The notes beneath the pieces are model-generated. The model was not told where the DNA came from, searched no databases, and worked only from the letters and a program-made list of their open reading frames with translations. The position numbers and the translations under genes are program-made. Positions 1 through 64,000 of a stretch of 64,000 bases of DNA are shown piece after piece (positions within the stretch are counted from its first letter, which is position 1; every line of letters starts with the position of its first letter). The stretch comes from Catellatospora coxensis (lineage in GTDB: Bacteria; Actinomycetota; Actinomycetes; Mycobacteriales; Micromonosporaceae), in contig NZ_BONI01000002.1 of assembly GCF_016862635.1 (NCBI RefSeq), positions 124,001 to 188,000 on the forward strand, written 5' to 3'.

Positions 1-1
1 C

Positions 2-613
2 CTCGCCGCGCTGCAGGAGGAACTCGACATCAGCCTCACCGTGATGCGGGAGGCGCTGAAGGTGCTCACCGCCAAGGGCCTGGTCGACGCCCGCCCCAAA
101 CGCGGCACCTTCGTCCGGCCCCGCGCCGCCTGGAACCTGCTCGACGCCGACGTCATCCGCTGGCAGTTCGCCGGCGGCGCCGACGAGTCGCTGCTCGACC
201 AGCTGCACGAGGTCCGCGCCATCATGGAGCCCGCGGCCGCTAAACTCGCCGCCGCCCGCGCCACCGACGCCGACCTCGCCGCGCTCGACGCCGCGCTCGC
301 CGAGATGGCCGACGCCCACGACGACCCCGCCGCCGCGGTCGCCGCCGACCTGAACTTCCACCGCGCCCTGCTGCACGCCGCGCACAACGAGTGGCTGGAG
401 CGGATGAAGGTCGTCATGGAGACCGGCCTGGCCGAACGCGACAAGCTCGTCCACGGCGCCGAGCACCACGGCGACCCGGTCCCCAGCCACCAGGCCGTGG
501 TGGCCGCGATCCGCGCCCGCGACGCGGCGGCCGCCGAACGGGCCATGGGCGACCTGCTGGACAAGGCAGCGCAGGACGTCGCCGACGTCCGCAAGCAGAA
601 GGACACCCGTTGA
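2..613 (+). CDS. GntR-family (FadR/FCD subfamily) transcriptional regulator, 5' end outside window
   Basis: The reading frame is open from the first bases, so the gene starts upstream; 203 residues are visible and roughly 30-40 are missing compared with usual FCD regulators. The visible N-terminus is the second half of a GntR winged helix (VMREALKVLTAKGLVDARPKRGTFV). It is followed by an all-helical FCD effector domain (VRAIMEPAAAKLAA, then LNFHRALLHAAHNEWLE) whose Asp/His residues usually bind a metal next to a carboxylate ligand. The stop overlaps the TTG start of the galactonate dehydratase gene, so it belongs to the sugar-acid operon and is probably its ligand-responsive repressor, comparable in role to DgoR. 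The ligand (galactonate or a lactone) is inferred from context only. Confidence 0.9.
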   Translation, partial: LAALQEELDISLTVMREALKVLTAKGLVDARPKRGTFVRPRAAWNLLDADVIRWQFAGGADESLLDQLHEVRAIMEPAAAKLAAARATDADLAALDAALAEMADAHDDPAAAVAADLNFHRALLHAAHNEWLERMKVVMETGLAERDKLVHGAEHHGDPVPSHQAVVAAIRARDAAAAERAMGDLLDKAAQDVADVRKQKDTR

Positions 614-1755
614 AGATCGACCGAATCGAAACGTTCCTCGTCGCGCCGCGGTGGCTGTTCTGCCGCGTACAGACCGACGACGGGCTGGTCGGCTGGGGCG
701 AACCTGTCGTCGAGGGCCGCGCCGAAGTCGTGCGCGCCGCCGTCGACACGCTCGCCGAACTCCTCATCGGCGAGGACCCGCTGCGCATCGAGCACCACTG
801 GCAGGTGCTGACCAAGGGCGGCTTCTACCGCGGCGGCCCCGTGCTGTCCAGCGCCGTCGCCGGACTCGACCAGGCCCTGTGGGACATCGCCGGGCAGGCC
901 TACGGCGCACCCGTGCACGCCCTGCTCGGCGGACCGGTCCGCGACCGGGTGCGCATCTACGCCTGGATCGGCGGCGACGACCCGTCCGAGATCGGCGAGC
1001 AGGCCGCCGCGCAGGTCGCCGCCGGGATGACCGCGGTAAAGATGAACGCCTCCGGCCGGCTGTCCCCCATCCCGACCTCCGCCGAGGTCGACGCCGTCGT
1101 CAGCCGCGTCGCCGCCGCCCGCGACGCCCTCGGCGAGCACCGCGACATCGCCGTCGACTTCCACGGCCGGGCCGGTTCGGCTGCCGTACGCCGCATCCTG
1201 CCCGAGATCGCGCCCCTGCGGCCGTTCTTCGCCGAGGAGCCGGTGCTGCCCGACCAGGCCCACCGCCTGCACGACATCGTGACCTGCTCCCCCGTGCCGA
1301 TCGCGACCGGCGAACGGCTCTACGGCCGGGCCGAGTTCCTCGCCCCGCTGCAGGCCGGCGTCGCGGTCGTGCAGCCCGACCTGTCCCACGCCGGCGGCAT
1401 CTCCGAGGTGCGGCGCATCGCCGCGCTCGCCGAGACCCACGGCGCGGTGCTCGCCCCGCACTGCCCGCTGGGCCCGATCTCGCTGGCCGCGAGCCTTCAG
1501 GTCGCGCTGGCCACGCCGAACTTCCTGATCCAGGAGCAGAGCATCGGCATCCACTACCACCAGGGCAGCGAGCTGCTCGACTACCTGGTCGACCCGGCCC
1601 CGTTCGCGTTCGTCGACGGCCACATCAACCGCCTGGACGCCCCCGGCCTGGGCATCACCGTCGACGAGGCCGCCGTACGCAAGGCCGACGCGACCGGCCA
1701 CGCCTGGCGCAACCCGGTCTGGCGGCACGACGACGGGTCGTTCGCCGAATGGTGA
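610..1755 (+). CDS. dgoD: D-galactonate dehydratase (enolase superfamily)
   Basis: Dehydrates D-galactonate to 2-keto-3-deoxy-D-galactonate in the De Ley-Doudoroff pathway, in the cytosol. The 381-residue product is collinear with the E. coli enzyme: PRWLF near residue 13, GGFYRGGP near 70-76, Mg ligands D183, E209 and E235, general-acid H185 (VDFHGR) and H284 in APHCPLG, ending WRHDDGSFAEW. The start is taken as TTG at 610, which overlaps the regulator stop (TTGA) and gives an N-terminus MKIDRIETFL matching the family; no in-frame ATG or GTG fits as well. Close spacing on both sides indicates translational coupling. Conservation through the active site makes the specific galactonate assignment strong among mandelate-racemase-like enzymes. 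Confidence 0.95.
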   Translation: MKIDRIETFLVAPRWLFCRVQTDDGLVGWGEPVVEGRAEVVRAAVDTLAELLIGEDPLRIEHHWQVLTKGGFYRGGPVLSSAVAGLDQALWDIAGQAYGAPVHALLGGPVRDRVRIYAWIGGDDPSEIGEQAAAQVAAGMTAVKMNASGRLSPIPTSAEVDAVVSRVAAARDALGEHRDIAVDFHGRAGSAAVRRILPEIAPLRPFFAEEPVLPDQAHRLHDIVTCSPVPIATGERLYGRAEFLAPLQAGVAVVQPDLSHAGGISEVRRIAALAETHGAVLAPHCPLGPISLAASLQVALATPNFLIQEQSIGIHYHQGSELLDYLVDPAPFAFVDGHINRLDAPGLGITVDEAAVRKADATGHAWRNPVWRHDDGSFAEW

Positions 1756-2591
1756 CCGGCGCACCGGTCGCACTGCGCGCCGAACTGGACCCCGCCCACG
1801 GCGGCCGGTGGACCAGCCTGTCCGGCGGCGACCGCGAATGGCTCTGGCACCGCCCCGGCACCGAACGCGACACGGTCTCCCCCGGTGACGCCTTCGTCGA
1901 CGCGGGCGGCCTGGAGGAATGCCTGCCGACCGTACGCGGCCTGCCCGACCACGGGGACGTCTGGTCCCACCCCTGGCAGCGGAACCCGGACGGCGCGACG
2001 ATCACCCGGCCCGAGTTCACCCTGACCAGAAGCGTGTCCGAACACTCCGGCGCGGTCGTCGCCGACTACACCCTGGCCGCCGACCCCGGCTACCGGTTCG
2101 TGTGGGCCGCGCACGCGCTGCTCGACCTGAGCCCCGCCGCCCGCCTCGACGCACCCGCCGGCACCACCACCAGGCTGTACCCCGAAGCCGCGCCACTGCC
2201 GGCCGAACCCTGGCCCGTCGACCGCCCCTGGCTCGACGGGCCCTGGCCGTCCCCGGCCGGGCTGCGCCTGGACCGGCTCGGCCCCGACGACGGCACCGCG
2301 CTCGGCGCGATCCTCACCGGCTGCCCGACCGTGCACGTCCACGACGGAGCCGACCGGCTCACCCTGCACCTGGACTGCGACGGCCAGCCCCGCTCCACCG
2401 CCCTGTGGCGCAACCTGCGCGGCTGGCCCCAGCCCGGCCCCTACCGCAGCATCGGCGTCGAACCGATGCTCGGCGCCGTCTTCGACCTCGCCGAGGCCGG
2501 CCCCGGCGACGCCGCCGTCGTTCCCGCGTCCGGCCAGGTCACCTGGCGGCTCACCATCACCGCTCACCGCCGCGGAGGCACCACCCCATGA
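1749..2591 (+). CDS. aldose 1-epimerase-like (galactose mutarotase-like) protein
   Basis: A 280-residue protein with the beta-sandwich mutarotase pattern: an N-terminal GGRWTSLSGGDREWLW strand pair, a central DAGGLEECLPTV segment and a late YRSIGVEPMLG segment, where the Glu corresponds to the usual catalytic base of the family. The start ATG overlaps the dgoD stop by 7 bases; a GTG three bases later (GTGA overlap) is an alternative. The stop overlaps the aldolase ATG. Its place inside a galactonate operon suggests it interconverts anomers of the incoming sugar (galactose or a related aldose) before oxidation to the lactone. The substrate is inferred; the family is also used for unusual sugars. 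Confidence 0.75.
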   Translation: MVTGAPVALRAELDPAHGGRWTSLSGGDREWLWHRPGTERDTVSPGDAFVDAGGLEECLPTVRGLPDHGDVWSHPWQRNPDGATITRPEFTLTRSVSEHSGAVVADYTLAADPGYRFVWAAHALLDLSPAARLDAPAGTTTRLYPEAAPLPAEPWPVDRPWLDGPWPSPAGLRLDRLGPDDGTALGAILTGCPTVHVHDGADRLTLHLDCDGQPRSTALWRNLRGWPQPGPYRSIGVEPMLGAVFDLAEAGPGDAAVVPASGQVTWRLTITAHRRGGTTP

Positions 2592-3208
2592 ACCTGCTCG
2601 ACACCCTGCGCACCCACCGGCTGCTCGCGATCGTGCGCGGCCCCGACCCGCAGGCCGCCCTGGACAGCGTGCTCGCCCTCGCCGACAGCGGCGTCGGCCT
2701 GATCGAGGTGTCGCTCACCGCCGCCGGGGCGCTGGACACCATCGCCCGCGCCCGCGCCGCACTCGGCCCCGGATTCGCCCTCGGCGCGGGCACGGTGCTC
2801 ACCGAAACCGACGCCCGCCAGGCCGCCGACGCGGGCGCGACCTTCCTGGTCACCCCCGCCATCGCGCCCAGCCTGGCCGAAGCCGCCCGCCTCGGGCTGC
2901 CCGTACTGGCCGGCGCGCTGACCCCCAGTGAGGTCGTGCAGGCCACCCTCGCCGACGCGGCCGCGGTCAAGCTGTTCCCCGCCTCCATCGGCGGCCCCGG
3001 CTACCTGCGCGCGCTGCGCGACCCGTTCCCGCAGACCGCGTTCGTGCCCGTCGGCGGCGTCGACGCGGCCCTGGCCGGGCAGTACCTGCAGGCCGGGGCG
3101 GTCGCGGTCGGCGTCGGCTCGCCGCTGCTCGGCGACGCCGTCCGGGGCGGCGACCTCGCCGCGCTGCGCGAGCGCGCCCAGGCGTTCATCGCCGGAGTGG
3201 CCGCATGA
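2588..3208 (+). CDS. dgoA: 2-dehydro-3-deoxy-6-phosphogalactonate/gluconate aldolase (KDPGal/KDPG aldolase)
   Basis: A class I aldolase of 206 residues that cleaves KDPGal (or KDPG) to pyruvate and glyceraldehyde 3-phosphate. Visible family features are the N-terminal LLAIVRG motif, catalytic E40 in GLIEVSLTA, GAGTVLT, TPAIAPSLAEAA, the Schiff-base lysine K128 in AVKLFPAS, and the phosphate-binding FVPVGGVD segment. The start ATG overlaps the upstream stop (ATGA) and its own stop overlaps the kinase start (ATGA), so the chain is translationally coupled. Sequence alone cannot separate KDPGal from KDPG specificity; the neighbouring galactonate dehydratase argues for KDPGal. Confidence 0.88.
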   Translation: MNLLDTLRTHRLLAIVRGPDPQAALDSVLALADSGVGLIEVSLTAAGALDTIARARAALGPGFALGAGTVLTETDARQAADAGATFLVTPAIAPSLAEAARLGLPVLAGALTPSEVVQATLADAAAVKLFPASIGGPGYLRALRDPFPQTAFVPVGGVDAALAGQYLQAGAVAVGVGSPLLGDAVRGGDLAALRERAQAFIAGVAA

Positions 3209-4143
3209 CCGACGTGCTCACCCTCGGCGAGACCATGGCCGCGTTCCGGATGGCCGGGCCGCTGCGGCTCGGCGGCCCCGCGCACCTGTCCGTCGCGGGC
3301 TCGGAGTCCACCGTCGCGATCGGCCTGGCCCGGCTCGGTCACCGGGCGAGCTGGCTCGGCATCACCGGCGCCGACGAGCCCGGCGAGCTGGTACGGCGTT
3401 GCCTGCGCGCCGAAGGCGTCGACATCGGCCTGGCCCGTGTCGACCCGCACGCCCCGACCGGGTTGATCCTGTTCGAGCCCCGCGTCGCTGACCTGACCCG
3501 GGTCGTCTACCACCGCACCGGCTCGGCCGGCTCCCGGCTGAGCGCCGACGACGTGCACCCCGCGTTCGCCGACGGCCGCACGCCGCGGATCGTGCACGTC
3601 ACCGGCATCACCTGCGCACTCGGCGACGGCCCGTACGAGGCGGTGCGTCACGCGGTCGGGCACGCGCGGGCCGCGGGCAGCCTGGTCAGCCTCGACGTCA
3701 ACCACCGCAGCCGGCTGTGGTCGGCGCGGCGGGCCGCCGCCGCGTTGCGACCGCTGTTGCCCTCGCTCGACCTGGTCGTCGCCTCCGACGACGAGCTCGC
3801 GGTGCTCACCGATGACGCCGACCCGGTCGCCGCGCTGCTGGCCGCGGGCGTACGCGAAGTCGTGGTCAAGCACGGCGCGGGCGGCGCGACCAGCCACGGC
3901 GAGCACGGCACGCTGCACCGGCCCGCCCGGCCCGTGCCGGTCGTCGACACCGTCGGCGCGGGCGACGCGTTCGTGGCCGGATACCTGTCCGGCCTGCTCG
4001 ACGGCGCCGACGCCGCGGCACGGCTCGACCGCGCCGTCACCGTCGGGGCGTTCGCCGTCGCCACCCGCGGCGACTGGGAAGGGCTGCCGTTCCGCGCCGA
4101 CCTCGCCCTGCTCGACCACGACCCCGGCAGCGCCGTCCGCTGA
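3205..4143 (+). CDS. kdgK: PfkB-family 2-dehydro-3-deoxy-sugar-acid kinase (KDG/KDGal kinase)
   Basis: A 312-residue ribokinase-family kinase expected to phosphorylate 2-keto-3-deoxy-galactonate or -gluconate at C6 to feed the aldolase encoded just upstream. It opens with LTLGETMAAFR, has the AGSESTVAIGLARLG segment typical of 2-keto-3-deoxygluconate kinases, and carries PfkB signature 2 (DTVGAGDAFVAGYL) with catalytic D254 in the anion hole. The start overlaps the aldolase stop. The enterobacterial galactonate pathway uses DgoK of a different fold, so this looks like a non-orthologous replacement. Family assignment is firm; the choice between KDG and KDGal is inference. Confidence 0.87.
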   Translation: MTDVLTLGETMAAFRMAGPLRLGGPAHLSVAGSESTVAIGLARLGHRASWLGITGADEPGELVRRCLRAEGVDIGLARVDPHAPTGLILFEPRVADLTRVVYHRTGSAGSRLSADDVHPAFADGRTPRIVHVTGITCALGDGPYEAVRHAVGHARAAGSLVSLDVNHRSRLWSARRAAAALRPLLPSLDLVVASDDELAVLTDDADPVAALLAAGVREVVVKHGAGGATSHGEHGTLHRPARPVPVVDTVGAGDAFVAGYLSGLLDGADAAARLDRAVTVGAFAVATRGDWEGLPFRADLALLDHDPGSAVR

Positions 4144-4166
4144 CGCCCTCCCCCTCGACAAGGAGC

Positions 4167-5060
4167 ATGATGACGGCACAGGATCACACGACGCTGAGCG
4201 AACCGGTGGCGTGGAGCGACGACCGGCTCGAACTCGGCGAAGGAGCGCGCTGGGTCGACGGCCGGCTCGTGCTCGTCGACCTGCTCGCCGGGCGGCTGCT
4301 GGAGACCGGCGGCGACGCGCCGGGCCCGCTGCGCGAGCTGTACCGGCTGGACCTGCCGCTGGGCGCGGTCGCGCCGGTGGCCGGGCAGCCCGGCCGGTGG
4401 CTGGCCGCCGCCGGCACCGGCCTGGCCCTGCTCGATGGCGGGCAGGTGCTTCCGGTCGTCGACCTGGAGTCCACGAATCCGTTCCCGGCGAGGGTGAACG
4501 ACGCTGTCGCCGACCCGCACGGGCGGTTCTGGGCCGGGACCATGACCTATGACGCGGTGCCGGGCGCGGGCACGCTGTTCCGCCACGACGGCACGACGCA
4601 GGCTGCCGTCACCGGCCTGACCATCACCAACGGCCCTGCGTTCGACGCGACCGGCACGGTGATGTACCTCGCGGACACGCCGCTGGGCCAGGTCGACCGG
4701 TTCAGCGTCGACCCGGCCACCGGCGAGCTGTCCGAGCAGAAGCCGTTCCTGCGGCTGACGCCCGCCGACGGGTTCCCCGACGGGATGACCGTCGACGTCG
4801 CGGGCAACCTGTGGGTGGCGCTGTGGGGCGGCCACGCCGTACGCCGCTACCGGCCCGACGGCACCCTGGACCGGGAGATCCGGTTGGGCGCGGCTCAGCC
4901 GACGAGCGTGTGCCTGGGCGGTCCAGGCATGCGACGGCTGTTCATGACGACCGCGTCGTACGGGCTCGCCGAACCAGGGATACCGGACGGGGCTCTACTG
5001 GCCGTCGACGTCGACGTCGCGGGTCTACCCGCCGCCACCGCGAACCTGCCGCGCGGCTGA
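4167..5060 (+). CDS. SMP-30/gluconolactonase-family lactonase
   Basis: A 297-residue six-bladed beta-propeller lactonase. Family marks are LGEGARW near the N-terminus (metal-ligand Glu), RVNDAVADPHGRFWAGTM (metal-ligand Asn and the DPxGRFW motif), ITNGPAFDATG (second Asn) and FPDGMTVDVAGNLWVA (Asp ligand). A strong SD (AAGGAG, 4159-4164) precedes ATG 4167; ATG 4170 is an alternative. It lies 23 bases behind the kinase gene and closes the operon. The expected role is opening galactono-lactone, or a similar lactone, to the acid used by the dehydratase. Only a sugar dehydrogenase is missing here for a complete oxidative route from galactose. Confidence 0.87.
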   Translation: MMTAQDHTTLSEPVAWSDDRLELGEGARWVDGRLVLVDLLAGRLLETGGDAPGPLRELYRLDLPLGAVAPVAGQPGRWLAAAGTGLALLDGGQVLPVVDLESTNPFPARVNDAVADPHGRFWAGTMTYDAVPGAGTLFRHDGTTQAAVTGLTITNGPAFDATGTVMYLADTPLGQVDRFSVDPATGELSEQKPFLRLTPADGFPDGMTVDVAGNLWVALWGGHAVRRYRPDGTLDREIRLGAAQPTSVCLGGPGMRRLFMTTASYGLAEPGIPDGALLAVDVDVAGLPAATANLPRG

Positions 5061-5076
5061 CGAACTCGCGCGGTAG

Positions 5077-6372
5077 TCACTCGGGCGCGTCCACGGGGGT
5101 GGGTGTGAGGTCGAAACTGCGCGGCTTGAGGACCGTGTCGTCAGGGTTCCACGCCATCACGCGGAAGACGCCGCCCTCGGCGTCAACCTCCCCGTCCGGC
5201 CGGAAGACGACGTTGGACAGGATTCCGAGTACGCAGTCTCCCGGGTGCTCCTTCGCCCACCGGACCTCGTTGCGGGACACGATGACCGTGTCACCCGCGG
5301 TCTCGGTTCCCTTCGCCTCCAGCCACAGCGTCCTGCCGTTCTTGGTCGCGATGGCGTCGTACGGGTTGCCGAAGCGGACGTCGTGGACCGTCCAGCCCCG
5401 GTCGCGGTAGTGCGCCATCAGACGGTTCTGCGCGGCGTCCTCGACTTTGCGACGCCTGACCGGGTCCATCTGCCAGCCCTGCCGAGGCGTACTCCGCGCC
5501 GGCGGAGGCATCGCGCGACCCAAATGCTCGGCCCAGAGTGCTTCCAGCTCGGCCGCGACCTTCGCGTCGGGCACCCAGCCACCGGCCTGCGGTCTCCAGA
5601 TGCCGCCGGCCGGAATCCGCTCGACCAGGTCGGCGTGTGGCAGCCCGTCGTCGGGCAGCACGAGCGTGTCCCATTCGATCAGCACGTAGTTGGCATCGTC
5701 CCCGGTCTTGGCCTCATCCCAGTGCGAGTCGGGGAAGATCCGGCTCGTGACGGTGCCGCTGCCGATGACGCCGCGCGGCTCGACGCCCTGGCGCAGCAGG
5801 AACACCCGGTCGCCCGGCTCGATCCCCGACTTGCGCGGGCCGGTCGACCAGCGGCCGCGCAGCAGACCGCCCGCGGCGATCGTCGCCACGTCCTTCGCGT
5901 AGACCAGGGTCTCCCAGTCGTCCGGGTTCCACTTCTCCGGATTCCAGGTCGCGATCATGGTGGCCGCCTCGCGCACCCGGAACTCGGCACGTCGCGCCGG
6001 AGTGATCGAGTCCAGCTCCGACGAGTCGTAGTAGCGCACCGGGTTGCGATCGCGCGGGGCGAACGATCCTTTGAGAGCGTCGTGCACCGGGTCGCCGGGA
6101 CGTAGCACGTCCCCCTGCAGCGCCCACTTCCGCCGCCCGTCCACCTCGTAGGTCGTCCGTCCGGTGATCTCGGCGACGACCTGGACGCATCCGTCGTACG
6201 ACAAGGTCGCGAACCGCTCGTCGAGGCTGGGTCTGCCCAGTGTCCACAAACCGCGGTTGACCTCCCACAGCTCGTCGTCGGTCGCATCCGGTCGCCAACC
6301 CACCCAGGAACGTCCGAGTGGGTCGTCGTCCGGCACGCCACGCGCGTCGGTGAGAAGGAAGTTCACAGCCAT
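5077..6372 (-). CDS. EVE-like / DUF3883 protein, predicted modified-DNA-dependent nuclease
   Basis: A 431-residue protein. The central part (about residues 130-260) resembles EVE/PUA-like domains: [10 protein letters not shown], then [24 protein letters not shown] and [13 protein letters not shown] domains bind modified bases such as methyl- or hydroxymethyl-cytosine. The C-terminal part (about 315-400) is DUF3883-like with a PD-(D/E)XK layout: GNPYDAI supplies the Asp, LWLEAKGTE the ExK and SRNEV a further Glu. The first 120 residues are unrecognised. The start is taken as ATG 6372 because AGGCAAGG lies just upstream; an ATG at 6417 would add 15 residues. It is 73 bases behind otsA on the same strand and converges on the lactonase gene. 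Restriction of modified foreign DNA is inferred from the domain pairing. Confidence 0.72.
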
Positions 6373-6445
6373 CTGCGCATCCTTGCCTGGCGACTCGCGT
6401 GACACCATCGCCCGCATGGGGCGCGTCAGCCGTCCGGGTGACGCG

Positions 6446-7843
<1,398 letters not shown>

Positions 7844-8252
7844 CGGGTGCCCCCTTTCCGGTCTTTTACTGACATGAGGACGGTTCGTGCGGCTCTGCGG
7901 TTATTGATCGGGCCACGCGCACTTGTACCAACCCAAAGTTACGCCGCGATTACAGAACGCACGTCCTTCGTTCGTGCCAGTCTTCCTCACAGTAATCGCA
8001 GAGTTCCGTCCGATCCATGTTCGTCTCATCACGCCGTACACAATGGACGGTTTGATTGCGCAGTTCGCACGTGCGAGAAGCACACGCGAATGCGAGCCCC
8101 GCACCCATTCCGGCTCCGATCGGCCTTCACTGTCCGCACATCCGCGCGCTCGCGGCCCCGCCCAACCAGGCGATGAAGATTAGCTTCTTGACCTTGCTCG
8201 TATATGTAGCTAACTTTCACATAATCGAACAACTCTCTCCCGGAGGTCGTCG
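7844..8252. other. 409-bp intergenic region between divergent otsA and nagZ
   Basis: This stretch is visibly poorer in G and C than its surroundings and has no convincing coding frame on either strand. It must hold the promoters of otsA (leftward) and the nagZ-namZ pair (rightward). I can support a sigma-70-type promoter only for the rightward operon (8188-8216). No confident otsA promoter, riboswitch or small RNA is visible. Confidence 0.6.
8188..8216 (+). promoter_or_regulatory. predicted vegetative promoter of nagZ-namZ
   Basis: TTGACC at 8188-8193 is followed by a 17-base spacer and TAACTT at 8211-8216, a good match to the actinobacterial TTGNNN / TANNNT pattern. Transcription would begin about 8223, leaving a leader of roughly 30 bases with an SD (GGAGG, about 8241-8245) before ATG 8253. 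Confidence 0.6.
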
Positions 8253-10055
8253 ATGAAACGTCTCGCCGCCGCCGTCGCAGCCATGGCGGTCGCCCTGCCC
8301 GCCCCCGCCGCGGCCCGGCCCGCCCCTGACCCCACCGCCGCCGAACACGGCTGGGTCACCTCGACCCTGCGGCACATGAGCCTCGAACAGAAGGTCGGCC
8401 AGCTGTTCGTCACCTACGTGTACGGCTCCGACGCCACCAGCCCCGCCCCGGCCGACCGGACCGCGAACCTCGCGGCCTTCGGCGTAGAGACCCCCGCCGA
8501 GGTCGTCGACCGGTTCCACCTCGGCGGCGTGGTCTACTTCGCCTGGTCGCACAACCTCGACAACGTGCGGCAGATCGCGACGCTGTCCAACGGGCTGCAG
8601 GCCGCGTCGCTGCGCCCCGGCGGCAAGGACGAGGTGCCGCTGCTCATCTCCACCGACCAGGAGCAGGGCGTCGTACAGCGCATGCCCGCGCCGTCCGCGC
8701 AGTTCCCCGGCTCGATGGCCCTGGGCGCGAGCCGGTCGGCGAGCGCCGCCCACCTCGCCGCCGAGGTCACCGGCCGAGAGTTGAGCGCGGTCGGCATCCG
8801 CCAGCCGTACGCGCCGATCGCCGACGTCAACGTCAACCCGGCCAACCCCGTCATCGGTGTGCGTTCCTTCGGCTCCGATCCCGAGCTGGTCGCCGAACTG
8901 ACCGCGGCGCAGGTCGGTGGTTTCGAGCAGGGTGCGCGGGTCACCGCGGTCGCCAAGCACTTCCCCGGCCACGGCGACACCGGCACCGACAGCCACACCG
9001 GCCTGCCGGTCATCCACCACACCCGCGAGCAGTGGGAGCGCATCGACGCCCCGGCCTTCCGGGCGGCGATCACCGCCGGCGTCGACTCGATCATGACCGC
9101 GCACATCGTCGTACCCGCGCTCGACCCGTCCGGCGACCCCGCCACCCTGTCCCCCACCATCCTCACCGGGGTGCTGCGCGAGCGGTTCGGCTTCCAGGGC
9201 GTGGTGGTCACCGACGCGCTCAACATGGCCGGCGTGCGCACCAAGTACGGCGACGCCCGCGTGCCCGTGCTCGCATTGAAGGCAGGCGCGGACCAGCTGC
9301 TGATGCCGCCGAACCTGGCCCTGGCCTACGACTCGGTGCTGCAGGCGGTGCGCGCCGGGGAGCTGACCGAGCGCCGCATCGACGAGTCGGTGCGCCGCAT
9401 CCTGTCGGTCAAGTACCGCCAGGGGCTGAACCGGTCTCCCTACGTCGACGTCGAGGCCGCGGTGGCGGCGGTAGGCGCGGCGGACCACCTGGCGGCCGTC
9501 GCCGAGGTCACCGACCAGACCCTCACCGCCGTACGCAACGACGCCGGGCTGCTGCCGCTGCCGGGCGCCGACCGGTCGGTGCTCGTCACCGGCTGGAACA
9601 ACGCCGCCTTCAACCCGATCGGCAGGCTCGCCGACGGCTTCACCGGCCGCGGCTCGCGCACGACCGCGCTGCCCGCGACGCTGCCGTCCGCCCAGGCCAT
9701 CGCCAACGCCGCCACGCAGGCCGACCGGCACGACCTCACCGTCGTCCTGGTCAACAAGGCCTGGGACACCGCCGTCGGCGATCCGCGCGCCAGCCAGCAG
9801 CAGCTCGTCGCCGCCCTGGTCGCCACCGGAAAACCCGTCGTCGTCGTCGCCGTGCGCGACCCGTACGACATCGCCCACCTGCCCGGTGTCAGCACCTACC
9901 TGGCGACCTACACCTACACCCCCGCGGCCATGGACACCCTGGTCCGGGCGCTGCACGGCGAGCTGTCGCCGCACGGGCGGCTCCCGGTCACGATCGTCGC
10001 CGCCACCGACCCCGCCACGACGCTCTACCCCACCGGCCACGGCCTCACCTGGTAG
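8253..10055 (+). CDS. nagZ: secreted glycoside hydrolase family 3 beta-N-acetylglucosaminidase (NagZ-like)
   Basis: A 600-residue GH3 enzyme expected to remove terminal GlcNAc from peptidoglycan fragments. A cleavable signal peptide is visible (MKRLAAAVAAMAVALPAPAAA). The diagnostic NagZ loop KHFPGHGDTGTDSHTGLP carries the His/Asp dyad of the acetylhexosaminidase branch, and VVTDALNMAGV holds the predicted catalytic Asp. A second C-terminal GH3 domain follows (about residues 430-595), so it is the long two-domain form rather than the short cytoplasmic proteobacterial one. It has a strong SD and its own promoter, and is followed after nine bases by a DUF1343/GH171 gene, the partner expected for MurNAc-GlcNAc processing outside the cell. 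Confidence 0.88.
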   Translation: MKRLAAAVAAMAVALPAPAAARPAPDPTAAEHGWVTSTLRHMSLEQKVGQLFVTYVYGSDATSPAPADRTANLAAFGVETPAEVVDRFHLGGVVYFAWSHNLDNVRQIATLSNGLQAASLRPGGKDEVPLLISTDQEQGVVQRMPAPSAQFPGSMALGASRSASAAHLAAEVTGRELSAVGIRQPYAPIADVNVNPANPVIGVRSFGSDPELVAELTAAQVGGFEQGARVTAVAKHFPGHGDTGTDSHTGLPVIHHTREQWERIDAPAFRAAITAGVDSIMTAHIVVPALDPSGDPATLSPTILTGVLRERFGFQGVVVTDALNMAGVRTKYGDARVPVLALKAGADQLLMPPNLALAYDSVLQAVRAGELTERRIDESVRRILSVKYRQGLNRSPYVDVEAAVAAVGAADHLAAVAEVTDQTLTAVRNDAGLLPLPGADRSVLVTGWNNAAFNPIGRLADGFTGRGSRTTALPATLPSAQAIANAATQADRHDLTVVLVNKAWDTAVGDPRASQQQLVAALVATGKPVVVVAVRDPYDIAHLPGVSTYLATYTYTPAAMDTLVRALHGELSPHGRLPVTIVAATDPATTLYPTGHGLTW

Positions 10056-10064
10056 GAGAAACCC

Positions 10065-11351
10065 TTGCGACGCAGAAACCTCATCACCGGCGGCATCGCC
10101 GCGGGCGCGCTCGGCGCGACCGCGCTCGCCGGGCCCGCCACGGCCGCGCCGAAGCCGCGCCGCGTCCAGACCGGACTGGACCGGCTGGTGGCCGAGCGGT
10201 TCGCCACCCTCGCCGGGCAGAAGGTCGGCGTGGTGTCGAACCCGACCGGCGTCGACGCCGACTACCGGCACCTGGTCGACCTCATCCACGAGTCCGGCCG
10301 GGTCGACCTGGTCGCGGCGTTCGGGCCCGAGCACGGCTTCCGCGGCTCCGCGCAGGCCGGCGGCAGCGAGGGCACCGGTGTCGACGCCCGCACCGGCATC
10401 ACCGTGTACGACGCGTACGGCGCCTCGTTGGCCAAGTGGGAGGAGCTGATGACCCGGGCCGGGGTCGAGACCGTCGTGTTCGACATCCAGGACGTCGGCG
10501 TGCGCTTCTACACCTACATCTGGACCATGTACACCTCGATGGTCGCCGCGGCCCGGCTGGGCCTGCGCTACGTGGTGCTCGACCGGCCGAACCCGATCGG
10601 CGGGCGCGCCTACGGGCCGATGATGACCCCGGAGTTCACCTCCGGCGTGGGCCTGAAGGAGATCATCCAGCAGCACGGGATGACGGTCGGTGAGCTCGCC
10701 CGCTTCTTCAACGCCGAGTTCCTGCCCGCCGAGGCCGGCCGCCCCGTCGACCTGGACGTGGTGGCGTGCAAGCACTGGAAGCGCGACATGCTCGCCGCCG
10801 ACACCGACGTGCCGTGGGTCATGCCCAGCCCCAACATGCCCACCCCGGACACCGCGCTGACCTACCCGGGCACCGGCCTGTTCGAGGGGGTCTCGTCGAT
10901 CAGCGAGGGCCGGGGCACCACCCGGCCGTTCGAGCTGGTCGGCGGCCTGGCCACCGACTTCGACTACCACTGGTCCGACCGGCTCAACAACCGCGACCTG
11001 CCGGGGGTGCGGTTCCGGGAGGCGTACTTCGTGCCGACCATCGCCGGGCACCACCCGCCGCTGCTCAACAAGCTGTGCGCCGGGGTGGAGGTCAAGGTGA
11101 CCGACCGGGCGGCGTACGACCCGATCCGGACCGCGGTCGCGATGCTGGTCGAGGCGCGCAAGTATCCGGCGTTCGCGTGGCGGGCCGACTCCTACGACCC
11201 GGTGCGGCCGTACTGGGTCGACAAGCTCACCGGCTCGCCCCGGCTGCGCACGATGATCGACGCGGGCGCGGACGTCGACGACGTGGTGGGCGCCTGGTCG
11301 CAGGAGCTGGCCGCGTTCGAGCAGCGACGCCGTCCGTACCTGCTGTACTGA
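10065..11351 (+). CDS. namZ: secreted exo-beta-N-acetylmuramidase, DUF1343/GH171 (NamZ-like)
   Basis: A 428-residue DUF1343 protein. The founding member, NamZ of Bacillus subtilis, releases MurNAc from non-reducing peptidoglycan ends and works with NagZ. Visible family motifs are KVGVVSNPTGV, FGPEHGFRG, FDIQDVGVRFYTYIWTM and LDRPNPIGG. The N-terminus MRRRNLITGG followed by a hydrophobic stretch and an Ala-rich cleavage region looks like a Tat-type or basic Sec signal. The start is TTG 10065, seven bases after the SD AGGAG; no better start exists. It is co-transcribed with nagZ and followed by a long hairpin. Confidence 0.88.
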   Translation: MRRRNLITGGIAAGALGATALAGPATAAPKPRRVQTGLDRLVAERFATLAGQKVGVVSNPTGVDADYRHLVDLIHESGRVDLVAAFGPEHGFRGSAQAGGSEGTGVDARTGITVYDAYGASLAKWEELMTRAGVETVVFDIQDVGVRFYTYIWTMYTSMVAAARLGLRYVVLDRPNPIGGRAYGPMMTPEFTSGVGLKEIIQQHGMTVGELARFFNAEFLPAEAGRPVDLDVVACKHWKRDMLAADTDVPWVMPSPNMPTPDTALTYPGTGLFEGVSSISEGRGTTRPFELVGGLATDFDYHWSDRLNNRDLPGVRFREAYFVPTIAGHHPPLLNKLCAGVEVKVTDRAAYDPIRTAVAMLVEARKYPAFAWRADSYDPVRPYWVDKLTGSPRLRTMIDAGADVDDVVGAWSQELAAFEQRRRPYLLY

Positions 11352-11365
11352 CAGCGCGCGGTGCG

Positions 11366-11417
11366 CTCCCGGCCCCGGTCCGATCGGCGGTCCCGATCGG
11401 AACCCGGTGGCCGGGAG
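11366..11417 (+). terminator. long hairpin after the nagZ-namZ operon
   Basis: Outer arms CTCCCGGCC (11366-11374) and GGCCGGGAG (11409-11417) are perfectly complementary. Inside them lie two copies of the self-complementary octamer CCGATCGG (11380-11387 and 11393-11400) separated by five bases, so a long near-continuous stem can form. It starts 14 bases after the namZ stop. No U-tract follows, as is common in actinomycetes. Confidence 0.55.
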
Positions 11418-11421
11418 GCGC

Positions 11422-11652
11422 TCACCGCGGCTCGCGCCACCCGGACGCCTCGCCCATGAGCAGGACCTCGACTCCTCCGGCAGTCTCCCGGACCGTCAGG
11501 CACACCTGCTCGTACGCGGCGCCCACGCGGGACAGGATCCCCTTCACCGGACGGCACTCCCGGGTCCAGCCGTAGCCGGCCGGCACGGCGTGCACCATCC
11601 GCCCCCGCCACCCGGCGGGCCGCCACCATCTCCTCAGCACATCCCAGCGCAC
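11422..11652 (-). CDS. small hypothetical protein (76 aa)
   Basis: A short open frame with actinomycete-like codon choice, beginning at GTG 11652 (VRWDVLRRWWRPAGWRG) and ending EASGWREPR. A shorter start (MVHAVPAGYG) is possible. It is rich in Trp and Arg, has no signal peptide or membrane segment, and no domain I recognise. It lies on the same strand as the membrane-anchored gene upstream (11714-12409) and could be co-transcribed with it. No clear SD is seen, so the gene call is tentative. Confidence 0.4.
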   Translation of the reverse strand: MRWDVLRRWWRPAGWRGRMVHAVPAGYGWTRECRPVKGILSRVGAAYEQVCLTVRETAGGVEVLLMGEASGWREPR

Positions 11653-11713
11653 GGCGGTACTTTGTGGACTTCGACGGACCAGTGCTGCCCCGTCACGCGG
11701 CCCGGCACCGCGA

Positions 11714-12409
11714 TCAGACCGGCCGGCCCGGGGGGACGATCCGCTGCCATTCGCTGGAATAGACCGTGCCGAACAGCCGCAGCTGGTCACCCTTGCAGCT
11801 GTAGGTCTCGGGGGTGATCGTGGCCTTGAGCCGCTCTTTGGCGCGCTGGCTTCCGTTGACCTTCAGCGTGGTCCAGCCGGTCGCCTGCGGGTTGCTGTAG
11901 TTGATGGTCTTGTCGTCGGCCACGTAGTTGAGCTTCGTGGTGCCGCTGTGGATCATCTCGAACCGGTCGCCGTAGCCCGAGCCGCGCCTGGTCGTCTTGT
12001 CGACGGTGGCCATCGTGCCGTCGGCCTTGATCTGCATCAACGTGCCCGAGCCGGTGAACTGGATCTTGTTGCCGTACATCTCCCAGTTGGCCGTGTATGC
12101 GGTCTCGCGCCAGCTGCCGATCAGGCAGTCGGCCGGAGCCGCACTCGGCGGCGGCGGTGGCGGCAGCGCGGCCGACGGCGACGCAGCCGCAGAAGGTGAC
12201 GGGCTCGGCGACGTGGCCGGCTCATCGCGCAGCGCCAGGTAGGCTGCGGCACCGCCGGCCAGGCAGAGCACCAGCAGCGCGACGAGCGCCACCACGCCCA
12301 CCACTACCGGCATGGTCCAATCACGACGAGGCTGAGTCGGCTGCACGAGACCAGCATCCGCAACGATGTTCGTGACGACAAGTCCCGAATCGATCACACA
12401 GCCGGACAC
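11714..12409 (-). CDS. membrane-anchored protein with extracytoplasmic lipocalin-like domain
   Basis: Up to 231 residues. A single transmembrane helix (about residues 33-60) follows a short cytoplasmic segment, then a Ser/Pro/Ala-rich linker (about 66-92), then a globular domain starting DCLIGSWRETAY and continuing TGSGTLMQIKADGTM, a pattern typical of lipocalin-like small-molecule-binding domains. It ends with a YSCKGDQLRLF strand. The exact start is uncertain: in-frame starts at 12409, about 12379 and 12313 are all possible. It lies 18 bases downstream of the esterase gene on the same strand. The ligand is unknown. Confidence 0.7.
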   Translation of the reverse strand: MSGCVIDSGLVVTNIVADAGLVQPTQPRRDWTMPVVVGVVALVALLVLCLAGGAAAYLALRDEPATSPSPSPSAAASPSAALPPPPPPSAAPADCLIGSWRETAYTANWEMYGNKIQFTGSGTLMQIKADGTMATVDKTTRRGSGYGDRFEMIHSGTTKLNYVADDKTINYSNPQATGWTTLKVNGSQRAKERLKATITPETYSCKGDQLRLFGTVYSSEWQRIVPPGRPV

Positions 12410-12427
12410 GCTCGCGCGCAGCGGCGG

Positions 12428-13237
12428 TCATTTGCCGGGCAGCACCTCGTCCAGGAAGTCGATGCCCTGCTCGATCAGGCCGCCGATGTCGTCGTATCCC
12501 GCGAAGCAGTGGTCGGCCCCGGGCACGAGCACCAGGTCGGCCCGCACCCCGACCGCACGTAGCGCCTCGGTGAGGGCCTGTCCCTGGCCGGGCGGGACGA
12601 TCCGGTCGGCGGTGCCGTGCACGGTGAGGAACGGCGGGGCCCCGGCGTGCACCCGGTCGAGCGCGTTGCCGAACGCGACGAACTCCCGCCGCCCGCTGAC
12701 CGGGCCGCCGAACAGCAGCGCGGGCGGTGAAGCCGGGTCGTCCAGGTCGTCGAAGGCGAAGAAGTCGACCGCGCCGTACCAGTTGACGACGGCCTGGACC
12801 GCGTTCTCGCCGGTGCCGGTGAGCCCGGCCATCGCGGCGAGGTGGCCGCCCGCCGACTCGCCCAGCGCGGCGAACCGCGCCGGGTCCAGTTTGAGCTGGT
12901 CTGCGTAGAGGCGTAGCCAGCGCACGGCGGACTGGACGTCGAGCAGCTGGGCCGGATACGGCGCTTCCAGCGCTAGCCGGTAGTCGACGTCGGCGACCGC
13001 CCAGCCGCGGTCGAGGAAGCGCTGGTGGAACCGGTGCGGTGCGACCGGCGCCGGCAGGCCCACCCGGCTGCCCTCCAGCCAGCCGCCGCCGTGCACCCAC
13101 AGCAGCACCGGGAACGGCCCGTCGCCCGGCGGCAGGTGCAGATCCAGGTGCAGCGGCCGGTAGCCGGGCACGACCGCCACGGTGCAGTCGGCGTAGGTGA
13201 CGGTGGGCCGAGGCTCCGGTGGCGGATATCCGGTCAT
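12428..13237 (-). CDS. alpha/beta hydrolase, HSL/BD-FAE-type esterase
   Basis: A 269-residue carboxylesterase-like enzyme. The oxyanion-hole motif HGGG (residues 49-52, in LLWVHGGGW), the nucleophile elbow GESAGG, a catalytic Asp in VHGTADRIVPP and the His in GADHCFAG make a complete triad. The LDLHLPPGDGPFPVLLWVHGGGW beginning is typical of the hormone-sensitive-lipase/BD-FAE branch, which de-esterifies small acyl or sugar esters. There is no signal peptide. The start ATG at 13237 is chosen because the homologous region begins right after it; longer in-frame starts up to 13528 run into low-complexity sequence overlapping the divergent neighbour. Confidence 0.85.
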   Translation of the reverse strand: MTGYPPPEPRPTVTYADCTVAVVPGYRPLHLDLHLPPGDGPFPVLLWVHGGGWLEGSRVGLPAPVAPHRFHQRFLDRGWAVADVDYRLALEAPYPAQLLDVQSAVRWLRLYADQLKLDPARFAALGESAGGHLAAMAGLTGTGENAVQAVVNWYGAVDFFAFDDLDDPASPPALLFGGPVSGRREFVAFGNALDRVHAGAPPFLTVHGTADRIVPPGQGQALTEALRAVGVRADLVLVPGADHCFAGYDDIGGLIEQGIDFLDEVLPGK

Positions 13238-13325
13238 GGGCACATTCCATTCATGATCACTACGATCAGCCGACGATACCTCGGTCTCCGCCACCTCGAG
13301 CCCGCCACCCCCGGAGGATCCCACC

Positions 13326-13757
13326 ATGACCATGCCCCGCCTCTCACCTGCCGGTTGGACGATCGCGGCCTTCGGGCTCGCCGCGCTGCTGCTCGGCGCG
13401 GTCGGCCTGATCAGCCCGGAAACCCTGCTGGCCTCGATGGGATTCACCCACGACGGCACCATCGCGCGCGCCGCGGACGACTTCACACTCGTGTTCGTCC
13501 GGACCTCGGCGATGGCCTCGTTCAACATGGGCGTGTACTACCTGCTGGCCGCAGCGAAGGACTGGACGGCGTTCTTCGCCTTCACGGTGGCCTTCCGGCT
13601 GCTGACGTTCGCGGTCTTCACCGCCCTGGTGCTCACGGACACCGCGCCGGCCGGATTCTTCGCGGTGGCGGCGTGGGAAGGGGCGGGGGCACTCGCCACC
13701 TTCGTCGCGCTGCGCGTACAACGGCGCTCTGCGCGGTCGTCGGCCGTCGCCGGCTGA
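13326..13757 (+). CDS. small four-helix integral membrane protein
   Basis: A 143-residue protein with four predicted membrane helices (about residues 11-30, 60-76, 80-102 and 107-131) and a conserved-looking FNMGVYYLLAAA segment, resembling small DUF4345-type membrane proteins. The start ATG at 13326 is preceded by GGAGG. It is transcribed divergently from the esterase and converges on the metalloprotease gene. Its function is unknown; the DUF link is a resemblance only. Confidence 0.75.
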   Translation: MTMPRLSPAGWTIAAFGLAALLLGAVGLISPETLLASMGFTHDGTIARAADDFTLVFVRTSAMASFNMGVYYLLAAAKDWTAFFAFTVAFRLLTFAVFTALVLTDTAPAGFFAVAAWEGAGALATFVALRVQRRSARSSAVAG

Positions 13758-13777
13758 CGGCGTTCGCCGGCAACGGC

Positions 13778-13809
13778 GCAGGGCCGGGAGCGTCGGCTCC
13801 CGGCCCTGC
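13778..13809. terminator. bidirectional hairpin terminator
   Basis: A perfect 14-bp stem (GCAGGGCCGGGAGC and its complement) with the four-base loop GTCG. It sits between the convergent stops at 13757 and 13830 and can serve both genes. Confidence 0.8.
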
Positions 13810-13829
13810 ATCTTGTCAGCTGGTCCGTG

Positions 13830-16133
13830 CTACGGGTTGACCACGCTGACGGTCAGGACGTTGCCCGACTGGGCGGTGACCGTGGCGGTCACGCCGAGGC
13901 CGGCGACCTTCACGCTGCCCTGCGGGTTGGCGGTGCTGTAGTACGCGTCGGGGTTGGTGTCGTCGAACGTGGCGATGCCCGCGTTGGCCGCGGCGCAGGC
14001 CGCCACGGTCTGCACGGTCTGGGTCTTGCCGCTGCCGGCGAGCACCTCCTTGTGCAGGCACAGCTCCGGCACCGGCTGGATGCCGAACGTCGCGTCGAAC
14101 GGCTGGCGGCGGTTGCTGGGCCGGGTGCCGTCGGGGTACGCGAACGGCGCGGGCCGGGCGTCGACCGGCAGCGACAGGCCCGTGCCGGGGTGCTCGGAGG
14201 TGTTGTTGTCCTCGACGGTGTGGTTGACGTACCACACGAGCATGCCGGGGCGGAACGAGAAGAACTCGACCTTGTCCGGCGCGCTGAGGTTGTAGCTGAA
14301 CTGGTAGGGGCCGGTGCGCAGGGTGTCGTCGTAGCCGGTGTACTGGCGGTTCTCCAGCAGGTAGTACCGGTCGGCGGTGGTGGTCACCGTGCCGGTCGAG
14401 CGCTGCCACTGGCCCGTCGCGGTCCAGGCTCCGGGCTGCTCGACGTCGTCGGTCAGCACGGTGGTGTTGCCGGCCTTGACGACGACGTCGTCGATGAACG
14501 CGCCGGCGAAGTGCACGCCGCCGTCGGTCTGGTAGCGGAACCGGAACTGCGTCGCGCCGCCGCCGGCGGTGTAGGACAGGCGCAGCGTGGTCCACTTGCC
14601 GTTGGACGAGCCGGTGATCGGCTGGCCGATCTGCGACCAGGTCGTGCCGCCGTCGGTGGAGTACTCGCCGTAGAGGTAGTCGAAGCCGGCCTCGATGTCG
14701 TACCAGGCCTTGGCGGTCACGGTGACCTTCGAGGCGGCCGGCACGGCGTGCGACAGGGACTCGTTGAGCTGGTCGGCGCTGCCGGTCCACCAGGCGTACT
14801 GCCCCGAGGAGGGCGTGGTGTACGCCGTCGACGTGGTGGCGGCGGGCAGGTTCACCTTGATCGCCTGGGCGTTGGCGGCCTCGGCGTCCTGGGCCGGGTC
14901 GAGCAGGATGGTGCCGCTCTGGCCGGGGTTGACCTGGCGGTAGTCGAGCCAGCCGAGGAACAGCTTCTCCTCGGGCCCCATCAGGCCGGGCGTGGTGCCG
15001 ATGCCGTTGTTCGCCTCCGCGCCGTGGCCGAGCCACGAGCCGGAGCTCATCAGCGTCCAGAACGCGGTGGTGTTCTCGCCGCCGGCGGTGTCGTAGTAGT
15101 CCGGCAGGCCGAGGTCGTGGCCGAACTCGTGGGCGAACACGCCCAGGCCGCCGTTCTCCGGCTCGGTGGTGTAGTCGCCGAGCCAGTAGTTCGAGTTGCC
15201 GATCCGGGCGCCGCCGGACAGGTTCTGCTGCGCGCCGACGCTGGGGCCGGACAGGCCGTAGTCGGTGGCGTTGACATACCAGCGGTGCGACCAGATGGCG
15301 TCCTCGCCCTGCGCGCCGCCGCCGGCGTCCTCGCCCTCACCGGCGTGCACGGCCTGGAAGTGGTCGATGTAACCGTCGGACTCGTCGAAGTTGCCGTCGT
15401 TGTCGAAGTCGTAGCGGTCCCAGACGTCGAACTGCGCCAGGTAGGCGTTGATCTGGTCGGGGGTCATGGTCGCCAGCGCGTGCTGGTACCAGGCGTTGCC
15501 GGTGTCGCTGATGAACGCCCAGGAGCCGCCGTTGTCCTCGATGGCGTTGTCGCCGTAGTAGGACGCGTTGTAGGGCACCTTCACCCAGTCGCTGACGGTG
15601 TTGGTGACCGAGTACCGGCCGGAGGACAGGTCCTCGTAGAAGCTCTTCATCGACTCGCCGGAGCCGTTGAACAGCTGCTCGTAGTGGGCGGTGTCGAAGT
15701 CGGCGGCCCATTCGGTGGAGTTGTTCACCGAGCGGTCGGGGGCGGGGATCTCGTTGTGCAGGGGGCCGGGGGCGGTGCCGTACTTGCCCGCGCTCTGCGT
15801 GCCGAACTCGGACAGGATCGTGAAGATCTTGTCGGTCTTCTCGAACGCCACCTCGACGACGTTGTCCGTCGCGGCGTCGACCGTGACGTTGCCCTTCGCA
15901 TCGATGTGGGCCTTGCCGCGGGCGACCATCTCGAGTGCGGCCTTGCGCTTGGCAAGCCACTGCTCGGTGCGCGGACCGGGTCGGTTGTCCGGCCGGTGGG
16001 CCGCGGCGGCCTGTGCCCCGCCTGCCGCGTTCCCGCTGGTGGCAGGTGCTGCGCCGGCCGGCCATTGCAGGGCAGCGACTACCATCGCCGCGCCGGCCGC
16101 GCCGGCGACAGCGGAGATGGTGAGCTTCCTCAT
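13830..16133 (-). CDS. secreted M6-family (immune inhibitor A-like) metalloprotease
   Basis: A 767-residue secreted zinc protease. The signal peptide is MRKLTISAVAGAAGAAMVVAALQ followed by an Ala-rich cleavage region. Zinc ligands are in HEFGHDLGLPD (H335, E336, H339, D345), followed by YYDT and a Met-turn-like WTLMSSGSW. Upstream, an EF-hand-like DFDNDGNFDESDG loop (242-254) can bind calcium. The C-terminal half contains a jelly-roll module (FDYLYGEYSTDGGTTW to GAFIDDVVVK) as in InhA proteases. The start ATG at 16133 has the SD GGAGGGA at good distance; further upstream in-frame sequence is not signal-like. Expected role: extracellular protein degradation. Confidence 0.92.
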   Translation of the reverse strand: MRKLTISAVAGAAGAAMVVAALQWPAGAAPATSGNAAGGAQAAAAHRPDNRPGPRTEQWLAKRKAALEMVARGKAHIDAKGNVTVDAATDNVVEVAFEKTDKIFTILSEFGTQSAGKYGTAPGPLHNEIPAPDRSVNNSTEWAADFDTAHYEQLFNGSGESMKSFYEDLSSGRYSVTNTVSDWVKVPYNASYYGDNAIEDNGGSWAFISDTGNAWYQHALATMTPDQINAYLAQFDVWDRYDFDNDGNFDESDGYIDHFQAVHAGEGEDAGGGAQGEDAIWSHRWYVNATDYGLSGPSVGAQQNLSGGARIGNSNYWLGDYTTEPENGGLGVFAHEFGHDLGLPDYYDTAGGENTTAFWTLMSSGSWLGHGAEANNGIGTTPGLMGPEEKLFLGWLDYRQVNPGQSGTILLDPAQDAEAANAQAIKVNLPAATTSTAYTTPSSGQYAWWTGSADQLNESLSHAVPAASKVTVTAKAWYDIEAGFDYLYGEYSTDGGTTWSQIGQPITGSSNGKWTTLRLSYTAGGGATQFRFRYQTDGGVHFAGAFIDDVVVKAGNTTVLTDDVEQPGAWTATGQWQRSTGTVTTTADRYYLLENRQYTGYDDTLRTGPYQFSYNLSAPDKVEFFSFRPGMLVWYVNHTVEDNNTSEHPGTGLSLPVDARPAPFAYPDGTRPSNRRQPFDATFGIQPVPELCLHKEVLAGSGKTQTVQTVAACAAANAGIATFDDTNPDAYYSTANPQGSVKVAGLGVTATVTAQSGNVLTVSVVNP

Positions 16134-16162
16134 CGTGTTGATCCCTCCGGGGCGGAAATTAT

Positions 16163-16181
16163 GAAGCAGTTTTCGCTTCAC
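16163..16181. promoter_or_regulatory. inverted repeat at the metalloprotease promoter
   Basis: TGAAGC (16163-16168) and GCTTCA (16176-16181) are perfect complements seven bases apart. They abut a minus-strand CATAAT -10-like hexamer, 30 bases upstream of the metalloprotease start. Possible operator; short arms keep confidence low. Confidence 0.3.
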
Positions 16182-16430
16182 TTTGCGGAGCCTCACACAG
16201 AACGGCGAGTTCATCTCTCCGCCGCGGAGCCGGGTGGTCCGTGACACGGATGTCGCGGTCGCGTCGCGGACGTCGACCGGCGCCGTCATCACCGGGCCGG
16301 GCGGGTCGCGCGGGCAATCCTGCAACACCGGGAGCCGACGGGGAGGGCGTCCCGACCGCGCATCCACACGATATCGACCCTTGTCACTGCAAATGCAGGT
16401 CCGGACGGCTTCGACATCGAACTTCACCAG

Positions 16431-16460
16431 TTGACTGCATTCCGCGGGCTCGTCTACCGT
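16431..16460 (+). promoter_or_regulatory. predicted promoter of the PL9 pectate lyase gene
   Basis: TTGACT (16431-16436), an 18-base spacer and TACCGT (16455-16460) fit the actinobacterial housekeeping pattern. The implied leader before ATG 16586 is about 120 bases, long enough for additional control. Confidence 0.5.
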
Positions 16461-16585
16461 CGCCCGGGAATGCGCTTTCCAGCGCCTTCCCGACCGGGTG
16501 ACCGCAGCAGACGGCCCCGTGCGAGGCACGTCCCATGCCGTCGCCCAACGGCATGGTCCGCTCCCAGCACAAAGGACGCACACTG

Positions 16586-18421
16586 ATGAGACTCCGCACA
16601 CTCCCCCATCGGCGCGGGCGCCTCGCCGCGCTGGTCACCGCCGCGGCCGCGGCCGCGCTGACCGTCGTCGCGGGCACCCTGCTGACCACGCCCGCCAGCG
16701 CCGCGACGCTGTTCAGCGCCGACTTCGAATCCGGCGCGAGCGGCTGGTCGAAGTCCGGCGGCGACTGGACCGTCGTCGCCGACGGCTCCCAGGTCTTCCA
16801 GCAGGCCAGCGCCACCACCGACCGCGCCCGCCAGTTCGCCGGCTCCAGCAGCTGGACCGACTACACCGTCCAGGCCCGGGTCAAGCCGCTGACGTTCGGG
16901 TCCGGCGGGGTCGCGGCCCTGGTGTCGCGGTCCAGCGGCGCCACCGTCATGTACCGGCTCGCGCTGACCGGCGGCAACCGGGTCGAGCTGCAGTACATGA
17001 ACGGCAGCAGCATCACGGTCCTGGCCGGTGTGTCCCGGACCGTGTCGACCGGCACCTGGTACACCCTGCGGATCACCACCAGCGGCTCCACCGTCAGCGG
17101 CTACGTCGACGGCACCCTGGTCGGCACCGCCACCAGCACGGCGATCTCCGCCGGCCGGATCGGCCTGTTCACCGGGTATGCCAGCGCCCGCTTCGACGAC
17201 GTCAGCGTGACCGACAGCGTCACCACCCCGCCGAGCAGCCCGGCCCCCTCGGCCAGCAGCGCCTCGCCGTCGCCGTCCAGCGCGTCCCCGTCCCCGTCGA
17301 GCGCGTCGCCCTCGCCCAGCGTCAGCCAGCCGCCGGCCGGCACGCTGTACGTGGCGCCCAACGGCAGCGCGAGCGCCGCCGGCACCCTGGCCAGCCCGAC
17401 GACGCTGGCCTCCGCGATCACCCGGGTCACCGCGGGCGGGACGATCTTCATGCGCGGCGGGACGTACAACTTCTCGTCCACGGTGACCGTCGAGACCGGC
17501 AACAACGGCACGTCCAGCGCCCGCAAGAAGATCGCGGCGTACCAGAACGAGGTCCCGGTGCTGAACTTCTCGGCTCAGGCCGAGGACCCGGCCAACCGCG
17601 GGCTGGCCGTGAACGGCAACTACTGGCACGTGTACGGCATCGTCGTGGAGCGGGCCGGCGACAACGGCATCTTCGTCGGCGGCAGCAACAACATCTTCGA
17701 ACGTACGATCACCCGGTTCAACCGCGACACCGGGCTGCAGCTGTCGCGGACGCTGTCGAGCACGCCGCAGAGCCTGTGGCCGGCCAACAACCTGATCCTG
17801 AGCGCGGAGTCGCACGACAACGCCGACTCCGACGGTGAGGACGCCGACGGTTTCGCCGCGAAGCTGACCGTGGGCTCGGGCAACGTGTTCCGCTACGCCG
17901 TGTCGCACAACAACATCGACGACGGCTGGGACCTGTACACCAAGACCGACACCGGGCCGATCGGCGTGGTGACCATCGAGGACTCGATCGCGTACAACAA
18001 CGGCACGCTCAGCAACGGCGGCCAGGCGGGCGCCGGCGACCGCAACGGCTACAAGCTGGGCGGCGAGGACATCGGGGTCAACCACATCGTGCGGCGCAAC
18101 ATCGCCTTCAACAACGGCAAGCACGGGTTCACCTACAACAGCAACCCGGGTTCGATGACGGTGTCGAACAACATCAGCATCGACAACGACGAGCGCAACT
18201 TCTCCTTCGACGCGGGCACCTCGGTGTTCCGCAACAACACGTCGTGCCGGTTCAGCAGCGGCACCAACGACCGCATCATCGGCAACTCCGACAGCTCGAA
18301 CCAGTTCTGGTCGGGCACGAACGGGTCGCGGTGCGCCGGGCTCAGCGGCGCCCTGGGCTGGTCCTTCGCCAGTGACGGCCGGCTGGTCGTGACGCTGGGC
18401 GGCGCGGTGGTCACCCCGTAA
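16586..18421 (+). CDS. secreted polysaccharide lyase family 9 (pectate lyase-like) enzyme
   Basis: A 611-residue secreted protein. After a signal peptide (MRLRTLPHRRGRLAALVTAA and onward to ASA) comes a concanavalin/LamG-like domain (about 41-203, FSADFESGASGWSK to ARFDDVSV), a Ser/Pro linker with three 7-residue repeats (about 205-243), and a right-handed beta-helix (about 245-611). The helix begins TLYVAPNGSASAAGTL and contains the PL9 hallmarks SHDNADSDGEDADGFAAK (Asp-rich calcium site and predicted catalytic Lys) and DDGWDLYTK. It should cleave pectate or a related uronan outside the cell. The start ATG at 16586 has the SD AAAGGA; an upstream ATG at 16535 would spoil the signal peptide. 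Confidence 0.9.
   Translation: MRLRTLPHRRGRLAALVTAAAAAALTVVAGTLLTTPASAATLFSADFESGASGWSKSGGDWTVVADGSQVFQQASATTDRARQFAGSSSWTDYTVQARVKPLTFGSGGVAALVSRSSGATVMYRLALTGGNRVELQYMNGSSITVLAGVSRTVSTGTWYTLRITTSGSTVSGYVDGTLVGTATSTAISAGRIGLFTGYASARFDDVSVTDSVTTPPSSPAPSASSASPSPSSASPSPSSASPSPSVSQPPAGTLYVAPNGSASAAGTLASPTTLASAITRVTAGGTIFMRGGTYNFSSTVTVETGNNGTSSARKKIAAYQNEVPVLNFSAQAEDPANRGLAVNGNYWHVYGIVVERAGDNGIFVGGSNNIFERTITRFNRDTGLQLSRTLSSTPQSLWPANNLILSAESHDNADSDGEDADGFAAKLTVGSGNVFRYAVSHNNIDDGWDLYTKTDTGPIGVVTIEDSIAYNNGTLSNGGQAGAGDRNGYKLGGEDIGVNHIVRRNIAFNNGKHGFTYNSNPGSMTVSNNISIDNDERNFSFDAGTSVFRNNTSCRFSSGTNDRIIGNSDSSNQFWSGTNGSRCAGLSGALGWSFASDGRLVVTLGGAVVTP
17258..17320 (+). repeat. 21-bp tandem repeat encoding a Ser/Pro linker
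   Basis: Three consecutive 21-bp units (17258-17278, 17279-17299, 17300-17320) each encode Ser-Ala-Ser-Pro-Ser-Pro-Ser. They differ only at synonymous positions, consistent with slippage or duplication in an interdomain linker of the pectate lyase. Confidence 0.85.
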
Positions 18422-18429
18422 CGCCGGCC

Positions 18430-18469
18430 GAGGCGGGGCCGTCGACCGAACGGGCGACGGCCCCGCCTC
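18430..18469. terminator. bidirectional hairpin terminator
   Basis: A perfect 15-bp stem (GAGGCGGGGCCGTCG and its complement) with a 10-base loop. It lies between the convergent stops of the pectate lyase (18421) and DUF2804 (18473) genes. Confidence 0.8.
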
Positions 18470-18472
18470 CTG

Positions 18473-19453
18473 CTACCAGCGGTTGCGGGCTTCCTCGGCC
18501 CAACCGACCAGACCGTCGAGACTGGTCCTGGTGCCGTCGTCGGTGGTGGCCCAGCCGCTGAAGTGGCCGAAGCACTGGTGGGTCTCGTTGGCGACGATGC
18601 CGAGGTTGGTCCGGGCGACCTTCTCGTGGAACGGGTGGAAATGCGCGTCGACCCGTTCCCCGATGATCCGCCACGGGCGTTGCCAGTCGGAGCGGTCGTA
18701 GGTCCACTCCAGCTCGTCGCCGATCTTGTGCAGGCGGCCGTCGACGAACAGGCCGTTCTCGGTGACGCCGGTGCCGTCGGTCCACTTGCCGCCCAGCTGG
18801 ATCGCCCGGCCCGGGGCGGCCCCCGCGGCCCAGTTCCAGGTCATCGAGTACGGCCACCTGCCGCGGCCGTGGTCCAGGACCGCGAACGCGTCCGGCCCGC
18901 CGATCTCGTACGTGCGCCCGTGCAGCGTCAGCGTGCCGTGCACGGGCCGGCCGACGTCCTTGACGGTGTACTGGAACCGGGTGCTGCTCCACGGCACGAC
19001 CACGCCGAGCGACTCGTGCCCGTCCGGCAGCGGCACCCGCACGTCGAGGCGTACGCCGGGGGCCGTCGCGTGGATCGTGGTGCCGTCGGGGCGCTGGTCG
19101 ATCGTGATCTCCAGGCCGCCGCCGCGTACCGACGCCTCGCCTTCGCCGCTGCGCGGCGGCAACCGCACCCCGCGGGCCAGGGGAACCACCGCGTCGGTGT
19201 TCGTCTCCTGCCCGGTGGCCCGGTCCAGCACGTAGACGCCGTGCACGCCCGCGTAGTCGAGTGACGAGGCGACCAGGCCGACGATGTGCTCGGGCGTGAC
19301 GATGCCCCAGTACTCCCAGCGTTTGGTCCGGCCCCAGCCGCGCAGGTTGGCGGTGTGCAGCGGGCGGCGGGTCCAGCCGACCGCGGCCGGGTTGAGCCGC
19401 CCGTCGGGCAGGCACAGCTCCACCGGGGCGGTCAGCTCGGGCTCGTGAGTCAT
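18473..19453 (-). CDS. DUF2804 family protein
   Basis: A 326-residue soluble protein that matches the DUF2804 pattern: LPDGRLNPAAVGWTRRPLHTANL at the N-terminus, GRTKRWEYWGIVTPEHIVGL, WSSTRFQYTVKD, and near the C-terminus GERVDAHFHPFHEK followed by NETHQCFGHFSGW. The family is widespread in actinobacteria and some resemble lipocalin/AttH-like hydrolase folds, but no biochemical role is established that I can name. No signal peptide is seen. It is downstream of the EAL gene on the same strand, 67 bases apart. Confidence 0.85.
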   Translation of the reverse strand: MTHEPELTAPVELCLPDGRLNPAAVGWTRRPLHTANLRGWGRTKRWEYWGIVTPEHIVGLVASSLDYAGVHGVYVLDRATGQETNTDAVVPLARGVRLPPRSGEGEASVRGGGLEITIDQRPDGTTIHATAPGVRLDVRVPLPDGHESLGVVVPWSSTRFQYTVKDVGRPVHGTLTLHGRTYEIGGPDAFAVLDHGRGRWPYSMTWNWAAGAAPGRAIQLGGKWTDGTGVTENGLFVDGRLHKIGDELEWTYDRSDWQRPWRIIGERVDAHFHPFHEKVARTNLGIVANETHQCFGHFSGWATTDDGTRTSLDGLVGWAEEARNRW

Positions 19454-19520
19454 GGGCGCACGATAGCGCCAGGTCCTGCGCCCTTCCGGCCCGGCCGGAG
19501 CAGGGTCGCGGGTCCGTGGC

Positions 19521-20423
19521 TCACTCCGCGACCAGGGCTCCGGTCAGCGCCGTGAGGGTCAGCGGCAGGGCGAGGTGGTAGCCCTGGGCGAAGGAGACGC
19601 CGACGCGGGCGAGCGCGGCGAGCTGCTCGCGGGTCTCGACGCCCTCGGCGGTGACGTGCAGCCCCAGGGTGTGGGCCATGTCGGTGAGCATCTTGACGAT
19701 GGCGTGGTCGCGCGGGTTGTGCAGCATGCCGGCCACGAACTCCTTGTCGATCTTGATGCCCTGGATGGCCAGGCGGGACAGGTAGCGCAGGTCGGTCGAG
19801 CCCGCGCCCATGTCGTCCAGGGCCACGCTGACGCCGTGGCGGATGAGCTTTTCGAGGCGGGGGCCGGCGTGGACGAGGGTCTTGAGGTCGGCGCCTTCGC
19901 ACAGCTCCAGCCGCAGCCGGTGCGCGGCCAGCCCGGCCTCGCGCAGGGCGGCGGTGACCATGCCGGTGAAGTCGGTCGCCAGGGTGGCCGCGGACAGGTT
20001 GACGTTGACGTGCGCGGGTGCCGCGTGGCCGAGGGACGCGGCGAGCGCGGCCATGTCGGCGCAGGCCCGGTTGAGCACCCAGCGGTCGAGCAGGGCGAGA
20101 TGCCCGCCGTGGTCGGCCGCGGGCAGGAAGCGGTCGGGGGTGATCAGGCCCAGGGTCGGGTGCTGCCAGCGCACCAGGGCCTCCACCGCCACGACCGAGC
20201 GGTCGGCGAGCCGCACGATCGGCTGGTAGAGCAGCCGCAGCTCGCCGTCGGCCACGGCCTGGGCGACGGTGCGTCCGGCCACCTGCGCCGCGTCCTGCGG
20301 GCCGGCGGCGGGACGCCCGCGCCATCGCCTGACCAGGCGCATGAGCGCCCCCAGGTACGGCAGGGTGGCGATGCTGTCGACGAGGCTGATGAACCACAGC
20401 GCCATCGGGATGTGGACGGCCAT
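19521..20423 (-). CDS. EAL-domain cyclic-di-GMP phosphodiesterase
   Basis: A 300-residue protein: an N-terminal hydrophobic helix (IPMALWFISLVDSIATLPYL) followed by an EAL domain. Residues normally needed for metal binding and catalysis are visible: EALVRW, HVNVNLS, RLELCEG, ALDDMGAGSTDL, IKIDKEFV, TAEGVET and the terminal QGYHLA. It should therefore be able to hydrolyse c-di-GMP. No GGDEF domain is present. The start ATG at 20423 follows GGGGAG; a longer in-frame start at 20477 lacks support. Upstream DNA contains two 14-bp palindromes. In actinomycetes c-di-GMP controls development, so a role there is plausible inference. Confidence 0.85.
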   Translation of the reverse strand: MAVHIPMALWFISLVDSIATLPYLGALMRLVRRWRGRPAAGPQDAAQVAGRTVAQAVADGELRLLYQPIVRLADRSVVAVEALVRWQHPTLGLITPDRFLPAADHGGHLALLDRWVLNRACADMAALAASLGHAAPAHVNVNLSAATLATDFTGMVTAALREAGLAAHRLRLELCEGADLKTLVHAGPRLEKLIRHGVSVALDDMGAGSTDLRYLSRLAIQGIKIDKEFVAGMLHNPRDHAIVKMLTDMAHTLGLHVTAEGVETREQLAALARVGVSFAQGYHLALPLTLTALTGALVAE

Positions 20424-20541
20424 CGGAAGGCTCCCCTCGGGCAACGGATGTCGTCCTCGGCGAGGACGTGCTCCCACTGTCGCCGCCGCGGGGTCGCCAC
20501 GAGCCCGTGCCGGGCACTGGTCGATGGCTCGCGGTCGGTTT

Positions 20542-20555
20542 CCCGGGTACCCGGG
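20542..20555. promoter_or_regulatory. 14-bp perfect palindrome upstream of the EAL gene
   Basis: CCCGGGTACCCGGG is fully self-complementary. It lies about 120 bases upstream of the EAL start and 53 bases from a second 14-bp palindrome of related design. Candidate operator for a homodimeric regulator; function is inference. Confidence 0.4.
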
Positions 20556-20608
20556 CCTGCGGGCGGTGTCGCCCGTGGCGACCCAGGGTGCGGGACTGGT
20601 GTCCGTTT

Positions 20609-20622
20609 CCAGGGATCCCTGG
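20609..20622. promoter_or_regulatory. 14-bp perfect palindrome next to the LuxR-type regulator stop
   Basis: CCAGGGATCCCTGG is fully self-complementary and ends four bases from the stop of the LuxR-type gene. It shares the CCNGGG-NN-CCCNGG design with the palindrome at 20542-20555. It could be part of a terminator or a paired operator. Confidence 0.4.
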
Positions 20623-20625
20623 TCG

Positions 20626-23433
20626 TCAACTAGCTGGACTAGATTGAGGAGGTATCCACGGTGTGGCGGGCTCGGTGTCGAGCGCGGCCTCGCGCAGTTC
20701 GCGGCGCGAGTTGATGGCGAGCTTGGTGAACACCTTGCGCAGGTGCCACTCGACCGTACGGGGACTGATGAACAGCTCGGCCCCGATCTCGGAGTTGGTA
20801 CGCCCGTCGCGGGCCAGCGAGGCGATCAGCGACTCCTGGGGTGTGAGGTCGAGCATCGACTCGGCCGTGCGCTTGCGCACCGCCTCCCCGGCGGCCAGCA
20901 GCTCGTTGCGGGTGCGCTCGGCGAACGCCTCGGCGCCCATGACCGTGAACATCTCGTGGGCGCGGCGCAGGTGCTCGCGGGCGTCCGCGCGGCGGTTCTC
21001 CCGGCGCAGCCACTCCCCGTACACCAGGTGCGCCCGGGCCAGGTGCGCGTTCATCCGGCAGGCCGCGAGCCGGTCGATCGCCTCGCGGTAGAGCTGCTCT
21101 GCGGCCGGGCCTTCGCTCAGCAGCGCCCGGCAGCGGGCCTCGATGCCCAACGCCCACCGCGTGCCGCTGGCCTGCGTGCGTTCGGTGAGCTGTGCCAGCG
21201 CCTGTGTCGCGGCGTCGGGCTGCCCGGCCCGCGCTGCGGCCTCCACCAGTTCGGCCAGCGCCCACGACCGGGCCACGAACACGTCGCCGGTGGCGACGCG
21301 TTCGGCGGCGGCCTGCGCCGAGGAGTAGCGACCCAGGCCGTTGTCCAGCACCGCGGCCGCGTACTCGGTCAGCACCAGAGCACTGCCCTCGCCCCGCGGG
21401 AAGGCGTCGGTGATGCCGTCCTGGGTCAGCTGGGCGGTGGCCTGCTGGTCGCCGCGCCACGCGGCCAGCATCAGTGGCGTGTACGGCGGGGGCGACACTT
21501 GGATGGCGGACTCCAGCACGGCGGCCTCGTCGTCGCACGCGGCCGCGGCCGCGAAGTCCCCGGCTTGCACGTAGTAGCTGGCGAGGTAGTCCAGAGCCAT
21601 CGGCAGCAGGCTCAGCTTTCCCGTCTGCCGGGCCGTGCGCACCCTGCGTTCGAGCAGGTCCCGCCACGCTTCTTCCTCCCACAGCTCCGCCGCCACCAGC
21701 GCGGTGATGAGGCAGATCCAGGTGAGGTCCTGCTCGACGGCGCGGACGGCCTCCATCGCTCGCCGCAGGGTGGGCACCGCCTGCGGGTATCCGTCGGTGA
21801 ACTGTATCGACAACCCCTCGAGCAGCAGGTCGACGGGCTGCTGCGAGCCGGGTTCCGACAGCGCGGCGCGGGCTGACTCGGCCACGGTGCGTACGCCGAA
21901 CTCAGGTTCCAGCCGTCCGGCACCGGCGAACACCGCCGCGAGCAGCGCCTCCAGGTAGGTCTCGCGGGCCAGCGCACCGTCCAGCGGGACGAGTCGCTGC
22001 GCGGCGTGCAGCAGCAGGCCGGGCGCCTCGCTGCCGCGGCTGCGCAGGAACGCCAGCTGCGCGCGCAGCCGTTCCAGCCGTGCCTGCTGCAGCCGGTTCA
22101 GCGGACTCAACTGCGCCGTGGCCAGCAGGTCGTTCGCCATGTCGGGCGCGCCGGCGTCGAACGCGGCCTGGGCAGCGGCCAGGGCGCGTTCCCCGCGGCG
22201 GCGCAGATCCGGGGTGAGTTCGGCGGCCCGCCGCAGGAAGGCCGCCGCCGCCGCTTCGCCGCCGCGGGACTGGGCCCGCGCGGCCGAGCGCTCCAGGTCC
22301 TGCGCGACCGTTTCGTCGGGCGCCGGCGTCGCGGCCGCGAGGTGCCAGGCGCGCCGGTCGGGGTCGGCCACGCTGTCGGTCGCCTCGGCCAGGGCGCGGT
22401 GCACCTGCCGGCGTTCGGCGGGCGTGGCCGAGCGGTAGACGGTCGAACGCACCAGCGGGTGGGCGAACCGCACCCGGGTGCCGATCGTGATCAGCCTGGC
22501 CGCTTCGGCGGGGGCTGCCGCGTCTGCGGGCAGGCCGAGCCCGGACGCGGCGCGCCACAGCAGGCCTGGATCGCCGACAGGGTCGGCGGCGGCGACCAGC
22601 AGCAGCCGTCGCGTCTGCGGGGGAAGTTCGCCCAGGCGGCGCAGGTAGCACTGCTCGATCCGGCTGACCTGGCTCAGCGACGGCCGGCTGCGGGGCAGGC
22701 CGTATCCGCCGGCCAGTTCGGGCAGGGTCAGTTCGGTGGGCAGTTCCAGCAGGGCCAGCGGGTTGCCGCGGGCCTCGGCGAGGATCCGGTCGCGTACCCG
22801 CTCGTCGAGCGGACCGGGCACCACCGACGCCAGCAGTGATCGCGCGTCGCGGTCGTCGAGGCCGGCCACCACCAGTTCGGGCAGTCCGAGCAGTTCGCGG
22901 TCGCCGGGCTGGAGTTCGTCCCGAGGCACCCGTACGGCGAAGACGAGACCGATCGGGTCCGCTGTCGGCCGCCGGGCGACGAAGGCCAGGGCCTGGGCTG
23001 ACTCCTGGTCGAGCCACTGGAAGTCGTCGACGAGGCACAGCAGCGGACGGCCGGCTGCCACCTCGGACAGCAGGGTCAGCGCGGCCAGGCCGACCAGGAA
23101 CCGGTCCGGCGCAGGCCCTTCGGCGAGCCCGAACGCGCTGCGCAGCGCGTCGCGCTGCGGGGCGGGCAGGCGGTCGAGCTGGTCGAGCATCGGCCCGCAG
23201 AGCTGGTGCAGGCCGGCGTAGGCAAGTTCCATTTCGGACTCGATGCCGGACACGCGGTGGGTGGGGATGCTCGATGCGTTGTCGGCGAGATAGTCCAGCA
23301 GCGCGGTCTTGCCATCGCCGGTCTCCCCGCGCAGCACCAGAACCGCGTGCCCGCCCTCCCGGATCTCGCTCAGCAGCCGGTCGAGCGCCTCGCACTCGGT
23401 GCGCCGACCGTAGAGCCCTTGACCCGCAAGCAT
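20626..23433 (-). CDS. large LuxR-family (LAL-type) ATPase transcriptional regulator
   Basis: A 935-residue LAL regulator. An N-terminal ATPase module carries Walker A GETGDGKT (residues 36-43) and Walker B-like LLCLVDDFQWLD. A long helical TPR-like middle part follows, and the C-terminus has a LuxR HTH (TPQESLIASLARDGRTNSEIGAELFISPRTVEWHLRKVFTKL, split here only by reading order). Proteins of this type respond to small ligands and activate sugar or secondary-metabolite genes. The start ATG at 23433 lies nine bases after GGGAG; ATG 23442 is too close to that SD. The nearest divergent gene (23653) is a candidate target. Confidence 0.88.
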   Translation of the reverse strand: MLAGQGLYGRRTECEALDRLLSEIREGGHAVLVLRGETGDGKTALLDYLADNASSIPTHRVSGIESEMELAYAGLHQLCGPMLDQLDRLPAPQRDALRSAFGLAEGPAPDRFLVGLAALTLLSEVAAGRPLLCLVDDFQWLDQESAQALAFVARRPTADPIGLVFAVRVPRDELQPGDRELLGLPELVVAGLDDRDARSLLASVVPGPLDERVRDRILAEARGNPLALLELPTELTLPELAGGYGLPRSRPSLSQVSRIEQCYLRRLGELPPQTRRLLLVAAADPVGDPGLLWRAASGLGLPADAAAPAEAARLITIGTRVRFAHPLVRSTVYRSATPAERRQVHRALAEATDSVADPDRRAWHLAAATPAPDETVAQDLERSAARAQSRGGEAAAAAFLRRAAELTPDLRRRGERALAAAQAAFDAGAPDMANDLLATAQLSPLNRLQQARLERLRAQLAFLRSRGSEAPGLLLHAAQRLVPLDGALARETYLEALLAAVFAGAGRLEPEFGVRTVAESARAALSEPGSQQPVDLLLEGLSIQFTDGYPQAVPTLRRAMEAVRAVEQDLTWICLITALVAAELWEEEAWRDLLERRVRTARQTGKLSLLPMALDYLASYYVQAGDFAAAAACDDEAAVLESAIQVSPPPYTPLMLAAWRGDQQATAQLTQDGITDAFPRGEGSALVLTEYAAAVLDNGLGRYSSAQAAAERVATGDVFVARSWALAELVEAAARAGQPDAATQALAQLTERTQASGTRWALGIEARCRALLSEGPAAEQLYREAIDRLAACRMNAHLARAHLVYGEWLRRENRRADAREHLRRAHEMFTVMGAEAFAERTRNELLAAGEAVRKRTAESMLDLTPQESLIASLARDGRTNSEIGAELFISPRTVEWHLRKVFTKLAINSRRELREAALDTEPATPWIPPQSSPAS

Positions 23434-23623
23434 GCCGGACATCTCCCGTGAGGAGCCGTCGACCGGATGCCACCGCAGCCTTGCCGGCCCGGAGCACCGA
23501 CCATCGTTCTCGGGTGTCACCAGCCTATCGCCCGCGATGTCGAGGCCGGGCGGGAACAGGGCGTCCGGCCGGGCGTCGCTCGGGAGACCGCCCCTTGCGC
23601 TGCGGCAACGCACCAGACAGCAT

Positions 23624-23638
23624 GGAAACAGCGTTTCC
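23624..23638. promoter_or_regulatory. inverted repeat before the epimerase-like gene
   Basis: GGAAAC (23624-23629) and GTTTCC (23633-23638) are perfect complements with a three-base spacer, directly before the SD (GGAGG) of the gene at 23653. It also lies in the intergenic space shared with the divergent LuxR-type regulator. Possible operator. Confidence 0.35.
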
Positions 23639-23652
23639 TTTGGAGGTAGTTC

Positions 23653-24495
23653 GTGCGGTACCTGATCGTCGGCTGCGGCAACGTCGGCATGGAACTGGCC
23701 GCCCGGTGGACCGCGGACGGCCACGCCGTCACCGGGACGACCACGACCCCCGACCGGGTGGCGCAACTGCGCGACGTGTGCACGGACGTGGCGGTGCTGC
23801 GCGGCGACGACCGGGACGCGCTCGCCGCCGCGGCGGCCGGGGCGGACGCGGTCGTGGTGACCGTCAGCCCACGCTTCTCCCGCGCGGTCGACCCGGCCCA
23901 GCGCGCCGGCGAGTACGCGCTCGCCCTCACCGCCACCGCGCGCACCGCCGCCGCCGTCCACAACCGGGTCGTCTTCGCGTCGTCCACCTCCGTGTACGGC
24001 CGCTCGCACGGTGCCACCGCTCCGCTGGACGAGGCCGCCCCCACCACCGCCTCGCAGGACGCGTCGCCGGTCAGCTTTCTCGCCGCCGAGCACGCCGCAC
24101 TCGCCGCCGCCCGCGGTGCGGTCGTCCGCCTGCCGGACGTCTACGGGCACCCGCGCGACATCGACTACGTGCGCCGCGTCGAGCTGGCCCACCGGCACCT
24201 GGGCGGGAAGGTGCCGTTCTGCCCCGACGCGCTGCTGTACCGCATCGACTACCGCGACGCCGCGCAGGCGCTGCGGCACGTCGTCGAGCACGGGCTGACC
24301 GGGCTCTACAACGCGGTCCCCGACGGCGAGACACCGCCCACGAACGCCGCCGTGTTCAGGGCGATCACGGCGGCCAACGGCTGGGCCGAACTGGCCTACG
24401 GTTGCGCCGTCGAGGCTCCCGCGGTGCCGGTGTCGTCGGCGCGCCTGCGGGCCACCGGCTTCGCCTTCCGCCACTCGACCACCATGACGGCCTGA
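23653..24495 (+). CDS. NAD(P)-dependent epimerase/dehydratase-like (extended SDR) protein
   Basis: A 280-residue Rossmann protein. The N-terminus MRYLIVGCGNVGMELA is an NAD(P)-binding GxGxxG-type motif, and SSTSVYGRSHG places the Ser and Tyr of atypical SDRs, but the usual YxxxK lysine is not evident: the corresponding region reads SFLAAEHAALAA. That pattern fits the YeeZ/atypical SDR branch, where catalysis is unproven. RLPDVYGHPRDIDYVRRV and IDYRDAAQAL resemble substrate-loop segments of that branch. The start is GTG 23653 with a clear GGAGG SD. It is divergent from the LAL regulator. Confidence 0.75.
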   Translation: MRYLIVGCGNVGMELAARWTADGHAVTGTTTTPDRVAQLRDVCTDVAVLRGDDRDALAAAAAGADAVVVTVSPRFSRAVDPAQRAGEYALALTATARTAAAVHNRVVFASSTSVYGRSHGATAPLDEAAPTTASQDASPVSFLAAEHAALAAARGAVVRLPDVYGHPRDIDYVRRVELAHRHLGGKVPFCPDALLYRIDYRDAAQALRHVVEHGLTGLYNAVPDGETPPTNAAVFRAITAANGWAELAYGCAVEAPAVPVSSARLRATGFAFRHSTTMTA

Positions 24496-24609
24496 CCCGG
24501 CCACCAGGCAGTTCGGCTCGCCCTTGGCATGGCCACAAGCGATGGACGACGGGCGGCTGCTTCGACTTGCCGCCGTTCCGATACTCGGCGGCGGGCATAC
24601 ACTGCCGCC

Positions 24610-25164
24610 GTGAGCCGGAAGAGCTTCTACGACCTGCGTTTCGGTGTCGCCCCGGGCGGCGCCCGCAAGGACGCCCACTACCTGCGCGGCACCCTCGACG
24701 AGGTCAAAGCCGACCTGGCGGCCGAGCTCGCCGACGGCGGCAACCTGTACCTGCTCTGCTGGTACGGCGCGGACCTGGCGCTCGACGTCTACCAGCACGG
24801 CAGGCGCACCCGGTCGATCGACCTGCACCCGTTCGTATCCATCGACGTCGAGGGCTATCCCCGGATCACGTTCACCGGGCCGGGCAAGCCGGTCGGGCAC
24901 GACTTCAGCTCCGAGCAGGAGCAGAGCGTCGACGACGGCAGCCTGTCGGACCTGCTCTTCATGGGCGCGGTCGAGCAGGTGACCACGGTGACCGTCGACT
25001 GGGCCGCCGTCGACGTGCCCGCGCTGCGCGGGGAGCCGGCCCGGCCCGGCGACCTCGTCATCATGGACGAACGGATGGTCGGGGACGCCGAGGCTGACGA
25101 AGCCCGCGAGCAGGCGATGCCCGAAGCCGAGATGCGGTACGGCTACACCGACTTCGAGGCGTGA
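24610..25164 (+). CDS. hypothetical protein (184 aa)
   Basis: A soluble acidic protein starting at GTG 24610 (VSRKSFYDLRFGVAPGG) and ending RYGYTDFEA. It has normal codon bias and no signal peptide or membrane helix. A weak alpha/beta pattern is visible (GNLYLLCWYGADLALDVY, SIDLHPFVSIDVEG). An in-frame ATG at 24529 would add an Arg-rich segment that looks non-coding. I recognise no family. It converges on the GH5 membrane protein gene. Confidence 0.65.
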   Translation: MSRKSFYDLRFGVAPGGARKDAHYLRGTLDEVKADLAAELADGGNLYLLCWYGADLALDVYQHGRRTRSIDLHPFVSIDVEGYPRITFTGPGKPVGHDFSSEQEQSVDDGSLSDLLFMGAVEQVTTVTVDWAAVDVPALRGEPARPGDLVIMDERMVGDAEADEAREQAMPEAEMRYGYTDFEA

Positions 25165-25167
25165 CCC

Positions 25168-25184
25168 GGGCTCAGCAGGAGCCC
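25168..25184. terminator. short hairpin between convergent genes
   Basis: GGGCTC (25168-25173) and GAGCCC (25179-25184) with a five-base loop, immediately after the stop at 25164. A weak candidate terminator. Confidence 0.3.
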
Positions 25185-25251
25185 CCGGCAAACGTGTGTG
25201 CCCCGGGCGTGGGCGGCCCGTTTCGAGCAGCCGCCCGCGCCGACCGCACAG

Positions 25252-27822
25252 TCATCGGGTGACGGTGACCGTGTACGTGCCGCGGGCGCAGCCGGTGACC
25301 TGCCAGCCGCCGGGCACCTGCGCCGATGCCGCGCCGGTGACTCCCTGGGTGGCCAGCCGGACCGGCGCTTCGCCGGGCACCCAGATGTCAAGCTCGCAGT
25401 TCGCCTCGGTGTCGGCCGTCGCGGCGAACGTGAGGGTCCCGTTCACCGGGTCGGCGGTGAGCGTTTCGAGCCGGCCGGGGAACGCACGCGGGTACGCCCT
25501 GGTCAGGGGCTGGCTGAAGCCGGTGGGCGGGACGATCGGGGCACCGGTCACACAGTCGATCTTGGCAAGGTTGCCTGACGTCTTGGCGTCGGGGCCGGTC
25601 TCCGGCGAGCCGCACCCCTGCTTCCACACCCAGAACGCGCCGCCGATGCCGAGCCGGTCCTGGGCCGCGCCGAAGCGGGCCACCTTCGCCCCGTCGACCG
25701 CCGGGTCGCCGAACCAGCCCCACTCGCCGGGCCAGTACGCCGCGCCGTAGGCCGCCGCGGCTCGCGCCGACACGGTCAGGTTCCGCTCGATCGAGGCGAT
25801 GGTCAGCCCGAAGCCCTGATCCATCGTGATCGACTCGCTGTAGGGGTGGGGCGCGAAGACCAGCTGCCGGTCGTCGGTGAAGCCCGGCGGCGGTGTCACG
25901 TCGAAGGCCAGGCCCGACCAGAGCACGCTCGGTTCGAAGAAGACCAGATGCGCGAAGCCCTGCCCGGCCTGCTCGGCCTCGCGGATCGCGGTGATCGCCG
26001 CGTCGTAGTAGCGGCCCAGCAGCAGCCCGGAGCTGATCGGCGGGTTCGCGCCGATGCCGGGCTCGTTGAGCAGGTCGTAGCCGGCCACGGCCGGCTCGTT
26101 CGCGAACGCCCGCGCCACGAACGCCCAGGTGCGGACGAGTTCGCTCTGGATGCCGTCGCGGTCGGTGTAGAAGTTGCCGAACGCGGTCGCGACCGCCGGG
26201 GCCAGGTCGCGGGCCAGGAACTGGCAGTGCGCTGTCCCGTCGGTGACGGTCGCCCAGGCCGGTGCGCCGTCCCAGCCGGTGGTGGGGCTGGTGCCGCCGC
26301 CGCACTGCTCGTCCGGTTTGGCCAGGGCGTTGCCCCAGGCGTCCTGGTGCATGTCGAGCACGACGTAGACGCCGTGCGCCTTGGCCTGCGCCACGGCGGT
26401 GCTGATCTGCTGCAGGTACGCCTGGTCGAACTCGCCGCGCCGCGGCTGCAGCCGCGACCAGGACATGCCGAGGCGTACGACGTTGAAGCCCATGGCGGCG
26501 ATCTGGGCGAAGTCGGCGTCGGTCAGCGGCTCGGTGGCCGGGATCGCGGGATCGCGCAGGTGGTAGTCGATGAGCTGGTTCACGTTGACGCCGCGCAGGA
26601 TCACCTGACGGCCGGTGACGTCACCGATGACGGGCAGCCCGCCGGTGTCCGGCGCGGGGAGCAGGTGCAGTCGCTGCATGCCCTCCGCCGCCGCCACCGG
26701 TGCGACCGGACGCGGCGCGGGAGCCGCGTAGGACCTGATCAGCAGCGGCAGTGCCGCCAGCAGCACGACGACGGGCGCGGCCACCAGCCGCCGCCGGGGT
26801 ACGGCGGCGAGCGCCGCCCGCCACCGCCAGGCCGCGCCCGCGACGACCGCGGCGATCAGCCCGACCGTGGTGCCGTAGCCGATGCCGGTCCCTGCGCTGA
26901 GCAGCGTCGTGCCGATCCACCAGCTGTCCGGGCCGTCGGCAGGTCCGGCCGGGGAGGACAGCGCGGCCCCGACGGCGCAGACCACACCGGTCGCGAGCCC
27001 GGCCACGGTCGCGGCCGACCAGACCGTCACGGCCACGACGGTCGGGGCGGGGTTCGCGAGCCGCCGCCGCATCGCCCGGACCGTCACGCCGAACACGCCG
27101 AGGAAGACGGCCAGCCCGCACAGGTAGCCGACGGGCCCGGCGGATGCGCTGGGCGCGAGCAGCGCACCCGTGAACGCGTACCCGGCCGGCCCGCCCCGCC
27201 ACCACGACGCGCCGAAGGTGACCGCCGCGAGCGTCACGACCACGAACATGACCGCCATGGCGAACCCGGCGACGGGAACGGACCGGTCCGGGTCGTCGGC
27301 GGCCTCGTCTGCCGGGCCGAACCGGTATGCGAGCGCCGCCGCGGCGGCGACCAGCGGGCCGGCGAGCAGGAACTTGAGCGCCGCGAACCCGCTGGTGGCG
27401 AACGCGAACCGCAGGGTGAGGCCGACCGGCAGGTGCGGGCCGGTCAGCGGGGCGGCGGCGGCCAGGCCGGTGACGGCGGTGGCCAGCGCGGCCGCACCGA
27501 CGACCGAGGTCCAGGTGATGAGGAAGACCCACCATGCCGGTCGCTTCGCCCGGCTCGCGCCGATGGTGAGGATCGGCATGACCGCGGCGGCGAGCAGGAC
27601 CGGCAGCCCGACCAGCAGCGGAGCCCAACGGTAGACGCCACCGGCGCCCAGCGGCGGCAGGCCGCGCCCGCCGACCGGTGCCAGCAGGCCGGAGGGATCC
27701 CCGACGGCGCCTGCCGCGACGACGGCGGCGAGCATGACGGCCGCCGCGACGGCGGCACGGCCTGCGGGACGGCGCAGCATCGAACGCCGCGTCGTGGGGC
27801 TCGGTGAGGTCAGGACGCTCAT
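25252..27822 (-). CDS. polytopic membrane protein fused to a GH5-type glycosidase
   Basis: An 856-residue protein in two halves. Residues about 22-375 hold roughly nine to ten hydrophobic helices with short loops. Residues about 385-800 form a GH5-like barrel: GVNVNQLIDYH, FNVVRLGMSWSRLQP, YVVLDMHQDAWGN, acid/base E587 in YDLLNEPG and nucleophile E700 in YWPGEWGWFG, in an order typical of endoglycoceramidase-like GH5 enzymes. A small beta domain follows. The catalytic part is expected on the outer face of the membrane. The substrate could be a glycolipid or another membrane-linked glycan; that is inference. The start ATG at 27822 is the first good one and leads straight into a basic N-terminus. 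Confidence 0.8.
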   Translation of the reverse strand: MSVLTSPSPTTRRSMLRRPAGRAAVAAAVMLAAVVAAGAVGDPSGLLAPVGGRGLPPLGAGGVYRWAPLLVGLPVLLAAAVMPILTIGASRAKRPAWWVFLITWTSVVGAAALATAVTGLAAAAPLTGPHLPVGLTLRFAFATSGFAALKFLLAGPLVAAAAALAYRFGPADEAADDPDRSVPVAGFAMAVMFVVVTLAAVTFGASWWRGGPAGYAFTGALLAPSASAGPVGYLCGLAVFLGVFGVTVRAMRRRLANPAPTVVAVTVWSAATVAGLATGVVCAVGAALSSPAGPADGPDSWWIGTTLLSAGTGIGYGTTVGLIAAVVAGAAWRWRAALAAVPRRRLVAAPVVVLLAALPLLIRSYAAPAPRPVAPVAAAEGMQRLHLLPAPDTGGLPVIGDVTGRQVILRGVNVNQLIDYHLRDPAIPATEPLTDADFAQIAAMGFNVVRLGMSWSRLQPRRGEFDQAYLQQISTAVAQAKAHGVYVVLDMHQDAWGNALAKPDEQCGGGTSPTTGWDGAPAWATVTDGTAHCQFLARDLAPAVATAFGNFYTDRDGIQSELVRTWAFVARAFANEPAVAGYDLLNEPGIGANPPISSGLLLGRYYDAAITAIREAEQAGQGFAHLVFFEPSVLWSGLAFDVTPPPGFTDDRQLVFAPHPYSESITMDQGFGLTIASIERNLTVSARAAAAYGAAYWPGEWGWFGDPAVDGAKVARFGAAQDRLGIGGAFWVWKQGCGSPETGPDAKTSGNLAKIDCVTGAPIVPPTGFSQPLTRAYPRAFPGRLETLTADPVNGTLTFAATADTEANCELDIWVPGEAPVRLATQGVTGAASAQVPGGWQVTGCARGTYTVTVTR

Positions 27823-27924
27823 GGTGAACGCGAATCTTAATCGCGTAATAGCGCCGGACTCGCCCTCGGTTCGGCCCGTCGACGGGCACCGTCCCGCCCG
27901 TGCCTACCGCCGAACGGCTGAGGA

Positions 27925-28353
27925 TCAAGGCTGCCCTGTTCGGCGCAGGACGAGGGTCACGTGGGCACCGGAGTCGTCGTGTACGAAAGTGATCTGTCCG
28001 GTCAGGCCCGCCAGCTGGCCGGTGCCCGAGCCGGGCACGATGTGCCCGAAGGCGTGGGGGATGTCGTTGTCGTCGAGCCCGCAGTGCTGGAAGACCAGGG
28101 TTCCGGTCCGGCCCTCGATCGCGCCGACGAACCGTTCGGAGGCCACATAGCCGCGGCCGTCGGGACCGGCCGCAGTCAGGACTTCGGCGACGCTGGTCCC
28201 GTCGACGACCCCGCGGAAGGTCTTCCGGACGACGACCCGGGCCAGGGCCGGGCCTTCGCCGGGCTCGTCGTAGACGGTGGGCTCCCACCCGGTGACCTCG
28301 AACTCCGTGGTGAGCGTCCGTGTGTCGGCGGTGGTGCTGGTCGGCTTCGTCAT
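27925..28353 (-). CDS. DUF3224 family protein
   Basis: A 142-residue protein with the DUF3224 layout: TTEFEVTGWEPTVYDEPGEGPALARVVVRKTFRG, GRGYVASERFVGAIEGRTGTLVFQHCG, then GTGQLAGLTGQITFVHDDSGAHVTLVL. The family is a small beta-barrel (allene-oxide-cyclase-like) whose role is unclear. The start ATG at 28353 is chosen because the family begins here. It is divergent from the gene at 28494, with a 140-bp shared promoter region. Confidence 0.85.
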   Translation of the reverse strand: MTKPTSTTADTRTLTTEFEVTGWEPTVYDEPGEGPALARVVVRKTFRGVVDGTSVAEVLTAAGPDGRGYVASERFVGAIEGRTGTLVFQHCGLDDNDIPHAFGHIVPGSGTGQLAGLTGQITFVHDDSGAHVTLVLRRTGQP

Positions 28354-28493
28354 GAGGTGACCGTATGGGCCGGCCGTCGCGGGCGTCTTGAAGATTCGCG
28401 CCAACCTCGCGAGGTGATCAACGCTCGAAGCAGGCCGTGCGGCACCCGCAGCCGGGACGACGCCAGGCGGCGCACAAGGCATAGGTTGGCACC

Positions 28494-29381
28494 ATGGCGC
28501 GAGTACGCGAATTCCCCATCGTGATCGAACATCCGATCCGTGGTGTGCAGGCGTACCTGTCCAGCCGCGGCGGGGTTCGGCCGTATGCCCTGGCCTCGGC
28601 GGACTTCGAGCCGCTGCCGGTCGGCGAGGACCGCACGGACGCGCTCGCGTTCGTCGACGAGGTGCCCGCGGGCGAGCTGCCACCGGAGTTCGCGGCGGCG
28701 TTCGGCGCGGGTGCCCTGGCTGAGCTGCGCCAGTGGTCCCGCGGTGGTGTCCCGCCGTATGCGCTGCGCGTCCGGCTACGCGACGCGCGCTGGCGCGAGG
28801 GTGAGTCGAGCGAAGCGGGCTTCGCGTGGGCCGGGCGGCGTGCGGCATTCGAGGCCGTGCGGTGCATCGAGAACCGTGACCGGCCCCGCCTGTTCGTGTT
28901 CCGCTGGCCGGCGCCGCGCACGGCCACGTTCTCGCCGCCCGGACACGACGTCCCGCAGGACTGGACGAGTCCGGCGTTCCGGCCGATCCGAGATGTCCAC
29001 GTACGCCTGGTCACCACTGCCGCCTGCGGGATGTTCGCGGTGGCCACCGCCGACTTCGAACCGCTCGCCCCTGAATCCGGGCTGCTCTTCGAGTTCGTGT
29101 GCGAGCTCGCCGACAGCCGCCTGCCGCACGTGTTCGCCGAGGCCTTCGAACGTGGCGCGCACGAGTCGCTCTGCGCCTTCGGCACCAGCCGGCTGCCCAC
29201 CGTGGCGGTGCGGGTCCGCCTCCACGACGCGAAGTGGCACGAGGTCGACTCGTCGGAGTACTACTTCACCGACGCCGGCCGCCGAGCCGCCGCCGAAGCG
29301 TTGCGCTGCCAGGTCGAGGGCGGCCCACCCGTCCCCCTGGACCGCTTGTCGGCCCGCTGGCCCGAGTCGGCCGAAACGTGA
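28494..29381 (+). CDS. tandem EF-G domain IV-like protein (no GTPase)
   Basis: A 295-residue protein made of two similar modules, about residues 17-123 and 166-271. Each repeats the pattern YA/FAVATADFEPL, an EF/F strand, a helix (LPPEFAAAFGAGALAEL; LPHVFAEAFERGAHESL), VRVRLRDARW/VRVRLHDAKW, then SSE and AGRRAA. This matches domain IV of elongation factor G, whose hallmark ends H-x-VDSSE-x-AF; module 2 has WHEVDSSEYYF (VDSSE at 251-255) and module 1 a diverged GESSE (103-107). No G domain or domains II, III and V are present. Function is unknown; ribosome or translation-factor mimicry is inference. The start ATG at 28494 is the first in frame after the divergent promoter region. Confidence 0.7.
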   Translation: MARVREFPIVIEHPIRGVQAYLSSRGGVRPYALASADFEPLPVGEDRTDALAFVDEVPAGELPPEFAAAFGAGALAELRQWSRGGVPPYALRVRLRDARWREGESSEAGFAWAGRRAAFEAVRCIENRDRPRLFVFRWPAPRTATFSPPGHDVPQDWTSPAFRPIRDVHVRLVTTAACGMFAVATADFEPLAPESGLLFEFVCELADSRLPHVFAEAFERGAHESLCAFGTSRLPTVAVRVRLHDAKWHEVDSSEYYFTDAGRRAAAEALRCQVEGGPPVPLDRLSARWPESAET

Positions 29382-29442
29382 CCCGGCAACGGCCTTTCTG
29401 GCGGGTACCCAGGCCGGACACGGGCCGCTACTGTGCCCGATC

Positions 29443-30264
29443 ATGGACGCCCTCATCGTCTGCCTGTGGATCTGCGCCGGCGCGTGCGCCGCGACGTGGC
29501 TCGCCTCCCTGATCACCGACGAGCACTCGTGGGTGGACCGGATCTGGTCGATCATCCCGGTGGTGTACGTCGCGGTGTTCACCGCCGCGGCCGACTTCGC
29601 CGACACCCGGCTGAACGTGCTCGCGGTGCTGGTGCTGCTGTGGGGCGCCCGGCTGACGTTCAACTTCGCCCGGCGCGGCGGCTACGCGCCCGGCGGTGAG
29701 GACTACCGCTGGGCGATCCTGCGGGCGCGGCTGCCGCGGTGGCAGTTCCAGCTGTTCAACCTGCTGTTCATCACGGTGTACCAGAACATCATCCTGCTGC
29801 TGATCGCCCTGCCCGCGTACACGGCGCTGACGCACCCGAGCCCGTTCGGCGTGCTCGACGCCGTGCTCGCCGTGGTGTTCCTGGGGCTGCTCGCCGGGGA
29901 GACCGTCGCCGACCAGCAGCAGTGGGACTTCCACCGGCGCAAGCACGCCGCGATCGCCGCGGGCGAGCCGCCGCAGTCGCGGTTCCTGCGCACCGGGCTG
30001 TTCCGGTACTCGCGCCACCCCAACTACTTCTTCGAGCAGGCGCAGTGGTGGGTGGTGTTCGGTTTCGGGGCCGCCGCGGCCGGTTCGGTGCTGCAGTGGA
30101 CGGTCATCGGCCCGGTGCTGCTCACCGCACTGTTCATCGGTTCGACGATGTTCACCGAGAGCATCACCCTGTCCCGCTACCCGGAGTACGCCGGCTACCG
30201 CGCGGTCACCTCGCCGATCGTCCCGTGGCCGCCGCGGCGTAGTGGCGCGGCCGATCGGGTCTGA
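29443..30264 (+). CDS. DUF1295 family membrane protein (steroid 5-alpha-reductase-like fold)
   Basis: A 273-residue integral membrane protein with about seven hydrophobic helices. The C-terminal region carries the family signature FRYSRHPNYFFEQAQWW followed by TMFTESITLSRYPEYAGY, as in DUF1295 and isoprenylcysteine methyltransferase/5-alpha-reductase relatives that use NADPH or SAM near the membrane surface. The substrate is unknown. The start ATG at 29443 begins right where the first membrane helix starts; upstream in-frame sequence belongs to the overlapping preceding region and is not coding. A strong hairpin follows the stop. Confidence 0.87.
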   Translation: MDALIVCLWICAGACAATWLASLITDEHSWVDRIWSIIPVVYVAVFTAAADFADTRLNVLAVLVLLWGARLTFNFARRGGYAPGGEDYRWAILRARLPRWQFQLFNLLFITVYQNIILLLIALPAYTALTHPSPFGVLDAVLAVVFLGLLAGETVADQQQWDFHRRKHAAIAAGEPPQSRFLRTGLFRYSRHPNYFFEQAQWWVVFGFGAAAAGSVLQWTVIGPVLLTALFIGSTMFTESITLSRYPEYAGYRAVTSPIVPWPPRRSGAADRV

Positions 30265-30265
30265 C

Positions 30266-30294
30266 GTCCCGCCGCCGGAGATCGGCGGCGGGAC
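30266..30294. terminator. bidirectional hairpin terminator
   Basis: A perfect 12-bp stem (GTCCCGCCGCCG and its complement) with a five-base loop, two bases after the DUF1295 stop and before the convergent MFS gene stop at 30330. Confidence 0.75.
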
Positions 30295-30329
30295 CGGTGG
30301 TCTGCCGTGGCTCGTGGGGCCGGTTCCGG

Positions 30330-31820
30330 TCAGCGAAGACGCCGAGCCAGGAGCACCACCAGCGCGATGAACAGCACCGCAGCGCAGACGGCGACCAGGC
30401 TGAGGCCATCGGTGAACGCGGCGTGCGCGACGTCCAGGAGTCGGCCGGCCGAGTCGGCGGGAAGCGTGGCGGCCGCGGCCATGGCACCGGCGACAGACTC
30501 GCGTGCGACGTCCGGTGCCTGGCCGAATCCGTCCAGCCGGGCGTGATAGACCCCTGCCGCGACCGTTCCGAACAGGGCGATGCCCGCCGTGCCGCCCAGA
30601 TAGTTGCTGGTCTCCGACAGCGCCGCGGCCGACCCGGCCCGCTCCGGCGCGACGGAGCCGATCACCACGCCGGTGCCCAGCGCGAACAGCGGCCCGGTGC
30701 CGAACGCGATCACCGCGGCTCCCGCGACGACCGGCGCCGGTCCGTCGGCCAGCGCCACCGGCAGGAAGCCGAGCGTCGAGACGACCAGGCCGGCCACGAT
30801 CGCCGCGCCGGGCGACAGCCACCGCCGGGTCAGCGGCGCGAGCGTGCAACCGGCCGCCATCGCCAGGCCCATCGGCGCGAACCACACGGCCGATGCCAGC
30901 GGCGAGAACCCGCACACGAGCTGCAGGTACTGCGTGGTGAGCAGGCCGACGCCGGCCAGCCCGGCGCCGGTGGCGACCATCGCGATCAGCACCGCGCCGA
31001 CGGTGCGGTCGCGCAGGAGGTCGAGGCGCAGCAGCGGATCGCGCAGGCCGCGCTGGCGGCGGACGAACAGCACGGCGAAAAGCGCGCCGACGGTGGCGGC
31101 GGCCAGGGCGGCCGGCGCGTCGGACAGGTCCGCGCCGAGCTGCTTGACGCCGTACGTGAGGGGCAGGATCGCGGCCAGCGACAGCAGGACGCTGACCAGG
31201 TCGAGCCGTCCGGCGTCGGGGTTGCGGGAGTCGGGCAGCGTCAGTGGGGCGGCGACCAGCAGTACCGCCATCGTCGGTGCGCCGATCAGGAACACCGATC
31301 CCCACCAGTAGTGGGTGAGCAGCACCCCGCCGAGCACCGGGCCGAGTGCCGCGCCGGCGAACACGCAGGTGGACCACGCGGTGATGGCCAGGCCGCGCTG
31401 GCGCGTGTCGGTGAACATGGCGCTGATCAGGCCGAGCGTGGACGGCATCAGGGTGGCCCCGGCGACGCCCAGCAGCAGCCGGGCCGCGATCAGCATCGCC
31501 GGGTCGGCCGCGTAGGCGGAGGCCACCGACAGCAGGCCGAACGCCGCGGCCCCGATCATGAGCAGTCGCCGCCGGCCGATCCGGTCACCGAGCGTGCCCA
31601 TGGTGACGACGAACCCGGCCACCATGAGCCCGTACCCGTCGGCGATCCACAGCTGCTGCACGGCGTCCGCGCCCAGATCCGCGCTCAGGTGCGGCAGCGC
31701 CAGGAACACCGAGTTGATGTCCAGCGCGACCAGCAGGGTGGGCAGTGCGAGCACCACCAGGCCCAGCCATTCCCGCAGGCCAGCCCGGCCGGCTCGGTCC
31801 AGGGGCGTTATCGTGGCCAT
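30330..31820 (-). CDS. MFS multidrug exporter, DHA2 (14-TMS, EmrB/QacA-like) family
   Basis: A 496-residue transporter with about 14 membrane helices. Motif A-like GTLGDRIGRRR follows helix 2, LALDIN-like ALDINSVFLALPHLSADLG marks helix 1, and GPVLGGVLLTHYWWGSVFLIGAP is the motif C region of drug/proton antiporters. Substrates cannot be read from sequence. The start ATG at 31820 is preceded by GAGGAGG. It is divergent from the DGPF/ECF sigma pair with a 170-bp shared region, so the sigma factor may control it. Confidence 0.92.
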   Translation of the reverse strand: MATITPLDRAGRAGLREWLGLVVLALPTLLVALDINSVFLALPHLSADLGADAVQQLWIADGYGLMVAGFVVTMGTLGDRIGRRRLLMIGAAAFGLLSVASAYAADPAMLIAARLLLGVAGATLMPSTLGLISAMFTDTRQRGLAITAWSTCVFAGAALGPVLGGVLLTHYWWGSVFLIGAPTMAVLLVAAPLTLPDSRNPDAGRLDLVSVLLSLAAILPLTYGVKQLGADLSDAPAALAAATVGALFAVLFVRRQRGLRDPLLRLDLLRDRTVGAVLIAMVATGAGLAGVGLLTTQYLQLVCGFSPLASAVWFAPMGLAMAAGCTLAPLTRRWLSPGAAIVAGLVVSTLGFLPVALADGPAPVVAGAAVIAFGTGPLFALGTGVVIGSVAPERAGSAAALSETSNYLGGTAGIALFGTVAAGVYHARLDGFGQAPDVARESVAGAMAAAATLPADSAGRLLDVAHAAFTDGLSLVAVCAAVLFIALVVLLARRLR

Positions 31821-31990
31821 GGCGGCTCCTCCTCGTCGAAGCGATGTCGTGAGGAGGTCGGCACCGGTCGCGGATTCTTGCGCCCGCGCCCCGCGGAAAG
31901 TTCCTCCGGGCGGATGTCAAGAACGCACGGTGTGCTCCGACTCCAGGGTGACGGGCCCGCCACGGGTCCGCGGACATGAGGAGACCAGCG

Positions 31991-32359
31991 ATGAAGTTCC
32001 TGCTGCTGCTGCACAACAACCCGGCCGTGCTGAACGCGCTCACCGACGACCAGCGCACCGCGATCATGAACGGCCACGGCGACTTCATCAAGACGATCCA
32101 GGAGTCCGGTGAGCTCATCGTCACCCAGGCGCTGGCCGACCCGGCCAACAGTGCCGTGGTGCGGGTGCGAGACGGTGTCCCGGCTGTCACCGACGGCCCC
32201 TACCTGGAGGCCAAGGAGTTCCTCGGCGGCTACTACCTGGTCGAGTGCGCCGACCGGGACCGGGCGCTGGAACTGGCCGCGATGATCCCCGACGCGGCCG
32301 TCGACGGGCTCGGCGTGGAGGTGCGGCCCGTGATGTTCTCCAGCGGGATGGAGATGTGA
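31991..32359 (+). CDS. YCII/DGPF-domain protein
   Basis: A 122-residue protein of the YCII-like DGPF family: MKFLLLLHNN, VRVRDGVPAVTDGPYLEAKEFLGGYYLVE and a C-terminal EVRPVMF strand. The DGPY in place of DGPF keeps the conserved Asp-Gly-Pro core. Such proteins are regularly encoded beside ECF42 sigma factors. The start ATG at 31991 has the SD GAGGAG; its stop overlaps the sigma factor start (ATGTGA), so translation is coupled. Confidence 0.9.
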   Translation: MKFLLLLHNNPAVLNALTDDQRTAIMNGHGDFIKTIQESGELIVTQALADPANSAVVRVRDGVPAVTDGPYLEAKEFLGGYYLVECADRDRALELAAMIPDAAVDGLGVEVRPVMFSSGMEM

Positions 32360-33585
32360 CCGCCCGCACCGAGGACCTGCTCCGGGAACTCGCCCCGCGG
32401 GTCCTCGGTGCGCTCGCGCGCCGCTACGGGGAGTTCGACGCCTGCGAGGACGCGGTGCAGGAAGCGTTGATCGCCGCATCGCAGCAGTGGCCGGCCGCCG
32501 GGGTGCCGGACAATCCGCGCGCCTGGCTGAGCACCGTGGCGACCCGGCGGCTCGTCGACCACGTACGCGGTGAGGTCGCCCGGCGCCGCCGGGAGGCGAC
32601 CGCCGCCGCGCTGGCCGGCGCTCCCGTGGTCCCCGGCGTCGCCTCCGAGCAGGTGCCGGAGGCCGATGACACGCTCACCCTGCTGTTCATGTGCTGCCAC
32701 CCGTCGCTGACCCCGGCCTCGCAGGTGGCGTTGACCCTGCGCGCCCTCGGCGGACTGCCGACCGCGCAGGTCGCCGCGGCGTTCCTGGTGCCCGAGGCGA
32801 CGATGGCTCCGCGGATCAGCCGGGCCAAGCAGCGGATCAAGCAGGCGGGCGCCACGTTCGACCTGCCGCCGAAGTCGGAGTGGCACGGGCGGCTCCAGGT
32901 GGTCCGGCACGTCCTGTATCTGATCTTCAACGAGGGGTACACCGCCAGTTCCGGCGCCGACCTGCAACGCCCCGACCTGGTCGCCGAGGCGATCCGGCTG
33001 ACCCGGTCGCTGCACCGGATCCTTCCCGACGACGGCGAGGTCGCCGGGCTGCTCGCGCTGATGCTGCTCACCGACGCGCGCCGCCCGGCCCGCACCGGCT
33101 CCGACGGGATGCTGGTGCCGCTGGCCGAGCAGGACCGCACCAGGTGGAGCGCCGACGCGGCCGCCGAGGGCATGGAGCTGATCACCCGCACGATGGCCGC
33201 GTGCCCGCCGGGCCCGTACCAGGTGCAGGCGGCGATCGCGGCGGTGCACATGGAGGCCGCCGGCGCCGCGGAGACCGACTGGCCGCAGATCGCCGCGCTG
33301 TACCGGATCCTGGAGGGCATGTCGCCGAACCCGATGGTCACCCTCAACCGGGCGGTGGCCGTGGCGATGACCGACGGCCCGCGGGCGGGGCTGGACCTGC
33401 TCGACACGCTGGGGGCCGACGAGCGGATGGCCCGGCACCACCGGCTGCCCGCCGTCCGCGCCCACCTGCTGGAGATGGCCGGCGACACCGCCGCGGCCCG
33501 GGAGGCGTACCGGCTGGCCGCGAAACGGACCGCCAGCCTGCCCGAGCAGCGTTACCTCACCGAACGCGCCAGGCGGCTCACCTGA
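32356..33585 (+). CDS. ECF sigma factor with C-terminal TPR-like extension (ECF42 type)
   Basis: A 409-residue ECF sigma factor. Sigma-2 includes YGEFDACEDAVQEALIAASQQWP; sigma-4 includes LTLRALGGLPTAQVAAAFLVPEATMAPRISRAKQRIK. A long helical C-terminal domain follows (about 190-409, LYLIFNEGYTASSGADLQRPDLVAEAIRLTR, NPMVTLNRAVAVAM), as in ECF42 proteins, where the extension replaces an anti-sigma factor. The start is GTG 32356 overlapping the DGPF gene stop. The DGPF partner upstream matches the known ECF42 arrangement. Target promoters are unknown; the divergent exporter is the obvious candidate. Confidence 0.9.
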   Translation: MTARTEDLLRELAPRVLGALARRYGEFDACEDAVQEALIAASQQWPAAGVPDNPRAWLSTVATRRLVDHVRGEVARRRREATAAALAGAPVVPGVASEQVPEADDTLTLLFMCCHPSLTPASQVALTLRALGGLPTAQVAAAFLVPEATMAPRISRAKQRIKQAGATFDLPPKSEWHGRLQVVRHVLYLIFNEGYTASSGADLQRPDLVAEAIRLTRSLHRILPDDGEVAGLLALMLLTDARRPARTGSDGMLVPLAEQDRTRWSADAAAEGMELITRTMAACPPGPYQVQAAIAAVHMEAAGAAETDWPQIAALYRILEGMSPNPMVTLNRAVAVAMTDGPRAGLDLLDTLGADERMARHHRLPAVRAHLLEMAGDTAAAREAYRLAAKRTASLPEQRYLTERARRLT

Positions 33586-33633
33586 ATCCGGCCGTACCGG
33601 CGGGTAGCGGACGAGCCCGTTACCGTTGCCCGC

Positions 33634-35487
33634 GTGCAAGGGGAACCGGGAGCGACGTTCGGATTCTCGGTGCTCGGCTCCGTCAGGGTCCATCGCGCCG
33701 GTGCCGAGCTGACGCTGGGCGGCCGCCAGCAGCGCCTGGTGCTGGCGCTGCTGCTGGCCCGGGCGGGTGCACCGGTCTCCCTGGCCGAGCTGGTCGACCT
33801 GCTCTGGGACGAGCAGGCCCCGGCCAGCGCCGTGAACGTCGTGCACCGCCACATCGGGGAGCTGCGGCGGCTGCTCGAACCCGGCCTGCCCACGAGATCC
33901 GCGGGCGGGCACCTGCTGCGGGAGCTGTCGGGTTACCGGCTGCGCGCCGACGAGCAGTCCCTCGACCTGCTGAAGTTCCGGTCGCTGAGCCGCTCGGCGC
34001 GCCGCAGCCTGCAGGACGGCGACCCGGAGTCGGCGCTGCGGCACGGCCTCGACGGGCTGGCGCTGTGGCGCGGCCGGTGCGCCGCGGGCCTGGAACCTGC
34101 CTCCCGGCGGCACCCGGTGTTCCTGGCCGTGGAGGCCGAACGCGCCCAGACCGTGCGGGAGGCCGCCGACGCCGCCGAGCGGTGCGGCCGGCTGGGCGAG
34201 GTGCTGGCACCGCTGCGGCAGGCCGCCGAACTGCACCCGCTCGACGAGTCGCTGCAGAGCCGGCTGCTGCTGGCGCTGGCCGCCGACGGCCGCCAGGCCG
34301 AAGCGGTCGAGGTGTACCGGACGGTGCGGCACCGGCTCGCCGATGACCTGGGCGTCGAGCCGGGCGAGGAGCTGCGGGAGGCGTACGACCGGCTGCTGCA
34401 CCAGCGCACCACGCCCGCGCCGGCCGGGCCGTCGTCGACGCTGCCCCGGCCCGCGCAGCTGCCGCCGGACCTGCCCGCCTTCCACGGCCGCGACGAGCTG
34501 ATCGCCGAGGCCCGGGCGGCTGCCGCGCGGCCGGGCGGTCCGGCGGTGCTGGCGATCGACGGCATGCCGGGGATCGGCAAGTCCGCCCTGGCCGTCCACC
34601 TCGCGCACGGGTTGGCCGCGAGCTACCCCGACGGTCAGCTGTACGTGGACCTTCGAGGCCACGGCCGGGAGCCGGCGATGGGCGCGGACGAGGCGCTGCG
34701 CGGCTTCCTCGGCTCGCTCGGGGTGCCCCGCGACGGTGTTCCCGCCGAGCTGCACGCCCAGGCGGGCCTGTACCGCAGCCGGCTCGCCGGGCGGCGGCTG
34801 CTGATCGTGCTGGACAACTGCCGAGACGCCGAGCAGGTCCGGCACCTGCTGCCGGGCGGGCCGGGCTGCCTGGTGATCGTCACCAGCCGCAGCCGGCTGG
34901 CCGCCTTGCAGACCACGGCCGGAGCGCATCCGCTGCCGGTCGGCCTGCCCAGCGCCGGCGAGGCCCGGGCGATGCTGCTGGACCTGCTCGGCGGGCGCGG
35001 CCCGGCGGACCCGGCCGCGGTCGACGCCGTCGTGGCCGCCTGCGGGCGGCTGCCGCTCGCACTGGCCATGGCGGCCGCCCGGGTGACGAGTGGGCCGCCG
35101 ACACCGCTCGACGCCGGTTCACCCGCCGGCCTGGACGGTTTCGACGGCGACGATCCGCAGACCGGGCTGCGTGCCGCGTTCTCCTGGTCGTACGAGGCGC
35201 TGTCCGGCCCGGCGGCCCGGCTGTTCCGGCTGCTGCCGCTGTATCCCGGCCCTGACATCGCGGTGGCCGGGGCGGCGGCCCTGGCCGGTGTCGCGCCGCG
35301 GGTCGGGCGGGCGCTGCTCGGGGAGCTGAGCCGCGCGCACCTGGTCAGCGAGGATCTGCCGGGCCGCTTCCGCGCGCACGGCCTGCTGCTGGCCTATGCC
35401 GCGGAGTTGGGCGAGGACGGCGACAGTCCTGCCGAGCGAGCGGCGGCACGGCTGCGCGGCCTGCAGTTCCACCGGGCCGCCTGGTAG
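33634..35487 (+). CDS. BTAD/NB-ARC regulator (AfsR/SARP-like), short form without TPRs
   Basis: A 617-residue regulator. An OmpR-type winged helix (about 8-95, LGGRQQRLVLALLLARAGAPVSL, VVHRHIGELRRLLEP) is followed by a bacterial transcriptional activator domain (about 100-255) and an NB-ARC ATPase with Walker A GMPGIGKSALA and RLLIVLDNCRD as Walker B. The protein ends soon after the winged-helix part of NB-ARC (RFRAHGLLLAYAAELGED) and lacks the usual TPR array. The start GTG at 33634 sits seven bases after a TACCGT -10-like hexamer, so the mRNA may be leaderless. It follows the ECF42 gene by 48 bases. Confidence 0.87.
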   Translation: MQGEPGATFGFSVLGSVRVHRAGAELTLGGRQQRLVLALLLARAGAPVSLAELVDLLWDEQAPASAVNVVHRHIGELRRLLEPGLPTRSAGGHLLRELSGYRLRADEQSLDLLKFRSLSRSARRSLQDGDPESALRHGLDGLALWRGRCAAGLEPASRRHPVFLAVEAERAQTVREAADAAERCGRLGEVLAPLRQAAELHPLDESLQSRLLLALAADGRQAEAVEVYRTVRHRLADDLGVEPGEELREAYDRLLHQRTTPAPAGPSSTLPRPAQLPPDLPAFHGRDELIAEARAAAARPGGPAVLAIDGMPGIGKSALAVHLAHGLAASYPDGQLYVDLRGHGREPAMGADEALRGFLGSLGVPRDGVPAELHAQAGLYRSRLAGRRLLIVLDNCRDAEQVRHLLPGGPGCLVIVTSRSRLAALQTTAGAHPLPVGLPSAGEARAMLLDLLGGRGPADPAAVDAVVAACGRLPLALAMAAARVTSGPPTPLDAGSPAGLDGFDGDDPQTGLRAAFSWSYEALSGPAARLFRLLPLYPGPDIAVAGAAALAGVAPRVGRALLGELSRAHLVSEDLPGRFRAHGLLLAYAAELGEDGDSPAERAAARLRGLQFHRAAW

Positions 35488-35637
35488 CGGCCGCGCCGCC
35501 GCCGGTCACGCCGCAGCAATGGCTGGTCGCGCAGGGTGACGGCACTGAATCCGCACTTTCGCGTCAGTCCGATCACATCGACGCTCCCTAGGCTCGGGCC
35601 GCACTCACCCGTTCCACCTGCCTTTGGGGGAATTGCC

Positions 35638-36153
35638 GTGCTGGCACCCGCGATCGCCGACCCGACCGAACGCATGACGTCACTGCACGCGCAGCACGCC
35701 GCGGCCGTGCTGCGGCTGCTGCTCCTGCTGACGCACGGCCAGCGGCAGACCGCCGAGGACCTGCTGCAGGAGACGATGCTGCGGGCCTGGCAGCATCTGG
35801 ACTCGGTGCCGGCCGAAGCCGACGCGGCTCGCCGGTGGCTGCTGACCGTCGCGCGGCGGCTCGTCATCGACGGCGTACGCCGGCGGCTGAACCGGCCCGC
35901 CGAGGTCCACCTCGTCGACATGACCTGGATTCCCGGCGTCGACGACACCACCGGCTCCGCGCTGGCCTCGCACGCCGTGCGCCAGGCGCTGGGCCGGCTG
36001 AGCCCGGCGCAGCGCAGCCTGCTCTGCGAGGTCTACCTGGTCGGGCGGTCGCCGAAGGAGGTCGCGGGACGGTTGGGCATGCCGGTCGGCACGGTGAAGT
36101 CGCGTACCCACCATGCGCTGTGCGCCCTGCGTACCGGGCTCAAGGCCGCCTGA
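35638..36153 (+). CDS. ECF-type RNA polymerase sigma factor
   Basis: A 171-residue sigma-70-family protein with region 2 (TAEDLLQETMLRAWQHLD, RRWLLTVARRLVIDGVRRR) and region 4 (LGRLSPAQRSLLCEVYLVGRSPKEVAGRLGMPVGTVKSRTHHAL). This is a standard short ECF layout without a C-terminal extension. The start is placed at GTG 35638, seven bases after GGGGGAA; an earlier in-frame ATG at 35536 would add 34 unconserved residues. No anti-sigma gene is adjacent. It is flanked on both sides by BTAD/NB-ARC regulators. Confidence 0.85.
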   Translation: MLAPAIADPTERMTSLHAQHAAAVLRLLLLLTHGQRQTAEDLLQETMLRAWQHLDSVPAEADAARRWLLTVARRLVIDGVRRRLNRPAEVHLVDMTWIPGVDDTTGSALASHAVRQALGRLSPAQRSLLCEVYLVGRSPKEVAGRLGMPVGTVKSRTHHALCALRTGLKAA

Positions 36154-36279
36154 GACGCACCCGGCCGGGCCGCGGTTCCGGCGTACGGCCAAGTTCACAG
36201 CGCCGCGAGGCCCGCACCGCACCCGGGGGGAGCCCTGCCACGCTACGGCGATCGTGATGACCACCCGGATCGCCCCGAC

Positions 36280-39027
36280 ATGACCGGCCCGCTGACCTTC
36301 GCCGTCCTCGGCCCGGTACGGGCCTGGCACGGCCGGTCCGAGATGGACCTCGGCACCAGGCAGCAGCGGCTGATCCTCGCGCTGCTGCTGGCCCGTGCCG
36401 GTGGCGCGGTCAGCGTCGCCGAGTTCGTCGACCTGCTCTGGGAGTCCGATCCCCCGCCGAGCGCGGTCAACGTGGTGCACCGGCACGTCGGCATGCTCCG
36501 GCGGCGCTTCGAACCGGACCTGCCGACGCGCTCGGCAGGCTCGGTGCTGGTCCGCGACGGCGCGCAGTACCGGCTGCGGATCGACGAGCAGTCACTGGAC
36601 CTGCTGCGGTTCCGGCGCCTGGTCGCCGAGGCCGCCGACAGCTCCGGCGAGGCTGCCGTCGAGCTGTACCGGCAGGCGCTGGCGCTGTGGCGCGACCGGT
36701 GCGCCTCGGGCCTGCACACCGACGGCCGGACCCATCCCGAGTTCGTCGCCGTCGACGGCGAGCGGTTCACCGCCGTGCGGGCGGCGACCGACGCGGCGTT
36801 GCGGGCCGGGTGCGTGCACGTGGTGCTGCCGGCGATCCGGCTGGCCGCCGAGTACGAGCCGCTGGACGAGGCGCTGCAGGCGCGGCTGCTGCTCGCGCTG
36901 GCCGCGGACGGCCGGCGGGCCGAGGCGCTGGCGGCGTACGCGGGCATCGAGCACCGGCTCGCCGACGAGCTGGGCATCCAGCCGGGCGCGGAGCTGCGCG
37001 CGGCCCGCGACGGCCTGCTCGACCACGACGCCGCGGCGCCGGGCCCGGCCGAGCCGCCGGCGCAGTTGCCGGCCGACCACCCGTACTTCACCGGCCGCCG
37101 CGACGTGATCGCCGCGGTGGAGGAGCTGCTGGCCGGTGGGCAGCGGACCACGGCGCTGGTCGTCGACGGGATGCCGGGCGTCGGCAAGACCACGCTGAGC
37201 GTGCACCTGTCGCACCGGCTGGCCGACCGCTACCCGGACGGTCAGCTGCACGCGGACCTGCGCGGGTTCGACTCGGGCGAGTCGGCGATGACCCCGGCGG
37301 AGGCGCTGCGCGGGTTCCTGTGGTCGCTGGGGGTCGCCCCGTCGGCGATCCCGGCCGAGCTGCACGCCCAGGCGGGGCTGTACCGCAGCATCCTGGCCGA
37401 GCGCCGGATGCTGATCCTGCTCGACAACTGCCGGGACTGGGACCAGATCCGGCATCTGCTGCCGGGTGCGGGCGGCAGCCTGGTCATCGCGACCAGCCGA
37501 CGCCGGATCGCGGGCGCGGCCGGTGCGGCGGGCGCGTTCGCGCTGCACCTGGATGTGCTCAGCGACGACGAGGCGCGCGAGCTGCTGACCCGGCGGCTCG
37601 GTGACGCGGTGGCCGCCGACCCGGCCGCCGTCGGCGAGATCATCGTGCGGTGCGGGCGGCTGCCGCTCGCGCTGGCGCTGGTCGCGACGCGCAGCGTGGG
37701 CCGGTCGGGGCTGAGCCTGCCGGCGGTGCTGGGTGAGCTGGCCGAGGCCGACGGCCGGCTGTCGGGCTTCGGTGACGCGCACGCCGACCTCGAGGCGATC
37801 TTCTCCTGGTCGTACCGGGCCCTGACGCCTGACGCGGCACGGCTGTTCCGGCTGCTGCCACTGCACCCGGCCGGTGGGCTGAGCACGGAGGCGGCGGCGG
37901 CGCTGGGCGGGGTGCCGCTGCGCGCGGCCCGGGGCCTGCTCGCCGAGCTGGGGGCGCAGCTGCTGGTCGAGCCGGGCGAGGGCCGGTGGCGGATGCACGA
38001 TCTGCTGCGCGCGTACGCCGCCGAGCTCGGCGAGGAGCACGACGGCGCGGCCGAGCGGGCTGCGGCTGTCACGCGGCTGTACGACTACTACCAGCTCAGC
38101 GCGTACGCGGCGCATCTGCTGCTGCTGCCGCAGGTGCCGCTGCCGGAACCGGAGCCGTCGGCGCACGGGGTGACCGCGCGCGGGTTCACCGGCCGGGCCG
38201 ACGCGACGGCCTGGTTCGCCGCCGAGCAGCGGGTGCTGACCGAGGTCGTCGCGCGGGCCGCGCGGCGCGGCCGGCCGCGTACGGCGTGGCGGATCGCGCT
38301 GGCGATGCAGAACTTCTTCCAGGACACGGCCCAGTTCAAGCAGTGGACGGCGGTGGTCGGCACAGGCCTGGCCGCGGCCGGCGACGATCCGGCCGCGCGG
38401 GCGCTGCTGCACCGCAGCCTCGCCGGGGCGTGCTACTTCCTGGCCGATCTGGACGGCGGGCTGTCGCACCTGGAGCAGGCCCGGGAGATCTTCGACCGGC
38501 TGGGTCTGCACGCCGAGCAGGGCCATGTCGAGAACAACATCGCCGAGATCCGGTTGGAGCAGCGGCGTTACGCCGACGCGGTCCGGCACGCCGAGGCGGC
38601 GCGGGAGCTGTTCCGGGCCGCCGGCAACGTGCGGGGCGCGACGACCGCGCTGCTGGCGATCGCGCGGGCGCAGGGCTGGCTGGGCCGGCACGCGCAGGCG
38701 CTGGGCATGTTCGCGCAGGCGCAGCGGCAGTTCGAGGTGCTCGGCGACCTGCACGGGGTGGGCACGACGCAGGCGTGGATGGCGCACACGTACTCGATGA
38801 TCGACGACCTGCCGCACGCGATGGCGATCTGGGAGCAGGCGGTCGACACGTTCCGGGGCGCCGGGGCCGCGCACCACACCGCGGAGGTGCTGGTCGCCGT
38901 CGGTGACGTGCATGCCGGCAACGGTGAGGCGGGCCTGGCCCGGCGGGCGTGGCGGGAGGCGCTGGCCGAGCTGGACGGCACGGACTCGCCGGTGGCCCGG
39001 CAGGTCCGGGACCGGCTGGCCCGGTGA
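36280..39027 (+). CDS. full-length BTAD/NB-ARC/TPR regulator (AfsR-like)
   Basis: A 915-residue regulator with the complete AfsR layout: OmpR-type winged helix (about 1-95, LGTRQQRLILALLLARAGG), BTAD (about 100-250), NB-ARC (about 265-590; Walker A GMPGVGKTTLS, Walker B RMLILLDNCRD, FSWSYRALTPDAARLFRLLPLHP), then TPRs (about 680-905) such as LEQARGIF-like repeats and HVENNIAEIRLEQRRYADAVRHAE. Proteins of this kind integrate phosphorylation or ligand signals and activate secondary-metabolite or sporulation genes. The start is ATG 36280. It is closely related in its first 500 residues to the products at 33634 and 42483. Confidence 0.92.
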   Translation: MTGPLTFAVLGPVRAWHGRSEMDLGTRQQRLILALLLARAGGAVSVAEFVDLLWESDPPPSAVNVVHRHVGMLRRRFEPDLPTRSAGSVLVRDGAQYRLRIDEQSLDLLRFRRLVAEAADSSGEAAVELYRQALALWRDRCASGLHTDGRTHPEFVAVDGERFTAVRAATDAALRAGCVHVVLPAIRLAAEYEPLDEALQARLLLALAADGRRAEALAAYAGIEHRLADELGIQPGAELRAARDGLLDHDAAAPGPAEPPAQLPADHPYFTGRRDVIAAVEELLAGGQRTTALVVDGMPGVGKTTLSVHLSHRLADRYPDGQLHADLRGFDSGESAMTPAEALRGFLWSLGVAPSAIPAELHAQAGLYRSILAERRMLILLDNCRDWDQIRHLLPGAGGSLVIATSRRRIAGAAGAAGAFALHLDVLSDDEARELLTRRLGDAVAADPAAVGEIIVRCGRLPLALALVATRSVGRSGLSLPAVLGELAEADGRLSGFGDAHADLEAIFSWSYRALTPDAARLFRLLPLHPAGGLSTEAAAALGGVPLRAARGLLAELGAQLLVEPGEGRWRMHDLLRAYAAELGEEHDGAAERAAAVTRLYDYYQLSAYAAHLLLLPQVPLPEPEPSAHGVTARGFTGRADATAWFAAEQRVLTEVVARAARRGRPRTAWRIALAMQNFFQDTAQFKQWTAVVGTGLAAAGDDPAARALLHRSLAGACYFLADLDGGLSHLEQAREIFDRLGLHAEQGHVENNIAEIRLEQRRYADAVRHAEAARELFRAAGNVRGATTALLAIARAQGWLGRHAQALGMFAQAQRQFEVLGDLHGVGTTQAWMAHTYSMIDDLPHAMAIWEQAVDTFRGAGAAHHTAEVLVAVGDVHAGNGEAGLARRAWREALAELDGTDSPVARQVRDRLAR

Positions 39028-39068
39028 CCCGGACGCGGCGCTGGCACGGCGCCGCGTCCGGGGGTTTT
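39028..39068 (+). terminator. intrinsic terminator with T-tract
   Basis: A perfect 14-bp stem (CCCGGACGCGGCGC at 39028-39041 and its complement at 39049-39062), a seven-base loop and a following TTTT. It starts directly after the regulator stop and faces the convergent subtilase stop at 39070. Confidence 0.85.
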
Positions 39069-39069
39069 C

Positions 39070-42000
39070 TCAGTACCGGTAGGCGCGGATCACGGTCTGC
39101 TTGACCGTGTTGCCGCTGCTGTCGGTCGCCGCGGAGCGCAGTGACACGAAACCGGTGCCGGTCGGGTTGCACACCCAGGCCACGGCCTGCTCGCCGAAGC
39201 GCAGCACCGGCAGCTTCTGCCAGGACTTGCCGTCGTCGAACGACGCCTCGACGGTCAGGGCCTTCGTCCGGCCCGGCGCCGCCCCGACCTGGCGGTCCAG
39301 CGAGATCGGGATCGCGAACAGCCGCCCGGCCGGGGCCCGGTTGTCCAGGTCCAGGTTCGGGGTGTACCGGATCGCGGTCAGCGGCAGCTTCACCAGCTCG
39401 CCGTCGGCCACGTGCCCGGACTTGAACGTCCACTCCGCCTCGACCAGCGTCGACAGGGTGAACGCCGGGTCGCTGTGGAACGTCGCGGCCAGGCGGTAGT
39501 CACCGGGCTCGGCGGGCACCTGCCACGCGTACGGGACCTCGCTCGCGGCGCCGACCTCGACACCGTCGCGGTACAGGTTCACCTGCACGCTGCCGCCGCG
39601 CACGTGCCGGAAGCCCATGTGCCCGGCTCCGTCGCCGTGCAGCGGCCCCGGCCCGCCGATGGTGTCGCCCCAGTAGCGGGTGGAGTACTGCTGGGCGAAG
39701 TTCGGCTTCGGGAACACCGGCCCGACGACCCCGTTGGCCCACTTCACCGTGTACGTGCGGCCGGCCTTGAAGCTGGTCCAGTCCGACTGGTAGTAGGTGT
39801 GGCGGAACTGCGCCGAGGTCGACTGCCACTGCGCCTGCTTGTCCTGGTTGTAGTACTCGGTGACGGTGCTCGGCACGTCGTAGGTGAACGTCGGCTGGAC
39901 GTTGCGGTCGTCGCGGTACACCGGGGAGTTGCCCGGCGCGTGCGCGACCGCGTTGCGGCCGACCGGCACCCCGGCCACGTCCGCGCCGGTCTGGGACCGG
40001 ACCGTGGCGAAGTCGCCGGCGCGCAGCTTGCGGCTCAGTCCGGCCATCATCCGCTGCGGCTCGTAGAGGTAGACGCGGTAGACGTACGGGCTGTTGTGCA
40101 GGCCGCCGTCGGGGTCGACCTGGCCCCAGATGCCGTGCACGTACGACACGAACCCGGGCGTCCTGCCGGACCCGATCTGCGCGGTCCGCACGTGCTGGAA
40201 GCCGACGTTCATGAGCACGCCGAACGGGTCGTTGCTGCCCCAGATCTGCGGCTGCTCGGTGCGGATCGTCCACCCGGACTCCGGGTGCACCAGGGTCGCC
40301 TTCGGGTTCGGCACCGACACCGCGATCGGCTTGGCCTGCCGGGTGTCGACGGTGAGCGACTGGTCCCTGGTCAGGTCGAGGATCGGGCGCACCAGCGTGG
40401 TGATGTCCGGATCGCCCTCGTCGCCGGTGACCAGGTAGGTCTGGACGAGGTAGCGGCCGGCGCGGACCCGGTGCGTGGTGGCCGACGCGTCGCCGAGCAC
40501 CAGCAGCGTCTGCCGGTCGAGGTCCATCAGGACGGTCACCCAGCTCTGGCCGGCCTTGGGCGCGCCGCCGTCCGGGCCGATCAGCTTGAGGGACAGCCGG
40601 TTACGGGCGATGTCGAGCGCGACCGGGGTCTGCACCTGCGCGCCGCCGCCGGTGGCGGTGACCTCACCACCGAAGTAGTGGTCGGCCAGGCCCGCGCCGG
40701 CCGCGACGGTGACGTCCACGGTGGCGGTGCCACCGGCGGGCACGGTCACCGAGGAGGCGCTGAGGCTGAACAGGCCCGCCGGCGCCGCGGCGCCGGTGGC
40801 GTCCTCGGCGGTCAGGGACAGGGCCAGGGTCAGCGCCGAGGCGCCGCTGTTGGTGTACGTGACGGTGCGGGTCTGGGCGGCCGTGGCGCGTTCGAAGGCG
40901 ACGCTGACCGGGTTCGCCGTGACGGCCTGCCCGAGCGCGCGGGCGACGTCGAGGAAGCCCGCGCCCTGCTCGTACACGCCGATCGTGTCGTTCGGCTGCG
41001 CCGAGGCCATCAGCGTCGACTTGATCCGCTCCGGGGTCCAGTCCGGGTGCTGCTGGACCAGCAGCGCCGCCGCGCCCGCCACGTGCGGGGTCGCCATCGA
41101 CGTGCCGGACAGGCTGGCGTACTGCGGGTTCTCGTCGTTCGGGTACAGGTCGGAGGTCGAGCTGCGGGCGGCGAGGATGCCGACGCCGGGCGCGGTCACG
41201 TCCGGCTTGATGCCGGCGTCGCCGGCGCGCGGGCCGCGGCTGGAGAACTCGGCCAGCTCCCCGGTCTTGGCGACCGCGCCGACGGTCAGCGCCTCGTCGA
41301 CGCTGCCGGGCGAGTTGATCGTGGACTCGCCGGCGAGGCCGCTGTTGCCGGCCGCGACGACGAACAGGATGCCGTACTGCCTCGTCAGGTCGGCCAGGGC
41401 CGCCTCGATCGGGTCGGTCCCCGCGCTGTCGGGGCCGCCGAGACTCATGTTGGCGACCTTGACGCCCTGCTGCGCGGCCCAGGTCATGCCGGCCAGGATC
41501 GCCGACTCGGGGCAGCCGTCCAGGGTGCAGACCTTGGCGCTGTAGATGCTCGCGCCCGGCGCCATGCCCTTGAACCGGCCGTCGGAGGCGGCGGCGGTGC
41601 CGGCGATGGTGGAGGCGACGTGGGTGCCGTGGCCGACCAGGTCGAGGGCGTCGGGCTCGGCGGTGAAGTTCTCCGCCGCGGCGACGCGACCGGCCAGGTC
41701 GGGGTGGGTCTGGTCGACGCCGGTGTCGATCACGCCGACCTTGACGCCCACGCCGGTCAGCCCGGCCTGCCAGGCCGTCGGGGCGCCGGTCAGCGGGACG
41801 CTGACGTCGAGGGTGGGCTTGCGCAGCCCGTCGAGCCAGATCTTGTCGTACCCGGCCCGCAGCCGCCGCTCGGATCCGGCGGCCGAGGTGAGGCCGTTCC
41901 AGAACGACACCGCGTCGGCGCGGTTCTGCGCGACGGCGGTGATCCCGTCGAGCTCACGGGTGGTCCGGGCGCCGGTCAGCCCGGCCGCGGCGCCGCTGTG

Positions 42001-42399
42001 CTCGATGAGCAGCGGCAGGGTGGCGCGGGTGTCGTCGTAGCCGAAGCCGATCAGCGCCGAGACGTCGAACAGCCGCTCGTCGAGCTTGCCCCGGTTGAGC
42101 AGGCCGACGGCGTCGGCGGGGATGACCCGCACGTCCTTTCCGGCGCTGTGGGTCAGGAACGGGATCGTCTCCCGGCCCTTGCCCGGCACGACGCTGACGG
42201 CGGTCTGGCCGTCGACGGTGCTGACGTGAACGGTGTCGCCGGTGAGCAGAGTGACCGTTCGGGGCTTGGACGCGACCTGGGGTGTGGTCGCCGGCTGTGG
42301 CGCCTGGGGCTGGGCCGCGGCTGGTGACCCGCCCGGGGCCACCGCCGAGACGCCCAGCACCAGCAGTGCCAGCGCCGATAACTTGCGAACTGACGGCAT
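39070..42399 (-). CDS. secreted subtilisin-like serine protease (S8) with large C-terminal extension
   Basis: A 1109-residue secreted protease. The signal peptide is MPSVRKLSALALLVLGVSAV followed by an Ala-rich cleavage site, then a propeptide. The catalytic triad is D225 (VIDTGVDQTHPD), H257 (VGHGTHVAS) and S434 (SGTSMATPHVAGA), with oxyanion N352 (AAGNSG). The remaining ~650 residues are beta-rich, with an Ig-like module (VTVPAGGTATVDVTV) and late segments (SLDRQVGAAPGRTKALTVEASFDDGKSWQKLPVL). The start ATG at 42399 has the SD GAGGAG. It is 83 bases downstream of a BTAD regulator gene on the same strand, with inverted repeats between them. Confidence 0.93.
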   Translation of the reverse strand: MPSVRKLSALALLVLGVSAVAPGGSPAAAQPQAPQPATTPQVASKPRTVTLLTGDTVHVSTVDGQTAVSVVPGKGRETIPFLTHSAGKDVRVIPADAVGLLNRGKLDERLFDVSALIGFGYDDTRATLPLLIEHSGAAAGLTGARTTRELDGITAVAQNRADAVSFWNGLTSAAGSERRLRAGYDKIWLDGLRKPTLDVSVPLTGAPTAWQAGLTGVGVKVGVIDTGVDQTHPDLAGRVAAAENFTAEPDALDLVGHGTHVASTIAGTAAASDGRFKGMAPGASIYSAKVCTLDGCPESAILAGMTWAAQQGVKVANMSLGGPDSAGTDPIEAALADLTRQYGILFVVAAGNSGLAGESTINSPGSVDEALTVGAVAKTGELAEFSSRGPRAGDAGIKPDVTAPGVGILAARSSTSDLYPNDENPQYASLSGTSMATPHVAGAAALLVQQHPDWTPERIKSTLMASAQPNDTIGVYEQGAGFLDVARALGQAVTANPVSVAFERATAAQTRTVTYTNSGASALTLALSLTAEDATGAAAPAGLFSLSASSVTVPAGGTATVDVTVAAGAGLADHYFGGEVTATGGGAQVQTPVALDIARNRLSLKLIGPDGGAPKAGQSWVTVLMDLDRQTLLVLGDASATTHRVRAGRYLVQTYLVTGDEGDPDITTLVRPILDLTRDQSLTVDTRQAKPIAVSVPNPKATLVHPESGWTIRTEQPQIWGSNDPFGVLMNVGFQHVRTAQIGSGRTPGFVSYVHGIWGQVDPDGGLHNSPYVYRVYLYEPQRMMAGLSRKLRAGDFATVRSQTGADVAGVPVGRNAVAHAPGNSPVYRDDRNVQPTFTYDVPSTVTEYYNQDKQAQWQSTSAQFRHTYYQSDWTSFKAGRTYTVKWANGVVGPVFPKPNFAQQYSTRYWGDTIGGPGPLHGDGAGHMGFRHVRGGSVQVNLYRDGVEVGAASEVPYAWQVPAEPGDYRLAATFHSDPAFTLSTLVEAEWTFKSGHVADGELVKLPLTAIRYTPNLDLDNRAPAGRLFAIPISLDRQVGAAPGRTKALTVEASFDDGKSWQKLPVLRFGEQAVAWVCNPTGTGFVSLRSAATDSSGNTVKQTVIRAYRY

Positions 42400-42434
42400 C
42401 GTTCTCCTCGACCATCGCGAGAGGTATCCGGGCG

Positions 42435-42486
42435 GTGATCCAGACGTGACCGGCGAACGAAAGTTCAAAGAAGTGACCTGGATCAC
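42435..42486. promoter_or_regulatory. paired inverted repeats upstream of the subtilase
   Basis: GTGATCCAG (42435-42443) and CTGGATCAC (42478-42486) are perfect complements 34 bases apart, with further GTGACC half-sites between. The distal arm overlaps the stop of the BTAD regulator gene. Candidate operator region for the subtilase. Confidence 0.4.
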
Positions 42487-44090
42487 ATCCGCAGCGTCGC
42501 CGCTGCCGGCGCGGCGAGCTCGGCCAGCGGTGCGTCCGGGCGGCTCGCGGCTCTGGCCGCCAGCACGGCGAGGGTCAGCGGCAGCCGCCCGCTACCGGCG
42601 ATGAGCTCGTCCACCGCGGCGGGCTCCGCGGCGGTGCGCTCGCAGCCGAGCCGCCGCACCAGGTACTCCCGGGCCTCGTCGGGTGGCGGCAGGTCCAGCG
42701 GCAGCGGATGGGCGCGCCCGGCGGCGAGCAGCCCGGTGAGCGGGTGGCGGCTGGTCACCACGGCCAGGCAACCGGGTGTGCCGGGCAGCAGGTGCCGTAC
42801 GTGCTCGAAGTCGCGGCCGTTGTCGGCCACGATCAGGATGCGCCGTCCGGCGAGGATGCTGCGGTACAGCCCGGCCAGCGCGTGCAGCTCGGTCGGCGTG
42901 TGCTGCGGGGCGACGCCGAGCGAGCTGAGGAAGCCGCGCAGCGCCTCGGCGGGGCTCATCGCACGCGCGTCGGCGGCCGACCCGCGCAGGTCGGCGTACA
43001 GCTGCCCGTCGGGGTACGCGGCGGCGAGGCGGTGTCCGAGATGGATCGCCAGGGTGGTCTTGCCGATGCCCGCGATCCCGTGGACGGCCAGCGCCATGGC
43101 GCGTCCCTGCCGGCGGTCCTGGTCGAGCAGCTGCTGCGCGCGGGCGAGGACGTCGGCGCGGCCGACGAAGAACGGATGGTCAGGTGGCAGCTGCGCCGGG
43201 GTCGGCAGCACCTGCCGCGGCTGTGCCGGGTTCGGTGGCGACGACGCGGGATCAGCGCCGTCGCCGGACCGGGCGACCGGGCTGCCAGGGTCGGGCGGCG
43301 GCGTGCCGCGCTCCGGACCGACGGCGATGCGCTGGTGCAGCAGCCGGTCGTAGGCGTCCAGCAGCTCGGGGCTGGGGTCGATGCCGAGTTCGTCGCACAG
43401 CCACCGGCGCACGTCCTGGAAGGTCTCCATCGCCTCGGCCTGCCTGCCGTCGGCGGCGAGCGCGAGCATGAGGCGGGCCTGCAGCGCCTCGTCGAGCGGG
43501 TGCGCCGCGGCCGCCTGGCGCAGGGCGGGGATGACCAGGCGTGCCTGCCCGCAGCGCAGGGCGGTGTCGGCGGCGTCGCGTGCGGCGTGCGCGCATTCGG
43601 CTTCGATCGCGGCGAACACCGGGTGGGTGCGCGCGTCGGTGTCCAGGCCCGCTGCGCAGGGGCCGCGCCACAGGGTCAGCGCCTCGGCGAACAGCCGTAC
43701 CGCCGCGGCGGGTTCGCTCGCCTGCCGGGCCTGGGCGACGAGGTGGCGCAGCCGCAGCAGGTCGAGGGAGTGCTCGTCGACCTTCAGCCGGTATCCGGCC
43801 GCGTGGCGGATGAGGTGGCTGCCGACGGCGCGTACCGGCAGGTCGGGTTCGATGAGCCGGCGCAGCGTGCCGATGTAGCGGTGGACGACGTTGACCGCGC
43901 TGCCCGGCGGGTCCTGGCGCCAGATCGTGTCGACGAGTTCGGTGATGCTGACGACCGATCCGGCGTGGGCGAGCAGCAGGGCCAGCACGAGCCGTTGCTG
44001 GCGGCCGCCGAGTTCGAGCTCGGCGCCGCCGCGGCGGGCGGCGACCGGGCCCAGGATGGTGAACCGCACTGCCGATGTCGACTCGGTCAT
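42483..44090 (-). CDS. BTAD/NB-ARC regulator, truncated NB-ARC
   Basis: A 535-residue paralogue of the products at 33634 and 36280: winged helix (LGGRQQRLVLALLLAHAGSVVSI, VVHRYIGTLRRLIEP), BTAD to about residue 255, then NB-ARC with Walker A GIAGIGKTTLA and RRILIVADNGRD, where Walker B ends Ala-Asp-Asn rather than Leu-Asp-Asn. It stops at ...LAELAAPAAATLRM, before the winged-helix (FSWSY) part present in its paralogues, and has no TPRs. This may be a natural truncation. The start ATG at 44090 matches the family. It is located just upstream of the subtilase gene on the same strand. Confidence 0.85.
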   Translation of the reverse strand: MTESTSAVRFTILGPVAARRGGAELELGGRQQRLVLALLLAHAGSVVSITELVDTIWRQDPPGSAVNVVHRYIGTLRRLIEPDLPVRAVGSHLIRHAAGYRLKVDEHSLDLLRLRHLVAQARQASEPAAAVRLFAEALTLWRGPCAAGLDTDARTHPVFAAIEAECAHAARDAADTALRCGQARLVIPALRQAAAAHPLDEALQARLMLALAADGRQAEAMETFQDVRRWLCDELGIDPSPELLDAYDRLLHQRIAVGPERGTPPPDPGSPVARSGDGADPASSPPNPAQPRQVLPTPAQLPPDHPFFVGRADVLARAQQLLDQDRRQGRAMALAVHGIAGIGKTTLAIHLGHRLAAAYPDGQLYADLRGSAADARAMSPAEALRGFLSSLGVAPQHTPTELHALAGLYRSILAGRRILIVADNGRDFEHVRHLLPGTPGCLAVVTSRHPLTGLLAAGRAHPLPLDLPPPDEAREYLVRRLGCERTAAEPAAVDELIAGSGRLPLTLAVLAARAASRPDAPLAELAAPAAATLRM

Positions 44091-44250
44091 GGGGTGCCTT
44101 CGCTGTCGGGCCGGGCCCCGTGCGGGCCGGCTCGGCCCTCCATGCAACCCGCGGATCCGGCCGCTGACCAGGCAGAAGTTACGCAGGAACCGCCGGTGGG
44201 GGCTGCTGCGCCTGCGGTGGCGGCGCGCGCAGGCGGCCGCAGTGCGGATC

Positions 44251-44268
44251 CGGTGGCATTGCAGTGCC
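44251..44268. promoter_or_regulatory. inverted repeat upstream of the truncated BTAD regulator
   Basis: GTGGCA (44251-44256) and TGCCAC (44263-44268) are perfect complements six bases apart, about 160 bases upstream of the regulator start. A 15-base portion recurs at 45410-45424 as GTGGCA-NN-GCAGTGC. Confidence 0.35.
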
Positions 44269-44294
44269 ACGAACGGTCCGGACTGCGGCCGCGA

Positions 44295-44372
44295 CGCGGG
44301 TGGCGGGTGAGTCCCCCGACTCTCGCCACCCGGCGCGGGCGGCGGGTGAGCCCCCCGGCCCCCGCCACCCGC
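44295..44372. repeat. two 39-bp tandem hairpin units
   Basis: Units 44295-44333 and 44334-44372 match at 32 of 39 positions by eye, and each can fold on itself (GGGTGGCG...CGCCACCC). Alternatively the outer arms GCGGGTGGCGGG and CCCGCCACCCGC pair over the whole array. It lies between the hydrolase stop (44414) and the BTAD gene start, so it may act as the hydrolase terminator. The rest of the 323-bp gap has no coding frame that I can support. Confidence 0.65.
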
Positions 44373-44413
44373 TGCCTTCCGCCCCCCCCTCAGTGCGGTC
44401 GGCTCTGGTGAGG

Positions 44414-45232
44414 TCAGTCGGTCTCGCGGGCCGCCCGCTCGATGAGGTCGGCGGTGTCGTCGGCCCGGGACACGAACACCGCGTGCGAGGCGCCCTTCTC
44501 GCGCTGCTTGACGCCGTGGGCGCGGTCGGCGCCGAAGTGCTGCAGCTTCGCCGGGATGGTCCGGTCGGCTTCGGCGATGAGGTGGTAGCTGGGGATGGTG
44601 CGCCAGGCCGGCTCGCCCGCCGCCGCCTCGTTGAGCGCCGCCGCCGTGGCCGGGCGCTGCGTCGCGGCCATGAGCGCGGCCTCGCCGGCCGGGACGTCGG
44701 CGGCGAACTGCTGCCGGAACAGCTGCTGGTCCACGTACAGGTCGACGTTGCCGTCGGGCAGCGGGACCGGGCGCAGCGTCTCGGGCAGGGTGCTGCCCTC
44801 GAACTTCGACGCCAGCGTGAACGCGCTCTCGCCCTGGTCCGGGGTGAACGCCGCGATGTAGACCAGCGCCTTGACGTTGGGGTTGCCGGTGGCCGCGGTC
44901 GAGATGACCATGCCGCCGTACGAGTGGCCGACCAGGACGATCGGGCCGTCGATCTGCGCCAGCTTGGCCTTGAGCTGTGCGGCGTCGGAGGCGACGCCCC
45001 GCAGCGGGTTCGGGGCGGCCACGACCGGGTAGCCGTCGCGGAGCAGTTCGCGGGTCACGCCGTTCCAGCCGCCGGAGTCGGCGAACGCGCCGTGCACCAG
45101 CACGACCGTCGGCTTCGGACCGCGGCTGTGCGTGGCCTGCGCGGCGCTGGGGGCGATCGCGGTGACGCTCGCCACGCCCAGCACGGCCGCTGCGGCCACG
45201 CCCATGGCCAGGAACTTCTTTCTCGGTGACAC
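44414..45232 (-). CDS. secreted alpha/beta hydrolase
   Basis: A 272-residue hydrolase with a Sec-type signal peptide (MSPRKKFLAMGVAAAAVLGV to AQA). The oxyanion region VVLVHGAFADSGGW, nucleophile elbow VLVGHSYGGMV (Ser) and C-terminal KGASHAVFVSRADD (His) follow the esterase/hydroxynitrile-lyase-like branch. The central YIAAFTPDQGES segment is typical of small AB-hydrolase_1/6 proteins often annotated as salicylate- or pimeloyl-esterase-like. The substrate is unknown. The start is GTG 45232 with AAGGAAAG upstream. Confidence 0.87.
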   Translation of the reverse strand: MSPRKKFLAMGVAAAAVLGVASVTAIAPSAAQATHSRGPKPTVVLVHGAFADSGGWNGVTRELLRDGYPVVAAPNPLRGVASDAAQLKAKLAQIDGPIVLVGHSYGGMVISTAATGNPNVKALVYIAAFTPDQGESAFTLASKFEGSTLPETLRPVPLPDGNVDLYVDQQLFRQQFAADVPAGEAALMAATQRPATAAALNEAAAGEPAWRTIPSYHLIAEADRTIPAKLQHFGADRAHGVKQREKGASHAVFVSRADDTADLIERAARETD

Positions 45233-45409
45233 GTGTCTTTCCTTCCTGAGGTCGGACCCACCGCCGTCGCGGGTGCGGTCCGGGTTGTCCGGTGGCGGCT
45301 GCCGTCGGCTCTGCGCCGAGCCCCTTCGCGGGCCGCTGCGCCACCTGGGGCGACGCGATTCGTGTCCGCCCTGTCCCCACCGACGTTAGGCGGGCCCGGT
45401 GCCGAACCA

Positions 45410-45424
45410 GTGGCACCGCAGTGC
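45410..45424. promoter_or_regulatory. second copy of the GTGGCA-NN-GCAGTGC motif
   Basis: The 15-base word matches 44251-44265 except for its two central bases. It lies about 180 bases upstream of the alpha/beta hydrolase start, at a distance similar to that of the first copy from the BTAD gene. Candidate shared regulator site. Confidence 0.3.
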
Positions 45425-45457
45425 GCGTGCGGTTCACTGCCCGCCCGCCCGGATCAC

Positions 45458-47863
45458 TCAGGCGCGGACCTTCTGACCTGCGGGGACGTATGCGTTGCCG
45501 TCGAGGGCCGCCAATGCGGCCCGCGCCACACCGATCGACGCGGTGCGGTGCTCGGCGCAGTGGACGCCGACGTGCGCGTGCCGTGCGATGCCCCGGTGCC
45601 AGGCCCAGACCGGGACCTCCACCTCGCACAGCGCTCTCGTGCAGGACGGGACGCGGGCGTGCTCGGCGGCGCCGTGACCGGGGCCGCCGCCGAGGAGCGT
45701 GATCGCGCGGGTCAGGTGCGCGCGCGCCTGGTCGGTGTCCCCCAGCGCCCAGTGCGACCGGCCCAGCGTCAGGTGGACGCGGCCCGTGAAATGGGGCCCG
45801 TGCGCGCCGGCCAGGGGCAGCGCCCGCGTCGCCTCGGCCAGCGACTGCGGCCAGCGCCGCACGTCGCCCAGGCACCGGGCCAGCGCCGCCTGGGCGGTCA
45901 TCCGGGCCGTTCGGGCCGCCGCCGGGTCGACCGGACGCGCGTCGAGTTCGCGCAGCACCGCCCGGAACGCCTCGATCGCCTCGTCCGGCCGGCCGAACTC
46001 CACGTACGCCTGCGCCAGTCCCAACCGGACCTGGACGTACCCGTCGTGGTCGCCGGCGGTGCCGGCCAGGTCCAGGGCCAGCCGGTACGCCGCCACGGCC
46101 CGGCAGGCGTCGGCGCCGAGCCGCCACGCGTGGGCCACGTGGTGCATCGCCCCGGCCTGCTCCCGCAGGTCGCCGAGGTCCTCGGCCAGCCGGTAGGCCT
46201 CCATCGCCAGGTCCACGCCGTACGCGTGGCGGCGCTGGCAGACCGACACGGCCCAGGCGTGGTAGGCGAGATGGGTGATCTCCTGCCGGCGGTCGGGCAG
46301 CCGGGCCGCGGCCGCCCGTGACAGCCGGAAGACCTCCGGCCACCGTCCCGCGTGGACGCATCGTTCCGCGTGCCAGTGCAGCGCCTCGCCGACGTCGGCG
46401 ACCCGCTGGTGCCGGCCGTCGGCGGCAGCCGAGCGCAGCGCGGACAGCCAGCTGTCCGCCTCGGTGCGCAGCCAGGCCCGCGCCTGCTCCGGTGAAGCCG
46501 ACGCGGGCAGGCCGGGCCGGTCGGCGGGCGGGCCCGCGTCGGGCGCGAAGCGCCGCCCCGCCGCGACCGCCGTGTCCAGCAGCCAGTCGACCATCCGCCG
46601 CCCGGTCCGCGCCCTGGCCGGCGCGGGCTCCTCGCCGCGCAGCCGGTCGGTGGCGTAGAGCCGGATCAGGTCGTGGAACCGGTAGCGCTCGCAGCCCTCG
46701 TGCTGCAGCAGCCCCAGCTCGGTGAGCTCGTCGAGCCTGTCCTCGGCTTCGGCGGCGTCGACCTCGGCCAGGACCGAGGCGTGCGCGGCGGCGAAGTCCG
46801 GCCCCGGCACGTGGGCCAGTCGCCGGAACATCACCTTCGCCGGTTCGGACAGCTGGGCGTACGACAACGCGAACGCGGCCGCCACACCCAGGTCCCCGAC
46901 CTGCAGGTTCGCCAGCCGCCGGTCGGCGTCGGCCAGTCGTCCGGCCAGATGCCCCATCGTCCACGCGGGACGGCCGGCCAGCCGGGTCCCGGCGATCCGC
47001 AGCGCCAGGGGCAGGTGCCCGCACAGCCGGGCGACCGCGCCGACCTCGTACCCCGACGCCTGGTCCGCGGCCCGGCCCGCGACCGCCCGCAGCAGCTGCG
47101 CGGACTCGACCGGGGTCAGCGGTTCCAGCGCGATCCGCAGCACCCCGTCCAGCCCGCCCAGCAGGCGGCGGCTCGTCACGACCACCATCCCGGCGCCCGC
47201 GCCGGGCAGCAGCGGCCGCACCTGGCGCTCGTCGGCGGCGTTGTCGAGCACCAGCAGGCAGCGCCGCTCGCGGGTGATCGCCCGCAGCTGCCCGGCCCGC
47301 TCCTGCTCGTCCTCGGCGATGCCGCGCGATGCGACACCCAGCGCGCGCAGCAGCCGCCGCAGCGCCTCACCGGCCCCCATCGGCTCGGGGCCGGTCCCGC
47401 GCAGGTCCAGGTAGATCTGCCCGTCGGGGAACAGGTCGCCCAGCTGCTCGGCCGCGCGGACCGCCAGCGCCGTCTTGCCCAGCCCCGGCTGGCCGTGCAC
47501 GAGCGCCACCGGTGTCCGGCCGCCGCCCGCCACGGCGTGGCCGTGCAGCTCCCGCAGTTCCCGCGCCCGGCCGACGAAGTCGCCGATCCCGCGCGGCAGC
47601 TCGCCGGTGCGCGGCCGGCCGGCCCGGCCCTGTGCCCGCTCCTCCCGGACCAGGGCTTCCAGCCCGGCACGGTCCCGGTCTTCGAGCCGTAGCGCGCCGG
47701 CCAGCGCGGCGAGGGTCCGTTCCTGCGGGGCGCGGCTGTGCCCGCGTTCCATGTCGCTGATCGCCCGGCCGCTCACGCCGGACGCCGCGGACAGCTCCTC
47801 GATGGTCATCCCCGCCGACTGCCGGATCTCCCGCAGCCGCCGGCTGAACGCGCAGCCGGTCAT
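45458..47863 (-). CDS. XRE-HTH/NB-ARC/TPR regulator with Cys/His-rich tail
   Basis: An 801-residue STAND-type regulator. An N-terminal Cro/C1 HTH (LREIRQSAGMTIEELSAASGVSGRAISDMERG) is followed by NB-ARC (Walker A GQPGLGKTALA, Walker B RCLLVLDNAAD, LPLALRIAG), a winged helix (YRFHDLIRLYATDRLR) and TPRs (about 520-735). The last ~60 residues are unusual: CTRALCEVEVP, then HRGIARHAHVGVHCAEH, rich in Cys and His, possibly metal binding. The start ATG at 47863 follows a GGGGGG-type SD; in-frame upstream starts exist but lack support. The stop is 225 bases upstream of the hydrolase gene. Confidence 0.88.
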   Translation of the reverse strand: MTGCAFSRRLREIRQSAGMTIEELSAASGVSGRAISDMERGHSRAPQERTLAALAGALRLEDRDRAGLEALVREERAQGRAGRPRTGELPRGIGDFVGRARELRELHGHAVAGGGRTPVALVHGQPGLGKTALAVRAAEQLGDLFPDGQIYLDLRGTGPEPMGAGEALRRLLRALGVASRGIAEDEQERAGQLRAITRERRCLLVLDNAADERQVRPLLPGAGAGMVVVTSRRLLGGLDGVLRIALEPLTPVESAQLLRAVAGRAADQASGYEVGAVARLCGHLPLALRIAGTRLAGRPAWTMGHLAGRLADADRRLANLQVGDLGVAAAFALSYAQLSEPAKVMFRRLAHVPGPDFAAAHASVLAEVDAAEAEDRLDELTELGLLQHEGCERYRFHDLIRLYATDRLRGEEPAPARARTGRRMVDWLLDTAVAAGRRFAPDAGPPADRPGLPASASPEQARAWLRTEADSWLSALRSAAADGRHQRVADVGEALHWHAERCVHAGRWPEVFRLSRAAAARLPDRRQEITHLAYHAWAVSVCQRRHAYGVDLAMEAYRLAEDLGDLREQAGAMHHVAHAWRLGADACRAVAAYRLALDLAGTAGDHDGYVQVRLGLAQAYVEFGRPDEAIEAFRAVLRELDARPVDPAAARTARMTAQAALARCLGDVRRWPQSLAEATRALPLAGAHGPHFTGRVHLTLGRSHWALGDTDQARAHLTRAITLLGGGPGHGAAEHARVPSCTRALCEVEVPVWAWHRGIARHAHVGVHCAEHRTASIGVARAALAALDGNAYVPAGQKVRA

Positions 47864-48249
47864 CACGCCCCCCGTCGCCGCGTCACCCACCCCCGAGCGG
47901 GGATCGCTCCGGTGTGCCGGGCAGGTCGCGGTCGCGGTCAATCGTGGGCCGGGAAGGCGGCGGCTGCCCAGCCCGGGGCCGGTTGCGGTGAGATCTTCGG
48001 CGGGCTGTCACAGATCCGGTGTCCGGACGGTCCGCACTGCTCAGGGCCCTGCCGAATCGCCCAAGTGGGCACTGAAGCGGCCACGGCCACGGTGCTGCCG
48101 ACCGCACCCCGCACCAGGCCGTCGACGACCGGGCCGACCACAGCGGTCCTTTCAGATGAGCCAGCCTGGTGGCCGCCCGCGCGCCGGTGGGGAGGGCGTT
48201 CACCGTGTTGCGGCCGGCGGGCCGCCAGGCTGGGGCTTGGGGAGGAAGG
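47864..48249. other. 386-bp region between the XRE regulator and the USP gene
   Basis: Both flanking genes run leftward. No credible coding frame is present. The region must hold the XRE/NB-ARC regulator promoter. Words such as GCACTGC (about 48028) and GGGCACTGAA (about 48065) recur loosely, but I cannot call a promoter, terminator or RNA with confidence. Confidence 0.4.
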
Positions 48250-49140
48250 TCAGTGCGTTCGCGACCGGTGCCGGACGATGGCCAGCGGGGCGTGGGCGTG
48301 GTGCAGCACCGCGTGGCTGACCGAACCCAGCAGCAGCCCGCCGAGCACCCCGCGCCCGTGCGCGCCGACGACCACCAGCTGGGCGGTCTTCGACTGCTCG
48401 GCCAGCACGTGCGCCGGGGCGCCCCGGACCAGCAGATGCTGCACGGCCACCTGCGGGAAGCGCTCGCGGTAGCCGGCGACCGCCTCGGGCAGCACCCGGT
48501 CCAGTTCCTCACCGAGCCCGTCCACGTCGTGCACCCGGGCCACGAACCCGGCGTGCGGCGCCGGGGTGGCGTACAGCCACGCGTGCACCGCCACCAGCGT
48601 CGTGCCGCGGTTGGCGGCCTCCTCGAACGCGAACCCGACCGCCTCGACGGACAGCTCCGAACCGTCCACACCGACCACGACCGGGCCGCCCGCGCGCGGC
48701 TCGTCCCGCACCACCAGCACCGGGCACAGCGCCCGGGCCGTGACCTGCACGGTGACCGAGCCGATCAGCAGCTCGGCGAAGCCGCCCAGGCCGCGGTTGC
48801 CGAGCACCAGCAGCACGGCCCCGCGGGACTCGTGCACCAGCACCGGCGTCGGCGCGCCGTCGACGACCACACCCGTGACCGGCACTTCGGGGGCGATCCG
48901 GCCCGCCTCGGCGACGGCGTCGGCGACGTAGCGCTCCGCCTGGTGGCGCAGACCCCCGTCGGCGGGTCCGCCGGGCGCCGGGCCGACGGGCACGTGCATG
49001 AGCGGCCAGATGAACGCGTGCACGACCCGCAGCGCCCGCCCCCGGCCAGCCGCCTCCCGGGCCGCCGCACGTACCGCGGCCAGCCCCTCGGCGGAGCCGT
49101 CCACGCCCACCACGACAGGGGCACCGGCGTTGATCGTCAT
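48250..49140 (-). CDS. universal stress protein with two USP domains
   Basis: A 296-residue tandem USP protein. Each half starts with VVVGVDGS and ends with the nucleotide-binding glycine motif: GNRGLGGFAELLIGSV in domain 1 and GAHGRGVLGGLLLGSV in domain 2, both typical of ATP-binding USPs. Such proteins respond to hypoxia, starvation or stress in actinobacteria. The start ATG at 49140 follows GAAGGAA. A strong hairpin (49282-49320) separates it from the next gene upstream, so it is probably monocistronic. Confidence 0.92.
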   Translation of the reverse strand: MTINAGAPVVVGVDGSAEGLAAVRAAAREAAGRGRALRVVHAFIWPLMHVPVGPAPGGPADGGLRHQAERYVADAVAEAGRIAPEVPVTGVVVDGAPTPVLVHESRGAVLLVLGNRGLGGFAELLIGSVTVQVTARALCPVLVVRDEPRAGGPVVVGVDGSELSVEAVGFAFEEAANRGTTLVAVHAWLYATPAPHAGFVARVHDVDGLGEELDRVLPEAVAGYRERFPQVAVQHLLVRGAPAHVLAEQSKTAQLVVVGAHGRGVLGGLLLGSVSHAVLHHAHAPLAIVRHRSRTH

Positions 49141-49281
49141 GGCATGTTCCTTCGCTCGTCGTCGGCGGCGCGGCGCGATACCAGCCGAACCGGCAGCCGC
49201 CGTCCTCGTGCCCCGACGACGCTACGGACGCGCAGTGCGCAGGCAGTGGCGAACGAGTGCGTGCGCGGCGTCACCCGCGCA

Positions 49282-49320
49282 CGCCGAAGGGCCGGCCCCC
49301 GTGGAGCCGGCCCTTCGGCG
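49282..49320 (-). terminator. hairpin terminator of the PG-binding-like gene
   Basis: A perfect 15-bp stem (CGCCGAAGGGCCGGC and its complement) with a nine-base loop, 22 bases beyond the stop of the leftward gene at 49342. Confidence 0.8.
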
Positions 49321-49341
49321 CACCTGGTCACCGGTGCCGCG

Positions 49342-49806
49342 TCAGTAGTAGATGCAGCCGCTGCCGTTCATCATCGGCCAGCACAGGTAGGTGCGGGTCT
49401 GCGTGCCGTACCCGCCGTCGACCTTGACGTTCGGGTCGATGTTGTTGCGCCAGTAGTTCTGCGCGAACTTCAGCGCCGCCTGGGTCTTGCCCCCGAAGTC
49501 GTTGTCGTCGTCGAGCCACTCGTACCCCTCCCAGCCGCCGAAGTTGAAGTTCAGCGCGCGCTGCAGCTCGCCGACCCCGGCGTTGTGCGAGCCGCGCAGC
49601 AGCCAGCAGTTGAAGTTGCTCGACCGGTACGCGGGAATCGACGCCGAGTACGTGCCGCTGCCGCCGTAGTCGCGGATCAGCGTGCCCCGGCCGTCGCACT
49701 GGGGGTTGGCCGCGTGCGCGGCCGACGGCCCGACCAGCTGCACCACGGCCGCAGCGAGGACGATGACGACAGCCGCGAGGCCGCGCCGGGTTCCGGACTT
49801 GAACAT
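49342..49806 (-). CDS. small secreted peptidoglycan-binding-like protein
   Basis: A 154-residue secreted protein. The signal peptide is MFKSGTRRGLAAVVIVLAAA, ending near AHA. The mature part has two Cys near its N-terminus (NPQCDG; FNCWLL) and a PG_binding_1-like repeat pattern: GVGELQRALNFNF, DNDFGGKTQAALKFAQNYW, VDGGYGTQTRTYLCW. Four Cys in total suggest disulfides. The start ATG at 49806 has the SD GTGAGGAG; a longer start at 49854 would precede the signal. Expected role: non-catalytic cell-wall attachment. No lytic domain is present. Confidence 0.82.
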   Translation of the reverse strand: MFKSGTRRGLAAVVIVLAAAVVQLVGPSAAHAANPQCDGRGTLIRDYGGSGTYSASIPAYRSSNFNCWLLRGSHNAGVGELQRALNFNFGGWEGYEWLDDDNDFGGKTQAALKFAQNYWRNNIDPNVKVDGGYGTQTRTYLCWPMMNGSGCIYY

Positions 49807-50127
49807 CGTCTTGCTCCTCACCCGATTCCTCGGAAGATGGAATCGCCTGCCCACAGCCTCACCGGCGCGGGCACGGGCGGCGGCGGCCGCCGACCGACTC
49901 CAGACGGCCCCGGCCGTGCACCTGATCGCGCGCCCGCGCGGGAACCGAACACCGGACTGGACCGGACACGGGCGCGGCTCGACCGCGCGGCCGGGGGCGT
50001 CGAGCCCGTGAACCGGCGCCCGTCGCCGGATAGGATCGGAGATCGAAGGTCATGGTCCCCGGCGGCGAGGCGCGCCCGCGACGGCCGTGGCCGCCAGGAG
50101 GTGCCCCATGCGCAGACCGGCCTCGGC
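49807..50127. other. 321-bp divergent promoter region
   Basis: Between the secreted PG-binding-like gene (left) and the GlcD-type gene (right). It contains no supported gene other than the possible seven-codon leader at 50108-50131. A strong SD AGGAGGTG lies at about 50096-50103. Confidence 0.5.
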
Positions 50128-50131
50128 ATGA
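50108..50131 (+). CDS. possible seven-codon upstream ORF coupled to the GlcD-type gene
   Basis: ATG at 50108 is correctly spaced from the strong SD AGGAGGTG, whereas the GlcD start at 50128 is 25 bases away from it. The frame reads Met-Arg-Pro-Ala-Ser-Ala followed by stop, and its TGA overlaps the GlcD ATG (ATGA). It could be a leader that couples translation. Alternatively GTG 50101 starts a longer GlcD in frame. Confidence 0.35.
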   Translation: MRRPASA

Positions 50132-51498
50132 CCGGTTCCGTCGACTTGACGCCCCTGGTGGACGCGCTGCCCGCCGGCTGCGTCATCGCCGACCCGGACC
50201 GCATGGACGCCTACCGGTGGGACCGCGCCAACGATCCTCACGCCGGTGTGCCGCTCGCGGTCGTCCGGGCCACCTGCACCGCCGATGTGCAGGCCGTGAT
50301 GCGGTTCGCCACCGCACACCGCGTCGCCGTGGTGGCCCGCGGGGCCGGGTCCGGCCTGTCCGGCGGCGCGTCGGCCGTGGCCGGGTGCCTGGTCGTCTCG
50401 ACCGAACGCATGCGCGAGATCACGGTGGATCCGTCGTCGCGTACCGCGGTCGTCGAGCCGGGCCTGTTCAACGCCGAGGTCAAGGCGGCGGCCGCCGAGC
50501 ACGGCCTGTGGTATCCGCCCGACCCGTCGTCGTACGAGTTCTGCTCGATCGGCGGCAACGTCGCCACCAACGCCGGCGGCCTGTGCTGCGTGAAGTACGG
50601 CGTCACCGGCGACTACGTGCTCGGGCTGACCGTCGTGCTCGCCGACGGCACCGCGGTCGAGCTGGGCGGCCCCCGGATCAAGGACGTCGCCGGGCTGTCG
50701 CTGACCAAGCTGTTCGTCGGCAGCGAGGGCACGCTGGGCGTCATCACCCGGATCGTGCTGCGGCTGCTGCCGGCCCAGCGGCCGCGGGCCACCCTGGTCG
50801 CGACGTTCGCGTCACTCGACGACGCCACCGGCGCCGTCCTGGCGGTCACCCGCGGGCTGCGCCCGTCGATGCTGGAGTTCATGGACCGCACGTCGATCAA
50901 CGCCGTCGAGGACCTGACCAGGATGGGCCTGGACCGCAGCGCCGAGGCCATGCTCGTCATCCAGTCCGACGAGCCCGGGACGCACGCGGCGGAGGAGATC
51001 GCGCGCATCGGCGAGCTCTGCCGCACCGGGCACGCCGTCGAGGTGTTCACCACCGACGACCCGGACACGGGTGAGGCGTTCACCGTGGCGCGGCGCATGG
51101 CGATCCCGGCGATGGAGAAGAAGGGTGCGCTGCTGCTGGAGGACGTCGGCGTGCCGGTGCCCGAACTCGGCACGCTGGTACGCGGCATCGAGGAGATCTC
51201 CCGGGCCCGCGACGTGCGAATCGCCGTCATCGCCCACGCCGGGGACGGCAACACGCACCCGCTGATCGCCTTCGACCCGATGGACGCCGACCAGTCGGCG
51301 CGCGCCCAGCTCGCCTACGGGGAGGTGATGGAGCTCGCCATCGGCCTGGGCGGCACGATCACCGGCGAGCACGGCGTCGGCCGGCTCAAGAAGGCGTGGC
51401 TGCCCGACTACCTCGGCCCGGACGCGCTGGAACTCAACCGGCGCATCAAGGACTGCCTCGACCCGGCGGGAATCCTCAACCCCGGCGCGGTCTTCTGA
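50128..51498 (+). CDS. FAD-binding oxidoreductase, GlcD / D-2-hydroxyacid dehydrogenase type
   Basis: A 456-residue PCMH-type flavoprotein. FAD-binding motifs are VARGAGSGLSGGASA, YPPDPSSYEFCSIGGNVATNAGG and VGSEGTLGVITR. The C-terminal FAD-oxidase domain ends in the typical HAGDGNTHP and GEHGVGRLKKAW. It should oxidise a 2-hydroxyacid (glycolate, lactate or similar). No GlcE or GlcF (iron-sulfur) gene is next to it, so it may work alone with another acceptor. The start ATG at 50128 is coupled to a short leader ORF; see the alternative GTG at 50101. Confidence 0.9.
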   Translation: MTGSVDLTPLVDALPAGCVIADPDRMDAYRWDRANDPHAGVPLAVVRATCTADVQAVMRFATAHRVAVVARGAGSGLSGGASAVAGCLVVSTERMREITVDPSSRTAVVEPGLFNAEVKAAAAEHGLWYPPDPSSYEFCSIGGNVATNAGGLCCVKYGVTGDYVLGLTVVLADGTAVELGGPRIKDVAGLSLTKLFVGSEGTLGVITRIVLRLLPAQRPRATLVATFASLDDATGAVLAVTRGLRPSMLEFMDRTSINAVEDLTRMGLDRSAEAMLVIQSDEPGTHAAEEIARIGELCRTGHAVEVFTTDDPDTGEAFTVARRMAIPAMEKKGALLLEDVGVPVPELGTLVRGIEEISRARDVRIAVIAHAGDGNTHPLIAFDPMDADQSARAQLAYGEVMELAIGLGGTITGEHGVGRLKKAWLPDYLGPDALELNRRIKDCLDPAGILNPGAVF

Positions 51499-51567
51499 CC
51501 CCGGTGGTCGCCACCGGGCGGCCCGGCCCGTTCACCTGATCGTCGACCGCCTGCGGAATTCGGACGC

Positions 51568-53844
51568 GTGACCACACCGGATAGGGTGACCTATGTGGAC
51601 GAACGCACCAGCCCGGTCACGCAGTTCTGCGCCAATCTCCGAACCCTGTGGCAGGCATCCGGACGTGACCTGCCGAGCATCGCCCGGCAGGTGCGCATCA
51701 GCCGGACCCAGCTCTACGCGATCCTCGACGGGCAGATCAAACGACCGCCGGACTTCGAGACCCTGGTACGCCCGTTCGTGCTCGCCTGCGGCGCGAGCGA
51801 GGCCGAACTCGCCGAGTGGCGCCGCCGCCACGACGTGCTCGTCGGCGTCCACGAAGGACTGCGCCGGCGCGGCGGCTCCCGGCCCGCGGGCCCGAACCTG
51901 CTGCCCGCCATGGCCGGCAGCTTCGTCGGCCGCACGGCACTGCTGAGCGCGCTGGACACCGCCGCCCAGCCGGTCACGGTGGTGTCCGGGCCGCCCGGCA
52001 TCGGCAAGACCACGCTCGTCGTGCACTGGGCGACCGGCCAGGCCACCGCCTTCCCCGACGGCCGCCTGTACGCCGACCTGCGCGGATACGCCCGCGACGG
52101 CGACATCCTCGACCCGGCCGACGCGATCCGCGTCTTCCTCGACGCGCTCGGGGTGCCCGCCCGGGACATCCCCGCCGACCACGCCGCGCAGGCGGCCCGG
52201 TTCCGCGGCCTGGCCGCCGAGCGCCGCCTGCTCGTCGTGCTCGACAACGCCCGCGACGCCGACCAGGTGCGCCCGCTGCTGGCCGCCGGCCCCGGCGTAC
52301 GCACGATCGTGACCAGCCGCAACCCGCTGACCTCGCTCCTCGCCGAGTACGCCGCCGCACCGGTGCCCGTCGAGCTGCCCAGCCAGGCCGAAGCCGTCGA
52401 GCTGGTCCGGTCCCGGCTGCCCGGCCCGGCCGACGACACCGCGGCCGCCGACGCCGTCGCCGCCTGCGGGCGGCTGCCGCTGGCGCTCGCGCTGATCGCC
52501 GCCCGGGTCGCCCAGACCGGGTCGCCACTGGCGACCGCCGCCGCCGACCTGCACCGGGCCGGCTCGCGCAGCCACGACACCCTGCACGCGGTGTTCTCCT
52601 GGTCGTACGCGGCGGTCAGCCCGGCCGCCGCGCGGCTGTTCCGCCGGCTCGGCCTCACCGCCGGACCCGACATCGCCGCCGACGCGGTCGCCGCCCTCGC
52701 CGGAGTGCACGACGCCCGCGCCGAGCTCGACGAGCTGGTCGACGCCGGTCTGCTGGTCGAGCACCGGCCGGGCCGCTACCAGCTGCACGACCTGCTGCGC
52801 GACTACGCCCACGAGCAGGCCCGCGCCGTCGACGACGGCGACGAGCGCCGCGACGCGCTGACCAGGCTGCTCGACCACTACACGCGCAAGGCTCACGAGG
52901 CCGACCGGGTCCTGAACCCGATCCGCCCGGCGATCCCGCTGCCCGTGCCGCCGTCCGAGGGCAGCCACCGCCCCGACTACCGCACGGCGCTGGCCTGGCT
53001 GGAGGCCGAGCGTTCGGTGCTGATGGCGACGCTGCGCCAGGCCCGCGACGACGGCCAGGACCAGTACGCGTGGCAGCTCGGCTGGGCGCTGGACACGTTC
53101 CTGTACGAGCAGCACCGCTGGCACGACGAGGGGGCGGCGTGGGCGGTGGCGCTGCGGGCGGCGACCGCTTCGATGGACCACGCGGCGGCCGCGCACGCCC
53201 ACCGGTTCCTCGGCGCGGTCGCCGGGCGGCTGCAGCGGTTCGCCGACGCGTACACCCACATGCACGAGTCGATGCAGCTGTGCCGGGACACCGGTGACCA
53301 CCGCGGGGAGGCCGAGACCGAGTTCGTCCTGTCCTACGTGTGCTTCCTGCAGGGCGACCTGGCCAAGGCGCTGGCCCACATCGAGCGGTCCCTGGAGCTG
53401 TGGTCCGGGCTGTCCGACCCGAGCTGGGCGGGCCGGGCCGCCAACGGCGTCGGCCTGTACCTGGTCTACGGCGGCGACCCGGCGGCGGCGATCGGGTACT
53501 TCCAGCGGGCCGCCGCCGACCAGCACCTGGCCGGCGACACCGTGAACGAGGTGGTCTCCCTGGACAACATCGGCCAGGCCCACCACGCCCTCGGCGCGTA
53601 CGCCGCCGCGATCGAGCAGTACGACATCGCCCGTGACCTGGTCCGGGAGCTGGGTGACCCGGTCCTGGACGCGCAGCTGGCCAACCACGCCGGCGACGCG
53701 TTCCAGGCGCTCGGCGATCACGCCACGGCCCGTGAGCGCTGGGAGCACGCGTACAAGCTGTATGCCAACGCCGGCCATCCGGTCGCCGACGACGTCGCCC
53801 ACAAGCTCGCGGTCCCGCAGCCGGATCCGGGCGACCGCCGGTGA
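51568..53844 (+). CDS. HTH/NB-ARC/TPR regulator
   Basis: A 758-residue STAND regulator: an N-terminal helix-turn-helix (VTQFCANLRTLWQASGRDLPSIARQVRISRTQLYAILDGQIKRPP), NB-ARC (Walker A GPPGIGKTTLV, Walker B RLLVVLDNARD, FSWSYAAVSPAAARLFRRL), a winged helix (YQLHDLLRDYAHEQARA) and a TPR domain (about 520-745). The start GTG 51568 has no SD; GTG 51595 lies seven bases after TAGGGT, which with TTCGGA 17 bases earlier could drive a leaderless transcript, so the true protein may be nine residues shorter. It belongs with the four other STAND regulators in this region. Confidence 0.87.
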   Translation: MTTPDRVTYVDERTSPVTQFCANLRTLWQASGRDLPSIARQVRISRTQLYAILDGQIKRPPDFETLVRPFVLACGASEAELAEWRRRHDVLVGVHEGLRRRGGSRPAGPNLLPAMAGSFVGRTALLSALDTAAQPVTVVSGPPGIGKTTLVVHWATGQATAFPDGRLYADLRGYARDGDILDPADAIRVFLDALGVPARDIPADHAAQAARFRGLAAERRLLVVLDNARDADQVRPLLAAGPGVRTIVTSRNPLTSLLAEYAAAPVPVELPSQAEAVELVRSRLPGPADDTAAADAVAACGRLPLALALIAARVAQTGSPLATAAADLHRAGSRSHDTLHAVFSWSYAAVSPAAARLFRRLGLTAGPDIAADAVAALAGVHDARAELDELVDAGLLVEHRPGRYQLHDLLRDYAHEQARAVDDGDERRDALTRLLDHYTRKAHEADRVLNPIRPAIPLPVPPSEGSHRPDYRTALAWLEAERSVLMATLRQARDDGQDQYAWQLGWALDTFLYEQHRWHDEGAAWAVALRAATASMDHAAAAHAHRFLGAVAGRLQRFADAYTHMHESMQLCRDTGDHRGEAETEFVLSYVCFLQGDLAKALAHIERSLELWSGLSDPSWAGRAANGVGLYLVYGGDPAAAIGYFQRAAADQHLAGDTVNEVVSLDNIGQAHHALGAYAAAIEQYDIARDLVRELGDPVLDAQLANHAGDAFQALGDHATARERWEHAYKLYANAGHPVADDVAHKLAVPQPDPGDRR

Positions 53845-53871
53845 TCGGGTGATCGGTTAAAGGTGCTTCGG

Positions 53872-54459
53872 TCAGCGCCGGTAGCAGCGCCAGGCGTACG
53901 CGTCGGCGGGGTCGGCGGTCCGCGCGTAGGCGCCCTTGCCGTAGGCGTCGGCGCACGCGACGTCCATGTCGACGGCTCGCACGAACACCAGCAGGCGTAC
54001 GCACTGCCAGCCGCCGTCCGCGCGGGGCGTCGCCATGGAGCCGTTCACGTGCTGCCAGCAGTACTTCGTCGCCAGCTCCTGCACCCCGGCCGCGTCGGCG
54101 GGGCCGACCTCCCGGTCAGGTGACCGCGAGGGGCCGGCAGCAGCCGTGGTCGCGGGTCGTGTCGGGCCGGCTGAGCTCGGCGCGGCCGCAGGGGTGGCCG
54201 TGGGCCGGGCCGATTCGACGGTCGGCTGCGCCGGGCCGATCGACCAGCTGCCGTCGGACGCGGTGTCGGGATGCCACGCCGAGGGCGGGGAGCCCGCATC
54301 GTCGCCGCCGGTGAACAGCGGCTGGATGCAGAGCAGCACGGCCAAGGCTGTGGCGCTGAACAGCCACCACCGTCGCAGGCGGCGTCGGCGCTGGTGATCG
54401 GTGTGCTGCGGCCGGCCGGCCCGGTCTTCTCCACCGGCTGCCGTCGTCTCGTCTGGCAC
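53872..54459 (-). CDS. single-pass membrane protein, hypothetical
   Basis: A 195-residue protein. A cytoplasmic Arg-rich segment (about 20-30) is followed by one transmembrane helix (LFSATALAVLLCIQPLF), a long Pro/Ala/Thr/Ser linker (about 55-118) and a C-terminal domain with paired Cys (KYCWQHV, WQCVRLLVF, VACADAY, WRCYRR). The start GTG at 54459 has the SD AGGAGG. I recognise no family. It converges on the HTH/NB-ARC regulator gene. Confidence 0.7.
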   Translation of the reverse strand: MPDETTAAGGEDRAGRPQHTDHQRRRRLRRWWLFSATALAVLLCIQPLFTGGDDAGSPPSAWHPDTASDGSWSIGPAQPTVESARPTATPAAAPSSAGPTRPATTAAAGPSRSPDREVGPADAAGVQELATKYCWQHVNGSMATPRADGGWQCVRLLVFVRAVDMDVACADAYGKGAYARTADPADAYAWRCYRR

Positions 54460-54810
54460 GTGTGCAGTCCTCCTCGCGACGCTGCGACGCCTGGTCGGCC
54501 GGCACCACGACGCTCGTGCGCGGCCGGGGTGACGCGGCGGCAGGCCGACACCAGGTGGACGTCACTTTCCTTCATCACCTTCGTGATCAAGGCACATAAT
54601 GGCCATCCGCCCGAACCTGCGCAAGCCGGGACCACTCGCACTCCGGTCACGACGGCCGTCCGGGTATTGGCCACGCCCACCCGCACGCCCCGGACGGCGG
54701 GTGCCTTCTCGGACCGTTTGACCACATCAACGCGGCATTTGCCCTAGCGTTTGGAATAAACCGGAAGCGATGACGCGCCGGGTCGAAATCAATGACATCC
54801 GGGGACGCAC
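54460..54810. other. 351-bp divergent intergenic region
   Basis: Between a leftward membrane-protein gene and the rightward SHOCT gene. It contains a small repeat ATCAC-CTTC-GTGAT (54574-54587) near a CATAAT (54595-54600), and an AT-richer tract around 54730-54765. No coding frame or clear promoter could be supported. Confidence 0.4.
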
Positions 54811-55218
54811 ATGATGACCATGGCCCAGTCGTCGTTCGGCAACGGCGACTTCCTGCTGTTCATGTTCGAGTTCTTCCTGTTCGTGATCTGGTTCTGGCTG
54901 CTGATCATGATCTTCTCGGACCTGTTCCGTGATCACGAGACCTCAGGCTGGGCCAAGGCCCTGTGGACCATCCTGGTCATCGTCCTGCCCTTCCTGGGCA
55001 TCCTGCTCTACCTCATCGTGCGCGGCCGCGGCATGACCGACCGCGCCCTGAAGCAGCAGCAGGCAATGAAGCAGCAGATGGACGCGCAGATCCGCGCCGC
55101 CGTCGGCACCGGCGGCTCGCCCGCCGACCAGATCGCGCAGGCGAAGTCGCTGCTCGACACCGGAGCGATCACCCAGGCCGAGTTCGAGGTCCTCAAGAGC
55201 AAAGCGCTGTCCTCCTGA
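54811..55218 (+). CDS. PLDc_N-like membrane protein with SHOCT domain
   Basis: A 135-residue protein. Two membrane helices (about 11-36 and 48-69) enclose DLFRDHETSGWAKALW, the common PLDc_N-type pattern, and the C-terminus (about 104-133, DQIAQAKSLLDTGAITQAEFEVLKSKAL) is a SHOCT oligomerisation domain. A charged Gln-rich helix lies between. Such proteins are common small membrane components of actinomycetes with unknown specific function. The start is ATG 54811; ATG 54814 and 54820 are alternatives. Confidence 0.9.
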   Translation: MMTMAQSSFGNGDFLLFMFEFFLFVIWFWLLIMIFSDLFRDHETSGWAKALWTILVIVLPFLGILLYLIVRGRGMTDRALKQQQAMKQQMDAQIRAAVGTGGSPADQIAQAKSLLDTGAITQAEFEVLKSKALSS

Positions 55219-55287
55219 CCTGCGGCGCGGTTTCGGGCCCGGTCCTTCGGGGCAGCGCCGGCATACGCGCGGTGCCATAGTGGCGCG

Positions 55288-55869
55288 ATGAAGGCAGACC
55301 TGCACGATTACCTCAGGGGCGGCCGCGACTCGCTGCTGTGGAAGCTCGACGGGCTCGGCGAGTACGACATCCGGCGGCCGCTGACCCGGACCGGCACCAA
55401 CCTGCTCGGTCTGGTGAAGCACTCGGCGGCCACGGAGATCCTCTACTTCGGCGTCGTGTTCGGCCGGCCGTTCGAGCAGGAGCTGCCCTTCGTCGGCGAG
55501 GCGGCGGAGGCCAACGACGACATGTGGGCGACCGCGGACGAGACCCGCGAGCAGATCGTGGACCTGTACCGCCGCGCGGCCGCCCACGCCGACGCCACCA
55601 TCGAAGCCCTGGCGCTGGACGACCTCGGCCGGGTGCCGTGGTGGGGCGATGCGACGCCCACGCTGCGCCACGTCCTGGTCCACGTCACCGCCGAGACGCA
55701 GCGGCACGCCGGCCACGCCGACATCGTGCGCGAACTCATCGACGGCGCGGCCGGGCTGCTGCCCAGCCACGACAACCTGCCCGCCGCCGACGAGCCGTGG
55801 TGGACGGACTACCACCGGCGCGTGGAGCAGGCCGCCCTGGACGCCGACAGACGGACGACCGCCGAGTGA
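55288..55869 (+). CDS. DinB-family (DUF664-like) protein
   Basis: A 193-residue four-helix-bundle protein: LRGGRDSLLWKLDGLGEYDIRRPLTRTGTNLLGLVKHSAATEILYF, then LRHVLVHVTAETQRHAGHADIVRELIDG, the metal-binding His pattern (H in VKH, H in HVL/VHV, H in RHAGH) of the DinB/MST superfamily. Such enzymes are metal-dependent thiol transferases or damage-inducible proteins; mycothiol use is plausible in an actinomycete but not proven. The start ATG at 55288 is close to a CATAGT hexamer (about 55273-55279), hinting at a leaderless mRNA. Confidence 0.87.
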   Translation: MKADLHDYLRGGRDSLLWKLDGLGEYDIRRPLTRTGTNLLGLVKHSAATEILYFGVVFGRPFEQELPFVGEAAEANDDMWATADETREQIVDLYRRAAAHADATIEALALDDLGRVPWWGDATPTLRHVLVHVTAETQRHAGHADIVRELIDGAAGLLPSHDNLPAADEPWWTDYHRRVEQAALDADRRTTAE

Positions 55870-55873
55870 GGAA

Positions 55874-55910
55874 ACCGCTGACCGTGGCGACAGCCACCGC
55901 GGTCAGCGGT
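55874..55910. terminator. bidirectional hairpin terminator
   Basis: ACCGCTGACCG (55874-55884) and CGGTCAGCGGT (55900-55910) are perfect complements, extended by GG/CC pairs near the loop. It sits between the convergent stops at 55869 and 55934. Confidence 0.75.
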
Positions 55911-55933
55911 CGGTGCGTCTCGTCCGGGCCGGG

Positions 55934-56578
55934 TCAGCGCGAAGGCGTCGGTGTGGGACCGGCCAGGGCCTGCAGCTGCTGCTGCTCGCTGGCGGCAGTG
56001 GCTTTGAGCTGATCGGCGATGCCCTTGACGGTGGGATCGACGCCGTTGGCGAGCTCGGCGGTGATGGAGCCGAGCAGGCCCTCGTGGTTGGCGGAGAACA
56101 GCTCGACGACCCGGGCCTGGAACTGCTCAGGGCTGAGTCCCTGCAGTGTGGCGGCGTCGGGCATGGCCGGCAGTGACGGCATCGTGTTCGGCGCGGCGGA
56201 CGCCATCGCGGGCATGGACGCCATCGCACCGGGCGCGGCCGAGGGCACCGGCAGGTTGTGCTGGGTCAGCCAGGCGGTCAGCTGGTCGATCTGCGGTTGC
56301 GAGGCCGATTGGACCTCGGTGGCATACTGCTTGAGCCCGACCGACTGGGCGCCTTCGACGGCCTGCTGCGCGAGCCAGCGTGCCTGCTGCCGCAGGGCGA
56401 TGGCCTGCTGTGCGAACTGGACGTCGGTGTTGTTGAACTGGCCGGAGGCGCTGGGCTGTGCGGCCACGACGGCCGGTGCGGCCGGTGTCGCCGTGGTGGC
56501 GCCGCAGCCGGTGACGGCCGCGCCGGCCATGGTCATGGCGGCGGCGAGCAGGACCAGGGATCGGGTCCGGGTGTTCAT
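55934..56578 (-). CDS. DUF305-like lipoprotein with degenerate metal site
   Basis: A 214-residue lipoprotein: the signal peptide ends in the lipobox VTGC (Cys 25). The mature domain reads NNTDVQFAQQAIALRQQARWLAQQAVEG then SQPQIDQLTAWLTQHN, matching the DUF305 ferritin-like pattern, but where the family has a His-His pair after the MIPHHEQA-type helix this protein has Leu-Arg. A linker repeating Met/Pro/Ala follows, and a second helical segment (SPEQFQARVVELFSANHEGLLGSI). The loss of the His pair suggests altered or no metal binding. The start is ATG 56578. Confidence 0.72.
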   Translation of the reverse strand: MNTRTRSLVLLAAAMTMAGAAVTGCGATTATPAAPAVVAAQPSASGQFNNTDVQFAQQAIALRQQARWLAQQAVEGAQSVGLKQYATEVQSASQPQIDQLTAWLTQHNLPVPSAAPGAMASMPAMASAAPNTMPSLPAMPDAATLQGLSPEQFQARVVELFSANHEGLLGSITAELANGVDPTVKGIADQLKATAASEQQQLQALAGPTPTPSR

Positions 56579-56702
56579 GCGTTTCCTCCGGTGATCGGCA
56601 CACAGTTCCGGATCACCGTATGACGCGGATAGCGGCTTTGTTGGCGAATCAGCCGATTGGTCGCTTTAGGCTTCACGTCGCCGCCTGCGGCTCAGCACGC
56701 GC

Positions 56703-56737
56703 AAGGGGCGCCTTCCCTGCCAGGGAAGGCGCCCCTT
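56703..56737 (-). terminator. hairpin terminator of the second subtilase
   Basis: AAGGGGCGCCTTCCCTG and its perfect complement flank a single central base, a 17-bp palindrome that in RNA would form a long stem with a small loop. It lies 16 bases beyond the subtilase stop (56753). Confidence 0.8.
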
Positions 56738-56752
56738 CTACTGCGTGGCCGG

Positions 56753-59740
56753 TCAGCCGTTGACGGCGAGCACCGTCCGGCCGATCGGAGCGCTGCCGTT
56801 GCCGTAGGCGAGCACGCCCAGGTAGCGGACGCCGGCGGTGAGGCCGGTCCAGGTCGCGGTGACCGTCGCCGGTCCGTTGACGGCCGCGGGCTGGGTGGCC
56901 GGGGTGGCGGTGAGGTTGCCGGCCGCCGTGTTCGGCACGACCCAGGCGTTGCCCGGCATCGTCACCGCGCCGGACGCCGCGAACAGGTGGACGTACACGT
57001 CGTAGCTGCCCTCGGTCAGGGTCACCGACTCCTGCGCGGTGCCGCCGGTGCTGCTGGCGACCTGGCTGCCGGTGTTGCCCGCCGGGTAGACGAACACGTC
57101 CACGTCGGTGCCCGCGGGCACGTCGGCGTCGAAGGTCGAGAACCGGGCGACGGCGGTGCCGGCCGGGACCGTCACCGTGACCTTCTTGACCGAGTCCGAC
57201 TCCATCGGGGTGAAGGTCGGGTTCGGGCCGGCGAAGGCCAGGGTGCTGACGTCGGCGGCGGTCAGGCCGCCGACGGCGGTGGTCAGGGTGCCGGCGTACC
57301 CGGTGCGCAGGGACAGCGTGGTGCTGCCGCTGGTGCCGGTGCCGGTGGCCTCGACCGGTGCCGCCAGTGCCGAGTAGCGCACCGCGATCGGGCTGGTGAC
57401 CTTGTGGTTGCGCAGGTCCGACCAGGTCAGCGAGCCGAACGCCCAGGTGCCCGCGGCGGCGGTGGTGCGGGTGATGGTGACCTTGAAGGTCTTGGACTTG
57501 CCCGGCGCGACCGTCATGGTCTTCGGCTCGACCTTGACGGTGAACCCGGCCGGGGCGGTGACCTGCGCGGCGTACACCGACGAGTTCTTGCTGATGTTGG
57601 TCACCCGGCGGGTGACCGTCTGCGCGCCGGGCACGTCGCCGACGGCGATCGACGGGTAGTTCAGGTCGCTCGGGTCGATCGAGCCGACCGAGGCGCAGAA
57701 CTCCGGCTCGGTGATCAGCTGCAGCTGGCCGATGCCGCAGGCGTACTGCAGCCACTGCTCCGGCGTCGAGTCGTAGACCAGGCCCGGGTCGAAGGCGCTG
57801 CCGGGCACGACGTGGCCCGCGCCGTAGTTGAGCGGGGTGGCGTCGCCCTGCGACCACTGGATCGGCGCACCGGTGTTGTCCTTGGTGGTGGCCGTGGTCA
57901 TCATCGCCGACTTGATCCACATCGGGGACCACTTCGGGTTCTTGCTCTTGATCAGGGCGGCGATGCCGGCGATGTGCGGGGCCGACATCGAGGTGCCCGA
58001 CAGCGAGTTGAAGTGGTTGCCGCCGCTCGCGGCCGGCGACACCGCCGCGATGACGTCGACGCCGGGCCCGGTGATGTCCGGCTTGAGCAGGTCGCCGTTA
58101 CCGGCCAGGGCCGGGCCGTAGGACGAGAAGCCGGCCATGGCCGGGGCGCGGACCGGGTCGGTGCTGACCGCGGAGATGCTCGCGGTCGGGTTCGCGTCCG
58201 AAGCGACGTACGCGGTGACCGCAGCGCCGGAGGCGGCGTCGAGGTGGATGCTGGGCACCGAGTGGAAGTCGGCGTTGAGCGACTGCGCGGCGCTGGTGTT
58301 GGCCTGGATCATGCCGATGCCGCCGGCCTGGGCGACCGCGGCGCTCTTCTCCACGCGGGCGTTGCCGCCCCGGTCACACAGCACGATCTTGCCGGTCACC
58401 TTCGCCGGGTCGAGCGTGTTGAGGTAGCACAGGTTGACCAGGTTCTGGTCCGCGCCCGGCAGACCGGCGTCGGTCGAGTCGATCAGCGTCGCGGGGCCGG
58501 CGGCCACGCCGACGCCGACACCGGTGTAGGTCGCGCCGTTGCCCAGGGTCACGGTCTTGGTGTTGCCGCGGTCGTGGGTGCTGGCCGCGACGGTGGTCAG
58601 CCACGGCGAGTTGTGCGCCACGCTGCTCACGCCGATCGTGTCACCGGAGTTGCCCGCAGACGCGGACACGAACACACCGGCCGCGGCGGCGTTGAGGAAC
58701 GCGATCTCGGCCGGGTCCACGACGTACTGGCTCGACCCGGAGATCGAGTAGTTGATGACGTCGACACCGTCGGCGACGGCCGCGTCGATCGCCGCGACGA
58801 TGTCGGCGGTGCCGCCGGAGGAGTTGCCCGCGGCCGGGTTGTGCCACAGCACCTTGTACGCCGCGATCCGCGCCGCGGGCGCCACACCGGACACGGTGCC
58901 GACGACGCCGCCGTTGATCGACGCGGTCACACCCGAGTTGCCGGCCGAGGTCGACGCGGTGTGCGAGCCGTGGCCGTTGTAGTCACGCGGCGACAGGAAC
59001 TCGGCGTCGTTGACGTTGGCGTCGTCGTGGAAGTAGCGGGCGCCGATCAGCTTGTTGTTGCAGGCGATCGGCTGCTCGACACCGGTGTCGCAGGTGCCCT
59101 TCCACTTCTTGTCGATGACCCGCTGGTCCGGCCGCGGCGACGACAGCGCGGCGAACGACGGGTTCTCCGCCCAGATGCCGGAGTCGATGATGCCGACGAT
59201 CACGCCCTCACCGGCGTGGGAGTCACCACCGAACTGCTTGCTCCACACCCCGCCGGTGCCGGTCAGGCCCAGGAAGTCACGGGTCGTGATCGTGTCGCCG
59301 GTCAGCTGCTCGCTCTTCCACACCCGCAGCACGCCGCGGTCGGCCCGCAGGCGCGCGACCTCGGCCGCGGTCAGCCGGGCGCTGAAGCCGTTGAACGTGA
59401 CACCGTAGTCGTAGGACTTCTTGCCGGTGTCGACCCGCGCGCCGCGCAGCGCGGCGTCGTGCTCGCCGCGCAGCCGGTCGCGCCACCTCTTCGACGCCGC
59501 CGAATGCGCGTCCACACGCTCACCGGCGGCCGGGCGGGTCGCGGCGTAACCGCTGACACCACCGGCGTAGTTGGCGACCGGCTCGCTGACGGTCTGGACG
59601 AGGTACAGCGCGGTGGCCGTCGAGTTCGGCGGGGCGGCCTGCGCGCCGCCTGCCGCCGAGGCCGCCACGAGGGCGGCTGTCGCGACGACGGCGAGCGCCA
59701 TCGAGGCCGGTCGGCTGCCGGCCGGTCGAACGAGTCTCAC
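56753..59740 (-). CDS. secreted subtilase with protease-associated insert (cucumisin-like)
   Basis: A 995-residue secreted S8 protease. The signal peptide VRLVRPAGSRPASMALAVVA runs to AQA, followed by an I9 propeptide (YGVTFNGFSARLTAAEVARLRAD). The catalytic triad is Asp in GIIDSGIWAENPSF, His in YNGHGSHTAS and Ser in LSGTSMSAPHIAGI; oxyanion Asn is in ASAGNSGD. Between His and Ser is a PA-domain insert (KIVLCDRGGNARVEKSAAV). After the catalytic part come Fn3-like (TVTRRVTNI) and a C-terminal beta domain. The layout is like plant subtilases. The start is GTG 59740 with GGAGGA; earlier in-frame starts precede a non-signal region. Confidence 0.93.
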   Translation of the reverse strand: MRLVRPAGSRPASMALAVVATAALVAASAAGGAQAAPPNSTATALYLVQTVSEPVANYAGGVSGYAATRPAAGERVDAHSAASKRWRDRLRGEHDAALRGARVDTGKKSYDYGVTFNGFSARLTAAEVARLRADRGVLRVWKSEQLTGDTITTRDFLGLTGTGGVWSKQFGGDSHAGEGVIVGIIDSGIWAENPSFAALSSPRPDQRVIDKKWKGTCDTGVEQPIACNNKLIGARYFHDDANVNDAEFLSPRDYNGHGSHTASTSAGNSGVTASINGGVVGTVSGVAPAARIAAYKVLWHNPAAGNSSGGTADIVAAIDAAVADGVDVINYSISGSSQYVVDPAEIAFLNAAAAGVFVSASAGNSGDTIGVSSVAHNSPWLTTVAASTHDRGNTKTVTLGNGATYTGVGVGVAAGPATLIDSTDAGLPGADQNLVNLCYLNTLDPAKVTGKIVLCDRGGNARVEKSAAVAQAGGIGMIQANTSAAQSLNADFHSVPSIHLDAASGAAVTAYVASDANPTASISAVSTDPVRAPAMAGFSSYGPALAGNGDLLKPDITGPGVDVIAAVSPAASGGNHFNSLSGTSMSAPHIAGIAALIKSKNPKWSPMWIKSAMMTTATTKDNTGAPIQWSQGDATPLNYGAGHVVPGSAFDPGLVYDSTPEQWLQYACGIGQLQLITEPEFCASVGSIDPSDLNYPSIAVGDVPGAQTVTRRVTNISKNSSVYAAQVTAPAGFTVKVEPKTMTVAPGKSKTFKVTITRTTAAAGTWAFGSLTWSDLRNHKVTSPIAVRYSALAAPVEATGTGTSGSTTLSLRTGYAGTLTTAVGGLTAADVSTLAFAGPNPTFTPMESDSVKKVTVTVPAGTAVARFSTFDADVPAGTDVDVFVYPAGNTGSQVASSTGGTAQESVTLTEGSYDVYVHLFAASGAVTMPGNAWVVPNTAAGNLTATPATQPAAVNGPATVTATWTGLTAGVRYLGVLAYGNGSAPIGRTVLAVNG

Positions 59741-59952
59741 GGGGGTGTCCTCCAGAGTGAGGCGATAGCGGCGCGGGACCACGGGGTGTGGGTCCGGTGC
59801 GTTGATACGCCCTACCGCGATGCGAAGGGATCGTTGCACATTCCGGCAGCGGGGCACCAGAGGCAACAATCACTTCGACACATGCCGATCACCTATCGGC
59901 GCAGCTACACCCGCAACTCGCTCATGACGGATTGATGCCGTGTTCGACCTCG

Positions 59953-60378
59953 TCACCGTCGGCTCATCCAGAGCTGCACCGAGGAGCACGGGGCGGGGAT
60001 GCCCTCGCAGACCGTGTCGGTGGCGGTCGGCATCACGTGGAAGTCTGCCGTCTCGTAGTAGAAGCACTTGCCGTCGGGGCCGAGGCAGTCGTCGCCGCGC
60101 GTCCAGCCTGCCTCGGTCATCAACCGGTCGATGGTGAGCAGGACTTCCACGTGGCTGCCGGGCGCGTTGTAGTAACGGTGCCAAGCCAGGTGGGATCTGA
60201 CCCGCTCGGCGGACCGGCCGCGCGGCCTCCAGTCGGCCGGCATCGGCACGGCGTCCAGCGCCTTGGTGCCGACTGCAAGGATCTCCTCGTCGCTGGGGCC
60301 ATCCGGCGGTGCGCAACCGGCTAGGGACACCACCACCGCGAGCGCCACGGCGATCAGCTGACGTCGGTTGAACCGCAT
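59953..60378 (-). CDS. small lipoprotein, hypothetical
   Basis: A 141-residue lipoprotein: MRFNRRQLIAVALAVVVSLAGC ends in a lipobox with the modified Cys at residue 22. The mature part has four further Cys (GDDCLGPDGKCFYY, DTVCEGIPAPC) likely in disulfides and helical segments (ERVRSHLAWHRYYN, VEVLLTIDRLMTEAGWTRG). I recognise no family. The start ATG at 60378 is chosen because the lipoprotein signal begins there. It is divergent from the membrane protein gene at 60586. Confidence 0.75.
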   Translation of the reverse strand: MRFNRRQLIAVALAVVVSLAGCAPPDGPSDEEILAVGTKALDAVPMPADWRPRGRSAERVRSHLAWHRYYNAPGSHVEVLLTIDRLMTEAGWTRGDDCLGPDGKCFYYETADFHVMPTATDTVCEGIPAPCSSVQLWMSRR

Positions 60379-60585
60379 CGGACATGCCCTCTCTTTCCGA
60401 ATGGAAAGTCGCTCTGCCGAACACTGCCGGCACGACGACGGTGCGGCGATCGTGCCACGCCTCACGGCCTGGACACACCCGTCGTGGACGACATCGGTCG
60501 ATGTTGTGAACGTCCTGTGTGGATCGGTCACCAGTCCCGGACCAGCCGTTCCACAGATTCGCCGTACGCCGGTAGCTTTTGTCTC

Positions 60586-61161
60586 ATGAGCAGCGCGGCC
60601 GCGTTCCGGGAGAAGGCCTCCGGCGTGCTGATCTGGTTGGGCGTGCTCGCCGTCGCGCTGCTCTGGATGTGGTTCAACGCCTTGCTGGTACGGGAGATGG
60701 GCGCGGAGTCGCTCGCCCGGGCCGGATGGGCCGGTGAGCCCGGCACCGTCTACGTCTCCCGCTGCACGTCGGAGGTCATCGACCAGGAGACCATGACGGA
60801 ATGGACCGACTGCGCCGGAACGTTCACGCCCGCGGACGGCTCGCTGTCGTCGCGATCGGTGGCGATGCCGAACGCCGGTGGGGAGCTGACGCCCGGAAGC
60901 ACCGTCGAGGTGCGGCTCGTCGACGGCATGGCGTTTCGGCAGTCGTGGTTTCAGGCCGGCGGGTACGGGGCCGGGGTGCTGCTGTTCGGCCTGCTGGGCG
61001 GCGTACCGATCGCGGCTGTGGTGATGACTGCCTACGGGCTGAGCCCCATCGCGCGGCGCTGGTCCATGCCGTCCGGGGTGCAGGCGTATGTGTTCGGGGT
61101 GATCGCGCTCGCCGGCGAGCTCCTGCTCACGCTGCTGCTCGACCGGTCGGAACTGCTCTGA
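60586..61161 (+). CDS. integral membrane protein, hypothetical
   Basis: A 191-residue protein with an N-terminal membrane helix (VLIWLGVLAVALLWMWFNALLV), an external ~85-residue domain with two Cys (VYVSRCTSEV, WTDCAGTF) and two C-terminal helices (about 122-148 and 161-183). Such a layout is common among uncharacterised actinobacterial envelope proteins. The start ATG at 60586 immediately precedes the first helix. It lies 52 bases upstream of the gene at 61214 and could be co-transcribed. Confidence 0.75.
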   Translation: MSSAAAFREKASGVLIWLGVLAVALLWMWFNALLVREMGAESLARAGWAGEPGTVYVSRCTSEVIDQETMTEWTDCAGTFTPADGSLSSRSVAMPNAGGELTPGSTVEVRLVDGMAFRQSWFQAGGYGAGVLLFGLLGGVPIAAVVMTAYGLSPIARRWSMPSGVQAYVFGVIALAGELLLTLLLDRSELL

Positions 61162-61213
61162 CACAGCCGCCGGGTTCCGTTAAGCTCGCTGGCTGCCGTC
61201 TGGGAGGGCGAGT

Positions 61214-62374
61214 GTGACCGATCGAGTCGAAATCCGTGAGCTCTGGCGACTCACGTGGCGGGACGTCGATCCCGCCGCGCGGCCTGCGTTCGATCCGGCA
61301 GGTGTCGCCGAGGTGGTGCGGTCGCTGCCACCGGCCGCTGAGGTTCCGCAGCCCGGCGCCGACCAGTGGCTGGTCGACTTCTGGTACGACCGCATGACCG
61401 AGGCGCTGGTCGGGCACCTGGGCGACTGGGTGGTCGGCTGGTGGTACACGCTCGCGATGGAGGACTTCCAAGACCGCGGGGTCATCCCGGTCTGGCGAGG
61501 GCACCGCCCGCCGGTGACGACCCCGGACCAGACGCTGACCCGCATCGCCGAGGCCGTGGTGGCCTGGCACGAACTGCTGGTCGAGCTCGCCACCGACGCG
61601 CGCGGCCGTTTCGCCGCCGCGGCCTCGCCCGCAGCCGACGGTACGGGCGAGCCACCGGCCTGGCGGGCTGTGCAGGGTCGTGGCCGGGTGAGCGTCTATC
61701 CGGCGTTTCGGGAGCGCCCCCTGCCCCATCCGTGGGAGCTGAGCTGGGCGGACGCCGAAACCCTGGATGGGGTGTTCGACCCCGACACGGTCCCGGTGGT
61801 CGTGAGCGGTCTGGTGGCCGCGTCGCAACCGCCGTCGGCTCAGGCCGACTGGCGGCTGCGGGAGCTGTGGCTGGAAAGCATCTCGGCCGGGCTCGTCGAG
61901 CGGTACGGGCGGTGGGCGGTGGGCTGGCGCTGGTCGGTCGGCGAGGGCGACCTCGACGGCGGACCGGTCGGCTCGTGGTGCTGCCTGTCGCACTCGGCCG
62001 AAACACCGGAGGCGACCGCGGCCGGGATCGCCGCGGCCCTGGTCGAGTGGCGCGAGTGGCTCGACGATCTGGCGGAGCGGTTCGACCGGTTCCTGCCGTT
62101 GCCCGCCGATGACGTGGACGGCTGGGAGCGCGCGGTCGCGCATCTGGTGACCGCGGTCGGTGACCGCACGCAGTACGAGTCCGGCTGGTACGACTGCTGC
62201 AAGACCGTGCTCGGCTGGTTGCTCGAAGCGGCCGGCATCGAACCCGAGCGCCGGAAGGACCTGCTCGAACACGCGGTCTCCGGCCGCTTCGCCAGCTGGG
62301 TGGAGCCGGCGCGGGCGGTCGTGGAGTCGGTGGCCGAGGACCTGGCCCGGCGGGTGGCCGTTGACCACGCCTGA
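61214..62374 (+). CDS. hypothetical protein with tandem duplicated domain, overlapping a Fic gene
   Basis: A 386-residue soluble protein. Residues about 8-133 and 173-295 are similar: LWRLTWRDVD...FWYDRMTEALVGHLGDWVVGWWYTLAMEDF and PWELSWADAE...LWLESISAGLVERYGRWAVGWRWSVGEGDL, each ending in a helix VEWREWLDDLAERF-like or VAWHELLVELATDARGRF. A helical tail (about 300-386) contains GWYDCCKTVLGWLLEAAG. I recognise no family. Its 3' end overlaps the Fic gene start by about 14 bases, so the two are translationally coupled; it could be a Fic partner (antitoxin, chaperone or substrate). That is inference. Confidence 0.75.
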   Translation: MTDRVEIRELWRLTWRDVDPAARPAFDPAGVAEVVRSLPPAAEVPQPGADQWLVDFWYDRMTEALVGHLGDWVVGWWYTLAMEDFQDRGVIPVWRGHRPPVTTPDQTLTRIAEAVVAWHELLVELATDARGRFAAAASPAADGTGEPPAWRAVQGRGRVSVYPAFRERPLPHPWELSWADAETLDGVFDPDTVPVVVSGLVAASQPPSAQADWRLRELWLESISAGLVERYGRWAVGWRWSVGEGDLDGGPVGSWCCLSHSAETPEATAAGIAAALVEWREWLDDLAERFDRFLPLPADDVDGWERAVAHLVTAVGDRTQYESGWYDCCKTVLGWLLEAAGIEPERRKDLLEHAVSGRFASWVEPARAVVESVAEDLARRVAVDHA

Positions 62375-62999
62375 CCATCTGGCGGTGTGGCAGCGGGTGC
62401 GGGAGGGCGTGGGCTGGCGGGATGTCGTCGCGCACCCGGCAGCGCCGGTGTCGGCGGCGCGTGACGGCTTCGCCGTTTTCGTCCACGGGTCGGCCGGGCG
62501 TGACCCGCAACGGGCGAGCCGCCTGCTGGCCGCGTACGCCGAGGTGCGGCTCGAAGCCGCGGCCGGCGCCGACCTCACCGTGGACCTGCTGGCCCGCTGG
62601 AATGGGACCTGTCGTGGTGTCCCGGCCGCGTCGTTTCGCCGGGCGGCGGCGTACGCGAAGAACGGCCGGGAACGGTACGGGCTGCACGCCGACACCGAGG
62701 ACCGGTTCGTCTCGTGTCTGGCGCAGGCCGCCGACCGGCAGACTCCGGTGACGGCCCGCGCGGCGCGGGCCTACCTCGACGTGGCGTTCTTCCACCCGTA
62801 CGACGACGGCAACGCCCGCCTGGCCGGGCTGGTGCTGCAGTTCGTGCTGCTGCGCGAGCGCGTCGAGCTCGACGAGGTCGCGCCGATCCTCACGACGGTG
62901 CGCCGCGCCGACGACGCCGAGGGGGCCGCGGACCTGGCCCGGCTGGTCCACGGGATCGCGGCGGCCACCCGTCGCCGCCGGCTGCGGGCGGACGGGTGA
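62361..62999 (+). CDS. Fic-domain protein (predicted AMP- or nucleotidyl-transferase)
   Basis: A 212-residue protein with a Fic core motif HPYDDGNAR (residues 145-153), close to HPFx(D/E)GNGR: the catalytic His, Asp and the Arg after GNA are present, but the final Arg of the longer HxFx(D/E)GNGRxxR consensus is Gly here (LAG). Fic enzymes modify protein Ser, Thr or Tyr. I cannot identify an inhibitory (S/T)xxxE(G/N) helix with confidence. The start is taken as TTG 62361, overlapping the upstream gene; GTG 62385 is an alternative. The upstream overlapping gene is the likely functional partner. Confidence 0.8.
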   Translation: MTTPDHLAVWQRVREGVGWRDVVAHPAAPVSAARDGFAVFVHGSAGRDPQRASRLLAAYAEVRLEAAAGADLTVDLLARWNGTCRGVPAASFRRAAAYAKNGRERYGLHADTEDRFVSCLAQAADRQTPVTARAARAYLDVAFFHPYDDGNARLAGLVLQFVLLRERVELDEVAPILTTVRRADDAEGAADLARLVHGIAAATRRRRLRADG

Positions 63000-63040
63000 C
63001 CTCACCTCGCTCCCCGCGCATCCCCGCCGAGCGCGCCACC

Positions 63041-63070
63041 TTGACAGGCAAGCGGATACTTGCCTAACGT
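63041..63070 (+). promoter_or_regulatory. strong promoter of the VOC gene
   Basis: TTGACA (63041-63046), an 18-base spacer and TAACGT (63065-63070) give a near-consensus promoter seven bases before ATG 63077, so the mRNA would be nearly leaderless. Confidence 0.7.
63046..63065. promoter_or_regulatory. candidate operator inside the VOC promoter
   Basis: AGGCAAG (63046-63052) and CTTGCCT (63059-63065) are perfect 7-base complements six bases apart, exactly spanning the promoter spacer. A repressor bound here would block RNA polymerase. The regulator is not in this window as far as I can tell. Confidence 0.6.
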
Positions 63071-63076
63071 TCGGTC

Positions 63077-63469
63077 ATGAACACCGACGACCCCGCGATC
63101 ACCCCGTTCCTGATGTTCGAAGGCGCCGCCACCGACGCCATGAACTTCTACGTCTCGCTGTTCGACGACGGCGAGATCCTCTCCGTGACGCCGCACCAGG
63201 GCGAGCACACCGGCGTGCAGCTCGCCGAATTCAAGGTGGCCGGGCAGCGGCTGCTGTGCAGCGACAGCTACGTCAAGCACGCCTTCACGTTCACGCCGTC
63301 ACTGTCGCTGTTCGTCAAATGCAGGGACGAGGCCGAACTCACCCGCCTGCACGCGGCGCTGTCCGACGGCGGCCACGACCTCATGCCACCGTCGAACTAC
63401 GGCTTCAGCACCCGGTTCGCCTGGGTCAGCGACCGCTTCGGAGTGTCCTGGCAGCTCAACCTGCCCTGA
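63077..63469 (+). CDS. VOC-superfamily (PhnB/3-demethylubiquinone methyltransferase-like) protein
   Basis: A 130-residue two-betaalphabetabeta VOC protein: ITPFLMFEGAATDAMNFYVSLFDDGEILSVTPH and LMPPSNYGFSTRFAWVSDRFGVSWQLN, the PhnB-type pattern. These small proteins often bind or detoxify compounds, or act as quinone-related enzymes; the specific role is unknown. The start is ATG 63077 directly after a strong promoter with an embedded inverted repeat, so it is probably inducible. It converges on the partial LuxR regulator. Confidence 0.88.
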   Translation: MNTDDPAITPFLMFEGAATDAMNFYVSLFDDGEILSVTPHQGEHTGVQLAEFKVAGQRLLCSDSYVKHAFTFTPSLSLFVKCRDEAELTRLHAALSDGGHDLMPPSNYGFSTRFAWVSDRFGVSWQLNLP

Positions 63470-63520
63470 CCGGCGGCCGCGGACCTCACGGCGTCGCCGC
63501 GGAGCTGCCGCGTCGGCGGT

Positions 63521-64000
63521 TCAGGCCCAGCCGTTGCGGGCGGCCGCCCAGCCGAGCTGGATGCGGCTCTCGACGCCGGCCTTGGTCATGAGCTGCCGGA
63601 TCCGGCGGTGGACGGTGCGCAGCGACAGGCACAGCTGGTTGGCCACGGCGTGGACGGTCAGACCCGACAGCAGCAGGGCCAGCACCTGCCGGTCCAGGTC
63701 GTCGAGCTGGTTCTCGGTGACCGTGTCGTCGGCGTCGGCCGGTTCGAGCGGGAACGCCCGCGCCCATTCGGCCTCGAAGAAGGCGATCAGGACCGCGAGC
63801 AGGCCGCTGCGGTGGACCAGCACCGACGTCGGCGAGGCCGACGAGTGCAGCGGCAGCAGCGCGGTATGCCCGTCGACGATCATCATCTTGACCGGTACCT
63901 CGTCGACGACCCGGATCTCCTGCCCGGCCGCCAGCGATGCGCGCACGTCGGCCTGCATGTCCTGGGCGAGCAGCGCCTCGCGGTCGAGCAGCGCCCGGTA
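63521..64000 (-). CDS. LuxR-type HTH transcriptional regulator, 5' end outside window
   Basis: The frame stays open to the right edge; 159 residues are visible. The N-terminal visible part (ALLDREALLAQDMQADVRASLAAGQEIRVVDEVPVKMMIVDGHTALLPL) resembles the sensor portion of TrmB-like/LuxR regulators. The C-terminus is a LuxR HTH (LDRQVLALLLSGLTVHAVANQLCLSLRTVHRRIRQLMTKAGVESRIQLGW). The promoter is outside the window. The signal and targets are unknown. Confidence 0.85.
   Translation of the reverse strand, partial: YRALLDREALLAQDMQADVRASLAAGQEIRVVDEVPVKMMIVDGHTALLPLHSSASPTSVLVHRSGLLAVLIAFFEAEWARAFPLEPADADDTVTENQLDDLDRQVLALLLSGLTVHAVANQLCLSLRTVHRRIRQLMTKAGVESRIQLGWAAARNGWA

Follow-up and report, generated by a model that had tools for sequence, protein, structure and literature searches.

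In EF-G, GTP hydrolysis and most of the docking to the ribosome depend on domains I, II, III and V; domain IV extends into the decoding centre and contacts tRNA and mRNA as translocation proceeds. Whether domain IV can act alone is an old question of molecular mimicry. Two of its residues, His583 and Gln507, contact the backbone of the A-site tRNA during translocation, as stated in the available part of one report (PMC8505512). Tet(M) and Otr(A) are ribosomal protection proteins related to EF-G, in which the tip loops of domain IV are changed for a different job at the decoding centre (PMC4342817, partial text). No account of free-standing domain IV proteins was found in the open-licence PMC literature, and the accessible portion of a report on a Stenotrophomonas phage lists an ORF with an EFG_IV domain (ORF170) as having no homologues (PMC9025141).

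The locus described here lies in the window, a 64,000-nucleotide stretch of DNA from Catellatospora coxensis. It encodes a protein that shares with domain IV of EF-G (TIGR00484) the fold, the order of elements and tip loop II (WHEVDSSE in the window protein, YHEVDSSE in EF-G). The protein differs from EF-G in lacking the GTPase and domains II, III and V, in carrying two modules in tandem, and in tip loop I, which reads AACGMF or GGVRPY instead of GGxGQ[FY]. With Tet(M) and Otr(A) it has in common an EF-G-derived domain IV with changed tip loops, whereas those proteins are whole GTPases; the NCBIfam scan of the window protein listed no tetracycline-protection family, and the five-domain GTPase layout is not found in it. 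The features are listed below, where module 1 is the N module, module 2 is the C module, and the columns corresponding to E. coli residues 507 and 583 are equated from the alignment.

28494 to 29381, plus strand: gene of the two-module free-standing domain IV protein, 295 amino acids, ATG start
28536 to 28874, plus strand: module 1, residues 15-127, with a diverged tip (Pfam EFG_IV 29.5 bits; AlphaFold and Foldseek on the N half)
28560 to 28586, plus strand: tip loop I of module 1, residues 23-31, SSRGGVRPY (alignment; Gln507 counterpart deleted)
28791 to 28814, plus strand: tip loop II of module 1, residues 100-107, WREGESSE (alignment; Arg101 is the His583 counterpart)
28875 to 28985, plus strand: linker, residues 128-164 (pLDDT mostly low in AlphaFold)
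28986 to 29318, plus strand: module 2, residues 165-275, the better conserved domain IV fold (Pfam EFG_IV 42.7 bits; AlphaFold; Foldseek)
29013 to 29036, plus strand: tip loop I of module 2, residues 174-181, TTAACGMF (alignment; GGxGQ of EF-G replaced)
29235 to 29258, plus strand: tip loop II of module 2, residues 248-255, WHEVDSSE (alignment; His249 is the counterpart of EF-G His583)

The sequence-only reading had described a frame of 295 residues made of two domain IV-like modules with no GTP-binding or other EF-G domain, and this description stands. The ORF is present on the plus strand as claimed, and the motifs quoted for it are in place: WHEVDSSE at residues 248-255 with VDSSE at 251-255, AGRRAA at 113-118 and 261-266, and GESSE at 103-107. 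Antisense ORFs overlap the gene in the window. An ATG occupies the equivalent aligned place in all five two-module genes, the start codons having been picked by hand and some frames having an earlier possible start. This shared ATG position, together with dN/dS of 0.31-0.75 in 10 of 10 pairs of these genes (rough values from a simple counting method on high-GC genes), indicates that the frame is a real gene despite the antisense ORFs. The two modules have net charges of +1 and -6, that is, they are not basic, and a signal peptide is not evident by eye in the window protein.

Two tandem domain IV modules, and only these, make up the protein. EFG_IV (PF03764) is the sole Pfam family that passes: against a cut-off of 24 bits, the whole protein scores 67.9 bits in two stretches (E 9.1e-19), the N half (residues 1-149) 29.5 bits (7.2e-7) and the C half (residues 150-295) 42.7 bits (5.7e-11). 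The single further Pfam family, Lipase_C, falls below its cut-off. The top NCBIfam score is that of EF-G2 (NF009377), with 72.9 bits against a cut-off of 890, and EF-G (TIGR00484) scores 55.7 bits against 659.4; both matches cover the domain IV region only, and the protein is far under every EF-G cut-off in NCBIfam. Neither collection finds in it the G domain or domains II, III and V of the EF-G/EF2 translational GTPases. In a phmmer search of PDB sequences, residues about 173-283 match EF-G domain IV (best 3.3e-9). The modules also resemble each other, with identities at 55 of 130 aligned positions and a score of 194 (the best of 300 shuffles reached 57), and the same likeness recurs within four two-module homologues (z 14 to 38).

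AlphaFold predicts the order strand-strand-strand-helix-strand-helix twice, in residues 15-127 and 165-275. Mean pLDDT and pTM are 68.3 and 0.51 for the whole protein and 63.9 and 0.67 for module 1 alone; the input alignment holds four rows (the window and three named Streptomyces), so that confidence in the models is only moderate. Foldseek searches of the PDB gave 67 matches at E up to 0.001 with the whole model and again 67 with module 1 by itself; the best E values were 7.4e-8 and 3.3e-7, respectively, and the module 1 matches had TM-scores of 0.46-0.66 normalised by query length. In each case 50 of 50 among the matches listed are EF-G. Among those matches, no unrelated fold ranks above EF-G domain IV, and superposition on domain IV is obtained. 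Module 1 had been read as the more diverged of the two, in agreement with its lower EFG_IV score and altered tip loop II.

The same two-module protein occurs in four further species at 57-65% identity to the window protein. One is a congener of the window genome (G008; 60% over the match, P0002), and the others are Streptomyces netropsis, Streptomyces sp. S465 and S. rubellomurinus. A peptide-pattern scan with two patterns over 84,980 species, a set that may omit the window's own genome and near relatives, gave these three Streptomyces loci as the only ones confirmed from 254 pattern matches. The two-module protein is patchily present across two actinobacterial families. A split or broken EF-G was considered and is ruled out by the pairwise dN/dS and by two other long frames bearing domain IV in the window genome. 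These EF-G frames, of 706 and 728 aa, have an intact loop I (KQTGGSGQ and KQSGGHGQ), and a P-loop pattern is found in the former and not in the latter.

Detached domain IV proteins also exist as single modules. In the census, a profile of the modules was used on which free-standing members outscore EF-Gs, and all counts are lower bounds, weaker members falling under the cut-offs. The sample of the window's own family holds at least 7 of 300 genomes with a free-standing domain IV, two-module in G000 and G008 and single in G009, G111, G149, G125 and G274. Of 394 genomes sampled from the class, seven pass 3e-25: six with free-standing proteins (window included) and one, G670, with an EF-G. At the same threshold 32 of 295 genomes of the Streptomyces sample pass: 20 are single-module, one is two-module (G674, the same locus and protein as in S. 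netropsis, on which the assignment of this sample to Streptomyces is based), and 11 are EF-G, of which nine were read and two, G845 and G965, checked separately. The family that contains G585 (f31) gave 8 of 150 at 1e-24, with five EF-Gs and three free-standing proteins (G585 single; G491 and G994 two-module). With a broader model (A5, 1e-26), the phylum (346 genomes) and order (348) samples yielded no free-standing domain IV besides the window's own; the remaining hits, in 15 of 346 and 5 of 348 genomes, are all 20 EF-Gs with intact loop I. Six plasmid records match; the one examined, a linear plasmid of Streptomyces, carries a single module that is free-standing. EFG_IV is matched at E up to 1 by each of the 11 modules in alignment A5; the whole two-module protein of L072 has no Pfam match at 0.001, though its second module matches EFG_IV (E up to 1). 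Four Streptomyces singles lie within open frames of 484-761 codons, which makes frame length alone a poor guide. The window protein belongs to the two-module branch of this patchy actinobacterial family.

The family is partly mobile. In G274, a single-module gene (L044 1504-1872, minus strand) lies inside a 1,437-base element (L044 568-2004) that has 25-nt inverted ends, 92% complementary, and the DUF4096 and DDE parts of an IS4/5-type transposase, a family name that goes beyond the Pfam label by inference. On one side of the gene is the transposase and on the other the right terminal inverted repeat, so that gene and transposase are enclosed together as in an insertion sequence (IS) with a passenger. 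G111, where the element is internally deleted, and G009 have related elements that lack the gene: the transposase end runs directly into a right end that is like that of G274 at 22/25 and 20/25 bases, respectively. These gene-less elements indicate that roughly 500 bases of the G274 element, which include the domain IV gene, are inserted where transposase and right end would otherwise adjoin. In G111, G149 and G125 a domain IV gene is kept with parts of the element, and in G009 the shared block is essentially just the gene. The likeness to IS4/5-family passenger elements is seen in the G274 relative. The window gene has no transposase among its three scanned neighbours (DUF3224, DUF1295 and cellulase-domain), and none of the 13 inverted pairs in 27850-29480 has arms flanking the gene on both sides; enclosure with a transposase by terminal inverted repeats is therefore not found there.

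A tree of 73 rows was built from 42 free-standing modules and 31 EF-G domain IVs, the latter a hand-picked subset of the 69 read. Among the former are 19 of the 20 singles of the Streptomyces sample (G823 was left out), the single of G709 and the plasmid single. A branch with 96/91 support (88/91 in an earlier 71-row tree) has all the EF-G rows on one side, and the free-standing rows would form one group if the root lies among the EF-Gs. Singles from the window's family sit on a long branch and have the least certain placement (94/75). In the five two-module proteins, N modules form one clade (100/99) and C modules another (100/98), and the two are sisters (97/87), which points to one duplication before these proteins diverged. 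The N modules of the f31 two-module proteins group within f31; a second duplication there is only suggested, a single clade of all N modules having an AU p of 0.16. These f31 proteins (L072 1075-1944 and L138, in G491 and G994) are divergent, and their N module is without VDSSE. As to the donor, two groupings have AU p 0.46 and 0.50 and the third, in the best tree, has support 28/9, and EF-G1, EF-G2 and a third EF-G class appear not separable by trees in this role. This third full-length class occurs in Streptomyces and relatives (L111 1258-3294, minus strand, and similar loci among L046-L114). In all 13 of its aligned rows, loop I reads GGAGQ and tip loop II has KDSSE or KDSSD where VDSSE would stand; the one member scanned passes the EF-G cut-off.

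A small gene with a patchy distribution could be a chance leftover of EF-G decaying without selection. Such an origin is, however, highly improbable for five two-module genes that share one architecture, 57-65% identity to the window protein and the dN/dS range given above, and whose free-standing family stands apart from 31 EF-G domain IVs (96/91); in the window protein, Pfam and NCBIfam find no trace of the remaining EF-G domains.

Each of the 42 free-standing rows has a rebuilt tip loop I. All 31 EF-G rows carry the second Gln of GGxGQ, as opposed to 0/42 of the free-standing ones. The five two-module proteins have lost the Gln507 counterpart by deletion in 10/10 modules; among the singles of Streptomyces 8/21 keep it, and among those of the window's family 0/5; in f31 it is kept in 1/2 singles, 2/2 C modules and 1/2 N modules. 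A loop I Cys is found in every module C of the five proteins (Cys178 in the window) and in 21/21 Streptomyces singles, 26/26 in all. Tip loop II is changed in module 1, whereas module 2 and the singles for the most part preserve it. The His583 counterpart is retained in 4/5 C modules (window included), 20/21 Streptomyces singles and 5/5 window-family singles, and, within f31, in 2/2 singles, 1/2 C modules and 2/2 N modules, the last having lost the VDSSE that follows. In module N of the five proteins it is lost in 5/5, replaced by Arg (4) or Ala (1). The window protein does not combine Gln507 and His583 counterparts. The lost second Gln, the deleted Gln507 and the replaced His of module 1 count against simple mimicry of EF-G. 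In contrast, the retention of loop II and of the His583 counterpart (4/5 in module 2, 20/21 in Streptomyces singles) partly favours the role that had been guessed from the sequence (ribosome binding, mimicry of tRNA or EF-G, or recruitment elsewhere).

The best explanation, held tentatively and at somewhat under an even chance on these sequence comparisons, would be a GTPase-free action at a place, or on a partner, that domain IV of EF-G ordinarily engages, with the decoding centre as the likeliest. The window protein would occupy the domain IV site or partner surface without GTP, its likeliest target being the 30S A site or decoding centre. Module 2 would be the contacting module, through loop II (WHEVDSSE), and module 1, with its altered tip, may act as a scaffold or affinity arm. 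In such a role the protein would modulate or protect ribosomes on occasion, for instance idle or stalled ones, and would not be a translocase. With domains I, II, III and V absent, an isolated domain IV may bind the ribosome very weakly, which speaks against this explanation. The remodelling of loop I in 42/42 rows, the deletion of Gln507 in 10/10 modules and the absence of a basic charge also count against a ribosomal site.

The genomic setting of the window gene bears on its role. Its divergent upstream neighbour encodes a DUF3224 protein, its downstream neighbour a DUF1295 protein, and a cellulase-domain (GH5) protein is encoded farther upstream. The DUF1295 gene is found in 11 of 11 genomes of the genus. 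Aligned DNA was compared with eight relatives, four of which (G001, G002, G007 and G008) had too little flanking match to judge. In G006, the cellulase and DUF1295 matches are spaced by 605 bases as against 1,476 in the window, which indicates that the stretch holding the domain IV and DUF3224 genes is absent there. In G003 and G010 about 75 bases separate the DUF1295 match from sequence that corresponds to window 18001-18444, and in G004 the DUF1295 match is 1.6 kb away from sequence corresponding to 18001-19485. The window gene is accessory and lies within a variable stretch. On a larger scale, 11 kb of the window (18445-29400) are missing beside the DUF1295 gene in the congeners G003 and G010 and mostly missing in G004, and this interval is likely an insertion/deletion hot spot.

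An operon partner was sought by blastp (1e-8) among the five two-module loci, each of 15-22 kb, and only the gene itself and antisense frames were common. The sole exception is a frame of S. rubellomurinus (3963-4754) with a 30% match to window frames 33586-35484 and 36154-39024; the matched frames are several kb from the domain IV genes. No ribosome, stress, resistance, toxin-like or antitoxin-like gene was common to the five loci in this comparison. The lack of a common partner argues for a self-sufficient protein. Absence of the stretch with the gene from the corresponding place in G003, G004, G006 and G010, the patchy family and the IS-borne relative would suit a protective or conditional role. 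A viral or phage origin was also considered and rejected: there is no confirmed match in viral_contigs, and PHROGs gave nothing better than E 0.049. Phage records produced 14 matches at E up to 1, and the one examined, in Moraxella phage Mcat7, is a complete 708-aa EF-G ORF and hence not a free-standing module.

The same accessory, partner-free distribution and IS-borne relative would suit a defensive decoy, whose imitation of the domain IV surface would draw off proteins, toxins or small molecules that attack or bind EF-G domain IV, sparing EF-G itself. The binding step has a precedent in FusB, whose primary site on EF-G is a patch on domain IV, according to the available part of the source (PMC4725979). 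Retention of the fold, while the tRNA-touching tip loop I of EF-G is not retained, also agrees with a decoy. On the other hand, no family among the PADLOC-DB anti-phage defence models matches P0001 or P0003 at E up to 1, and no toxin-like gene is common to the two-module loci. We know of no toxin in these genomes that targets domain IV. A decoy is judged unlikely. An inhibitor or toxin, whose two domain IV heads would block the A site and arrest the cell itself or its competitors, follows the same ribosome-site logic as the best explanation, and an IS passenger could in principle be addictive. However, no antitoxin-like gene is common to the two-module loci and no signal peptide is evident by eye, and this possibility seems very slight. 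It is conceivable, if doubtful, that a domain IV so detached, at least once duplicated and once loaded onto an IS would amount to a GTPase-free device protecting the ribosome or EF-G, a portable mimic of the decoding-centre contact, or a decoy, traded among actinobacteria like a resistance gene. Detached domain IV proteins may point to an agent acting on EF-G domain IV. The natural set of one- and two-module proteins, with loop II kept or changed and one member IS-borne, makes the question of whether domain IV can act alone testable with small soluble proteins.

A different setting is observed among the single modules of Streptomyces. Of 19 such genes examined, 10 have a methylmalonyl-CoA-mutase-type gene just ahead of them, no more than about 110 bases away from the match, the Pfam identity of the mutase having been checked at one of the ten loci. 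Apart from three close pairs and some matches of 29-33%, no neighbour is common to the nine other Streptomyces loci and G709. The ten mutase-linked singles are not a clade and surround, partly with weak support, a clade without the mutase neighbour; the mutase-adjacent place may be the older one in Streptomyces, tree support for this being weak. Under recruitment elsewhere, the domain IV fold would have lost its link to translation and would bind, for example, RNA or another enzyme as a general-purpose module; this would agree with the mutase linkage as well as with the rebuilt loop I (42/42) and the Cys at one place in 26/26 (21 Streptomyces singles, five module 2 copies). Yet the mutase-type neighbour is absent from the nine other Streptomyces loci, from G709 and from the two-module loci, and the degree to which loop II is preserved goes well beyond the needs of a generic scaffold; recruitment is possible and rather doubtful. 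For the best explanation, action at the ribosomal site of EF-G domain IV, the metabolic neighbour of 10/19 singles and the lack of a shared ribosome, stress or resistance neighbour are points against. At the mutase-linked loci (L130 4278-5984 and nine further Streptomyces loci), frames of 133 aa and 170 aa lie farther upstream, in conserved order.
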